Assembly (NCBI RefSeq): GCF_000002995.4
Contig: NW_025062475.1
Location: 5,522,187-5,586,186, forward strand
Reading direction: 5' to 3'
Length of the DNA: 64,000 bases
DNA from: Brugia malayi
Taxonomy: Eukaryota > Nematoda > Chromadorea > Rhabditida > Onchocercidae
Position numbers and translations under genes: made by a program. This document shows positions 1 to 64,000 of the stretch, piece after piece. Within the stretch, counting starts at the first letter, position 1. Every line of letters begins with the position of its first letter. The notes under the pieces were generated by a model that did no database searches, was not told the DNA's origin, and saw only the letters and a program-made list of their open reading frames with translations.

Positions 1-3000
1 TTGAATAAGGACCTTCGTACGATTCTATAATTTTCCAGAGTTAAATCAATTTTTTTATGCCTAGTATATTTTGTGAATGCACTGCAACCTCATAGCTATT
101 CTAAAACCTTCTCCCCAATATTGTTTACCACCGCAGTGGTAGTTGTGGCAAATTTACTACTGAACGACAAGACTATTGTTGGGAAATTAGTTTCTTTTTT
201 TGTTTTGCCTTTTTTGAGTCGTTAAAGTATTAATTTCGAATCATTTTGTACATAATTAAAGTTAAAGTTATGATTTCTTAACCTTCATTTATTAGGTTTA
301 AAATATCTTTCTTATACTTGACCATTAGTGTAATATTTGCCATGCGCTTTATTTGTTAATGAGATTGAAATATATTGGATATATTCTATTCGTTTTGCAT
401 TGGCGGCCTCAAAAATGCCAATACACAACTCAAGGCGCATTAATTCTCCTTAAAAATTGACGTATAATTCGCTTCGGAAGTTACTGCTATCCGGAAGCAC
501 TACTAATATAGTTTGAAATCTGGAGACCTAATTTATATTTATGAGGTATTTCATGCAGGAATAATTTATCCTCACTGATTAATCGATAATCTATCAAAAA
601 TAATAAGTGAAAATTGAGAAATTAACGAAAAGTTCCTTGCAATGTAGAGAGATGAGGAATTGTTGATTGAAAGATTTGATCGTGCTTAAGCTGCCATTTA
701 CTTCAGTTTAATAAAGAAATGCGTTCTGGAAACTTTCGTCTTCTTGAGAAAATATTAAATCACATTTTGTTCATTAAATTTCGTTTCAATCTACTCGAGA
801 ATGCTCACTGTATCCACAATGCAACATCAACACTGTTAAGTGAATATCTGATCTTGTTTGTTTGATGTCAATAATTGTAATCGCATAATTGCGCATCTTA
901 CGACATGTACTAAGCATATGTATCGCCATCTAAGTAGTTGGATCAATTCACTTAGCACTTCTAGATATGAAGTGCATCAATATTGTGTAATAAATGATGC
1001 AAATTCTTAATTAACATCATGTAAATAATTAACATTTTAGATCATTAATAAACCGATAGTGAGAACTGTGCAGTGATCTTCAGAAATGATTAGAAATTCT
1101 GCAGTAGTTTCTTTAGTGCCTACTTGAATCTTAGAGAAATGAATATGAAGAAGTAATAAAAGTGATCGACATATAAAGCTTGAAAATATGCACACTTTCT
1201 TTTTAATCTGATTTCATCGTGCTTTTATATTTGAAATAATTAAAATTTGTGATTAAAAAAATTTCTCTTTATTAGGAACACTGATAAGTAAAAATTATAT
1301 TAACATGTATTATCAATTTGTAAATCAAAATGCATCTGAATGATTACATTTGCTTTTATCCGATAAATTTTGCAACATTCAGTTTCAAAGTTTTTTGCGT
1401 CCATTTCTGTTTCCTTAAGTCAAATATTTTAATCGTTTCCTGAAGTATAATTCATGCTTATTCTTGAAACATATCAACAAAGAGTTTTTGTGAATTGAAT
1501 TAAATCAATTTTATAGTGAACTCAACTCTAATTAGTGAGCTATGATTTAATCAACCAAAGAAAAATCTGAAAATTGGAAAGGAAAGCAATGATAAGTTAA
1601 ATGTCATTCTTGACATTCCAACTGAAGGCAAATAATTCTTCATTAAGCTAGTAATTAATTCTGTTAATTGCAATAATTGTTCGCAGCAAAAATTTAATTT
1701 GCAACAATTATTACTTCTCAGTTGAGCGAAAGAGCAGTTGCAATTTCGATTCAACTTATTGTTTACTTACATGGCAATCGTTTTTCATATTTGATAAGCC
1801 ATATGCAGTTGCTTTTGTACTTTGGACTTCTTACTTTCACACTTGACCAATGAAGAAATGACAACAGTGAAAGAAAGTATTGAGCATTAGTTTTATTTAG
1901 CAATGATTAAATTGTTCTTCTAATTATTATTTATGTCAATAATCATTACATTCATTAATTGCAAAGAAAAATTTGCTTGTTTTGCAAGAAAAAATTTTTA
2001 ATATCGAAATTCTTAACTGATGGACATTTCTATTTCAAAGTTTTTTGTTCTGGTTTCTTCACATTTTCCAAAGATATTCATATTAAGTGCAAAGTTTGCA
2101 ATATAATTTTGATGGCAATGTGAAGTGTAAGTATTTTACACGTATCCAAAGGAAGACAATCAGATAATTTGGCGCAATCAGATAAATCAAGAAGATTATT
2201 AGCACCTTGAGAATCTAAATGATAGTGATAATGTTAAGGGAGCAGGCTTCTGATTTTTGAAATTTTAAATCAAAGCTAATCAGTGAGATATTCTTACTAA
2301 TGACTACTTGATCAATTTTCCTGCAACATTTATCATAACTATGAAACTGAAGGTGATTTGATGAAAAAAAGATATTTTACTGATAAGTTAAAATATAAAA
2401 AGGAAAAGATGTGACTTAATTTCCTGTTAACGAATTCCACTAAAAAACTGTTTTTGTTAAAATGAAAGAATAAAAATAGATGATTAATAGTGGTAATAAA
2501 GAAGTAAAAAATGTTGGAAAATTTACCGAATAAAAGCAGATCTACCTATTCAGATATATTTTGATTCACAAATTGATAACACATATTAATATGTTTACCT
2601 ATCGTTAAGTGTGTTGTCACAAGATATTAAAAACTATATCAGTTTTGCCGTTATATTCAATTGTTAAATACAACCTTTATTGTAAACAGTTTTTTTATAT
2701 CATTTTGCTTAAGCTAAACTGATAAAAATAATTTCAGTCCTTTAAAATATTGAGGTTTACATTCGTAGTGGGCGTGCTTCATTTATTTCAGCCAATTCCC
2801 AGCTTTCTTTTTTCTTTCTTTTTCACTAAAATCCATTTTGAATTCAAATACCAATTCAAAAAAAAAAAATCTTCCAATACTGTGTACTTGAAACTCTTAA
2901 AATAGATAAATTTGGTTATACTAGACTGTCAAGAATTATACAATGAAAAACTTTTGAAAACAAAATGAACTTCAATTATTTTTTAATCCAACAAAGGACA

Positions 3001-3090
3001 TCAGGTGAATTGCTCTGAACGCATTATGCTGAAACATCGAATTGTCATTTTACAGTAGAAAGTAATCGAAGTATTTGGTGCTGAAATACA
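1..3090. other. Intergenic, no gene recognised
   Basis: AT-rich sequence with frequent stops in all frames. The longest open stretch (about 67 codons, minus strand, 1551-1754) is of biased composition and has no recognisable domain. The last few hundred bases should hold the promoter of the downstream glucuronosyltransferase, but no specific element could be identified. Confidence 0.6.
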
Positions 3091-6000
3091 ATGTATCATG
3101 CTGAGTGGTATTTGGCTTCACTCATTATTATATTTCATGCATCACAGAATGATTCATATAAAATATTGGTATATAATCCACGTTTTGGTAAAAGTCACAC
3201 CAAATTTTTGGGTTCAATCGCTGATACATTGGTTAATGCCGGGCATAATGTAGTAAGTGTTTTTTTTTTTTTTTTTTTATTTATTTAAATTTTGAAAGAT
3301 GAATGAATAAAAGTAATGTAATTTGATTGAGGAATAAACGCCAAGTCTGTTTTTGTTATTTTGCAGACCGAGTTTGCTCCTGTACTTTTTGAATTTTCCG
3401 ATTCCACTGGTTCTAAATTGGCTAAAACAGTAAAAATAGACGCTGATCCGGAAATATCGAAAATAATGAACGTAGAAATTTTTGCTCAAGATGCATGGAA
3501 ACGAAATCAGCAATCCATTTTCTCATTGATTTCGGTACTGTTTGTTTAATAGTTTGCTCATGAAGCAGTTTCGGAGTGATTTGAAATCACTATCGCTAAA
3601 AGCTTTAAAAAGACATCAGAGTAACTGTCAAACTTTAAAAAAAGAAATACCGTTATATTAATTTAGGTTATGAAACGAATGTCGGATGCTCTTCTGAAGA
3701 ATTGTGAGTTTCAACTAAAGCAGGAAAAAATAATGCAAGAATTGAAATCTGAAAAGTTTGACTTAGCTATCTTCGAATTTAACCAATGCTTTGCCGGTGT
3801 GTTATTTATCTTCTCCTGATTCAATATTTAGCCTTTTATACTGCACCACTCATTCATAACAGAAATAGGCTTCATGGAATTTGATAAATTTCAAGTGCAA
3901 AACTTTTAAAGCCTAATTTTGACAAATATAAGCAGAAAACAAATTTTTGCCATGCAATGATAAGTTAGCTATTATAAAATTTGATACCCTCAAATTCGAA
4001 GTGTTGAAATAAAATTTAGAACAATTTCTTTCCTAATCAAAAAAGATAATACACTTTATTTGTATACATCAGTACTATTATAGAATTTATTCAGTCTTAA
4101 ATTCTATTCAATTGATATAATAATTACTAATCGAATTACAGGAATAATTGAATTGCTTCGTATACCGGCTCATATTGTCGTTAGTCCTACTGCTCTATTT
4201 GAATATGCCATAGAATGTTTTGGTATACCAAATATTCCTAGCTATATTCCAAGTAAATTTTAACAGTTTTCAGCTTTTCAGAGTTTGAAATAAATTTGAC
4301 ACTAAAACTTCTTAATTATGAAACTGTGGTATCTAGCAACAGCAATTGTAAAAAAGCATTAAATTGGAAAATTAGTTTTAATTTTACATGTGCAAAAATA
4401 AGTATCACATTAGGAAAAAAAGATGATAAAAATGGAACATGTAAATTATTAAATTAATTATACATTATTAATTAATATATTTTAAAAATAAATTTTTATT
4501 TCTCATGTAAAAAAGTCACTCATTGAAATTGCACCAATTTATTCTCCTCATAGCTCAAGTATCTTTCGTTGTGTTATTATTTCTTTTTTTTTTTGTTTTA
4601 ACCATAACAGAACAAGAATATATTGCAGGTTTGCTTACACAGTATACTGATAAGATGACATATTTACAACGGCTGAAGAATCTCATCATAACAATTTTAA
4701 CGACTAAATTGCTGGATAATCATACAATAAGATGTCAAGCCTTGTTTCGACGACTTTACGGCGATCAATTTATCGATTTGAAAGTATAATATAGATTAGA
4801 GTTAAGGTTGAAAAAAATAGATTGAATATGTGTCCAATAAATTAAGACAGAAATGAAATAATGGAAATAAGCGAGGATTTTTGATTTTCATTGCATCAAA
4901 ATTTGTTGTTAATTCAAAATTCGTCAGAAATCAGCGATTAATTGCAACCTAACTTTTGAATAGCCAAAAGTAAGATTTTGATCAATTCTGATATAGTTAA
5001 CGAAGCTTTCGAACCAAATATTATTTGTTTCAGGAAAAGTTAGCTCAAGTGACATATGTTCTCACAAATACTGATCCACTTTTTCACATCTCAAGGCCAA
5101 CTATTCACAAAATGTTGGAACTTGGTGGTCTTGCCTTACCAAAACCGCAACCGCTAAGTAAAGTAAGTTCAATCTATACCTTACCTTGGAAGGAAGACAT
5201 TTAACAGAAATAGACAGAGTTCTCAATAATTCAATAGCATGTAATACTCAAAAAAGCATTTATTGATTGGTGTCATGTTATCTGCAGGATGACCTCATCT
5301 CGAAAACACACGAGAGCTTAAAAAAATCAATTGACCAGTTGAATTAATTTGTACACATTGTATCTTCCATTTCCTATTGCTAAATTTGATAAATTTTTCT
5401 TTTTAGCTAAATTAGCATTCCTATCCATTTATTCATCCATCCATCTTTTAATTTTACAGGAATGGATTGCAGTGATGAATAAACGGAAAGCGGTAGTGCT
5501 TGTATCATTCGGCACCGTTACACTGAGTTGTTGGATGCCTAACGAAACTAAGCAAGCACTTCTAGATGCATTCGATAGTTTTCCCAATGTGACATTTATC
5601 TGGAAGTATGAAAAAGATGAGCATTTAATCGCTGAGGGACGTCCAAACGTGATTACGTCAAAATGGCTTCCACAATCTGATTTGTTAGGTAGATTGTTTG
5701 ACAAATGAATTTAGTATATATGTAATGAAATTATCTAAGAATAATATGCAAAAAATTTTTCAGCACATAAAAATTTGATAGCATTTTTGACGCATGGTGG
5801 TATGAATAGCATAACGGAAACTTTGAATCGTGGAAAACCTATTGTTGTGGTACCGCTATTTGGTGATCAGATGCAGAATGCTGTATTAGTTCAACGATTA
5901 GGTCTTGGTATCAAATTATCCCTTTCGGAACTTGCGATAAAAGAAAAAATAAAAAATGCAATTTATAATATCATCTATGACAAAAGGTAAACTTTTATCA

Positions 6001-6852
6001 AATTTTCAAATATTTCTGTTATGAAAAAGAGACATTTTTATTTATAAAATAAACAATATTGGAAATAAATATTACCAGGCGATTTGTTTAAATCATTTGT
6101 TGAATATTTTGCATTATGGGTTTTTCTCTTTTTTCTTAATTTTTTCTTTTTTGCGGATCAAAATTTAGTAGCTTGTAAACAGGTTTAGACCGAAGATATT
6201 TTTGTTTTTTGTTTTTATTTTTATTTTTTATTTTTGGTTTTTATCTGAATAAATAAAGAAGTGATAGCGTTCAGAAGAATGATAAAGAAGAAAAACAGAA
6301 AAAAAGAAAAGTAAGGAATGAAAATTATTTCATTTAATGCTGAAAATATTCCAAATATTCCAGAATACATGTGGAATGAAAGAGAAACTAAAGCATGATT
6401 TAATAATAATATGTCTTATCTATTTCTTCCATACTAGATTACCATTTTTATAATTAAATTATTAGCAGCTTACTCTTTGATTTTTTAGCCGATGAAAAAA
6501 TTATGCATAAATAAATTTTGCTGCTTTATTTGCATATTTTAGTTATGCCCAAAAAGTTGAAAGATTATCAAAAATGATGGCAAAAAAGCCTAATCAAGCT
6601 GAGGAACAACTCATTAAGCATGTTGAATTTGCTGCAGAATTTGGTCAAATAGCGAATTTCGACCCATACGGCAGAAAAATGTCATTTGTATCTTATTATA
6701 TGCTTGATATTATCATTCCTTTTATAATACTTATATTCTTTATCATTACAATCATTTGTTACCTTATCATTAGACTATTCAGAAAATTATTCCACAAAGC
6801 TGTTATCTGTAATAATAATAATAGTATTATAACAAAGGTGAAAAAAAATTAA
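3091..6852 (+). CDS. UDP-glucuronosyltransferase, 9 exons, 538 aa
   Basis: Family-1 glycosyltransferase that transfers a sugar from a UDP-sugar to small lipophilic molecules in the ER (family knowledge). Exons: 3091-3252, 3367-3534, 3667-3796, 4142-4252, 4629-4783, 5034-5162, 5460-5688, 5764-5986, 6543-6852. All phases agree and give 538 residues, the usual length. The N-terminus is a signal peptide. GHNV near residue 52 supplies the expected catalytic His, and FDLAIFEF in exon 3 the region of the partner Asp. Exons 7-8 hold the donor-binding signature: WLPQSDLL, then THGGMNS and FGDQMQNA. A C-terminal hydrophobic segment (IIIPFIILIFFIITIICYL) anchors the protein, and the tail ends KVKKN, which fits a KxKxx ER-retrieval signal. 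A polyadenylation signal AATAAA lies at 6909. It is probably a detoxification enzyme; the substrate cannot be told. Confidence 0.95.
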
Positions 6853-9800
6853 TGAATTTTTAAGAGAAAAAACCTACTGCTATATAAACAATAATGATAT
6901 TTATTTAAAATAAACAACTAAATTTTTAATTTTTAACTTGCATTTATTAAATCATTCAAAAAAATAACTTCTACTATGCATATATTTTTGTAGTAAACAT
7001 ATTGATTTCTTACGTATCATTGCATTGTATAGTATAATTTCTTTTTCAATAAAATTGCTTTGATATTTGCAATAACTTAAAATAACATTTCAATAATTAG
7101 ATATGACAAAAAAATGAGAGAGAAGAATTAACCTATATAATTAATAAATTTCTGAATAAATGATTGCAGCGATTATAAAATCTTAAATGATAGGTTATAG
7201 TAGCTCTTGATGTTTAAACAAATTATGGTAGAAATTTCTCAATTAATAAAGCTTCAAATTTGCAATGAGACTGTTAACAATTGCACTAAATTTGAATTAA
7301 CATTAAAATGTTGTAAAATCCCTTGATATATTTAAGTTTTAAAGCGAAATAAAGAACGAAATGTTATAAATTAAGGGAAATTAGAAATAAAATAGAAAAT
7401 AGAAAAATCTTTTTGGAAAATGAAAATATATATACATATAAGTGTTAAAAATACAACATAATTAACATGAGAAATTTACGAAAGCGAAAATATCACTGAT
7501 TGTTTTCGAATTAATTTTTTGTTTGTTTGTTAAACAAAATAATCAGTTTCAATTGAAGAATGAAACATTTATTGCTCTTTCTATTACACGTATGGGTTAT
7601 TTGATAAGGAAGAAAGAATTACGGTAATTTGTCATTTAGATTGCAGTAGAAAACCGTATAAAGTTTACGGTGAAGTTGTGTTATATATAATAATAATAAT
7701 TTAAATAAGATTGATATGTTTTGATCAACTTCAATTTTTAGAGAAAAATAACTTGACTTTTTTTAAATAATACAATAAAGAGCATTTTTTTTTTTTTTTT
7801 TGATAGTTAACTATATTTAATTAATTTTTACAATAATTTGAATTCAACGCACCCAATAATGCAGGAAACTTTGAACAATTTGGACGAACAATTGAAGTAT
7901 TTGAGATAGAGGACTGCATCTTCCCATGAAATATAATTGTGATAATAGCCATCAAATATGTGACTAAATATGAAATCAAATTTTATCATTGCTATTGTCG
8001 AAGAAACTGGTTCTTTTCTCAGCTGATTATAAAAATTTCTGGATATCATCGATTTAGTAGTTTGGGAGCATTTTTTGAAAAAAGGAAAAGAAATGGAAAA
8101 GTGGATAATTCCATAATAAAATTGAAAAATTGAAATGTATTCAGATTTCATTGAATGTTGGAAAGTAATGAGTGCTAAAATTTGCTAAAGCTTCATTGAA
8201 AATTAAACCTGATAGTACCACATGAAGAAACACAAGATCAGTTAATCGATATTTGAATCACCTTTAATTATCTCTGACAATTTACTGATAATTAATTTTG
8301 AAGTACATCTTGTATTATTTAGCATAGAATTTCAAAAAATATTCATTTTCATACTAAATGACGGAAATTTTTACAATTATGAAAGAAAAAAACCAACTGT
8401 TTCTTCGACAATAACAATTTTAAAATCAGATTTCATATCAAATTTCATATTTGATTATTTCATATTTTATTTATTCTGCTTTTTTTCCTTCTTTTCTTAA
8501 GCCTAATCTTAACTTCTACTTATTGCTTTTTATTTCTACACTTAATGAAATAATACAAATGTTTTGACTTTCGAACATCCCAAAATTACTGAAATAAACG
8601 TTTACTTCGTGATTTATGTCTCATTTCTTAGTTGGTTACTTATGCGTGATTACTTATGCGATTACTTATGCGGATTGATTTAATCTAACGAAAAGTTATG
8701 AAAGGATAACCTAAGATTTGAGCAATATTGATATGAAAGATGCAGCAATAAAAAGAAAGAAAATGTTTTAATTGTTTGAAATAATTTTACTTTATATGTA
8801 TTAAAATAATTTAATATTTTTCATGGCTTATTTAATGAATCGAATTGTCATATTTCATTTTAACTTTTTTTTCAGTTAAATTCTATTTAATAACTTGTTC
8901 CGAAAGTTCAGTATCAAATATTTCGACGAAAAAACATGGAAAGTAGGCGAAGTATGAACTATCAAAAAGAAGTATGATGATTTGATCGTTTATTTTATTC
9001 AGAGAACAACCACAGGTTGGCTAGATCCGTCACGTCACGTGTATCAAAAAATTGGCATTTCAAATGTACCACGTAGAAACGTTTTTTTTCTCAGTCTCAT
9101 TTAGAAATAACATTAAATGTTAAAAGTTTTATCATCTATCAGAGAACAAATTAGAGCAAAGACCGAATTCATCACACTCTCAGTGTTTCTTTTTTTTTCT
9201 TTCAATTAAATAACAAAAAGTTTTACAAAATTTTGTCAAATCGTAATTAATTTTCAAAGTTTAGTTATCTCTTCTCTTATTACAGAAACTTTAAAGATAA
9301 ATTAATTTTGTTTTGTTTTTTTTTTTTTTTTTTTTTTTTTTTGAAGAGAAAATATTTTACAAAAAACTTATTTTATCCGTAAAATATCACCGAGACATTG
9401 CTTAAATCCTGAGAAATGAAATGGCAAGATGATGTGATTATTGCGATTATTAATTATCCAAGTACCATCAGCTGATTACTCAAACATAACCTTTTCATTT
9501 TCAGCAAGTTTAAATATTAATAGGTTGCTTACTGCATTTTAATTCAAAAATTTTATGCAAACTGATTATAACAAAGAAGAAAAAATATTAAGAATGATTT
9601 TATTGAAATGGATTACTTTATATTTTCTACTTAATGATAGTCGGTCATTATACATTCATTATCTTTCTATTCTAAATTAGAACAATAATAATTTCAAAAA
9701 TTAACGTATTCTTCTTTCATTTGTGAATAAAAGATAAGATAGAACGGTTTCCAACTTTCATCTCTACCATTTTTTCTGTATTCACATACTTTACTCGTGG

Positions 9801-10212
9801 CGTACGTTTTTATTTTTACTTAATTGTTTAGAGAAATAGCAAATATTATTGTTGACTTCATTCATACAAAAAATATCATAATTCAGTTAAAAACTATTTC
9901 AATACAGCAGAAAAACCTTTTTTTATATTACGGTCAATTTGCAATTCATATCTTTTCTAAATTCATTTTAGATTTTTCTCTATAGTATAATATAGTATGC
10001 ATTCATAAAATTGATTAGGAATAATATTAATAATAAATTAGTTATTGTTATGAGCAGTGCTTAATTTTAGCAGTCATAAATGAATGGAAGTAACTGAAAT
10101 GAAAGAATAAAATGAAATGAAATGAAATGAATAAAAATAAAATTTGTTTCAATCTAAAAAATCTCATTTGCAGCTTTCTCTTTTTTCAACGTTGTAATGA
10201 ACAAAGTGAAAA
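6853..10212. other. Intergenic between UGT and PDZ genes
   Basis: No gene recognised. It holds the UGT 3' end, long T tracts (7787-7801, 9316-9342) and a short tandem repeat of TTACTTATGCG at about 8637-8671. The longest open stretch, 107 codons on the minus strand at 7828-8151, has AT-driven composition and overlaps an opposing open frame, so it is not called a gene. A CACGTG hexamer occurs near 9036; its significance is unknown. Confidence 0.55.
9316..9342. repeat. Poly-T tract
   Basis: A nearly unbroken T run upstream of the PDZ gene. Similar runs occur at 3261-3277, 29588-29615 and 29954-29979. Confidence 0.9.
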
Positions 10213-12796
10213 ATGCTTGACGGAAGTGAAGATGATGATGTTTTTGAGGAAGATGCCGCAACGTCAATTTTAATACCACCAACATATCGGATCACTGTTC
10301 AAATTGATTATGAAGAGGGAGAACCCGTAGAATTGATTATTTTAATTAATCATTTATTTAATTTTGCTGATTCAAAAAAATTGTGAATTTGGACAAATTT
10401 TTTTTCTCTTCCTCTTATTCTACTTTTTCTAATTTTTTAAATCATTTGTTACTAGAAATATTATAATCGAATTTAAATCGTTTTAAAAGATATGTTTGAA
10501 AACTCATATAGAAATGTAATCAAGGCAATGTTAAGTTATAATTCAATTCATTTTTCATAGTTTGGAATTGAATTTGGTAAAAATTTAACAGTATTAGATG
10601 TAAAAAAAGAAATGCGAGCTGATGGGATATTGCATCCTGGCGATGTAATTATTTCTATAAATGATGTTGTTGTTGAAGATCAGGTTCAATTTTATGATGT
10701 AAGTGAGCAAATAATAATACATATATAAATTATTAATATTTGCCAGATATTTGTTGAACAAAAAAAAAAAAATAATAATAATAAAATATTGAACAGAAAA
10801 AGAATTGCCATGATGTTAATACATTAATTTTACCCTTAAATTACTCATTCATGTTGTTACAAAAGTAATTTATAGTTTTGGTAAAAATCAAAAAAAAAAA
10901 TCTTTTAAAATTTTTTCTCAAATTTTTTTGCTTTGTCATAATGAAAATAAATTTCATACTTTCAAACTTTCTAGTTAATATTCCAAGTTTTTGCAGTTGA
11001 TAAAGCGTTTATTTCCAATGGTAAAAATAGAAGTGGAGCGGAAACTATGGAAGTCACCGTTAACCGATTTAAGAGCTCGACAAATTGGACTTGTTGCAAA
11101 AAGACATCATCAATATTTTATTGCTTATTTGCATCGCATTGATGGAATGAAACTTGGTTTATCTGTTAGGGTAGTTCGTTTGTAAGAAATATCTCCATAC
11201 TGAGATAATAATTATTCATACTTGATTTATAAGAAATCTGTGGATTGAAATATTTATTGTTCATATTTACTGAACTCTGAATTCATTTGTCTAATTTAAT
11301 CAGTTTGACTGCGAATTCAAATGTTCCATTTCTAATATATACAATTGTCATGAAAATATTTAAATATTGACATGTCTCTTTTGTTCTTTTTTCCCTCTTT
11401 TTCTTGTCCTCTCTTTTCCTTCCTCTTTCTCTCTCTTTTTCTTCTATTAATTATAATAATCGGAAATGAAATTGGTAGGAAATGTCAGATATATTTATGC
11501 GCAAAGTATTCCTGGTTTCCAGCAAATACATAATCAGGTTGTGGTGACGAAATGTAAAGATGGTAGCATTGTGAGTAAATGTTATCAGGAAGGTGATCAT
11601 ATTCTCGACGTTGATGGTGTCCGGGTAGTTTTACCACTCAGAACTGAAAATTGAATTTCAATTCAATTTTTAAGAAACCAAACTTTCAAAACAAATTTTA
11701 TCTATCATTATTCATCGAAAATTATCATAGTATTAGGTATATTCGAAGGCCGATGCAAAAGAACGAATAATCGCCGGTTTAAGAAGCGCATCATGTGTTT
11801 CCACTGTTGTTGAAAGGAAAGAATCAGATGATTCAACTTCCATGTATGATTATTTTTTCACCTTTTTTTTTTTTTTTCATTTACACTTTAAGTAACTTTA
11901 ACAGCTTCATAAAAATATCCAATACTATTATAATTTTGAATTTTATTTTTCTAAAAAGGAGCTGCATAAAATATAAGCTGATAATTCTTAATTTAATTAT
12001 TTAACAATTTTCTTAAAGTACGACTTTTCTGTTGTCAACACTTTTTTTGTATAAATTAAATTATACTTAATATCTGCAGGAGTAATAAAGTGTTGCTATT
12101 GGTTGGTGATCGAAATCCAAAAATGGCACCAGATGCGGTAAAAATTGGACAACGTGAAGCAGCAAGAATACGTTCATGTGCTGGAAGACAATTTCCATTA
12201 AAAAGTATATTGCGAACGTCATCCTATAAATCACCTACTTCATTACAAGTAAGTATTACTAAGTTTCGTAATTAGAAAATGGGTGAAATAGAAAATGAAA
12301 ATAGTTTTTAAATGGAATTCAAACAATAAATTTTACTAAATGACTAAATAATTTTCATATTAGAAATAAAAAGCTTTCATTTTGCATCTTTAAAAATGAC
12401 AAGTTATCACTGTTTTAGCTTTTGTATTTTAACTTAAAACAGATTTTAAATTATTTCAACTTAATTTTTTTTCTATTAAAATACTGCTATTCTCTCTAAG
12501 CAAAAAGTACTAAAATTGATCGCCGAAAATACAGTAGAAGAGTTTTTTATTATCGTTGTGATACAGCACTAAGCGAATAGTACCAGAAATTCATTCGAAA
12601 ATTGAGATTTCTAAATTTGATTAATATTTCTTTTTTTTAGTTTGATATGAAGCCGCTGATAATGCGAGTAGCAAGTGATACCAAAGAACCGAGTCGTTTG
12701 ATGCATGTGAAAAAAAAAGAGCCTAGTCGCGGATTCCTGAACCTTTTATTCGGAAAACGAAGCAATGCTGGAAATAAAAGACGAGATTTCCAATAA
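10213..12796 (+). CDS. PDZ-domain protein, 7 exons, 334 aa
   Basis: Predicted intracellular scaffold. Exons: 10213-10326, 10561-10698, 10997-11181, 11489-11624, 11737-11843, 12080-12248, 12641-12796, in continuous phase. The start is the first ATG (MLDGSEDDDVFEED), an acidic leader. PDZ 1 spans exons 1-3: it begins YRITVQIDYEEGEP, and exon 2 has the ligand loop in degenerate form (FGIEFGKNL) and then ILHPGDVIISINDVVV, the classic GDxIxxIN core. Exons 4-5 contain a second PDZ-like core (DGSIVSKCYQEGDHILDVDG). The C-terminus is basic and of low complexity. No transmembrane or enzymatic domain is seen. The exon 3-4 junction is the least certain: a phase-2 donor after CGTTT is paired with an acceptor inside ATGTCAG. 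An AATAAA occurs 6 nt after the stop. It resembles the PDZ proteins expanded in nematodes, but no exact orthologue is recognised. Confidence 0.85.
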
Positions 12797-13428
12797 TCAA
12801 CAATAAATTTGTTATAAATATGAGAACCAGGCGCAAAATTGCATGCACATTCTCTAATTACAATTTTGGGATGATAAATGATTTATGCAAGTTTTTTCTT
12901 TTTGCTTTTTAATTCTGTTTTCATATAATGAATAATGTTTTGAAGGAGCATTATTGAAGTAATTCAATAAGATGAAAATCGTCATGACCAATATCTGCGA
13001 TTTGAAGTAGAAGAAAGTTCATGAAACGAAGTCTAAAATTCCTTCAAATTTTTGCACCTATTGATGAAATACTTGGCAAATTCAATAACTGTTGCTAATT
13101 GTGCTCGCAAAAATTTGAGAATAATATCACGCTAACATTCTAAGTAATTAAGTCCAACAAAAATATTATTTTGGTAATTCCACTTATTTCATGAAGTGCT
13201 ACCATTTCAAATGACTAGATGAAATTAACGAATTGAGTTAACTACCCTATAACTATTTCGACCAAAACTGTAAGGTTACTGGTAAATAATATTAATTTAC
13301 TGGAATGGATTCCTGTCTTTATCATCCGTTATTCATCTATTTTTTAATGACAACTTAAAATTTGAATTTTAAAGAATTTTGACTGCAAAATGGTTGATTA
13401 ATAAGTAAGTTGTATTTACTTGCTACTG

Positions 13429-13466
<38 letters not shown>
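13429..13466. repeat. (ATA)n microsatellite
   Basis: About 12 uninterrupted trinucleotide units, in intergenic DNA upstream of dac-1. Confidence 0.95.
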
Positions 13467-13467
<1 letters not shown>

Positions 13468-14337
13468 GACAATATTAATAATAATCGTCATTAGTATTTA
13501 ATTACTCAACAAACTCTCATTAGAAACTCATGATGTTGATTCATGATTTTAGCACAAAATTTTTAATCGGAGCTTTTGCAATCGTTTCGAAAAAGTGTTA
13601 CAAATGTAACAGGTATTTCTAATCATGTTGAGTGATGTAGGTACAATTCAACAGAAAGCATTTCGCCGAATAAATCTCTATAAATCCTAATCTTATGCTT
13701 GACATTACGATAGTGAATGAATTAGAAGCTTTTATATGAATGAAATAAATTCCTCTAAGTTTCTCCGCGTCATTACAATTTATTTTTCCCTTTTTCCTTT
13801 CTCTAAATGTTTAATTTGAAATGATTAATTTAAAAACAAAATTTTATGTGTTTCCATTGGTTATAATCTTCAGATTTATTCGATAAAAGTCTAGTAAAAT
13901 ACATTTATGCTAGCAGTATATATCATCACCATATATAAAATTGATAAATAAGCATTTCGTTTATAACTTTTTCTTCTTTTTCAAATCCTTCATGAAATAA
14001 AAAGTTGTGCATTTTAATGATATCACCAACCTTTTGCTATCAACAAATCTCTTCAAAAAAAAGAAGCACTGCAACTAATTTATATATCAAATCTTATAGT
14101 ATACATGAGGCTATTCACTTCAATTACTTATTTCACGTTTTTTATTATTGTTTTCCATTCCAATCTAGTCCGACATTTTTTTTGTTTTACTTTTTAATTA
14201 TGTTTGCAAGATAAACAAAAACATACATAGTTATACACGTACGTACACACATATATATAATTATATCTATTAATAAATATTAGTTAGAATTATTAAGTCT
14301 GTTGTGAAAATCAAATCTGTGCAAGAAGAAATAGGAA

Positions 14338-14395
14338 TGGGGAGAGAAAGAGAGGGAGAGAGAGAAAGGAAGAGAGAGAAGGGAGAAGAGGAAGT
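14338..14395. repeat. GA-rich low-complexity block
   Basis: Imperfect GAGA/GGAGA purine run of about 55 bp. In other animals GAGA-type tracts can lie in regulatory regions, but nothing here shows function. Confidence 0.8.
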
Positions 14396-15790
14396 CAATA
14401 CAAACCACTGTAGTGAAGTACAAAGTGTTAGTACAAATTACAAATTACAAGTTGGAATCAAAGTTGTTTTGTATCAAAAATAGTTGTAAATCAAGTCGGA
14501 TGGATTTTTTGAATCAGAAAATTCCTGAATAAATCATCTATATTTATTAAGTTCAGTACAAGAGAAAAAAGAATGAGAAATAAAATTAATAATTCTTGAG
14601 AAGGATAAAATGAAAGGAATGAAAATTTCTTGAAATTATTGAATTACTGGGAGAGTAGCAATTAGCAAAATTACTAAATCATTTCTCTTACCTTTCTTAC
14701 TAGCAACAGCATTGCCTAAGAGAAACAAACAGATAAATATTTTCTTTTCCATTGGATGAGTAATAATGAGTAAATGAGTAATAATTTCTTTCCGATGAGT
14801 AATAATGAAATTTGTGACGAGTTAAATGATAGGTTCAATCAAAAAAAATTTCTATTCAGTATTCATCTTATCATAAAGGAAGTAGTCTAATCCGGATATC
14901 GGTTTTGCTTACTTCAACTTCATTCCCTTTCTTATATTTCATTGTTTTAATTCACCAGTTATCTAAGGTGAAACTACTTTAGTTATTTGCATTTCTTCAC
15001 TGAATAATTAGTTGAGATTGCTATATCTGTAGAATTATAATAATTTTGTAACTAATTCATGTCTTATCATTTTCTGATAACTAAGGAATAAATATCATAA
15101 ATAACTTGAAAGATGGGTTTGTTCAATTATTCCATTTATTTGTTCGCCTCCTTCATTTTTTTAAAATAATTTAAATTTATAAAATTTCGTCCACTATTTA
15201 TATATTTATTTCATATATTATATTTTAACGATAAAAATTAACCTAGGTTTTTTTTATGATTCAATTTTGAATTCCTTGTTTTAATGATAATTTACTGTGT
15301 TTATTTTATTAGTATTTAAATAAATAATCTACTGATTAGAAAATCGATTAGTAATTCATCGTAATATTTCTATAAACAATGTATTTCATTGAAATACTTC
15401 GATAAATTTTAAAGTTAAAAACAAAATTTAGGTTTGAACAATCTTCAGTTTAGCAAAGCTTTATGACGACTTAATAATTTCAGTATTTCAACTTATTCTG
15501 ATATTCTGGCTAGAAAGAGTATTGTGATTATAACAGGAAATATTGAATTATTTATTTCGAAGTAAATAAGACGAGCAAATTTAAATTTGAATTTAATGTA
15601 AAAAATACTAATTCACCTATTATCACATTGTGTTTAGCTCATCCAGTCTTACATGTAATTTCTTAAAACTTTACCGCTTTTAAGATTCTTTATTCAGTCT
15701 TGTATATTATTTCCTTACTATTAAATTCTTTTTCATGTAAAAAAAAAATCATTGTAAAATTTATTGCCATAAGTTCAGGAAGTAAATGCA

Positions 15791-18700
15791 ATGTATCCGG
15801 TTATCGAACAGTTCCAACGATTGAGTTCCATTTCCATTGATGATATGGAAATTACGAATTCACTTCATGGGTCAGTTGAATGGCAACAAAATGTTAGCAG
15901 TATGTCGCATAACCAAAAAGGTTTGTCACAATTTACAATTTATTTTGTTTCCTTAAAATGTCTACTAATGATATATCAAAAAAAGAAAAAATTCAAATTT
16001 GGAAGATATGCTTAAAACTTATTCAAATTTAGCTATAATTAATAGCAAATTTGTTTTTATGTCGAATTTTTTTTGTGTCAAAAATTTACCTACAAAAATT
16101 TTTTCATAAAACTTATACAAAATAATGTACAAACAATTCTAATTTTTTAAATTCACACACTAAACAAAAAACAATGTACAAACAGTTCTAATTATTTAAA
16201 TTTTCATACTTCAATAATTACCCTAAATTCCAAATTTTAGCTCCCTTCTTGTATGATAAGTTAATGGTAAGAAAAAAAATTAATTTTTCAAATTTGCAAT
16301 AATGAAATTTTCTTATAAAATTTATCCTTATGACATTAAATATGATAAGTATCCAATTATAAAGATTTCACAATCCAGTCACCCACAATACCAAATTATA
16401 ATGATAACAAATTAATGGAATCTATCAGTAATGCAAGAATTTATGTATATCGCGGAGAGAAAATTGCTGGTTTCGAGTTACAGGGAATTCGAATGATATG
16501 TTTGCCACAGGTAATTAGTACATTCTATTGAAAATTCGTTTCTTATCAAAAGTTTAGATGAAATTTTCAATTTATAAGAGGATTTATTCACCTTATTTGA
16601 TACAATTTTAAATTAAATTTATAAAAGGATTTTATTTATTCATTATCTATCGATCATTATTCACTATCATACTGATTATTTTATTCACATTTTAGGCATA
16701 TGAAATGTTTCTAAAAAATGTTATTAGTGGCCTTCACACTGTTCATACCAAACTGAAACGTCTTCAAATCCGGCTTATTATTTGTAATGTTGAACAGGTA
16801 TAAATCTGCTCCTGTTAATTAAGGATTAATTTCACATACTATATTTTGATTAGATAAAAGATTACATTCAATGATACGTTCGAATTTAGTGGTAGAGGTG
16901 ATATATATGAAATTATGATCAATTAAATGAAGAAAAAAAAACTTATGAATTCATTAAAGAAATGGGAATTATATGAAGCAATAAATTTGTTTTATTAATT
17001 TATGACATAGAAGTATTCTGTGTAAATTTCCATCTTTTTTAAATTTTTATCATAAAATATTTTTTATGGTGAAATCATATGTTTCATTTTTAAAAAAAGA
17101 ACAGAAACCCATTTTTATTTATTTGGAAAGAAAATAAAAGAGAATGATATACACTGATGATTTTTAGAATCGGATTCATTTGATTCCTGAAATAAAGTCA
17201 GATCATTGGATTTGCATAGGATATTTTAGGTCCGAGCATTACGAAATTTGGGTGCTATCCAGAAAGCTGTTAATCGTTGTAAATTAATTTCTTGTAATGA
17301 TTTTGATCAATTATACGATGACTGTTATAAAATTCAGTAAGTTATAAAACGTATGAAATTAATTTTTTCTTATCAATCACACTAAATTTCATCACCATTA
17401 GTTTTAGTAAATGAATAACTGAAGAAGAGTCGCTATTCTCACTTCTTTCAATCATTTAACTCGAAGAGAAATATAGCGTCCTGAAATGATACCAAACAAT
17501 TGCAAGAAATGAATAATGCAATTTCTTTTTACTTCTGGATAACAGTAATTTGTTTATAGGCATCGATCGGGTCGCCTAGCAAAGCGTCCTGCAGAATGCG
17601 AAAATACATCGAATGATAAGAGTAAAAAGCAGAAATACACTTCAGATAGTCCGTAATTATTCCAGCGTTTTTTATCATTCTGCAATTTCCGATCATTTAT
17701 ACAGCAGAAGTTATGGCAAAAAACAACAAATTAAATTTAAAATTTTAAACAGCAATATTATAGGTCATTTAATATAAGCCCCCAAATTTAATTTTAAAAT
17801 GCCTAAAAAAGTTCATTTTTTACTAAAGTGATTTGCATCAAAAATGCTCTTTATAAGGTGAATGATTAAATATCGTTAACTAATCATATCTTATCAATAT
17901 ACCAATGAATCAGTCTCTGTATCATTCACTATTGTATTACACTTTTTTGCATTTTGTAACGTTCAAAATATTCTTTTAATTAATTATTCCATAATAATCG
18001 ATTAAACAACAAGTGATTGTTAGTGATAAGAACACAGTATAACAGCTTATAAAATATTTTCAGTATGACTGTAAAATACTTATAGGAAGGTAAAATCTTA
18101 GAGCAATGATCAGAAAATTCTCTAAAAGGCACACAATAATATACTTTGACCGTAAAAAAGTCATAGAAAATGATCAGAAAACAATAATTTGTCAATGAAA
18201 AGTGCTGATACTGATATAGGAGTTAAATTTACTGAAACTGTATAAAGTATGAAGCGATACACTATAGTTGTAAGATATGATAATATTGATGATAATGGTG
18301 ATATCACTGGCAATACATATATAATTCATGATTCTTTCCTTTGTTCATTCATAACCGCATTATTATTTTATTAAAAAAAAATGAAAATGAAAATGAGAAA
18401 AACAAATGCATAAATTAACAAAATTTCAACTGAATGAACATTAAATTATTTGATTAATTCATCCACTGATTATTTTTGCTAAAAAAGAGAAAACAGTGAG
18501 CTCTTTTTTTTGTCAAATTTTTTCGACCACAATTTTTTTCTTTTACGGTTAAATATTATATGAAGTATACTGTTGTTTTTTTTTTTTTTTGTAATTGTTG
18601 TTAAATTATAATATAAATATTTAAGGAATACTGGTACCATTTACAACAAAGCAACAAATTCGACAACTGATGGCTACTGTTACTACAGCAATTACTTCCC

Positions 18701-20233
18701 AATCACTGCAATCAAAAGAAAATACAATTGATACAACTGTTCCTGATCACAAATCAGATTCCAGGTTTTCTTTTTATGCTAGTAATCATTGATGTAAATT
18801 TCTCTTCGTTGCCATTTCATAATTTTAAATTATCATTGTGTATTTCCAATGCTGAAATATAAATATGTAAAAATTGCTGTCACAATCATTGTCACAAACA
18901 AAGTTGTTAATTCTACATACTATAATCTCATTAACTGTGAGCAAAAATAGTGCATACTCATTTGTATTAATCATTTCATGAAGTATTTCATTACCATCGA
19001 TACCGTTGAATTTGACTAAAAATGTTGACAATCATCAAAATGAGAGTGACAGCAACAACGCATCGGAGAAAGGAATTTCAAGTCATAATTCCAAATTTAT
19101 TCAAATTTGTTCACGAAGCAAATGCATCAATCAGGTTATTAATGATATCTTATCTGTTTTATCCAAGGTTCGATTTTCTTATAATTAGAATTTAAATCTT
19201 GTTTATTTACCACATGTGATTTTATTTACCTGCATAAGCTAACGAAAGCCATCAAATAAAATAAGCTAAAAACAGCAGCAAATGTTTACTGCTACTTTTC
19301 ATGATATTTATATAAAATATTACATCATATTGCAATGAATTTCAAAATTACTTTGGCTATATTTTACTGATAAATAATTGAAACACATTCCGATAATATT
19401 CTCAGGATGAATCAACCGAAGATACAAATATTTTACAAGTTATGCTCAGTAAATTAATCACGTTAATCGAGATGGCAATGGTGAATTTAAAAACGGAACG
19501 TGAACTGGTTGAGAATGAGAAATGTTAAATTTGCTTTTATCTTTTATCTTCACAATTGATTTTAGTAATGCATTTTCAAAAATAAATATTGTTTATGAAA
19601 AATTTTTAAATTGTTAAATCTATTGACGCGAAAATTATCGCAAAATGGGAGACCATATTTGCATCATAATTAATCCTATGTATATGTTAAAATCATAAAT
19701 TGGCATATCAGATTGTTTTCCACTAAAAAAAGTTAGGAACCTTAATTTTTGAAGTTTTTAATTACTATTACAGCACTCGTATGCAAAGTGCAACGAGATC
19801 TTGAATGCAAGCAAAGTGAATATAATAAAATACGACGAGAATTATCCATGGAACAACAAAAAACCAGTAAGTATAATTTTATATTGTAACAACATAAAAA
19901 AATTAAACCTTCTGAAACAAAATCGAAATCATATAATTCTGAAGCTAATTAAAATTAAATTTATGCTATTAATATTGTCTTGTAGTTTCGGATAAACACA
20001 GTAGCCAATAAGTTGTTGTTTAAAAACTTCAAAGTAATATTATTTATAATAGTATAAACAAATTAGATAAAGAAAACATTTAAATCTTGGTATCATTTAT
20101 TTGTATCATTTAATTTGCATTTTTAGAGAATTATTTTCGGCATTACTGCAAAGCAAAACGTGAATCACTAAAACTGAAGGAGAAATTAATCAACTTAAGC
20201 GACAGTATAAGCACGAAGACAAAGCTCGAATAA
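15791..20233 (+). CDS. dac-1: Dachshund homologue (Ski/Sno/Dac family), 11 exons
   Basis: Nuclear transcriptional cofactor of the Dachshund family. Exons: 15791-15920, 16241-16266 (26-nt micro-exon), 16379-16510, 16696-16797, 17230-17336, 17560-17648, 18626-18764, 18984-19167, 19406-19523, 19774-19866, 20127-20233, about 408 aa. The DachBox-N (Ski/Sno/Dac fold) is unmistakable: YRGEKIAGFELQG, MICLPQAYEMFLKN, GLHTVHTKLKRLQI, CNVEQVRALRNLGAIQKAVN, RCKLISCNDFDQLYDDC. It is followed by RSGRLAKRP, the counterpart of the basic motif after the domain in vertebrate DACH1/2. The C-terminus (LQVMLSKLITLIEMA, then a long charged helix in exons 9-11) fits the DachBox-C coiled coil. The frame is open upstream of the ATG to TTCAG at 15774-15778, so that acceptor is either for a trans-spliced leader or for an unseen upstream exon. 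The exon 6 donor is uncertain: 17648 keeps phase, while 17652 has a better consensus. Confidence 0.93.
16127..16202 (+). repeat. Tandem duplication of about 45 bp in a dac-1 intron
   Basis: Two adjacent imperfect copies built on AATGTACAAACARTTCTAAT followed by a T/A-rich tail, in the intron before the micro-exon. Confidence 0.8.
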
Positions 20234-21382
20234 AAAATAATCAAATGTAAGATATAAGAAGAATCTTCTATCGTAGATCTTATTTGTTATCAGTGGATAT
20301 CATTAGATCTACATCCATCGATAGATATTTGATTTGTTACTTTCTGTATCATTATATAATTTGTATTATTAATCGTATTTGAATTATTATAAAAATAATT
20401 ATTTGATGTCTATTTTTCTGATTCATTCTGAAATAGACATTCATGGATATTTTTTGATTGCTTATTGTTAATTATTGATTCGTATTTCAAATGTTGTTGG
20501 TTTTTCCCAGTTTATATTATTAGTGATTGGATGAATGATTGTAAGAAAAAATTACAGCAAACTAAATGTCAAAATATTGCTAGTATTTAAATTAGGTCTC
20601 ATTTTCAAACTCATTATCATTCACAGCAACAATTTTCCTTATTTTTCTTATAAAAGCATATGGTCCACTTAAAAAATTTACTCCCCGATTTTTTCTTAAT
20701 ATTCTAATATTTAATTATTCTTATTAACAGATATCATAAGTCCAAAAAAAAAAAAAAATTCTTCTACTGACCGCTTTTAATTTCATATCCATCCAAAAAA
20801 TTATGAAAAGGCATGAAATTATATATTTGTTATATCTGCACAAAAACATAGAAAGCATTTGATTAACTCTCGAAAAGTTTGAGAAAAACATTACTATTGC
20901 ACTGCAATAAAAATAATCAAAAAACATTGCTATTGCACTGCAATAAAATAATTAAAAGAAGAAATTTATGCATCCGTTATTATTATTAATTGACCAGTTA
21001 ATTAATCTGATTGACTACTGTTATTTTTTTTTTTTTTTTTTGAAACAATCTCCCAATAATTTCCTACATCACATTTTCAGCAGCAAAGCAAATTAAATGT
21101 ATTTAGCTGAAGTGATAATAACAGTGATAATAGAAGTCACTGAAACATCTTAATCAATAAAAAATTAGCCTGCACAAGTCAAGATCGTACGTTTATGCTC
21201 GCCGAACGAATGATACTCGGAAAATACTTATCAATTAAAGCATTGTTAATTTGATGTGAACTTTACAAGTAAGAAATAAATCATGCCTTACTTGTGTCAT
21301 CATCTTATTAATAAATATTTCATGTTGAGAGACAGCTAAAAATGACCCCTTTCTAATAAAAAATTTATGGAAGCATTGCAGG
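20234..21382. other. Intergenic, dac-1 3' side to tRNA cluster
   Basis: No gene seen. It contains the short tandem repeat at 20887-20950 and a poly-T tract at 21006-21022. Confidence 0.6.
20887..20950 (+). repeat. Short tandem repeat
   Basis: Two copies of about 33 bp with the core ATTGCACTGCAATAAAA, which itself contains the inverted repeat TTGCAC-TGCAA, so each copy could form a small hairpin. Confidence 0.8.
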
Positions 21383-21456
21383 GCCGCCGTAGCTCAGTCG
21401 GTTAGAGCGTGGGTCTAATAAGCCCAAGGTCGCAGGTTCGACCCCTGCCGGCGGCA
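21383..21456 (+). tRNA. tRNA-Ile (anticodon AAT), copy 1
   Basis: Complete 74-nt cloverleaf. The acceptor stem GCCGCCG pairs with CGGCGGC, with discriminator A. The D arm is GCTCAGTCGGTTAGAGC. The anticodon loop CTAATAA gives anticodon AAT, which reads AUU. The T arm is GCAGG-TTCGACC-CCTGC. Internal promoter boxes A (TAGCTCAGTCGG) and B (GGTTCGACCCC) are intact. A TTTT at 21471 is a likely Pol III terminator. There is no intron and CCA is not encoded. Confidence 0.97.
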
Positions 21457-21929
21457 CATTGAACACTATTTTGAAAAATTGGTAATTATAAAAAAAATGT
21501 GGCGTTGGATGGAAATCTATTAAGTTGTAAAAAAATATATAGGAACAAAATGCGTATTATACCCGACATGGCCAGCCAATACTGTCCTTCCGATTAATAT
21601 TTCGTTTCAGAGTAACACGGAAGTTTAGTACTTTCCACTTAGCAGTCGTACTTTCACATATCTTTGTTACAGGTAGTATAACACAATGTAACAACTAATA
21701 TTTCTTGAATATTGACTACACCAGCACAGCAAAAGCCTATTATCATCACTGTATCGATCAATCGATTATTATCACCATAATCAATATCATTATCACTATC
21801 ATTAATCGTCACCACCATTATCAATCATCACTCATGAACACCATCATCACAATCACCATTACCAATCATCATTGCTGCGACAGTGTCACTATTATCACTA
21901 CTATAACCACTCTCCTTATCTAATAGTCA

Positions 21930-21973
<44 letters not shown>

Positions 21974-22108
21974 TAAATCATCACAATATTGTCACAACAA
22001 ATGATCGATTAGATCGATGTAATATGTAATATCACTATGTAATAACAATAGAAATTTTTGTATTTGTATTCAAATTCAACATTAGCTCAAATGCCAAGTA
22101 CTAGCAGA
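21457..22108. repeat. Simple-repeat spacer between tRNA copies
   Basis: A degenerate CAT/ATC-rich stretch (21740-21920) is followed by a (CT)n microsatellite at 21933-21971. Open frames here read His/Ile/Thr-rich strings that merely reflect the repeat. No gene. Confidence 0.8.
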
Positions 22109-22182
22109 GCCGCCGTAGCTCAGTCGGTTAGAGCGTGGGTCTAATAAGCCCAAGGTCGCAGGTTCGACCCCTGCCGGCGGCA
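22109..22182 (+). tRNA. tRNA-Ile (anticodon AAT), copy 2
   Basis: Base-for-base identical to the copy at 21383. The flanks are different, so only the gene body is shared. TTTT at about 22197-22200 is the likely terminator. Confidence 0.97.
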
Positions 22183-22287
22183 CGCAAAGTCGTGGCTTTT
22201 GCATTTGAAATTCATGCGTGAAGAATTTTCAATTGATCTCAATTTGTCATATGATATATTAGAGAGACAAGAGAAGGAATGACAGAG

Positions 22288-22346
22288 ATATGGGTGATGG
22301 TGATGACTGTGATGATGATGATGATGGCGGTGATGATGATGATGAC
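22288..22346. repeat. (GAT)n microsatellite
   Basis: Imperfect GATGATGATGG repeat between tRNA copies 2 and 3. It is the complement type of the CAT repeat before copy 2. Confidence 0.85.
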
Positions 22347-22548
22347 ATCGAAGGAATAGCAGGTAAAAGCAAGCTGATTAGCGTTTTCTTGTTTTCTTTT
22401 TCCATTTTCGAATTTGAACTTTTTTCCTTCTTCCATTTCTGAATCTGAAGGGATATTCTTTTCTGATTCTTCTGAATTTAAATTTCATTTTTGAATTCAA
22501 ATTATTCAACTGAAATCTTACAAATTGCTTTTGCAAAATGGGCGCTCC

Positions 22549-22622
22549 TGCCGCCGGCAGGGGTCGAACCTGCGACCTTGGGCTTATTAGACCCACGCTC
22601 TAACCGACTGAGCTACGGCGGC
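22549..22622 (-). tRNA. tRNA-Ile (anticodon AAT), copy 3, inverted
   Basis: The reverse complement is identical to the other two copies, with intact A and B boxes. Its TTTT terminator lies at about 22536-22539 on the complementary strand. Copies 2 and 3 converge, forming an inverted pair with a 366-bp spacer. Confidence 0.97.
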
Positions 22623-24318
22623 TATGTGGTTTACCTGTGATTTATTTTCTAAGTTCTTTTGAAATCATTTTTGATTTTTAATATTTGAGAATGCAATAAA
22701 TGTTGTCTGCTAAACAGAAGCACTCTACCAAAGTGTGCTGTTTTTTTAAAAAATTTTTGTAATTAACAGCAAACATAATGTGTTAGTGTTCTTAAAAAAT
22801 ACGTAATGTTATTGACTTTAACACTGTAATTTTCTGTAATAACAGTAAGAATATTGATTGTACTGCAATATACAAATTATAGCTTCAGCTTTTTTTCTCC
22901 AGTTTTTTTTAGGTTAATGTTTGGAGAATTATGACAGTTACATTAAATTATTACTTTATAACTGGAATATGTTACTAATGAAATTTATCATACTAATGAA
23001 TATCCGAAGCGTTCTATTATCTTCTATTATTGCATGTTAATCATGTAATTCATGTAATTCTAAATTTGAATTAGTGTATAATCTTTTCATCTTGAATAGT
23101 TCAGCTGAGGATTTTCGTCATTTTTAATTCTTTTTCTTTTCTCCTTTTCATAATTTTATATATGGTGTCATTATATTTACTATTCAAATTTTCTATTTCA
23201 GTATTAAATTAATTTTATGACACTAAATGACAAACATCGAAATTTTTTTTTCTTCGAATTTCAATTGATATTTGTTTTCACTACTTTAAATCAATTAAAT
23301 TTAATTTGTACGGCAAAAGTTTTAAAGTAATTCATTAGAATGATTGAATTAAGCTATATTTTATTAATTGATTATTTGATTGAAGTAATTATTAATTGAA
23401 ATAAAGCTTTTCGAAGTTTTTATTTCTTCTAGTTGATCTTACAAAACAATTATCAGTAGGTTTCTCAATTTTTCGGTTGTTTTAGCCAAGCATAAAAATT
23501 TATAATTTGACCAAACAATCGTTGCTTTTTTAAGTTAAGTGTCACTCTCTAACGCTATCACCAATACTTTATACTTCCATTGCCTAATCTACTGCTTTGT
23601 TAATTTTTCCCCGCAATAAAATTTTTAATATTATATCGAATTTATATGGGAAGAAATGAACTTGATTTCTTCATTATGAAACCATTCATTTTTATGTTTT
23701 CCCAAATTTCGCCTGTTCCTTCTCTTTTTTTTAAAATTTTTTTTGAAGCATTTTTCAGCCTTTTTTCTTTTTTGTTTCACGAAAATTGAAGATTGAAAAG
23801 ATGAGTGTTTCACTCAGCTGTTCAAAAAAAAGCAAAAAACAGAAAAAGAGTTGGATGCTAATTAGAATAATTAATTCAGTGTTGATTTAATTTAATATAT
23901 CTGCAATTGCATTCATTCTATTGCTAATAATCAGCAACAATCATATTTTAGTTAGTAGAATAGTCGATATAAAAATAAAACAAATAAATTAGATAAATTT
24001 TTTTATTGATCAAAGCAAATGGTGTTTTATAAGTTGAAATTGAAAAGTTACAAAAATTGCATTAGAAATTGCTTATCAATCAAATAAATTAATCAAATGT
24101 GTCAATAGGATGAGCTATTATGTCAATTCTTTCAATTATTAGTTTAGTTCTATTTATTTATCACTTTTGATTAGCTATATTATTCCTTATGCTGCGCTTT
24201 TCTTTATTAATTTCTTTACAATAAAAGTAATGAATAGTTTGAAAAAATTGATAAATCTTTGGAGCTTAAGAAAAATTTCCCTGCATATCTTTTCTGTTCA
24301 TCAGCACTTAAGCCACAA

Positions 24319-24340
24319 ATATATATATATATATATATAT
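24319..24340. repeat. (AT)n microsatellite
   Basis: Eleven AT units in gene-poor DNA. Confidence 0.9.
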
Positions 24341-27300
24341 CGCAGAAATTAAAATTGTAATTTATAATACTTTCCTTTACTTTCTCTGCATAAAATTATT
24401 ATCATGCAGTTATTGCGAACATTTTGTCAACTAAATTAATTAGCTTTTTAGTGAATGATTTCTAAAAAATTATTATAAATAGGCTTAAATAAATCTTTAT
24501 TGATCGCAATGGTGTATGTGCGTAATTTGTATAATTTTGTGAACAAAAATAGCTTTGTATATGTTTGTGTAAGTTTTGCTGCAGGGCAAATGATATAAAA
24601 TTCGATACCTCTGGCACGGTTAATTTTTAAAACATTAGCTATTTGGTGTATGATTAGTTCTTGTGCTTTTTAATTCATTTCATTTTTTTTTTTCCTAAGT
24701 TTACTTCTTAAGCAGAAATAATTTCAGAAAATTCAAATATTTTCATTCATCATTAAAATGTTCATTACCGAATGTTATAAACATTTCATTCTTCATGACA
24801 AATCAGAGTCATAAGAAACAGTTCTCTGTAAATATATGGAATAAAAAAAAGCTTCTATTTTTAAGGTTTTTTTTTAGTTAAATTTTATACTACTATAATT
24901 TACTTAAATCCTAAAATGATCACATTATGTCTAATGGTATTGAGTTGTTCGATACTTTCTCACATAATTTGATCATTTTCCATAATTGCTCTCTGTTCAT
25001 CATATCTGTCAATCTGTGATGATCGATAGCTATGCTTTTTTTATCTATAAGTTTTCAACGCTGTCGCAAATTAAATGCTTGCGATTTGTCTTTGCTGATT
25101 TTACAATCAGTTATTTGGATTCATTTCTTGTTTAATTTTGTTTCATTAGTTTAAAATAAGTGTGAAATATATAACACGATGATAATTTTTTAACTAAAAA
25201 GCACAAAAACAAAAAATGAATCACTAAAATGTATCATTTTAGCATTGTAAGAATGCAAAGATTGCTTTTGCCAAAATCTTTGAAGAAAGAAAATTTTGTG
25301 TTTGAGTACTGTCTCATTCATATTTTTTTTTTTCTGTTTTAATTAAAGGATATTTGAAATAGGAAATACTTTGTGTTAACGTAGGCTAGTTTAATGAAAA
25401 ATGTGAAAGAATCTCAGAACCTATTTTTAATTTAAAATTCTACATTTATATTAAGACAAACTTATTTTTTGCTATTAATTATATTAATATTTTTTATTTT
25501 ATTATATTATTTTTATTATTTTCTTTTTATTTTTAATATATATCAATATTTATTTGTTATTTTTATTACTAATATTAACATAAAGTTATTATTATTTAGG
25601 TTCTAGAATATCATTTTTCACCTGATCATTGAGTCTTAATTAGTAGAGAAACATGCCTTAATTACTTTTAAATAAAAAAACCTACTTGCTTAATAAAATC
25701 AATAGTCACTTTAATTATAATCTTACTACTTGAATAAAGTCACCAATACTTTCTTTCTTTAATACTGTATTTATAAAGCATCCCTCAATTTAATTTAAAT
25801 TCACTTTAAAATTACCTTTGATAATATTGGAATTTTATTTGCACATACAAATACTGTAGCTGAATGCAATTACGACATCCACTGGGCATCAGTATTTGAT
25901 GCTATCACCTATTATTGTTATTGCTTTACTATAATTATTTGTCACATGAGATTTACTCATAATAAATTGAGTAAAATAGCATTATTAACTTACCAAAAGC
26001 AACCTTTGACCTCTTCATATATATAGGCTCAGTGACTAATTAATACATTATTGTTATCCAAATATTAATGAATAGATATTTTAGCTTCCATTTTACCAAT
26101 GCTTGGTTCATTACAATTATGCTAAATTCACGCTACATTGATTTTAGTGAATTTAATGAAAATAAATATAAAAAAGAAGTTGTTTAGACGAAAACAAAAC
26201 CATTTCCTATTAACTTTTTTCGCTTAAAATCTATAATTTATTTTCGTTACACAGATATTATGGCAAAAAAGGAAAAGCCAATAAGCTCCACTTGTAATAC
26301 TGACAAAAAAAATCTCTGAAAAATTCTTTTGCTTTTTACTTTTCTTTTGAGATATCTATCTTGCGAAATAATCACAAATTATATTAATCAATAAAAGAAA
26401 AGAACATGGCTTTCTTAATGACTGAAATACAAAATTTTCGAAAAAAAAAGATCAAATAAAATGTCTTCTACCATTTAATTTATGATGATAAATAAATCAA
26501 ATCAAATTTTATTCTAGAATCATTTCTAGCACAATTTCTCAGAATCGTTTCTTTGGATTAAATATTGAATGAAATTAATCGTTTAAGGATGGCAAAGTAT
26601 TCAAATATTATAAATGAAATATTCATATACTTATATTTTATCTGTGAGATCGACAAAGCATTTTACTCTTTACTGAGAAAAATTTTAACCATTCATTCCA
26701 ACACAGTGATTAGAAAATATTCCAAAATAACGATGATTTAATCTGAAGTGAAAAAAAAGCAGAAAAAAAAAAAAAAAAAAAAAAACATTGTGAAAGGAAG
26801 AAACGAAAGAATTGAATTGATGACTTTGCTTGTTCGAAAAATGAAAAATTTTCTCGAAAATACCAAAAAACGAAAAAAATCCGGTTAATAGTACACAGTC
26901 AGAATGATGAATTTCATTCCCAAAATGTTCAATTTCACTGCTTGATGATTTGCCACGCACACTCTTCCTATGATTTTTTTAAATTAATTTTTGTTTTCTC
27001 TCGTACAAAGTCTGCAACTCTCAAGCTTAAAATTTATCGTATTTTTCTTTATGTTAATTTTCGTCTTATATTTTCCTTTTTTATCGTATTTTAGAAATTT
27101 TACTTTTATTGAATAATGTAGACGATATAAGGCAGTGAAAAAAGCTATTCTGGTATGTTTTACTTTTCGTTATTTGTACTCTGATCATTGTGTGATAAAA
27201 AGATAACGATCTTTCTGCAGATAACTCAATCATCTCATTTATATTTGATAAGTCGATTTGGCATTCTGTTAGCCCACAAATAAACGAATAAATTTTTATT

Positions 27301-29002
27301 TATATCAATTATCGAATTATTGATTACATATATGTATATGTATGTATATTGCAATTAACTAGGGACAATATTGTGTCAATCACTCAGCTTGAAACAGTCA
27401 ATATAATTTCGTCTTTTGCCAGTTGGCCAGAAACAATGTTGTGGCCGCATTCATGTAAATATATTTTTTGTTAAATTGTGAGGAGAAAAATGTTTTGCAC
27501 ATGAAAATGTTTGCTCTTTTTCACTTAATGTCTTTTTTTAATATATATAATATCACTGATGTTTCTCAATAACCAAAGTACTTGTAAATGGTTAATATGA
27601 ATATTTAATTAGTAGTCAATAATTAGTGTTTATTATTATTAGTGTTAGTAGCACATTCGTAATACAATTCTTTAATATCTTAACTTCTGCTAAAGCATAC
27701 TAATTCTTGCATTATAAATGATAAATACGAAAAGTCTTTCATTATTCATTCTCTATTATGCTAGAATATCTGGTTTAAATAATATCCGGTTTAGTTATCC
27801 TAATCATAACAGATTACTTTTGGTTGCACTTTTTCATCCACAAACATTTTCAAAATATTCATTCTTGTCATTCGTGTATTCCTATTCCCTTCTCAATCAT
27901 TTTTTGCAGATATTAATAGTATATATATAACACAAAAGTAAGGAAATGAATTGGATGGGAGTGGTAATGAACAAATTAATGATAAACCTCACATGTATGT
28001 CTTTCATATTTGACTATGTAGATGAATTAATCTTTCAATCGATTAAAATGTACTTAAATTTAATCAAATTACGATTTTATTATTGCAGGCATATTTTTGA
28101 AACAATAAATGCTCTATTTTATTTTAAAAACAACTGTTAAATTTCATTTTAACGAGGAACATAAAATAGAATTATAGTGCATTTCATACGCTGTCGAAAA
28201 ATCATTACTAGCAAAGAAGAAAGCGAGAAACTAATTGTACATAAAGATTATAGATTTGTTTTTTCTTTCGTTTTTTTGTCTACTAGTATTTCAAAACATT
28301 CGTTGTCGTTACCTATTACAATTAATCTCTTTTTTTTTTCAATCTTTGCATTACTATCCTCTTTTTTCTCCTCTCTGTGTCTTCTTTTCCTTCTTTTTAT
28401 TTCGTTATTGCATAATATTCTTTAATTTCAAAAATAGAAAAAGAAATTGAAAAATCTTTTTTTTTCCATAATTTTCGCCATTACTTATAACCTCTCGTTC
28501 TTTTTCACGTCGTATCTCATCACATCTTTCTATCCCATTTATATTGTGTTTCACGTAAGTCATACAAATAAACGTTTATCGATTCCGTGAATGATCGCTT
28601 TCTGAATTGTTGCATCATTTTCATGTTCTAAAGACATACGACACCACACATAAGGATTAATTATATCAGTATCGATGAAATGAATTGTGTAATAGTAATC
28701 AATTATCAGTCGATTGAAGTATCATATTGACAAGTTTTATCAGTGTATATTTTGCTACAACTTCAAACATTCTAAATGCTTTAACGATGTGTTATATCTT
28801 ATCTGATCAGCGTAAGATTTTATCTTTGTAAATTTTTTTTTCTATGTTAAAAATTTTTATTTTTTTAATTCTAAAACTAATATTTTATTTTTATTGACAA
28901 TATAATAAGTGAATGATCAATACATGCCTGATATTTGTTCAAACCTGCATTAAAAAATTTCTTTCTTCTTTTGTAATTTTCTCAGACTTAGAAAGACACT
29001 GG

Positions 29003-29024
29003 GAGAGAGAGAGAGAGAGAGAGA
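29003..29024. repeat. (GA)n microsatellite
   Basis: About eleven GA units in gene-poor DNA. Confidence 0.9.
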
Positions 29025-30404
29025 GGCAAAGTGAGGGAAAACGAAGGGAAGAATCGATATATATAGAAGTATTTAGGAAGCACATTAAATGCAATGATAA
29101 TGGAATATTCCTATCGAAAATTATTGCCAGTTTCTGATTATCATATCTATGTTTTTCGGATGAAACAGATTAAAATTTATGAATTTTTTTTCATATTACT
29201 CATTTAAATTTTAGTCATTTATTTTCTGCTCATTATGAATTTCTCGAAATATAATCGTTCCAAAGGCGATCTCTCTCACAGCGCTCATCAATTTCTGAAA
29301 AAATGTGACAAGCACATTTTTTATTTTCGTATCCTCTTGTCAACCATTTTGTCATCTATGAAATAAATCATTTACAAAACAGATATATTGTAACAGCTGC
29401 TATCGCATTGTTGAGAGTGATTGAACAGATCGCCAAGTCATTAGCTAATTATTATTATCGAGGAAAAAAAAAAAGGTGCTTTTATAAATAAGCTAAAAAA
29501 AAGGAAATAAATGAATGAATGAAATGAATTTGGAAAAATTTGCTTAGAAAAAAAAGATCAAATATATGACAGGATTTGAAATATTTCTTTTTTTTTTTTT
29601 TTTTTTTTTTTTTTTGGGAGCATCAAGCGTGAAATCAATTTGAAACTGGGAATGCATTTGAAGAAATTTGGATTTTATAAGAATAATTTTATTGTTTATT
29701 GCTATAAACAATTTGAACGATGCATGGTTGTTGTGTTATCTTATTTAAATCTTAAAATACTTCAAAGTAAGCTAATACCACAGTACTGAGCAGAACCTTG
29801 ACTAATATACATGAGCAGATGAAATGTAAAGCAAAGTATCGTGAATGAAGGCATCTTCAATGATTCATGCAGAAACATTTCAACAGCATTTTTTATGTGC
29901 TATGTATTTTGGAAATTTTTCTGCCTAAATCACTGTGAAAAAATAATTGCTAGTTTTTTTTTTTTTTTTTTTTTTTTTTGAAAAGGAAAATGCATTACGA
30001 ATGCTGAAAATCTCTCAAAAAAAGGTTCAAAAATTCTATTTTTTTTTTCTGAAAATGCAAAAAAAAATTTTGAATGTCAACATGCTATTGCTTTAGAAGT
30101 TAGATAAAAAGCAAATATTTATAATTAATTTCGTATTAATAAGAAATAACAAAAAACACAAAAATAATTATATACAAAATGTAATTAAAATAATAAAAAA
30201 AATAATTATATGCACATTTTCGCTTGCTTTTTTGAATTATTAAATTGATTTTTTTATTTATTTTCTCTTTCCTTTTTACTTTTTCAAATTTTGAAAGTTG
30301 GACATTTTCAGCAATTTTTGCTGCCTTTTTTCTTGCTTTTTTAGTTAAAATTTGGTAAAAAGAAAAGATTAATTTCAAAACATTATTCAATGAATTGAAT
30401 TTAG

Positions 30405-33175
30405 AATTATGCGAAACATTTGATCAATTGGATATCAATCAAGATGGTCGTTTAAGTCGAAATGAAATAGCAGTGTTGTGGAAGATAATAAATGTTGAAC
30501 CAACAAGGGTCGAACTGGACTTTATCTTTCAAGAAATGGATCCAAATAGCAAGTTTAATTAAACTTTATTGTTTACATTTATTCTTATTAAGATTATAAA
30601 TCGAAGTCACAAGCTTTTAATAAGAGTTAAATAATTAATTAGTCGATTAAAAAGTTAATTAGTTGATAATAATAAATTTTGCTTTATAATTATTTCGGCC
30701 AATAAATTTTATAGGTACTTTTGTTTGCCAATATTAATAATAATAATAATTATTATTATTATAACAATGTTGGTCGAATAAAAGTTAATCTAGGAATATT
30801 TTACAGAAATTAAAAGAAATTAAAAAAGTAAATAAAAATCTGCTTATTATTTTATAAATATTTTTGTCTTAATTTCAATAGGAAGAAATTAAACTTATTT
30901 TCTTTCAAACTTATTTTCTTATTTTCTTAAACTTATTCTTTCAACTTATTTTCTTTAAGCTTATTCTTTATTTTCTTTCGTTAAATTAGATTTATTGTTT
31001 GACAGATAAATTTATTGAATTATATATATATTATAGAATAACGAACTGCTTCGAGTTTCTTAAAATAGCATACAATTTATCAACTTTACAGTACTCTGAT
31101 AACCATAAGTTTTTGGCATACAACTAGAAATCAATAAATTTTAGAACAATTCATTTTGTCTTTTGTTGTATCAATATTTTACTTTTAAATTATCCTTTGT
31201 AAATTTTTTTCATGAAATACAAAGCAAAATGTTGTCAAAAAGATGAAAAAAGGTATTAAAGGAATAAGTAAAGTAGCTCAAGTTAAGAAGTAAACAATTA
31301 GCAGCAAAAGTTCTTTAATTTATTTTTCCGTTTTTCCTTTTCCTCTTCCTTTTTCATTTTTTTTGACATTCGTTATTTTTAGATTATTTCTTTATATTTA
31401 TTGATTTTAAATACACAATGCGCATCAAAAAAAGAAAAAGAGGAAAAAAAAACTGTAATAAAAGTTAAGAATAAGAAAAAAAAAAAACTCTACAATTTAA
31501 TTTATGCTAAAAGAAAAATTCTGTTGATATTGATTAGTAAATAAATATTTAATAATTGGTAGAAAATAAAACTTTTAAATGAAATTAGGAAATACTACTT
31601 TTTTCCATTTATTTGTAGTAAAAGAGAAAGAATTTTTAATTGAATGATGCAAATAACTTTAATTTTAATTTTTTAGAAACAGGTTCAATCAGTAAAGAGG
31701 ATTTCATACGTTATATGAGTACACCGCCAGCTCATCGTACAACTCTTACCGAACTGGAACGATATTTTCGATTATATGATAAAGATGGTGATGGTGCTAT
31801 CACAATTGGTATAGCCCATATTTATTTATTTCTTTCGGCTAATTTAATTACTTATTTTTTCATCACTGCACTTGCATAATTCAAACAATAAAATTATTTG
31901 ACATAATTACTATATTTTATATATAAGAAATCTTTTATTAAATAATAATTCCTTCATAAATTTTTTTGTATTTTTACAAAAATCCTTGTACCTTTTTTCC
32001 TGAATTGTATGGATTAATTTGAGTGAATGATTTAAATGCTAAAATTTGGTTTTTGAATTTTTTGCAATTTTTTTTTTTTTTTTGTATCGTCTTTTTCTTT
32101 CAACGGAAAATTTTTGAAAGAAAAAAAAATCAAACTTAAAAATAAATAAACTTTGAGCAAACGAGGATTCAGATTCCCCTGAGGAAAGTAAAAATTGCTC
32201 GATAATAATACAAGATGGACTAAATTTGTTTATTTACTTTTGTCGTCTTTAATTTGCTGATATCACTTGAAAAGAAATGCTAAGATGACGAAAAATTTCC
32301 TTTCTTTTTTTATATAATCAAATGTCACACCAAATCATATTATATCAATATCAAAAGAAATTAACCTTAACTTGTCATTCTGCTCTGATAACTTTTCATT
32401 GAAATTTATTCATCTATTTTTTCCCCATTTGTGTTTTTTTTTTTTTTTTCAGTAAAACAACTACAAAAAAATTTACGAAGTGGAGTGAAGGAAAAAGTGT
32501 TTTTTTTTTTTTTGCTTTTGGAAATTCGAAAGCTTTTTAAAGAATCTTCGGCAACTATTACTTTAAAACTAATCTGAAGACACTTTTTCTAGCATTCAGG
32601 ATTGCTCTCAAGAGAATGAATGCATCGTCTATTGAACAATTCTATAAAAGGAGAGAGAGAGCGGGGAAAAGAAATGATCCCTTTTCATATTTGTTCTATT
32701 GAAAATAAAGATTTTCATACTTACATGTATTATCTTAGTGACTATTTAAAATTAATAACTAAAGTTATGGGTAAATAGTTCTTGTCAATTATTTTGAATG
32801 ACATTCAAATTAAAGATTTCTCTGACATCAAATATCAGATGAATTGTTAAATGTATTTTTATACTCAAATCATTAATTATTAACCTTGCCTCAGATTTAT
32901 TTATTCAAATATTAACAGTTAATTTTGTAGGTTATACTAATTTTCTGAATAGGTTAAGATTTTTATGGATAAAAAAAACCAAGAAATAAATAAAATTACT
33001 TAATTATGTGTAAAATCTTTCCAAATCTTTTGCAGATCAAGTATTAAAAATCCTGGAGGAAACAATCAAAGTGACGGATCGTGAATTAATTGAAGAAAAA
33101 TTCCAATTGATTGATACAAATCATGATGGGCGAATTTCATTTGATGAATTTATGAGTATGATAAAAGAATCGTAA
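30405..33175 (+). CDS. Calmodulin-like protein with four EF-hands, 5' end not found
   Basis: Predicted Ca2+ sensor. Exons: 30405-30548, 31677-31808, 33036-33175, about 138 residues. Four EF-hand loops: DINQDGRLSRNE (1), DPNKTGSISKED (2), DKDGDGAITIDQ (3) and DTNHDGRISFDE (4). Loop 2 is completed only if exon 1 ends at 30548 and the intron starts with GC (GCAAGT), making a GC-AG intron; reading through gives a stop within five codons. Loop 3 has Gln at position 12, where a Glu or Asp normally supplies bidentate Ca2+ coordination, so that site may bind weakly or not at all. Exon 1 begins at an acceptor (TTTAG) in phase 1, so a short upstream exon with the start codon is missing. The stop is at 33173 and AATAAA at 33204. 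It belongs to the calmodulin/troponin C-like group; no specific orthologue is assigned. Confidence 0.9.
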
Positions 33176-34664
33176 TTATAGCTGCTATTTTAAAATGAGT
33201 AACAATAAAGCGTTGTAGTTTGCTTACACAATATCAAATAGATAATAAACGATAATAATTGCAAGACTTGATCATGGAAGACCATTGAAAAAAATGCGAC
33301 CGAAAAATTTGTTTAATTATTTCCATTAACTAATTATGATATTAAAATTGTCTCTTTCTTAAAAAAATTTAAATTACTGCCAAAAAAACAAAATTTCACA
33401 CGATGAATAATTTCAAATAAACAGAGATAAAAAATTGAGTCACAGCAATTAGAAATAGTTAAATTCAACAATTCAATCACAATATCCAGCTAAAATGAAT
33501 ATAAGATTAATAAAAAACTAGAAGAATTGACTGCATTATATTTAGCATAACAAATATATTCTTTTAAGTTTCAAGTAAAATCTAGAACAATAGAACAATC
33601 ACTTAGTATTCATTGCCAATTCAATTGACAATTGATTATTTAATAAAAATTGTATCACTCAAGACGCATTTTTCTCTTTGATTATCAAGCTGACCTTACA
33701 ATGATAAGACATTCAGACTCACCTCTTTTAATTCAATTAATTATAATAAGAAATTTTTTTTAAAAAAAAAAAAAACTACTAAACATAAGCATAAGCAGAT
33801 TTGTTGAAATAAAAATGTGAGTAAAAAATGCAACCAAAAAAGGCGGATGCCTTCAAGACTAACTGCCTTTTGCATGCAAAATAAGCAAAAAAGAGTTCAT
33901 TGCGTTATCAAGCCAATTTTTTTCAGCTAATTTTTATAGTTTTTCGATCGAATAACATTTAGTGCTTCCCAGCATATTCTTCCGCCCTTCTGCAGAAGAA
34001 ATGATTTATGACATTGGAAAAAAAAACAAAATAAGTGAGGAAAGTTAATAAAGACTAATTTTTTTTTTCATTTTTCATTTAAAATATCGTCAAAATATTA
34101 AATTTGAGTTAAAAAAAAAAAAAAAACGAAAAAGTATTTTTTTTTGGAAGTTTTTCACATTTTTTTTTGATGGAGAATAATCTTTTTTATCACTGGCAAT
34201 GGCATAAATTAATTAATTTCAATAATTTTGTTACTTTTTTTAACAAAAGAACATAACACAAAGTTCACAGAATTCTTGACCTTTTTAATGAATGTATCAC
34301 TATGATATATTTCACTTGTTATTCTATTACAAAAACTATTAAAGTGAATAATAATATGCAAAATATATGAAATATAAGCAGCTCTAAAAAGGGATAATTT
34401 GCATACAATTGTAATTCACATCTTTATACTAGCATTGACATGACATCAGTATGATAATGATAACATACTTTTCTGTTTATAGAAATGGCAATCATTTTTA
34501 CTTCTTTATTATGTTAAAAGCAATGAGATTGGTAATTGATTTCTTCAAATTGTCCAAACTGTTCTTTTCAGACCATTTTTATTTTATTTTATTATTATTC
34601 ATATATTTGTTATTATATTATATATATTATCAACATCTATTATTGTTATTATTATAATTATTTT

Positions 34665-34702
<38 letters not shown>

Positions 34703-34807
34703 GTTATTATTATTATTATTACTAGTAATAGTAGCAAATTGTCACATTACAGTGGTAGAGTCAAGAATTTATTATTCAAAGCCTCTTGTATTGTTAAATT
34801 ATTTATT
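33176..34807. other. Intergenic, EF-hand gene to serine protease gene
   Basis: No gene seen. It contains poly-A/T runs and the (TTA)n microsatellite at 34664-34722, which produces spurious Leu- or Tyr-rich open frames. Confidence 0.6.
34664..34722. repeat. (TTA)n microsatellite
   Basis: TTATTATTATT repeat of about 59 bp, with two interruptions. Confidence 0.92.
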
Positions 34808-37800
34808 ATGTTAAAGATTATTATTGTGCTTATAATATTAGAATATCCGCTGCATGCAGCTAATTCCCAATTTACATGTAGTACAATTTATCGGGCAAAA
34901 TTTCAGTTAAGCGTTTTAGTAGAGATTTTTTCAGATATAAACAGAAGGTATAAATCCAGAATGACTGAATGCAATATGTCAATAAATTGATGAAATTATA
35001 AAATTCAACACCACATATTAATTATCACAGGTAACCATTCAACGTGAGTATGAATTTGGTATTTCAATTACACTTCCCTTATTTATTCATGTCTCCTACT
35101 CATCAATCATCTCACTTTGAAGATATCTGTAAACAAACTTTCTGTTACAATAACTGAAAGGGAACAATAAGCTGATTCGAATGAATCCAAATATTTTGAT
35201 TATCTTCGCTTTTATCTTTGCTTTTATTAAAAACGGTATGCAAATTTTTGGAATATATGTGGAAATATCTGTGCTGAATTTTAAAAAGATGAAATTATTT
35301 GTTATCTTGTTGTCATTTCCTTTCACTGAACAATTAAAAACGGATTGTTTTCAATAGATCTGAACATGCGAACAAAAACACAAGCAGAAATTGTGAGAAA
35401 TTTTTATATTTCAAAAGTTAGAGAATGAAGAATTTCGAAATATTTGAAAATGAAATTTGAAGGAGTTAAATCCTATCTTTTCCTTCTCTTATCAAAGTCA
35501 TTTAATTTTTTTTTTTTCTTTGTAGTTATGCTAAAACAGAACATCAGCACACTATTCAGCGAGATATATTATGGTAAGTTTAATAACACAATCCTGAATC
35601 CACTTCAGTAGCAAATTTTTTTCTGTTACTATCACGTGCTTACTAATTGTTAAATTTCATTTATTATCAAGTTATCTTCTACAGATCCACGAAAATGTGG
35701 CATATCAGTTTTACGTAGTAAGCGATATGTACGGAAGCCAAATTATCATTTGAAAGTTATGGGTGGTACAGATGTTGAAACGGGTGAACATCCATGGACC
35801 GTAGCTATTTACATGAACGATGGTACCTCTATTTTTCATTTAATTCATTTATGAATTACTTATAAACAAAATCTATGCAAAACCAATTTTCTTTATTTAC
35901 TTACTAATGAAATTGATATTTCAATTTAATTCCATTTTTTTCATTATTGAAATCTTCATTTCTGTTAGCAAATGAGTTGAAGGTAATGAATTTATTAAAT
36001 TAAAGTTTTTTCCGATTATCTTTATCACTTTGTTATGCCACAGATTAAAATATATATATATAACTGAGATACAACACCAACGTGAGTTCTTTGCACTAAA
36101 CTTTCGGATTATTTTATATTCTAATGTAATTATATTTCCAATCATTGTTGCGCTGAAAATGTTTATGTAATGATCATTTTAGCATAGAGTTCTATCATTT
36201 TTATAAATCACTTTTTCATTGTTATTTTAAATCTTTTCCAATTCGAATCCATTTCTTTCATTGCATAATGGTTATGCTCATATAATGTATAAATATGTAC
36301 AAAAACATTCCAGATGACAAATAACTTTTGCGTACAACCATTAAATTTGGCATAATCAATTGCTTATCCAATACTCAATTATAAATTCTACTTAAATCTT
36401 TTTTATATTTTGATCTATTAAGTTCTATTTTGCAGTTACACTCACATTTTAATTGCATGCATTCTTTTTAGTGTATTGCTGCGTTGGCACACTAATTTCT
36501 AACAAACATGTCATAACAGCGGCGCACTGTTTTTTCAGAGAAGGTGTCAAGCCATCTTTAGGGAAATGCCGGTAACTTTGCTTTTGATTATTAAACTTCA
36601 TAATAATTAACTCTATTGATTAACTGAGCAATTTTAATTTTGTATTTCTGCAAAAAAAAAAAAAAAAAATCCAATTTGATGAAGTGCGCTTCTCGAAGCG
36701 TAATTCTACCTTTTTCTTCTTTGAAGAAAGAGAATGCTGTACAGAATTGTAATACTTGAAAAAAATTTTTGTCACGACTATGTTTTGAGATTTCCTTGAT
36801 TAACCGATTAATATATTTCAATTCTTGGTAGTTTCGCTGGATTTTTCAGCTAAAATTTTAGGTCAATTTCTTACCTCTCTTTTCCTATAAGTCTCTCTTT
36901 TTGCCTTGCCCTTTTCACTCCAATATGATTTCGACCATTTCGTTTCTGCTAATTGGTTGAATATTTGAAGCAAAGTATCATTGTTTGAAAGGTTTTCTTG
37001 GTAATTCTGAAAAAAAAGAAAAAGAAATTTTTGTTGCAAAATCTCTAGTCAGATACTATTTCTAGTGAAATTCTCGATCGATTCACATTCAAAACTATCA
37101 ATTTCATTTTCAGACCTAAACAAGCAATAACTGAGGAAGAAGCTTTGCAGCACACTAAAATAATGTACGGATCAAAGTGTTTGAAACGAAAAAAATTTAG
37201 CAACTGTTTCAATTCGAAACCGATGAAAACAGTGGGAATCATAAGGTTGGCATGCGTATAATTTTCACTTTTTTCATGTAAAACATTGTTGCAAATATGA
37301 AACATTTAGTGCTAATTAAGCATCTTAGCAGAGAATTGCCATTTTAGTAATAGTTGAGATAAAAAGCATTTCCATCTAATATTATAATTATAATAGTTTG
37401 TAGAATGCCGTAACAGTCATTCAAACCATTAGAAATATATGTAGATATGTAGATTAATTGTTGATAATAAGTGCAAAGATTTACATTTCAATTTTACAAT
37501 TATAAGCATTTCATCCATCATTTTTCAGAAAGAACTTTTCGGCAAAATGTTTTACTAAGGAACAATTATTATTACCTTCTTAGCTGTATCCCCCTATCCT
37601 TTAATGGTTATCTCTCTTCCTCAGAAACTCTTCTGTACTGTAAAAGGCTATTAAGTGCTTTAAATAGACCACGGTGGTACTTTTAACAGAGCTCAATATG
37701 GACGTTTCTTTCGACAAGGCTGTTTCGGTGGTGATATAGCACTGTTGGAATTGGAGCATGAAATAAACGAAAAAGATGCAAATTATATATGTTTAGCAAG

Positions 37801-39061
37801 TAGAATTCTTCTGAATGAGAAGTTTTACACAATCCAAAGCGTTGGATGGGGAAGCAATCGTTCGTTTTCCGTATTTTACATTTCCACTGAAGTATTATGA
37901 TCGATGAATTCGGATCATTTGATTTTGAGAGATATTCTGATCAGCAGATAAGAAATGATAAAATCAAAATAAAGGATTTTAACAAATTATTTTTTCGCAT
38001 ATAACACAAAATCTTTGCTTTTTCAGTTTCCGACATTGTGTAATCATTTAATTCCAGCAGCGATGAAACGTATTCTCATGAATAATTTACAAAAATTGGA
38101 ATTCCATCGTTTATTAGATCGAAACATGTGTGCGGAGAAAATAAATAATTTACCGAACGATATTTTGTGTACCGAAGAAGCGCATAATCGAAACGTTTGC
38201 TTGGTTTGTTTTGTTTTGAAATATTTATATTGCTTTAAGCAAGAATTATTCTATACCATAACAAAGATAACAGTTAAGGAAGCAATACAGTAAGCAATTG
38301 GTGCAGTGATACGGTGGAAAGCAATATGGAAACACATATATAATCAAATGAGTATATTATCATCAAATATTTCTAATTATTTCGGCCATTTTTCTGATAT
38401 ACTAATTGTTTGCTGAATTTGATTGATAATTATCTTCGTCTTTGCCGTCCAGTATCTTCCACTTCTTTTTAATCTAATTTAATCTTAGGCGCCAACAAAA
38501 ACCTGAAAGCTTTATTTGTTCCAAAAATTAAATTATAGATTTTCTAGGACCGAACATAAAAGTAATCCAATTAGTTTGTATTGTTTACTGAATAAAATGC
38601 TTTTGGAACTGTTGTCTGACAGACATAAACCTTAGCTGAATTCATTAAACCGTTTCGGTCATCATTTTCTTTTACTTAGAACTTAATTTCTTGTTATTAA
38701 TTTTCATGTCTGAAAAATATTCATGACAAATATGGTTTGGCTAGGCTTCCAATTTTTATATTTATGGATATTATTTATTCATATTCATATTTATGGATCA
38801 TATTTATGAAATAATTACAACATTGTGTCATCCTTATCAGGGTGAAATAACTTATTTCAGGGTGATAGTGGTGCTGGTCTGATGGTCCAACTTCATAATG
38901 GACGTTGGCTTCTTCTCGGTATCGTCTCATACGGTAGCTCTTGTAATAAACTGTTGGAGAAAAGAGCTCAACCCTTAGCTCAAGTTTACACGAATGTCAA
39001 AATGTATAGAGGAGAGATTGATAAATTCACCGAATACTTCTTACCTTGGGAACAAGTGTGA
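34808..39061 (+). CDS. Secreted trypsin-like serine protease (S1), 8 exons, 348 aa
   Basis: Chymotrypsin-fold protease, probably secreted. Exons: 34808-34877, 35526-35573, 35685-35822, 36472-36571, 37114-37245, 37690-37870, 38027-38203, 38861-39061, in continuous phase. Exon 1 encodes a signal peptide (MLKIIIVLIILEYPLHAANS) and is the least certain. The mature start fits KVMGGTDVETGEHPW, in place of the usual IVGG. The catalytic triad is complete: His in ISNKHVITAAHC, Asp in GGDIALLELEHE, Ser in CLGDSGAGLM. The primary-specificity position six residues before the Ser is Asn (NVCLGDSG), not the Asp of true trypsins, so Lys/Arg specificity is doubtful. Between His and Asp, exon 5 adds a basic, Cys-containing segment (CLKRKKFSNC). 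The domain ends EKRAQPLAQVYTNVKMYRGE. The role is unknown; extracellular proteolysis is inferred. Confidence 0.92.
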
Positions 39062-39719
39062 GCATGATATGATTGCTCTGTGGTCAACCATGTAAACTAT
39101 TCGACTGATGCTTTTCGATGCTATAAAATTTGTACTTTTAACGTAAAGTTAAATTTCATGAAGAAGAATCGGAATGAATATTTTGATATTGTTTGTGAAA
39201 TAGAAAATTTGATCGTTTCTTAATTATTGAAAGAAAAAACAATGATAAACACGAACACGAAGCACAAACTCTTCAATTTCTTTTTCATTCATTTAGATAG
39301 GAATGAAAAATTATTCCACCACTGATTTGAAAATAGTACTAACAGGACAAGTCTCCCGTGTTCTTCAACAACGTGCTCCCAAATAAAAGTAATTGATGTC
39401 GCAAGGAAAGGTTTCTCTATTTGAAAGGACAGACATATCATCAGGAATGCGAAATTTCACCTCTGTTGTTTTTCCTTCATTACCTCACTTTCTAGTTTGT
39501 TGCTACCAGATTCCTTTTTCATACCATCAATTATTAACGAAAACAAATTTCAATTTCATTCGAGAAAGAAAAAATTGTTTACTTTTATGTTATGTATAAT
39601 GCAATTTGAGCGTTGTTGCCAAGCGAATTCGTCACTAAATTTTTTGGAGTTATTTCTATATAGTAAAGATTCTATATAGTAAAAATTTAAAAGAAAAATG
39701 AAATTAACTTAAAATTCCA

Positions 39720-39892
39720 GTGTACTTTCTTGATCAAGCAGTCGGCAACAAAAGCCGGACAAATGATAAACCCAAGAAGATCTTTCAATGAAATTCACAC
39801 AGTTTGCACACAATTTGAGCAGGTTGAAAGTTTGTTAGGATTGGTAAAAAGGAAATATGTAAATTTAATTGATAATTATCTAAATTAAATGT
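39720..39892 (+). pseudogene. Possible orphan exon or gene remnant
   Basis: Open from an acceptor-like TTCCAG to a TAA. The product contains IKQSATKAGQMINPRR and FNEIHTVCTQFEQVESLLGL, with a far more balanced composition than the surrounding AT noise. CAG|GTTGAA inside it could be a donor. No start codon or partner exon was found and no family is recognised. It could be an exon of an unrecognised gene, a decayed pseudogene or chance. Confidence 0.3.
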
Positions 39893-40714
39893 ATATGCAT
39901 CTTTTCTTTATAAAATTCATTTATACTTTCTCAAAACTTTCGAAGCAGTCCGAATTGTTCATTCGGTCATAAAAGCGATTTATTATTTTGTATATTTTTG
40001 AACCAATTTAAGCAAATTTAAATTTAAATAACATTCTAATTCTAATTTATATTTAACATTCTAATTTATTTTGCAAATTCCCCCGTGTTTTCAGAGTTTC
40101 AGATGCATTTTTACAAAAATACCTTTTTTGCTTGCACAACACAGTCACTATTTTTGCAATATCTTGTTTTTCGGTACTGATAATGAAATGATTCCAGAAA
40201 TTTGATGTCACATATCGCTCAATAAAAACAACTGCTCGAATCAAATAGCTATTTAACAAAAAACAATAAATATTTCTTCCTTTGAATTTTTTCCTCAAGT
40301 TCGATAAGTAATTATAAAATGAAAGTTCAAATCGATTGAATTGAAATAAAAGTTTCGGCAGCAACAAATTTCAATTTTATTCAACAACAAATACGCGCAT
40401 AAACAGTTTGTTTGAAGTTCTTGTTATTCAGCATAAATTATAAATAATTAATCTTAAAAATGAGACAAAACATTCATAACAAAGCTGACTGTAATCCTAA
40501 GAACGTACCATATCCTTAGGAAGGTTGACCAAAACACGTTTAACACCATTATTGCAACAAAAGAATTATTAAACGGTGCGAAGAAAGCAGAGATGATACT
40601 AACAGTGTACTTATTAGAATATTTATGAGAAACTTACTAGCTTGACTCATTTAAGTATATTTTAAATAATATCAGTAGACTTTACTCTTCGGTGGATGTT
40701 CTTCGCAAATATTA

Positions 40715-40890
40715 TTGCAGCCACTGATGTCCGTGCTGCTGTCATCACTATTATTTCCGTCGCCAATAACAGTGTTACCATCATCACCATTAATATCGTC
40801 AATAATGTTGCTCATGTCATCACCACCATCACTACCACTAATGTTCATGTTACGGTCATCACCACCAGTATTATCGTCTCCAGTAATGTT
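40715..40890. repeat. Degenerate CAT/CAC trinucleotide repeat
   Basis: An ATCACCACCATCACTACC-type array with many substitutions, similar to the CAT repeat beside the tRNA genes. Confidence 0.75.
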
Positions 40891-41041
40891 TATGCTTCTT
40901 GAAAATTCCTTAAAAACACAATTTTCTTTTACTCTTTTCTGACATAATTATGCTATTGGCGTAAACTCAGAAAATTACCGTAACGAATCCCTCGAAATTA
41001 TGACTAATGTGAGTATGTTGATAATGCAAAAAAAATGTGTT

Positions 41042-41815
41042 GGATGGAAATCGCGCCGTTTTCATCGTTGCAAGACGTTTCCGAAATTGGTACCTTAATT
41101 AATCAAAAGATGTGATTTTAAATGCAAGCATACATTTCAACGAATGAAGTTAAACATAATAGAAATTCAAAATAGAATATATATTTCCGATTCATAAGAG
41201 AAGGATTCATTAAATTTTTACGAACCTTAATATTTCCTCGATTTCCGTATTTGACTTACCTTTTGTTGACAGATACAAAATGAAAACCAGGTAAATTAGA
41301 GACAGATGCAAGTATGCAATGAATTCTAGATAAACTACATTTTTCTTTTGAATTAAATAATCTTCATTTTATCCAAATACTTCATAATTTCAATAAAATA
41401 TTTTCCACGATAATTTGAAAAGCAAATATTTTATGAATTTTGGTCTCTGCTATCTCTCTTTAAAGCAAAAATGCGAAACGATAACTTTCACACTTTTAAA
41501 ATGCACCCTATAATACATTTTAGGACGATTTTTTCCAAATTTGTAACAACATTTATATTATTTCGTATATTTTTAAGTATTATCATACTTTTATATATAT
41601 ATATATTTTTTTTTTTGGAATTTTTAGTTATTGAAAACAGTTCCTATCACTTCATTGGTTTGTCACCAAAGCTTTTAACAAATTGTCCTTATGTCATCAT
41701 TGACACAACATTGCCTCACTTGGTAATATGCTTTCCTGTTAATAATTCCACCATGATTCGTTATTATGCTCAAAATGGAAAGTATTGTGATATTTGAAAT
41801 AAGAGACTTTGAACC
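41042..41815. repeat. Left copy of diverged direct repeat flanking the palindrome
   Basis: Blocks match the region just right of the palindrome in the same orientation: 41042-41095 with 50680-50725, 41270-41500 with 50805-51055 (shared CAAATACTTCATAATT and GAAAAGCAAATATTTT), and 41727-41812 with about 51407-51490. Insertions and substitutions separate the blocks, so this duplication is older than the palindrome arms. The first block contains a decayed minus-strand copy of the secreted-protein first exon, with ATG at 41063-41065 reading MKTARFPSN before it degenerates. Confidence 0.8.
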
Positions 41816-41884
41816 AAACTATTATTCTCATTCTATTTTATAGTCAGTTGGTTAATAATACAAATTCAAATTTCCCCATTTAAA

Positions 41885-41930
41885 TATTGCACAAAATAGT
41901 AATAGTGATGTAAAGAATGGAATCAAACGC
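41885..41930 (-). pseudogene. Decayed fragment of the secreted-protein first exon
   Basis: GCACAAAATAGTAATAGTGA followed by GTAAAGAATGGAA matches the signal-peptide coding stretch at 50648-50682 in the same orientation, with several changes. The start codon is gone. Confidence 0.6.
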
Positions 41931-42654
41931 TTTGAGGGAGAGATTCTCGGTTCAAATGTGAAGCTAAAAGCATATTACTGGGAGTATATCAAAATTATGA
42001 AGGACTCTGAGTGGTAAGCCAATAAAGTAATATCAGTCAGCAAATCATCCCAGCAGACAAAAACTTTCTAGCAGATAAAAACTTATAGAAACTTTATAAA
42101 GGTTCTCAAAAAAATATTGAGAACTCGAAAATATTCCAAAAAAAACGCTTTAAAAAAATAAAAATTCGACTCGTACACTTTACACCTGTTATTTTCATTA
42201 GCAAAATATTTAAAAATGTTTAAAAAAAATGTGAAAACATTTCAAAATACAGAAACAATTTGAGCATAGTTCAATTTCTTACCAGAAAATATTTTTTTTT
42301 ACAATTGGGATACATTGAGCAAAGATTCGGTACACTTATATTATTAGTAACGTCGCAAAGATTACTTCTCGTAATTTTTGTGAATTTGCATTGCTATGAT
42401 TCAGATTATTTTTTCTTTCAAATTCAATGATCTTTGCCCAAAGCGAATGCATACCAAAAAAAATATTTTTGCAAAACTTATTGTTTCTCAATTTGTTTCC
42501 ATTCTTTTTTTTTTTTTGTATATTTTTGAATGTTTTACTGGTGAAAACAATTTCGTCGATATATATGAGCAACTGGATGCGCCAGTCGATTTCATTCAAA
42601 CTGACAAATAAGTGTATTCTGTGGAATAGTTCCCAGTAAATTTTTTGCGAAGTT

Positions 42655-42690
42655 TTATGTTATCTTCTGAAATCTCGTGCTTTTCATCGT
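42655..42690 (-). pseudogene. Second decayed copy of the secreted-protein first exon
   Basis: The minus strand reads MKSTRFQ from the ATG at 42685-42687, then hits a stop after ten codons. It matches the intact MMKSARFP start and its CTCATAA leader. It lies about 180 bp from the intact plus-strand copy at 42867, facing away from it. Confidence 0.65.
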
Positions 42691-42866
42691 TATGAGATTC
42701 TGATTAAAGAATTCAATTTCTTTATGCGATTTGTGTTTAAAAGATCTTCAAGATAATTTCATTTTACTGGGACCAATCAAAGTCTTGATATACCCTCACT
42801 GATACGGTCTTTTGAACCGAGAATATCTCCTAATCTCTTTAGGTATAAATTTCGGAAACTCTCATA

Positions 42867-43473
42867 ATGATGAAAAGCGCGAGATTTCCATTCTACACAT
42901 CACTGTTACTGTTTTGTGCTCTTGGTGTGACAATGTTGTTAGCAGAATCACATGAATACTTCCAGGTAATTTTCAGTCTCATCGATGTTTCTCGTTTTTC
43001 CTGCAATTTGTCTCAAAATAAAAAATGGTTTCTTACCCTTATCTAAAATCCAATTTACACATTTAGTGCATTGTATGAAAAGAAAACTGTGGGTTGTGAC
43101 GAATTTTCAATTTCCAATAAAATAAAAATTCATTGAAGAAATCTTATAACTTTAAAATGAGCGATCAAGACGATGACAGTTCCTCAGAGGAAGAACCCAC
43201 TAATGATTTTAACCTTGAAAGTTGGGTCCAATCAAACGATTACAGTAATACAAATCGACAGATGGTGCCACTGAGGTAAGCCTACTTTTTTCCTACAAGT
43301 AAAGCTTTATGATGTAAGTGTTTGTAGGCAGCTAATTAAAGAAAAGAAAACGATAAAATTTTAACGACTATGGCTGTTATACCTCTGATTGATTCTTCTT
43401 TTTTAGTCGTATGCGTCCGATTAATTTCACGGCCGCTAATATTTTGTTCAGAAGAGTTAATTATGCGTCTTAA
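42867..43473 (+). CDS. Predicted small secreted acidic protein, 3 exons, 100 aa (left-arm copy)
   Basis: Not a family I recognise. Proposed exons: 42867-42965, 43139-43275, 43407-43473, with agreeing phases. Exon 1 is a clear signal peptide: MMKSARFPFYTSLLLFCALG, then VTMLLAESHEYFQ. Exon 2 is strongly acidic (MSDQDDDSSSEEEPTNDF, then NLESWVQSNDYSN). Exon 3 is short and basic (SRMRPINFTAANILFRRVN). The donors (CAG|GTAATT, GAG|GTAAGC) and the last acceptor (TTTTTTAG) are good. The exon 2 acceptor (TTGAAG) is weak, so exons 2-3 might instead be a separate intracellular gene starting at the ATG at 43157. Several decayed copies of exon 1 nearby show a local gene family. Confidence 0.55.
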
Positions 43474-45305
43474 TCAACGGATTTACAGAAGCACAAAACT
43501 TTTGTTTCATTATATTCGTGATGTTTGTTGCTGAAAAAGTTGAAATTTTTTATTATTAACATTTTTGATGCCAAATTATTTTCATTTTAATATAATCGAT
43601 TTCATTCTTATTTTGTAATCATTTGACGAACTGATAAAAAGATGCAACAGAGGAAATATTTGCTGCTTAATTAATCAGCTGTTCGAGTCGAGCATGAATG
43701 ATATTGTAATATGCATTTTAACGCCATTACTGCTCAGAATCGCATACCTACGATCTGACAGAGAAATGGAGATAATCAGATTCGAATCACCGATGTAATC
43801 ATATTGATTTGATATATAACTTCTTCATTGATTATTGATCAAATATTTCACTATCCAGCAATGTCCAGATTGTTTCATATATTTTGCATAACTGAAACAA
43901 ACGCAATATTCTTTAAACAATAAGGTGAAATACTTAACATGACAGAATTTTTTGAATGGAAGCTATCATTTCAGATTGGTTGGAATTAAATGACCAAAGA
44001 TTCAAACAGTTTTTAATCTTCTGACTCGCATCATTTTTCATGCTTTTTCACTCACATTGTCATTTTCCTACCATTAAATTGACAGTTGATGAATCACATG
44101 ACAAAGAGCATATTTTGTTGAGGTGAAAATCTATTTGCTATCTTTTGTGATTGCAGTTTTGATTTAATTTCTCATAGTAATGAGAAGCATTAACTGTTGT
44201 TAGAACTCATAGTTAGCCATTTGGTGATATGATATGATATAATATAATAGAGAAAATAATAGTCTTAATTAATTTAGGATTTGTATAGATTGCTTAGTTA
44301 AGATTTTGTAATATTCTCTTCCTTTTAAGACTTTTGATGAGATTTTGGCAGTTTAGAAGTTACAAGCAATGATGTTTGGAGTATTCAACTCTCAATTTCG
44401 ATGAGTGAAACATTTACTTCATTGTTCAGAAATGTTGACTCTACACAATCGATGAATAACTTTCGTGTGTCAGATAGGTAATTTGATGTAACAATTTGGT
44501 GCAACGTTTTTCAAATCTATCTAACTAATTCTCCATGTCGTGCAAGCGTCTTTATTCTATCGTTAGCAAAAATGAATATGTCAAATACCTGGAAATTTCG
44601 TCATGAAGCAAAAGCAAAAGCAGCGCACAGAGACATATTTAACGGCTTAACACTTTAGTTCCTTTTATTTGCTATATAGAAATTTAAAAAAGTAATTCAA
44701 ATTTCGTTTCAATTTAGAAATTTTTGATAAATTTTATTCTTTTTTCAAATGTCAAGTATTTGTCATTTTAATTAGGAGAAATTTTATCTAATAAACTATA
44801 AAGAATATAAAAAGGAATGCAAAAATGACACATTATTATAAGCACGCATAACTTATTATATTTAAATTATAAAGATCGATTTACACGAATAATATTCGAT
44901 TTGATAAGCTAGAAATTATTAAATTATCGTCTATTCACTCGTTTTTCTTTAATATTGTTGTACTTAAGATTGTTTATCCTTTTAGAATATTGAGGCTCAA
45001 AAAAAAAAAAAAAATTAAGGTTCAGGAAAAAATGACATGTTAAAAGAATTCAGTCTTGCTAATCTCAGCAAAAAAGTTCCACGCCATTGTTTTGCATATT
45101 GTAAACGACAAGTGGTCGTCAGTATGTTTTTAGCAGATCAACAGTTATGTTTTTTGTTTCAAATACACGCAAAAACAAGCAAACAACTCGTGATCTAAGT
45201 TACCTGAAATGCGATGTGATAAGTTTATTTTATTAACTTAGACATTTTTATATCAAATTACGTTAATTAACTATCAATGCCAGAACAGAAGTATTTCAGA
45301 ATAGC
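43474..45305. other. Left-arm interior, mostly noncoding
   Basis: AT-rich sequence with no intact gene. 43976-44105 resembles the leader or intron segment of the zinc-finger gene in the same arm (shared GACCAAAG-TTCAAACAGTTTTTAATCT). It therefore probably marks the 5' part of the decayed copy that continues at 45306. Confidence 0.6.
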
Positions 45306-45566
45306 GAGAATATGACTGTCCTTACCAGGATGCACTTTAAAAACGAAGAATTACAATGAAATCATCAAACATAAGGAGATGTTTGATGAACCTTTTATTT
45401 ATGAACGCAGAGGACCTGATCGTGGATTAAAATTTAATCATTCATCATCATTGTACAGTCATCAGGAGAAATGCAAGTAGCAAAGACTGTGGAAAAAATT
45501 TTCAACGTTCAACGTTGAGTATAAGCTGAATATCCACAAGAAAGGTTGCATCGGAACTCAACGTTA
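45306..45566 (+). pseudogene. Decayed C2H2 zinc-finger copy (left arm, older)
   Basis: Reads EYDCPYQDAL, then after a frame break KTKNYNEIIKHKEMFDEPFI and FNHSSSLYSHQEKCK, a stop, and a third-finger remnant ending NIHKKGC. It parallels the better-preserved zinc-finger gene in the same arm (YECPHVGC, KTKIYKKYIAHRKTH, FNHKSTFVNHQETH). Several Cys and His ligands are lost. Orientation is opposite to that gene, so each arm holds an older inverted pair. The mirror copy is at 48003-48263 (-). Confidence 0.7.
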
Positions 45567-46023
45567 ATTTGGATAATCTAGCAAAAATCTAAACATGTTT
45601 GCTAATTTGAAATTAATGCACATATATGGAAATATGTTAAGAAACATCCATGACTTTTTATGGTAATATAAAATTCGTGATCGATTTCATTTCAGGCAGA
45701 TGAATGCTTGAGAATATCGTTAAATCAAAAACTTTATTTGTTTTCTCATGTATTTAAAAATTTTTTTTGTAAATTTTCCGCTGCGATGAAATCAGATCCA
45801 GTCCTCGATTCTTTGCTGTTTATTCGTGTATTCATTCCATTTCTTGAACAGTAGGTACAGCTTATCTTTTCTTATGTTGAATATAAACGAGGATGATCTA
45901 TTTTTTTTTGGTTAAATACTGCATTCCTATTGAATTTTGTACTGCTGTAGAACGGGTCTTTCTCAGCTATACATTTAACTCCGAGTAGGCAAACATGTTT
46001 GAAGTTCTGTTAAATTTGTGAAA

Positions 46024-46530
46024 CTAACGTAGAGCTTTCGTACAATGCTTCTTGTGAGATCTCAAATTATTCTTACAGTTGAAAATTTTGCCACAGTTTC
46101 CTCACTTCAGTTTAGGCCCGTGTGTTTCCTGGTGATTGACGAATGTTGATTTATGATTGAATGTTCGCCCACAACCGGACGTTTTGCATTCATAAATAAA
46201 AGGTTTGTAGTGTGTTTTCCTGTGAGCTATGTATTTCTTGTAAATCTTTGTTTTCGTAGTACATCCGACATGGGGACACTCGTAATTTTCCTCATCTGAA
46301 TCAGCTATTAGTTTAACAATAGGAAAATTAGAATGGAAGGAAAGAAGTAGAGTAATGATGCAAATGAGACAGATTAAAAACTGTTTGAACCTTTGGTCGT
46401 TTACCATTTTTGTCATCTTAAGAATTTCACTTTGTTGTTTATTACAACGATGACATAAATCATTTGGTTCAGCTTTCTTCTTTGCATCGCTTTGGCTGAG
46501 AATGGGACTATCTTCGCGACACTGGTAGCA
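46024..46530 (-). pseudogene. C2H2 zinc-finger gene with disrupted third finger (left-arm copy)
   Basis: Mirror image of 47039-47545, described there. In this copy the codon at 46471-46473 reads Ala (GCT on the minus strand), where the right-arm copy has Val. The in-frame TGA is at 46102-46104. Confidence 0.65.
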
Positions 46531-46557
46531 TCCAGTCGAGTAACTTGTGATTCTCAG

Positions 46558-46930
46558 ACAGCTCTAATACACTTGACAAAATAGATTTAGAGCCAATTCT
46601 TGGTTTAAACACTAATGTCTCTGAAAGTTTCTCTCAGCTATTCGAAAATGAAGATTTAAGCATTGAGGAATACGAATTCAAACCTGATGACATTACTGCG
46701 CGAAATTCGAAGTTATCTGTTCTGGAAAATCCCTCCATAAGAAGTAACATTAAGCTTTTGCTCCTAATATATGCTTGAAGTTTAGTCGTATGATTTTTAA
46801 ATTACATTAATTAATTATCAAATGATATGACGGAATATGTTAATTGAAAAAAACAAATGTCACAAGTGAGTTTTTCAGATATGAAAAAATAAGAGTGCCC
46901 CCATGTCGGGCGTGCTGTACATTTCAGATT
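46558..46930 (+). pseudogene. Acidic exon plus broken zinc-finger fragment across the left junction
   Basis: The exon 46558-46743 (acceptor TTCTCAG, donor A|GTAACA) reads SSNTLDKIDLEPILGLN, then NVSESFSQLFENEDLSIEEY. It crosses the palindrome's inner junction at 46595 without interruption. After a short intron, an acceptor TTTTTCAG at 46871-46878 leads in matching phase into NMKK, a stop, then ECPHVGRAVHF. This corresponds to EENYECPHVGC of the arm zinc-finger gene with a nonsense codon and the second Cys changed to Arg. So the spacer holds a further, truncated member of the same family. Confidence 0.6.
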
Positions 46931-46973
46931 GATAAATTTGTTTGAAATATTGCTATTGGAAACTAACAAGAAC
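46596..46973. other. Palindrome spacer (378 bp)
   Basis: Unique sequence between the arms. It contains the rest of the acidic exon and the zinc-finger fragment. There is no hairpin, so the arms are not directly abutting. Confidence 0.9.
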
Positions 46974-47038
46974 TGGCTCTAAATCTATTTTGTCAAGTGT
47001 ATTAGAGCTGTCTGAGAATCACAAGTTACTCGACTGGA

Positions 47039-47545
47039 TGCTACCAGTGTCGCGAAGATAGTCCCATTCTCAGCCAAAGCGATGCAAAGAAGAAAGTTGA
47101 ACCAAATGATTTATGTCATCGTTGTAATAAACAACAAAGTGAAATTCTTAAGATGACAAAAATGGTAAACGACCAAAGGTTCAAACAGTTTTTAATCTGT
47201 CTCATTTGCATCATTACTCTACTTCTTTCCTTCCATTCTAATTTTCCTATTGTTAAACTAATAGCTGATTCAGATGAGGAAAATTACGAGTGTCCCCATG
47301 TCGGATGTACTACGAAAACAAAGATTTACAAGAAATACATAGCTCACAGGAAAACACACTACAAACCTTTTATTTATGAATGCAAAACGTCCGGTTGTGG
47401 GCGAACATTCAATCATAAATCAACATTCGTCAATCACCAGGAAACACACGGGCCTAAACTGAAGTGAGGAAACTGTGGCAAAATTTTCAACTGTAAGAAT
47501 AATTTGAGATCTCACAAGAAGCATTGTACGAAAGCTCTACGTTAG
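47039..47545 (+). pseudogene. C2H2 zinc-finger gene with TGA in place of a cysteine (right-arm copy)
   Basis: Likely two exons. The first (to about 47138) has a CxxC pair repeated: GCYQCREDS and LCHRCNKQQ. The second (from about 47274, acceptor GATTCAG) encodes the fingers. Finger 1: YECPHVGC with HRKTH. Finger 2: YECKTSGC with HQETH (both C-x4-C). Finger 3: after PKLK a TGA (47465-47467), then GNCGKIFNCKNNLRSHKKHC and a TAG at 47543. Restoring Cys at the TGA would complete a C-x2-C finger, so a TGT/TGC to TGA change is the simplest reading. An unspliced reading across the putative intron gives a hydrophobic stretch that is probably not real protein. It may be a pseudogene, or a shortened two-finger protein. 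Identical nonsense codons in both arms mean the mutation predates the duplication or was copied by conversion. Confidence 0.65.
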
Positions 47546-48002
47546 TTTCACAAATTTAACAGAACTTCAAACATGTTTGCCTACTCGGAGTTAAATGTAT
47601 AGCTGAGAAAGACCCGTTCTACAGCAGTACAAAATTCAATAGGAATGCAGTATTTAACCAAAAAAAAATAGATCATCCTCGTTTATATTCAACATAAGAA
47701 AAGATAAGCTGTACCTACTGTTCAAGAAATGGAATGAATACACGAATAAACAGCAAAGAATCGAGGACTGGATCTGATTTCATCGCAGCGGAAAATTTAC
47801 AAAAAAAATTTTTAAATACATGAGAAAACAAATAAAGTTTTTGATTTAACGATATTCTCAAGCATTCATCTGCCTGAAATGAAATCGATCACGAATTTTA
47901 TATTACCATAAAAAGTCATGGATGTTTCTTAACATATTTCCATATATGTGCATTAATTTCAAATTAGCAAACATGTTTAGATTTTTGCTAGATTATCCAA
48001 AT

Positions 48003-48263
48003 TAACGTTGAGTTCCGATGCAACCTTTCTTGTGGATATTCAGCTTATACTCAACGTTGAACGTTGAAAATTTTTTCCACAGTCTTTGCTACTTGCATTT
48101 CTCCTGATGACTGTACAATGATGATGAATGATTAAATTTTAATCCACGATCAGGTCCTCTGCGTTCATAAATAAAAGGTTCATCAAACATCTCCTTATGT
48201 TTGATGATTTCATTGTAATTCTTCGTTTTTAAAGTGCATCCTGGTAAGGACAGTCATATTCTC
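48003..48263 (-). pseudogene. Decayed C2H2 zinc-finger copy (right arm, older)
   Basis: Mirror of 45306-45566, with the same frame break and stops. Confidence 0.7.
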
Positions 48264-50095
48264 GCTATTCTGAAATACTTCTGTTCTGGCATTGATAGTT
48301 AATTAACGTAATTTGATATAAAAATGTCTAAGTTAATAAAATAAACTTATCACATCGCATTTCAGGTAACTTAGATCACGAGTTGTTTGCTTGTTTTTGC
48401 GTGTATTTGAAACAAAAAACATAACTGTTGATCTGCTAAAAACATACTGACGACCACTTGTCGTTTACAATATGCAAAACAATGGCGTGGAACTTTTTTG
48501 CTGAGATTAGCAAGACTGAATTCTTTTAACATGTCATTTTTTCCTGAACCTTAATTTTTTTTTTTTTTTTGAGCCTCAATATTCTAAAAGGATAAACAAT
48601 CTTAAGTACAACAATATTAAAGAAAAACGAGTGAATAGACGATAATTTAATAATTTCTAGCTTATCAAATCGAATATTATTCGTGTAAATCGATCTTTAT
48701 AATTTAAATATAATAAGTTATGCGTGCTTATAATAATGTGTCATTTTTGCATTCCTTTTTATATTCTTTATAGTTTATTAGATAAAATTTCTCCTAATTA
48801 AAATGACAAATACTTGACATTTGAAAAAAGAATAAAATTTATCAAAAATTTCTAAATTGAAACGAAATTTGAATTACTTTTTTAAATTTCTATATAGCAA
48901 ATAAAAGGAACTAAAGTGTTAAGCCGTTAAATATGTCTCTGTGCGCTGCTTTTGCTTTTGCTTCATGACGAAATTTCCAGGTATTTGACATATTCATTTT
49001 TGCTAACGATAGAATAAAGACGCTTGCACGACATGGAGAATTAGTTAGATAGATTTGAAAAACGTTGCACCAAATTGTTACATCAAATTACCTATCTGAC
49101 ACACGAAAGTTATTCATCGATTGTGTAGAGTCAACATTTCTGAACAATGAAGTAAATGTTTCACTCATCGAAATTGAGAGTTGAATACTCCAAACATCAT
49201 TGCTTGTAACTTCTAAACTGCCAAAATCTCATCAAAAGTCTTAAAAGGAAGAGAATATTACAAAATCTTAACTAAGCAATCTATACAAATCCTAAATTAA
49301 TTAAGACTATTATTTTCTCTATTATATTATATCATATCATATCACCAAATGGCTAACTATGAGTTCTAACAACAGTTAATGCTTCTCATTACTATGAGAA
49401 ATTAAATCAAAACTGCAATCACAAAAGATAGCAAATAGATTTTCACCTCAACAAAATATGCTCTTTGTCATGTGATTCATCAACTGTCAATTTAATGGTA
49501 GGAAAATGACAATGTGAGTGAAAAAGCATGAAAAATGATGCGAGTCAGAAGATTAAAAACTGTTTGAATCTTTGGTCATTTAATTCCAACCAATCTGAAA
49601 TGATAGCTTCCATTCAAAAAATTCTGTCATGTTAAGTATTTCACCTTATTGTTTAAAGAATATTGCGTTTGTTTCAGTTATGCAAAATATATGAAACAAT
49701 CTGGACATTGCTGGATAGTGAAATATTTGATCAATAATCAATGAAGAAGTTATATATCAAATCAATATGATTACATCGGTGATTCGAATCTGATTATCTC
49801 CATTTCTCTGTCAGATCGTAGGTATGCGATTCTGAGCAGTAATGGCGTTAAAATGCATATTACAATATCATTCATGCTCGACTCGAACAGCTGATTAATT
49901 AAGCAGCAAATATTTCCTCTGTTGCATCTTTTTATCAGTTCGTCAAATGATTACAAAATAAGAATGAAATCGATTATATTAAAATGAAAATAATTTGGCA
50001 TCAAAAATGTTAATAATAAAAAATTTCAACTTTTTCAGCAACAAACATCACGAATATAATGAAACAAAAGTTTTGTGCTTCTGTAAATCCGTTGA

Positions 50096-50702
50096 TTAAG
50101 ACGCATAATTAACTCTTCTGAACAAAATATTAGCGGCCGTGAAATTAATCGGACGCATACGACTAAAAAAGAAGAATCAATCAGAGGTATAACAGCCATA
50201 GTCGTTAAAATTTTATCGTTTTCTTTTCTTTAATTAGCTGCCTACAAACACTTACATCATAAAGCTTTACTTGTAGGAAAAAAGTAGGCTTACCTCAGTG
50301 GCACCATCTGTCGATTTGTATTACTGTAATCGTTTGATTGGACCCAACTTTCAAGGTTAAAATCATTAGTGGGTTCTTCCTCTGAGGAACTGTCATCGTC
50401 TTGATCGCTCATTTTAAAGTTATAAGATTTCTTCAATGAATTTTTATTTTATTGGAAATTGAAAATTCGTCACAACCCACAGTTTTCTTTTCATACAATG
50501 CACTAAATGTGTAAATTGGATTTTAGATAAGGGTAAGAAACCATTTTTTATTTTGAGACAAATTGCAGGAAAAACGAGAAACATCGATGAGACTGAAAAT
50601 TACCTGGAAGTATTCATGTGATTCTGCTAACAACATTGTCACACCAAGAGCACAAAACAGTAACAGTGATGTGTAGAATGGAAATCTCGCGCTTTTCATC
50701 AT
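50096..50702 (-). CDS. Predicted small secreted acidic protein, 3 exons, 100 aa (right-arm copy)
   Basis: Mirror of the left-arm gene, with exons 50702-50604, 50430-50294 and 50162-50096 on the minus strand and an identical predicted product. Unlike the left copy, the sequence upstream of its ATG matches the region upstream of another family copy (41063), so this copy is more likely to keep its native promoter. Confidence 0.55.
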
Positions 50703-50799
50703 TATGAGAGTTTCCGGAATTTTACCCGAACTAAAAAAAATTAGTTTTATGAAATTTTCACAAATTTTATTTGGTTGATTTGTGTGCTGGAGTTGTCCA

Positions 50800-51500
50800 T
50801 TATTGTTTTGCAGAAACGGAAATGAAAACGGAGTTAGAGGGAAGCAATAAATTTGTAATGAATTCCAGAACAATTTAATTTCTTCTTTGAACTGAATAAT
50901 CTTTTTTCTATGCAAATACTTCATAATTCCAATAAAATAATTTTGGCGATGAATTGAAAAGCAAATATTTTGTGAATTTTGGTCCCTGCTGTCCCTCTTT
51001 TGGTCCCTCTTTAAAGCAAAAAAAGTGAATTTGTAACTTTCACTTTATATAAATGCTTCGGAAAATATTTTTATGGTACGAATTTTATTAAATTTTCAGT
51101 AACTCTCAGATTATGAATTTTCAAAATTTTGCTACAGAAAATAATTTGAAAACGAATAAGTATGTATAGCAATCAAATTTCATTTAACTCACTGATAACT
51201 ATGTCTTCAAGGAATGTTTTCCTCTTCTTTTTTTTGCAAAGTTCTGTAAACTTTGGATGTGTTTGATAGTCGCATATTCCCCTTGTAATTAACTAATTAG
51301 GATTTGGACTTGAAAGATGTGATTTTCATTATTTTATTTGTTTATCACTCACAACCTTTTGTAATTTTCATTATGATTACATCTTCAAAGTTCTATAAAC
51401 TGATAATGTGCTTTCCCGATGATAACAGCAACATTGACTTCTAATATTTCAGAGCGAGAAGTATTATGGTATTTGAAATAGGGAATCAAATTGTGACTAA
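50800..51500. repeat. Right copy of diverged direct repeat flanking the palindrome
   Basis: Matches 41270-41812 in the same orientation in separated blocks. It includes a local tandem of TTGGTCCCTCTTT-like units at 50980-51015. Lying upstream of the minus-strand secreted-protein gene, it probably represents that gene family's promoter region. Confidence 0.8.
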
Positions 51501-53516
51501 TTGCTCAGAAGAATTCTAAACCATTCCAATTCACATTCGTTTCTTGCCTTGGTAAAATTTCCGTATTTCTTATATACAGTTAAATTAAACATTGAAATTT
51601 TGAAATATTTCAATTGTCACTCTTTTATTGAACTGTATTTAATTTTCAGAAGAGTGTACATAACAATGAAAAATTTTTTCGTAAAAAAGCATTATTGACC
51701 ATCGCATCTATCGATTATGTGACAGCACCAGGAATATGTGACAACACCAGAAAAATAATTTGTCAGCAAATTTTAAGATGTTTAAAAAAAGTAACAAGAA
51801 GTTTCGGCAAAAATTATAATTAACTTTCATGCTTTTAGTATAATTCATTACATTCAAAATTCCGAAATAGGAAAAGCTTAACTCAGAAGTATCACTTCCT
51901 GTTCGTTGTGATTAACATATGGTTAGTATGTTGTTATGATAACATATATCATAGCCGTTATCCTAAAATTCCTGTTTGTATCAGGAAATCATCTTTTTTG
52001 GTATTTTAAACTTTCTTTCTTCATTAAAACTCTTTTGTTTTTTATTTGTTTCGATTCAAGAAGTTTTCTTGATTTGTTTTTATTTTTTACTTAAAAATGG
52101 TAAAACATCGAAGTTATAAAATATCAATGAAAAAGTATTTTTTTTTATATAAAAATAAATGAAAACTTGTCAGTGTGGCTTTTTTCACCTTATCACTTTG
52201 CTCCTTCAATACATAAAACTGCTGGGGATTTTCCATGCTATCGACAAGTTTCTACTATTTTTTTTTTCGTATTTTATTTTTGTTTTTGCCTCAAAATATT
52301 TCTGAATTAGTGTTTTAAAAACACTAAGCGAAAATAATTTTTTGTGCGAATCCCTGTAAATTTAACTTCAGAAAGTCTCAAGCATTGGTTATGATTGTTT
52401 TGATTGATTCAATCAATGAGCGATCAGATGAATGATGGATCAACAATCAATTTTAAAACGATGTCTTAAATTACTTGTTTGTTCAGCACTTTTACACCAC
52501 TTCAAGTGTGATCAAAAATTATTATCATTGATCAGATTACTCCAAAAATTTTAAAGTTTGTTAAATCATAATTGGATGTTATCAAAATATACAAATAATA
52601 CTAGGCGTAATATGAATGAAAATCTCATGTGCAATAAATTTCTATAACAGTATAATAAGTCGACATATAATAATACAAATTTATGAATGGGGGGCGAATT
52701 TTGTATGCTTTTGATAAAGATAATAAAAAGCAAACAAAATTTCAAATATATCAGTGGAAATCTTGTATTTCACTTTTAGTTCAAATTTTAACAATAAACT
52801 GATGAAAAAAGAAAGCTCACTAAGACAATGAAAAAAAAAAAAAATGTCAGAATTGATTCACATTACTTGCTTCTATTTCACTAACAATTATAGTAGTGTC
52901 ACTGTAATGAAATTTCTTTCGCATCTTCGCTGAAAGTAATAATTTCCTTCAACTGAAAGATTAACGACAAAATAGCAGAAATTTCAAATATTCTAAAATT
53001 AGTTTATTAACAGTAAACACATCTTTATTCTATAAATCAAAAAAACGCGATTTTCATTATTAATTATCCTCCAAATTTCAGGCATAATGTAGAAAGATTA
53101 AAGTATTATAGTAATAATCTTCATTAGAATAATTTGAGCAGAAATTATTCACTTTCTTTTTCATACAAATACTTATAAAACCTTAATTTCAAATAAATTT
53201 TTATTCCTTTTAAAAAAAAATTTTTTTAAAATAAAACTCTTAAGAATCAACATTTCATTCCTTTACTCAATGACTATAAATATTTTCCAAATTTCTCATA
53301 TAAGATCATCATGAAGTAAATGAATGTTGAATTCATTAGCTGTTTTTTTTTTTTTTTTTGTTTTCTCATTTTGCATTGCAAAAAAAAAAGCAAAAACATT
53401 GCTGAGAAAAATCTAAAGCACAAACTTTGAGGTAAATCACTAATTATGGTAGGCGCTAATATTACTCAAGTATTTGAAAACCATACACTTTTCGATATAT
53501 AATGCTTGAATTCGAA
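51501..53516. other. Intergenic, nothing recognised
   Basis: AT-rich with several A/T runs (52830-52843, 53342-53359). No coding exon, RNA or repeat family recognised. Confidence 0.6.
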
Positions 53517-55915
53517 TCATGATAACCACGTTTTAAATAATAATTTCGAATTCTCGTAGCTCACAAATAGGCAACCAGTTGCACAGAATGCACGGATCAA
53601 TGTAATTGTTAATCCATTATATAATGTTCGTATACCTTAACAGAACAACGCGCAGTTGAATAGATCAACTTATGACTGTTACTACTACAAGAACTCCAGC
53701 TTATGACAAATATAAAATATGATTTATAAAACTACTACTATGAAAAATGATTGCAGAATTGTGACACATTTCTGGATGTAGAATTTTAAAAAGTCTACAT
53801 TCATAATATGATTTTTCTGATTTTCAAAAGAACAGTAAAGGACAGCAAAATACTAATAATGAATGAAATACCTTCATTTTTGACAATATTACGAAATATG
53901 TTAATGAACCTTCCTGAGCCAGTAACTTGCATACGAGATTTAATCACATCTACTGGATAAACAGCACTCCATAATACAACACCACCAATTCCACCGGATA
54001 GTGCTGTCCGCAAAATGCCTAGAACAATAGAAAAAAAGTTAGGAATAAAGATTAGAAGCGAGAATTAACCTAAAGAATGAAAAAAATTTAAAAAGAACGG
54101 GAAAAAATGAAAGTTAGGATTGAAGATTAGAATTGAGAATTAATCTAAAAAATGGAAGAAATTTAAAAAGAACTGTTAAAATGCTCACAAGATACAATAA
54201 CTTTTTCTCTCTATTACAAGAGATATAAACAGCACATTATAAAAGCAAACCAATTTCAGATTTCGACTTTCCCTCCGGTGTCAAATAAAGTCTGGATAAC
54301 TCATATGCACCGAAAAAGAGAAAGTACCCGACCGTTTCACGGCATAAGGTTGATAACATACCCGTATAAAATGCCTTTAAGCCATCTGTTCGATACATAT
54401 CACGACATACTGAGAATGGAGTACTAGAAACTTTGCTTAAATTAGCTGCAATGTAATTTCACTTCTTGAATAAACTTTTTTTAACGGCATAAAACAAGAG
54501 TAATATGAATATAATTACAGCTAATTTAGACCATAAATCCGAAGTTAAGAAATCACCCGAAAAATAAGATGAAACAATTTCAAAATTAAAATAGAAGCAA
54601 CATTTGAAATTATCCTAAATGAGAATAATTTCATTACCATTAAGCTATTTTATAACTAAAAACTATTTTATAACTAAAAAATAACAATTCGAAAATTTCA
54701 CACATAAATGGGACAATCCAATTTCACCATTTAATGTCTAACTTAATAAATATGTTATTGCTTGAAATTTCAGAAATATGAAAATAAGCTTCATAAATAT
54801 GAAAATTTTACTTTGCACCAAGAAATCAAATATATATTACGCGTACCTCCTTAATCCAGGAAAAGCTTCCCTCTGCGCTTGCAATTTACATTTGACAAGT
54901 TCAGTCGGACAAATAGCTACCGCTGCAAAAACGGATGCCAATGAACCAGACAAAGCATTTTCAAATGGTGTCATATCTTCCAATTTTGATCGTCCAATAC
55001 AAAATGCAACCATCTAAGAATTTAATGTTGAATTCAAAATTAAATGTTATTCAAATCCACACTGACTACATAGAAATTCTAAGATGAAGGTTAATATAGA
55101 CTCAGAATATCAAGACAAAATTAAGAGAACAATCCAATTTTATTATAAGGTTCCCTTAACCTGAACTTCGCACCCTTGCATGTCATATCTGAATTTGAAT
55201 AATAATTTACTACCATATGTATTAACTCGTAACATAAAAACGATGAAAAAATGATTAATTAACCTTTTTACAATATCCGTAAGCAGCAAAAAGAATAGCA
55301 TTTTCGGCGACATTTGCTGTTAAGGCCGGTATAGCACCTATAACACTTACAATAACCAGTAAGTATTCAAATTAAAATTCTACATTCATTTTGTAATTTA
55401 AACATATTTGGACACAGTTGAAGAGATTATACAGCTAAGGAAACAAAGCAAAGTCACAATATTGCTCTAGCCAACTTGATATTTTTTATATTTCGCTTTA
55501 GTAAAAGAGGAAAAAAAAAAAAAAAAAAAACGAACAAACCTGCGTATAATCCTCTGATGCCATCCAGACGTAAAACTGATTCAAAACACGCTATAGCTTT
55601 TGGATAAAACGTTGGAAATGTCTGCATTTTAACTTTGACAGTATCTAACGGCTGTCCAGCAGCGACATTTATAATACCACCTTCAAAAATTGTCATCCAT
55701 CATAGCAATATCGTTATTAAATATTAAATTCAATAAGAATATCGTTATTAAAAATATTAAGTATTAATAGTCTAGATGTTACTGTAGCCAACAATTTCTA
55801 ATTAGTAAACTTGAAACAAGGAGATACCTACTGTACCAGCAGCTAAATCAACAATACCGTCTTTGATATGACCAATACTATTCGAGTATGAAACGTCTAC
55901 TTCACATTTAGCCAT
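53517..55915 (-). CDS. SLC25A15: Mitochondrial ornithine carrier, SLC25A15/ORNT1 type, 7 exons, 302 aa
   Basis: Inner-membrane carrier that exchanges ornithine (and related basic amino acids) across the mitochondrial membrane. Exons on the minus strand: 55915-55828, 55680-55540, 55337-55264, 55013-54847, 54423-54251, 54018-53872, 53635-53517, all in phase. 302 residues against about 301 in vertebrate ORNT1. The three carrier repeats each show the Px[DE]xx[KR] signature: [28 protein letters not shown] and [12 protein letters not shown]. Further close matches to ORNT1 are [36 protein letters not shown] and [16 protein letters not shown]. An in-frame ATG three codons upstream (55922-55924) is an alternative start. 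The gene lies downstream of the SUMO protease gene on the same strand, but 840 bp apart, so an operon is not implied. Confidence 0.94.
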
Positions 55916-55924
55916 CCAAATCAT

Positions 55925-56754
55925 GAAATGACATATGATAAATTATAAGCTCTCTGCTTTTATATTTTGTAAATTTGCAGGAAAAAGAAACAAAAACTGA
56001 ATATGTTTATAGCTATCGCGTGCTGCTATTAGGATAGCCAACAATGCTGAATGAAAAAATGATCGTAAAAGTTTAACTTCATGATTTTCTGATGAACAAT
56101 TTACTCAATGTGAAATAAAATAATGTGACAGAACAAAAAAAGGTTTAACTTTGCAGTACAATAATATACAAAATGCTACTTAAAATTTCCTAAAAATTTA
56201 AACATTATAAGCTAAAAGAAAATATCAGTCTGTCTATTTCTTCATTAATCACTGAAATTATTTACTGTTATTGAAAAGGCATGAAAAAACAATGAGCATC
56301 TTTTTGTAAGATATTCTTTTTTTAGAAAAAAGACTTATAGAAAGATGTCCATAATGTTAGCAGTCATAATTACTCTGTTCGTATATCATCATTCAGTGCG
56401 ATTTGCAAAGTCAAATCAAAAATTTTCAAAAAGGCATCAAAAATGAATAAAATTTACAAAATGGACACCATGTTCTGTGTAAAATGTATGACAAATCATC
56501 CTTCAAAAAAGATGGAACATTTTTGATTGAAGTCATAACTTATTTTACATTTAACTGATTCACATAACGCTGAAAAATTCAGCTATCATTTTCTTTGACT
56601 ACCCTTTTTTTTTTTTTGTTTGGGAGCATTAAGCTTCGAGCTTTGGAAGTATCTATTATTCTATTATAAAAGAACATAGGTAGAACAGTGAGGTGAAGCA
56701 GCAAGGGCCAGCCGAGATACCGATCTCACTACTTTTGTATATTACAATGAAGGA
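55925..56754. other. Intergenic, carrier 5' side to ulp-1 3' side
   Basis: No gene seen. A T-rich run followed by GTTTGGGAGCATTAAGC at about 56606-56634 resembles the T-tract plus GGGAGCATCAAGC at 29588-29627. The part next to 56754 should be the 3' UTR of the SUMO protease gene. Confidence 0.6.
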
Positions 56755-59700
56755 CTATAAAAGTTTTTTTCGACATATTTCATAGACCATCCGCTCACGA
56801 AAATATGGCATGTGATCCTGACTGAAAGAGATCTGAGCACGCCGCGCTGCATATTCTGCAAATTTACATGCAAACATTCCACAATCACTACCATTCATTT
56901 GTTGTGGAATATCCTAAAATATGACTCCATTTGAGTTTATTACGTAAAAACTATTCCACAGATCTCTTTTAGCTCTATCATTCTTCCAAAATTGAACAGA
57001 AACTTCGAAAGCTTAAATTTATTCATTAGCTGTTAAAAAACTAACGTCACGATTCACAAGCTGCCAATCACTAAGGTCGAATTCTTTCCTTCTTTTGTCT
57101 AACGACTCTTCACAAAGATATTCGCTGAAACAAAACAAAGTGTTGAAAGTGAGGATAAGTTTTAGTATTCAATACCAATATAAAAATGTAACTTGGACAA
57201 CAGTACTTCAAACAATAGTTGAAACATCATTAAGTTTTATAAACAGTAGGTTATCTAAAAAGTACTAAAATACAAATTAAAGGCAGATAACCTCATAACA
57301 TCCAGGCAATAGTCATTGCTCCCACCCATTGAATCATAATAATCAATTATCCTATTTTTGAAATCAATAACCTGAAAAAACCGCAACAAATGTGTAGGCG
57401 CTAAATAATCCTCACAACATAAAACAATTTTTTCTCGGACAAAAACAATAAAATCTGAAAAATGAAGCACTTACAGCAAGACACCAATGAGCACCCAAAT
57501 GAACAGGAATCAATAATAACTCGTACGAAAAAATGTCAATTTTGCGTGTCCAACGTCTAATAGATGCATATCCCTTACTACTTAAAGTAGAATAAAAAAA
57601 TGAGTTGAACGCATACACCTAAATCAGCATGAAAGGTTAATCCATTGAAGTTAAAATCAAATATCTTAATTTTGATTCATTAATATTCAAAAATAAAAGG
57701 TAAATTGCTTAACTGCTCAATAATTTTTCAAGAAATTACGAATTCTTCAAGCAATAATTAAAAGGAATGCAAACTGCTGGAAAGTTAAACATAAAACTTT
57801 TTTGTTATTAGAAAGCATTCATTAGAAAATTATACATGAAATTATATCAGTCAAACCTAGATGAGCAGATTTTAAATTCAAACAAGATTTTGCTGATTAC
57901 TTTTACTCTAACGAATAGTCCTTACTTCTTATTATCATTATTAGTATTTCACAACAATTAATCTATGTTTCAATTATTTGTAATATTTACACATTACAGC
58001 ATAAGCTTTTAAAATATTAAACAATACTCTATAACTTCAAATTCACCTTTGGTAAATTTTCATCATTCTGTGAACGTTCACAGATGAGATTCATATAAAA
58101 ATTGATTATTTCATCGTTAAGCCAATCAAGTCCTTTCAACGTTAGCAAGTCTTTCCGTGTTATTTCATCAGATAATTTCTCACTCAACGGCAATTTTCGA
58201 TTCCAAGCACGTTCTACTATCAGTAAAGCTTCATCATCAAGTTCTATAATGATAAATCTTGAGTTTTGATGACCCACCAATAACGGCAAACTTTTTTAGA
58301 ACAGCTGGAAATTTCAGCGTTACAACTTTTCGAATTAAAATTACTAGTCTTTGCTAATAAATAAAAAATATACCCGGAAATTCATCCTTCACTTTTCGCG
58401 GACGAAAAACGTATCCGGTGAGAGTCAGTTTTTTCCTCAGCTGTTCTTCCAAACTCAATTCCTCATCCCGTCGTGCTTCTTCACTGCAAACAAATAAAAC
58501 GCATGCTGTAACATACCACTATAAATAAAAATTTTAGAATCGATAAGTCAACAAGAATTATTACATTAAACGTTTCTGAATCTTCAGTTCTTTGGCACGG
58601 CGATCCCTTAAAGCAGCCTGTTGATGATGCATTGCTAAACGATGCTTTGCCACTAATTTCGTATTTTTTTCTTTCTCCCACAAAGCTTTGAAATCATCAC
58701 GGTGCTTTGTATTTCCAATAATACAAGTTTCTTCCCTGTAATGTCATGGAATTTCAAATAAAGCAACCAGATGATAAATTACAAATCAAAATGATATGTC
58801 TTACACGCACGATAGTGGAAAAAATAAATATCTTTAAAATGCGACCTGCTTCCCTGAATGTTGTAGTTCGAATACTCACTGGCTTCGCTATCACTACTGG
58901 TTTTTTTTTCGACAACAATATTATCCGAGCTATTCGTTGCCGTGGATCCTTTTCGTGATAAATTTTCTGATGAAGTACAAACGGCATTTAATGCAGACTG
59001 GCCTCTTTGTAGTAGTTCCAGATAATTTGTTTTCTTGAATGATTGCTTCCTTAAATTAAAAAATTAATTTTTATGGAAATTTCTGAAATAATTTATAAAT
59101 TTCCATAAAACTGAAGCAAAATATACTTTTCATTATTGTAGAGAAGTGTTACTTCTGTTTTAAGGATGCCCGCTTCTTCCAGAAATTTCCTGTAATGCTC
59201 TTTGCCTTCCTTGTCGACTACCTGAAATCTCAAAAAGTTTGGATAATTACATCAATTAAAATTGAAAATATAGAGACACTGAATATTTAAATGGATATTC
59301 TGATTTAAGGGTTATTGAAATTATTGACAAGGAACAAAGTGAAATGGACCAAAACGCATATGATGAAGAGTGCAAATTACAATGCAGTAAAAAATAATAG
59401 CTTGATATCACTATTACTGATAATAATCCATGCAAGGCAGTAAATTCTTGCTTTTTCGTTTTTTATGAATAAATCTGACAAACCATAAAAATGGATGTAC
59501 TTACATTAACCTGTCCACCAAAGCGTCCTTTTATGTCAGAACCCAGATTCACCTTATATGGTGAGTAGCGACTTGATAACGTGTTCCTATAATTATTAAA
59601 ATTTGAACTACAAATCTGGAAAAGAGTAAAGTTGAAATGTTGCAGTTCCTTTTTCTTTTGTATGTTCAGATTAGAGAATTTCCAATCTAATTTTGTTTTT

Positions 59701-60659
59701 ACAAATATTAAACAAAGAACCAAAAAAGAAAAATACCTGGCTGAAGATAATGTTCGCCGACGTTCCCATTTATCCGACAAAATGCTTGAACCTAAATATC
59801 CCAATGAAAAAAAAAGAAACATCTTACTAGTATGATTAACATTATATTCTTGCTTTAATAACTCTTTCAAAACGTATTGCACAAAATGATAATAATAAAA
59901 AAATATACCGTCTGCATTAGACTCTTCTCAATTTAGCTTTAGGAAATGAATGCGAGTGAACATACAGGAATAGAAATTAGAGAACCTTCTCGTGAATGAG
60001 ATGGTGAAATCTGTTGACTTTTACTGTGCTCTGGTTGTTCTGACTGTAAATCGTACCTCAGTGAGTTATCTTTCACACTGTTTTGCCAAAAAGCATCCTC
60101 ATTGGAGGCTGAAAATATTTCATCCTACATATTTCATCCGGTTGTTCTATTTCCCAAAAATTTCACCAACAATCGAAAATTTGTTTTTCCAAATGAACAG
60201 TGCTTCAAAATCGACTTCTAATTCCTTGTGAATTCATTTATCATTAATTGGCTGTTTAATGCAAATCAAATTTTTATCCTCCCCTTTCATTCGCCTTTTA
60301 CAGCATATTTTAATTTATAGAAGTTCAATGCTCTTCTTGTTATAAATGAATAAATTAACTTTTACCCCATGTTGGTGCTGCGATAAATGCGTTTAATGAC
60401 TTCTTTTTTTCAACTGAAATTTTGCCTTTCGAATCTTTTATTTTGTCTTCCTTTTCGTTTTCCTTGTCTTCCATCTGTCCAGCGGTGCTTCCACCAGAAT
60501 ATAAATCTAAAAACCAGTGGAAACTCGAAAAACTTTTGAGAAGAAAAAGCAGATAGAAATAATGTGAATAAAAAATGTGAAAATAACCTTTTTTTGAAAT
60601 CAATGAATACAAAATAGAATCCTCTTCTTCGATAATTACTGGGTCGTCGTCGTCACCAG
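56755..60659 (-). CDS. ulp-1: SUMO-specific protease, Ulp1/SENP1-2 type, 14 exons seen, 5' end missing
   Basis: C48 cysteine protease that matures SUMO and removes it from target proteins, mainly in the nucleus. Minus-strand exons: 60659-60588, 60506-60366, 60108-59986, 59791-59737, 59586-59505, 59221-59127, 59049-58846, 58735-58565, 58483-58374, 58243-58047, 57618-57475, 57371-57292, 57124-57046, 56913-56755, about 570 codons with unbroken phase. The C-terminal catalytic domain is very close to SENP1: [20 protein letters not shown], then [11 protein letters not shown] (His), DYYDSMGG (Asp), [14 protein letters not shown] (Gln and Cys) and [19 protein letters not shown] at the end. The N-terminal half is charged and of low conservation, as usual for the family. 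The 58846 donor was chosen because the stronger-looking site at 58880 breaks the frame. The first exon with the ATG was not found upstream of 60659. Confidence 0.94.
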
Positions 60660-62682
60660 CTAAACGCAATATATATTTCTCCAAGCAAAACCAATAATAA
60701 TAAATGATGGCAATGATCGGTGTAGCACATCATCTCATGATAGTGCAGTAAGAACACCACAAAATGAACGAAAAAAAAAAATATATATCATTCACGAGAT
60801 TACTTTATTTTAGTGGTAATCCTGGCTGTCTCCTTTATATAATACATCTTTCTTTATCCAGAATTCATGTCACAATATTTTATGAAGTGAAACAACTATT
60901 TAACCAAAGTTACAAAAGTAAGTTACAGAACTAAGGACTTTCTTTCACTTTCCTGAAACTGCTGGAGCGCATTTCCTGGCACAACATATGAGTTGTCTGA
61001 AGTGAAACAATTGTCTGGTCTATTTAACCAAATTTTTTTCTAAATTTCCCACATCTTAAATGAATCAAAACATCATACTCATTAATTCATTAGTTCCTTT
61101 CTTGTTGAGTTGCTGCGCAGTGCCATTTATTGGTCCCTTACTCAAACGTCCAGAACAAGTAGCATCAGAATTTGAAGTGCATGTTTTCTCACTTGCATGT
61201 GACTTAACTGATGGTCGAAAAAGATTTGTCACTGGTGCAACAAATCTTGAGATAAAACCTACAAATTTGATGCTTCCAAGGTCTCAAAATGTCTCAAATG
61301 TCAACCAGATAATTGAGAAATGCATCAAATAATGCAGTTGTTTTCTGAAATTTCAAAGGAACTAAATGACTGTGCTATATACAAAACAAACCGAAAAAAC
61401 CAGAGTTGAGGCTTTTTTTTTTTTTCTTCGATGTAATAGTAGAAACTATTTGTTGCCTGACAGGTTCCAATCTTCTCCGTTTATTTCCATACACCGAATA
61501 TCGATATGACCGATTTTCCATTCTGATTTTAGACATCGATGCAAACTGCTAAAAAGATTTTGCAACCGAAACTCTGCACGTATAATTTAGCAAGTTTGTA
61601 ATGCCAGGCTTTAAGTATCACAACTACTGCGTTAATATAGCTCAGTGATCCAAGACGAGAAACATGTAACTCGATCTTATTTCATTCAAACCTAAGTAAG
61701 CCAATCGCCAAGTTCCAAGCAATTCGAATGATTACCTACAGTCGACAACTTCATCACTCCTTGTTTTAAAAATATAAATAAACTTAAATGAACTATGCAA
61801 TACACTTATTTCCAAGACCACTTCAAGTTTCGGATTCTCTAAAATTAATTGTAACAAATGGATGATACTCCAGTCACAGCAGACATTAATACTGTAAAGA
61901 CATCAAAACAACCGCTCTTATTTTTAGTTTTATTGAAAAGCAAAATAAAAATGGTAAAGTTTGGAAAACATCGAATTTGTAAAACACTTCTATCAGTTAC
62001 GTGAAAATGATGTGCCTGATCTATTCTTGTGAAACGTTTCATTTTTTTTCATACTCAAAATGGATGAATCTTAATGTGTTTTTTAGCAATATCATAGTTA
62101 CGAGAATGTGAAAAAAAACCCAAAATATCATCTATGTAACCATTAAGATCTTCTCGATGGTTAGTTGGTGAAGTATACTATGAAATTCGATCTCTATTTT
62201 GCCTTTTTTTTTCGGTAACGACTATAGCACGTACTTACTGATAGTTTGTTCAAGCAAAACAGCACCATAGCCAATTCCAAATTTTTTCAAAATTTACTCA
62301 ACTGGTAAGAAAATCCCTCACTAGCCACAAAGAAATATTCCGAACTAAATGTTGTTATTGCTTGTAAAGAGGACATGCACAAAACTAGAACGAACAAACA
62401 AACAAACAATGAATTACTGACAGTTTCTGAAATGTTTTGGAATTAATGACAGACCAGAGTAATGTTATTTCTCGGGTGCGATGGTCAAAAGCCAATCGAC
62501 ATTATTATTTTAACAATTCCTAAGAACGTTTCTGATGTATTTACCAAATAAATGACAGAAACAAATGAGAAAAAATTCAATCAATTAACGACTTTGAAAA
62601 ATCAACTTTTGTATTCTGACAGAATTCTGGCGAATTTTAACTAAATATATTCAAATAAACAATGCCAATTTTGAAATTCAAA
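60660..62682. other. Region between ulp-1 and prp-19
   Basis: It probably contains the missing first exon of the SUMO protease gene, but none could be fixed. The plus-strand open stretch at 61060-61332 is 90 codons of fairly balanced composition without a recognisable domain. The left copy of a 145-bp repeat lies at 62388-62531. Confidence 0.5.
62388..62531 (+). repeat. 145-bp repeat, copy 1 (3' of prp-19)
   Basis: Begins AACGAACAAACAAACAAACA and ends TTTAACAATTCCTAAGAACG. A second copy at 62979-63116 differs at only a handful of positions. Copy 1 lies past the stop codon of prp-19. Confidence 0.95.
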
Positions 62683-64000
62683 TCACTGTTGTGATGATGC
62701 ATAGATGCGTAGCGACCGATCCATACCAACCGACAAAACACTGTGTGCATCACGTCCAAATCGTACCGATGTAACGGCATCCTTATGTTCCGTTAACGTA
62801 GAAAGTACTGTCCATGGTTTAACATGTATCACTTGCACATCAGCCCCTGCTACTGCCAAATAAGTACCTGACTGATCGAAGCAAATTCCCGAAAGCTGCA
62901 AAAATTAAACAATTTCAACTCAAACACTGCTATGATGGAACATACATGCATCACGATCTATCCGTTCCAATCAGTAACGAACAAACAAACAAACAATGAA
63001 TTACTGACAGTTTCTGCAATGTTTTGGAATTAATGTCAGACCAGAGTAACGTTATTTCTCAGGTGCGATGATCAAAAGCCAATCGACATTATTATTTTAA
63101 CAATTCCTAAGAACGATTCTAGCTTTCTTCATTAACATTGATGAAAAACACTTTAATAAGTGCATCATGAGCCCATCGATAAATATGTAGGCAACTCCTA
63201 AGACTGTTTTTTTCATAAAATAATACAATAATACAAGTATACAAGAAATTGTACTACTGTTTTATTTATTTCTAAAACAAAACAACAAGCCAGTTCAGAT
63301 GGACATAATTATAATTTTGGAACAGTAGTCTAAAACATAGTGATTTTCCATTATCCTGAAATTTAAATTCGAGTACTCTTCATCTTAATTTGAATACTTT
63401 TTATCTTAAATTTCATCCCAATTCCAACATTTCTTAAATTTAATCTGAAGAGTAAAAAAAAATTTCGGTGGCAAACGAACTTACCGTATGTTTTCCTTCA
63501 TTGATTGTCATTGTTTTGAAGCTCTTTAGTTTTCGTAAATCCCATAACTTTACTTCACCATCTTCTGCCCCAGTAGCCAAATAGTAACCATTTTCAGAAA
63601 ATGCGATTGCTTTCACCATACCTTGAAAAATTATGTTCTTATTTATTTATTTCACTTAAATTCAGTCACTAACTGCTCCCCCAGTATGCACTGCTCACAT
63701 TTCTCCATAACTAACAATCCATTTTTTCTTCGCATGTTTATGCCGACCGGAATGAAAAAACAAAAAGAAAATTTAATGGTCTGAAATAAATATAGAGCAT
63801 AGTAAAATATGCGACAAAGTTCAGCATGTTATTTTTATACTGTGAAAATCTGATAAATAAAAAGTCCGTCTTTTTGAAAAATTCTTAAAAACATTAACAC
63901 AACCTCATCGTTTCAACTTAATCTAGCATAACGAATAGTGCGACAAGAAGAAACCTTGATGGCCTGGGAAATTGGCAACATTAGTTTGCTCTTTCAAATC
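62683..64000 (-). CDS. prp-19: Prp19 (pre-mRNA-processing factor 19), C-terminal WD40 part, 5' end outside window
   Basis: Prp19 is a U-box E3 ubiquitin ligase and core member of the Prp19/NineTeen spliceosome complex. Only the last WD40 repeats are in the window. Minus-strand exons: 64000-63955 (continues outside), 63621-63485, 62895-62683. Diagnostic stretches match vertebrate PRPF19: [14 protein letters not shown], then [49 protein letters not shown] and the end [14 protein letters not shown]. The U-box and coiled-coil parts must lie beyond 64000. The last exon is bracketed by two copies of a 145-bp repeat. Confidence 0.95.
62979..63116 (+). repeat. 145-bp repeat, copy 2 (in last prp-19 intron)
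   Basis: Same sequence as 62388-62531 with few substitutions (TTTCTGCAATG for TTTCTGAAATG, TCTCAGG for TCTCGGG), in direct orientation. It lies in the intron before the final prp-19 exon. Confidence 0.95.

Follow-up and report, generated by a model that had tools for sequence, protein, structure and literature searches.

A near-perfect palindrome on chromosome 1 of Brugia malayi, probably a recent inverted duplication

Gene-bearing palindromes are known from animal sex chromosomes, as described in PMC6790999, and a large palindrome in Brugia malayi raises the question of whether it belongs with these and of how its two arms came to be so alike. We analyzed a window (the whole stretch of DNA considered) of 64,000 nucleotides. 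The contig that carries the palindrome is B. malayi chromosome 1 (14,701,151 bp), an autosome rather than an X or Y, for which a copy number of 2.04 was predicted, as compared with 1.19 for the X (Foster et al. 2020, PMC7181701). The analogy with sex-chromosome palindromes drawn in the initial annotation thus fails, and sex linkage is ruled out by the identity of the chromosome. Below, positions of five digits refer to the window and those of seven digits to the contig.

Geometry of the palindrome and gene content of its arms

A repeat search delimited two arms, 42847-46602 and 46967-50722, each of 3756 nt, with 364 nt between them. The large near-perfect palindrome proposed in the initial annotation is hence confirmed: the arms are exact mirror images about the coordinate sum 93569, contain no indels and agree at 3753 of 3756 positions, and the equal length of the poly-A/T tract was also borne out, with 16 nt in both the left and the right arm. 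The spacer of 378 bp given there is the same structure, measured between arms that were ended at the inner mismatch, whereas the full arms leave 364 nt. Only one mismatch had been noticed, but an alignment of the arms revealed three (42852/50717, 46472/47097 and 46596/46973). The first and last of these lie 6-7 nt from the arm ends, and without them one interior difference is left in 3743 bp. The reported Ala/Val difference is a real base change, although the hand-translated frame in which it was read is antisense to the leader exon of a zinc-finger family at that place. Since mirror identity is only 31% outside the arms (40000-42846) and 29% within the spacer, a chance origin of the palindrome is excluded. 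The features of the arms are as follows, with the evidence in brackets.

42847..46602, +: left arm, read as the original copy (mirror identity, colinear inner end, ancestral base at 46472)
46967..50722, -: right arm, read as an inverted copy of the left (mirror identity, derived base at 47097, abrupt junctions at both ends)
46472..46472 (mate 47097), no strand: only interior arm difference (arm comparison)
42867..43473, +: small secreted-protein gene, left copy, 100 aa, exons 42867-42965, 43139-43275 and 43407-43473 (gene model)
50096..50702, -: small secreted-protein gene, right copy, exons 50604-50702, 50294-50430 and 50096-50162 (mirror of left copy)
43929..44094, +: older copy of the zinc-finger family's antisense 5'-flank segment (family comparison)
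45290..45673, +: older zinc-finger exon, degenerate (paralogues match at about 60-68%)
46102..46300, -: zinc-finger exon lying inverted within the left arm, an older inverted piece (ends before the third finger)
47269..47467, +: right-arm counterpart of 46102-46300, inverted zinc-finger exon (ORF and family comparison)
46450..46916, +: broken zinc-finger family gene across left arm and spacer (sequence comparison)

The arms thus duplicate one small secreted-protein gene together with damaged fragments from a large secreted C2H2 zinc-finger family. To describe the arms as carrying genes is right for a single gene in each, while the zinc-finger pieces look broken. The small secreted protein has orthologues in B. 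pahangi (P0002, 96%) and W. bancrofti (P0003, 89%), and exon 2 of its gene occurs at two genomic places, which are the two arms. For the right copy, only some 14-20 bp 5' of the ATG were duplicated. The zinc-finger gene at 46450-46916 has an in-frame stop in the leader exon, a frame change and a stop that opens the finger exon, and the junction cuts the exon. We also considered the open reading frame 46102-46416 as a normal zinc-finger gene and rejected this, as its first part is antisense to the family's 5' flank and its finger exon stops early. It is treated here as a probable chimeric broken piece, although one C2H2 finger above the Pfam cut-off counts against this reading. No tRNA or structured RNA was found in the palindrome with Rfam gathering scores and ARAGORN, the only hits being three tRNA-Ile genes far to the left.

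Spacer, junctions and direction of copying

The spacer consists of two parts.

46603..46916, +: ancestral part, carries on the left arm's truncated pseudogene of the zinc-finger family (colinear at 72% with C135:4497719-4498073)
46918..46967, -: templated insertion of 50 nt (equal to the reverse strand of C135:5520541-5520590)

The single-copy part of the spacer continues the left arm, as 46541-46913 is colinear with the paralogue C135:4497719-4498073 across the left junction only; parts of 46603-46916 also match 14 further places of the zinc-finger family. The insertion is identical at 50 of 50 nt to its donor site, which lies about 48.5 kb upstream at the end of a zinc-finger gene, and the identity stops abruptly on both sides: when stretched to 46972, the match has 55 nt with one mismatch, and a longer 60-nt alignment is 95% identical. 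Other pieces common to the palindrome and the upstream donor cluster are only 63-87% identical, as against 50/50 for the insertion.

At the interior difference (46472), the left arm has the base found in nine of nine paralogous leader exons, and the right arm carries the derived base. Apart from the two arms themselves, every place that matched at 34 or more of 51 bases entered this count; two leader exons that have diverged further (5519550 and 5644939) fall below this bound and were left out. As both the colinear spacer junction and the nine leader exons point the same way, the left arm is the original and the right arm its inverted copy, judging from these sequence comparisons. A short match is found at each junction (inner, AGAA; outer, AATTT), with imperfect agreement around it, and it should be noted that matches of 4-5 bp can arise by chance. 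Two of the three arm differences adjoin these short matches. The remainder of the truncated finger exon was looked for in the right flank (query to 55000) and was not seen, and an additional loss of sequence must thus be assumed. Read from left to right, the order is the left arm with 46603-46916, 50 nt of a distant reverse-strand match, the left arm backwards to about 42853, and an unrelated flank.

Origin of the palindrome and rival explanations

Two causes had been offered for the likeness of the arms, a very recent inverted duplication and ongoing arm-to-arm conversion. The former is favored, because the junctions carry the scars of copying, and the latter is unnecessary, if conceivable. 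The palindrome probably arose when an autosomal segment was recently duplicated in inverted orientation, in a single event of fold-back or template-switching repair. As read from the scars, a replicative-repair mechanism would have begun with a break or stalled fork within the zinc-finger pseudogene, from where DNA synthesis may have switched to the upstream paralogue and copied about 50 nt. A second switch, through the AGAA match, would have led onto the other strand of the left arm, where about 3.75 kb were copied back before the chromosome was rejoined through the AATTT match. Such a process would be classed as fold-back or microhomology-mediated break-induced replication, and a templated insertion from elsewhere is frequent, though not obligatory, at the junctions of duplications formed by fold-back or template switching. 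As a result, the small secreted-protein gene has a second copy, which lies behind different upstream DNA, and a pseudogene is left truncated. For dating the arms, we assumed a C. elegans-like mutation rate of 2.7e-9, at which one difference in 3743 bp corresponds to about 49,000 generations (Poisson range of about 1,300-276,000), a yardstick that assumes no conversion.

Gene conversion of the kind suggested for Caenorhabditis inverted gene pairs might instead have kept the arms of an old palindrome alike, and it would equally leave a single interior difference over 3743 bp. There are nematode precedents, in which the arms are up to 100% alike within a species and less so between species (PMC1803023), and the near-identity of the arms contrasts with the 96% identity of the small secreted protein to that of B. 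pahangi. Nonetheless, we consider this unlikely. Two of the three differences lie at the junctions, as expected of marks left by copying, and the spacer insertion, which conversion would not reach, still equals its donor at 50 of 50 nt, although this argument is weak, as only about 2-3 changes would be expected at the divergence of a second palindrome of the family. Built along similar lines, this second palindrome is found in a different cluster of the zinc-finger family (4753850-4755409 and 4755646-4757185). It is older than the one studied here, and its arms are now 94.6% identical, with 60 mismatched and 24 gapped positions over an alignment of 1562 columns. Its spacer of 236 nt is colinear with the copy at about 4658.6 kb, and 3 bp (GTA) match at the junction. 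The likeness in build also speaks for the preferred reading.

An assembly artefact, whether from a read folded back on itself, from a contig end entered twice or from an inversion confined to one haplotype, should also be considered when looking at almost identical arms, especially as the assembly is a hybrid of PacBio and older reads with gap filling and manual grafting (PMC7181701). The 314 nt that continue one arm and the 50 nt from about 48.5 kb away are, however, not fold-back-like, and the three arm differences and the 364-nt spacer speak against arms that meet directly and without differences, as in a fold-back artefact. The palindrome (7.9 kb) is also smaller than the 20-kb fragments produced by shearing of the DNA, as given in the same source, and 42300-46000, 46540-47030 and 50650-52650 had no near-identical match on other contigs among the best candidates scored. 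We consider such an error unlikely. With long inverted repeats on either side of a short unique core, the palindrome also recalls a transposable or foldback element bounded by long terminal inverted repeats, but this is highly improbable. Several copies of the ends would be expected of such an element, and the outermost 459 bp of the arm, which include the first exon, match only the two arms genome-wide (simple repeats skipped). Arms and spacer, moreover, contain pieces of a host gene family, and 40000-54000 has only six open reading frames of at least 80 aa (the longest of 133 aa), of which the two scanned against Pfam gave no transposase match.

Related rearrangements and known systems

The gene that donated the 50 nt (5518662-5520590) was used elsewhere as well, which also speaks for the preferred reading. 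A near-identical mosaic insertion (C135:5644105-5645541), 125 kb downstream of this gene and about 71 kb to the right of the palindrome, is composed of two stretches of the gene in forward orientation (339 bp at 99.7% and 1039 bp at 100%) and of a reversed piece of 54 bp (98%). The palindrome and the mosaic insertion used separate pieces of the gene, and hardly anything has changed in either. It is conceivable, though doubtful, that the two arose in one multi-switch event (a natural germline chromoanasynthesis) and that events of this kind are a usual route by which this worm diversifies its large secreted zinc-finger family. If so, they would scatter truncated, fused and inverted copies of the family. 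Microfilariae have been reported to release zinc-finger proteins of this kind.

With a recent inverted duplication as the preferred reading, a perfect mirror becomes a readable mutation, of which the donor, direction and relative age can be identified, and template-switching repair is pointed to as a source of new and broken copies of the zinc-finger family. The structure can be explained without invoking any further function, and it appears to be a clear case of a mutation type already known rather than a sex-chromosome palindrome. By title or abstract opening, the matches listed include no earlier report of palindromes or inverted duplications in filarial worms, and a narrow literature search for natural C. 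elegans cases returned no matching paper.

Among known systems, the sex-chromosome palindromes described in PMC6790999 have the same near-identical, mirror-image gene copies, the present one being autosomal. Caenorhabditis gene pairs reported by Zhao et al. (2007, PMC1803023) form long near-perfect inverted repeats, and they share with the B. malayi palindrome the long near-identical arms that carry mirror-image gene copies and the short spacers (126 and 414 bp in two examples). As those are shared between species, they are old, whereas the junction scars in B. malayi point to one recent event. The youngest C. elegans duplicates tend to be adjacent and inverted (Katju and Lynch 2003, as summarized in PMC4546093), and the B. 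malayi arms are alike in both respects, although their junction has an insertion templated about 48.5 kb away. Human fold-back inverted duplications are large, have spacers of 766-70,466 bp and in many cases lie beside terminal deletions (Hermetz et al. 2014, PMC3907307), while the B. malayi duplication is of 3.75 kb, has a spacer of 314 + 50 nt and is internal to the chromosome.

Palindrome structure and chromosomal location

The palindrome consists of two inverted arms separated by a 364-nt spacer:

42847-46602, left arm, in mirror register with the right arm
46967-50722, right arm, in mirror register with the left arm

As the initial annotation had claimed, the register is exact (arm positions sum to 93569) and free of indels, although the arms differ at three positions rather than one (42852/50717, 46472/47097 and 46596/46973), leaving 3753 of 3756 positions identical. 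The first and last of these mismatches are 6-7 nt away from the ends of the arms, and the interior 3743 bp contain a single difference. Mirror identity is 31% in the left flank (40000-42846) and 29% in the spacer.

The same annotation had likened the structure to sex-chromosome palindromes. The window, however, is part of Brugia malayi chromosome 1 (5522187-5586186; seven-digit coordinates refer to contig NW_025062475.1). According to Foster et al. 2020 (PMC7181701, Table 1), chromosomes 1, 2, 3, 4 and X measure 14,701,151, 14,214,749, 13,951,302, 13,467,244 and 24,943,668 bp, and the predicted copy number is 2.04 for chromosome 1 versus 1.19 for X; the sex-chromosome reading is thus without support.

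Elsewhere in the window, three tRNA-Ile genes of nearly identical sequence lie within 1.2 kb (21383-22622); one is inverted relative to the other two, and together they form another small inverted duplication. Two 145-nt direct repeats of 96% identity (62389-62533 and 62976-63120) are spaced 587 nt apart, and from about 52 kb onward (52001-64000) GC skew stays negative, between -0.10 and -0.15, as far as the end of the window.

Genes carried by the arms and spacer

Each arm carries, at its outer end, a gene model of three exons whose 100-aa product has an apparent signal peptide, as judged by eye. Its orthologues are QQG55_3295 of B. pahangi (99 aa, 96%) and WUBG_09246 of W. bancrofti (99 aa, 89%), and exon 2 has genome matches in the two arms only (E up to 0.1).

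Further inward, the arm sequence and the left portion of the spacer are members of a large C2H2 zinc-finger family with at least 150 scored genome matches, both arms counted. In intact-looking paralogues, the leader exon opens with what appears to be a signal peptide and another exon carries three finger-like motifs, all recognized by eye. For one paralogue, the leader gives 25 genome matches, some of which are two pieces of a single place; among the proteins of the collection it has nine relatives, which come from B. malayi, B. pahangi, B. timori and W. bancrofti. Release of C2H2 zinc-finger proteins by microfilariae (PMC2569413), many zinc-finger transcripts with predicted signal peptides in B. 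malayi microfilariae (PMC2874553) and paralogous expansions with expression almost confined to the secretory cell (PMC10319439) are reported; correspondence of any of these to the copies described here is putative.

The copy spanning the left arm and spacer is broken by a stop in the leader, a frame change and another stop where the finger exon begins, and that exon is cut at the junction; in the inverted finger exon of each arm, a stop precedes the third finger. An open frame at 46102-46416 and 47153-47467 is chimeric, with a hydrophobic stretch (antisense of the family's 5' flank) fused to the finger exon; it may be a novel frame for a secreted or membrane protein, or have arisen by chance.

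Origin of the right arm and junctions

By sequence comparison, the left arm and 46603-46916 are old sequence and the right arm is the copy, because the paralogue at 4497719-4498073 is colinear through the left-arm end and the spacer up to 46913 (72%), and because the left-arm base at 46472 is that of 9/9 paralogous leader exons (ungapped scan of retrieved DNA, two more divergent leaders below the bound being excluded), while the right arm deviates. Partial matches to 46643-46916 occur at 14 further genome places.

The rest of the spacer has another source. Positions 46918-46967 are identical to the reverse strand of 5520541-5520590 (50/50 nt), where a zinc-finger gene about 48.5 kb upstream ends; the match reaches 46972 with one mismatch, and a longer alignment of 60 nt is 95% identical. 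Identity to this donor breaks off abruptly on both sides of the insertion, and other pieces common to the palindrome and the upstream cluster are 63-87% identical. Short matches of 4-5 bp, a length that chance alone may give, are found at both junctions, AGAA common to donor and arm at the inner one and AATTT common to both flanks at the outer one, and two of the three arm differences adjoin junctions. These scars are consistent with a copying event with template switches, by which the palindrome would have formed. The continuation of the truncated finger exon was not found in the right flank as far as 55000, and some sequence must therefore have been lost. Arm-to-arm conversion, which has been argued for Caenorhabditis inverted repeats (PMC1803023), could also keep the arms alike. 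The unchanged 50-nt insertion is no more than a weak argument against great age.

Similar events and known systems

About 58 kb to the right of the window, 5644105-5645541 is a mosaic of the same donor gene (5518662-5520590):

from 5518662-5519000, 339 bp, 99.7%
from 5519114-5520152, 1039 bp, 100%
reversed piece, 54 bp, 98%

This is a second templated rearrangement sharing its donor with the palindrome spacer, and pieces of one gene have therefore reached two places nearly unchanged. An older palindrome of the same zinc-finger family (4753850-4755409 and 4755646-4757185, arms 94.6% identical) lies in the 4.64-4.79 Mb cluster; its 236-nt spacer prolongs the left-arm sequence in the way seen in the copy near 4658.6 kb, and 3 bp (GTA) are common at the junction. 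These cases come from about 0.29 Mb of DNA, most of it selected for matching, out of a genome of 86.8 Mb. Within 4640001-4790000, the zinc-finger cluster contains large repeated blocks, some direct and some inverted; several of them are 96-99% identical and as long as about 9.5 kb.

Human fold-back inverted duplications, as described in PMC3907307, have single-copy spacers at 21/21 sequenced junctions, 13 of which show microhomology and 5 an insertion, and the youngest C. elegans duplicates, as summarised in PMC4546093, tend to be adjacent and inverted. The B. malayi palindrome, with candidate microhomology at its junctions, fits both patterns and is a well-preserved new case of an already described type of duplication.
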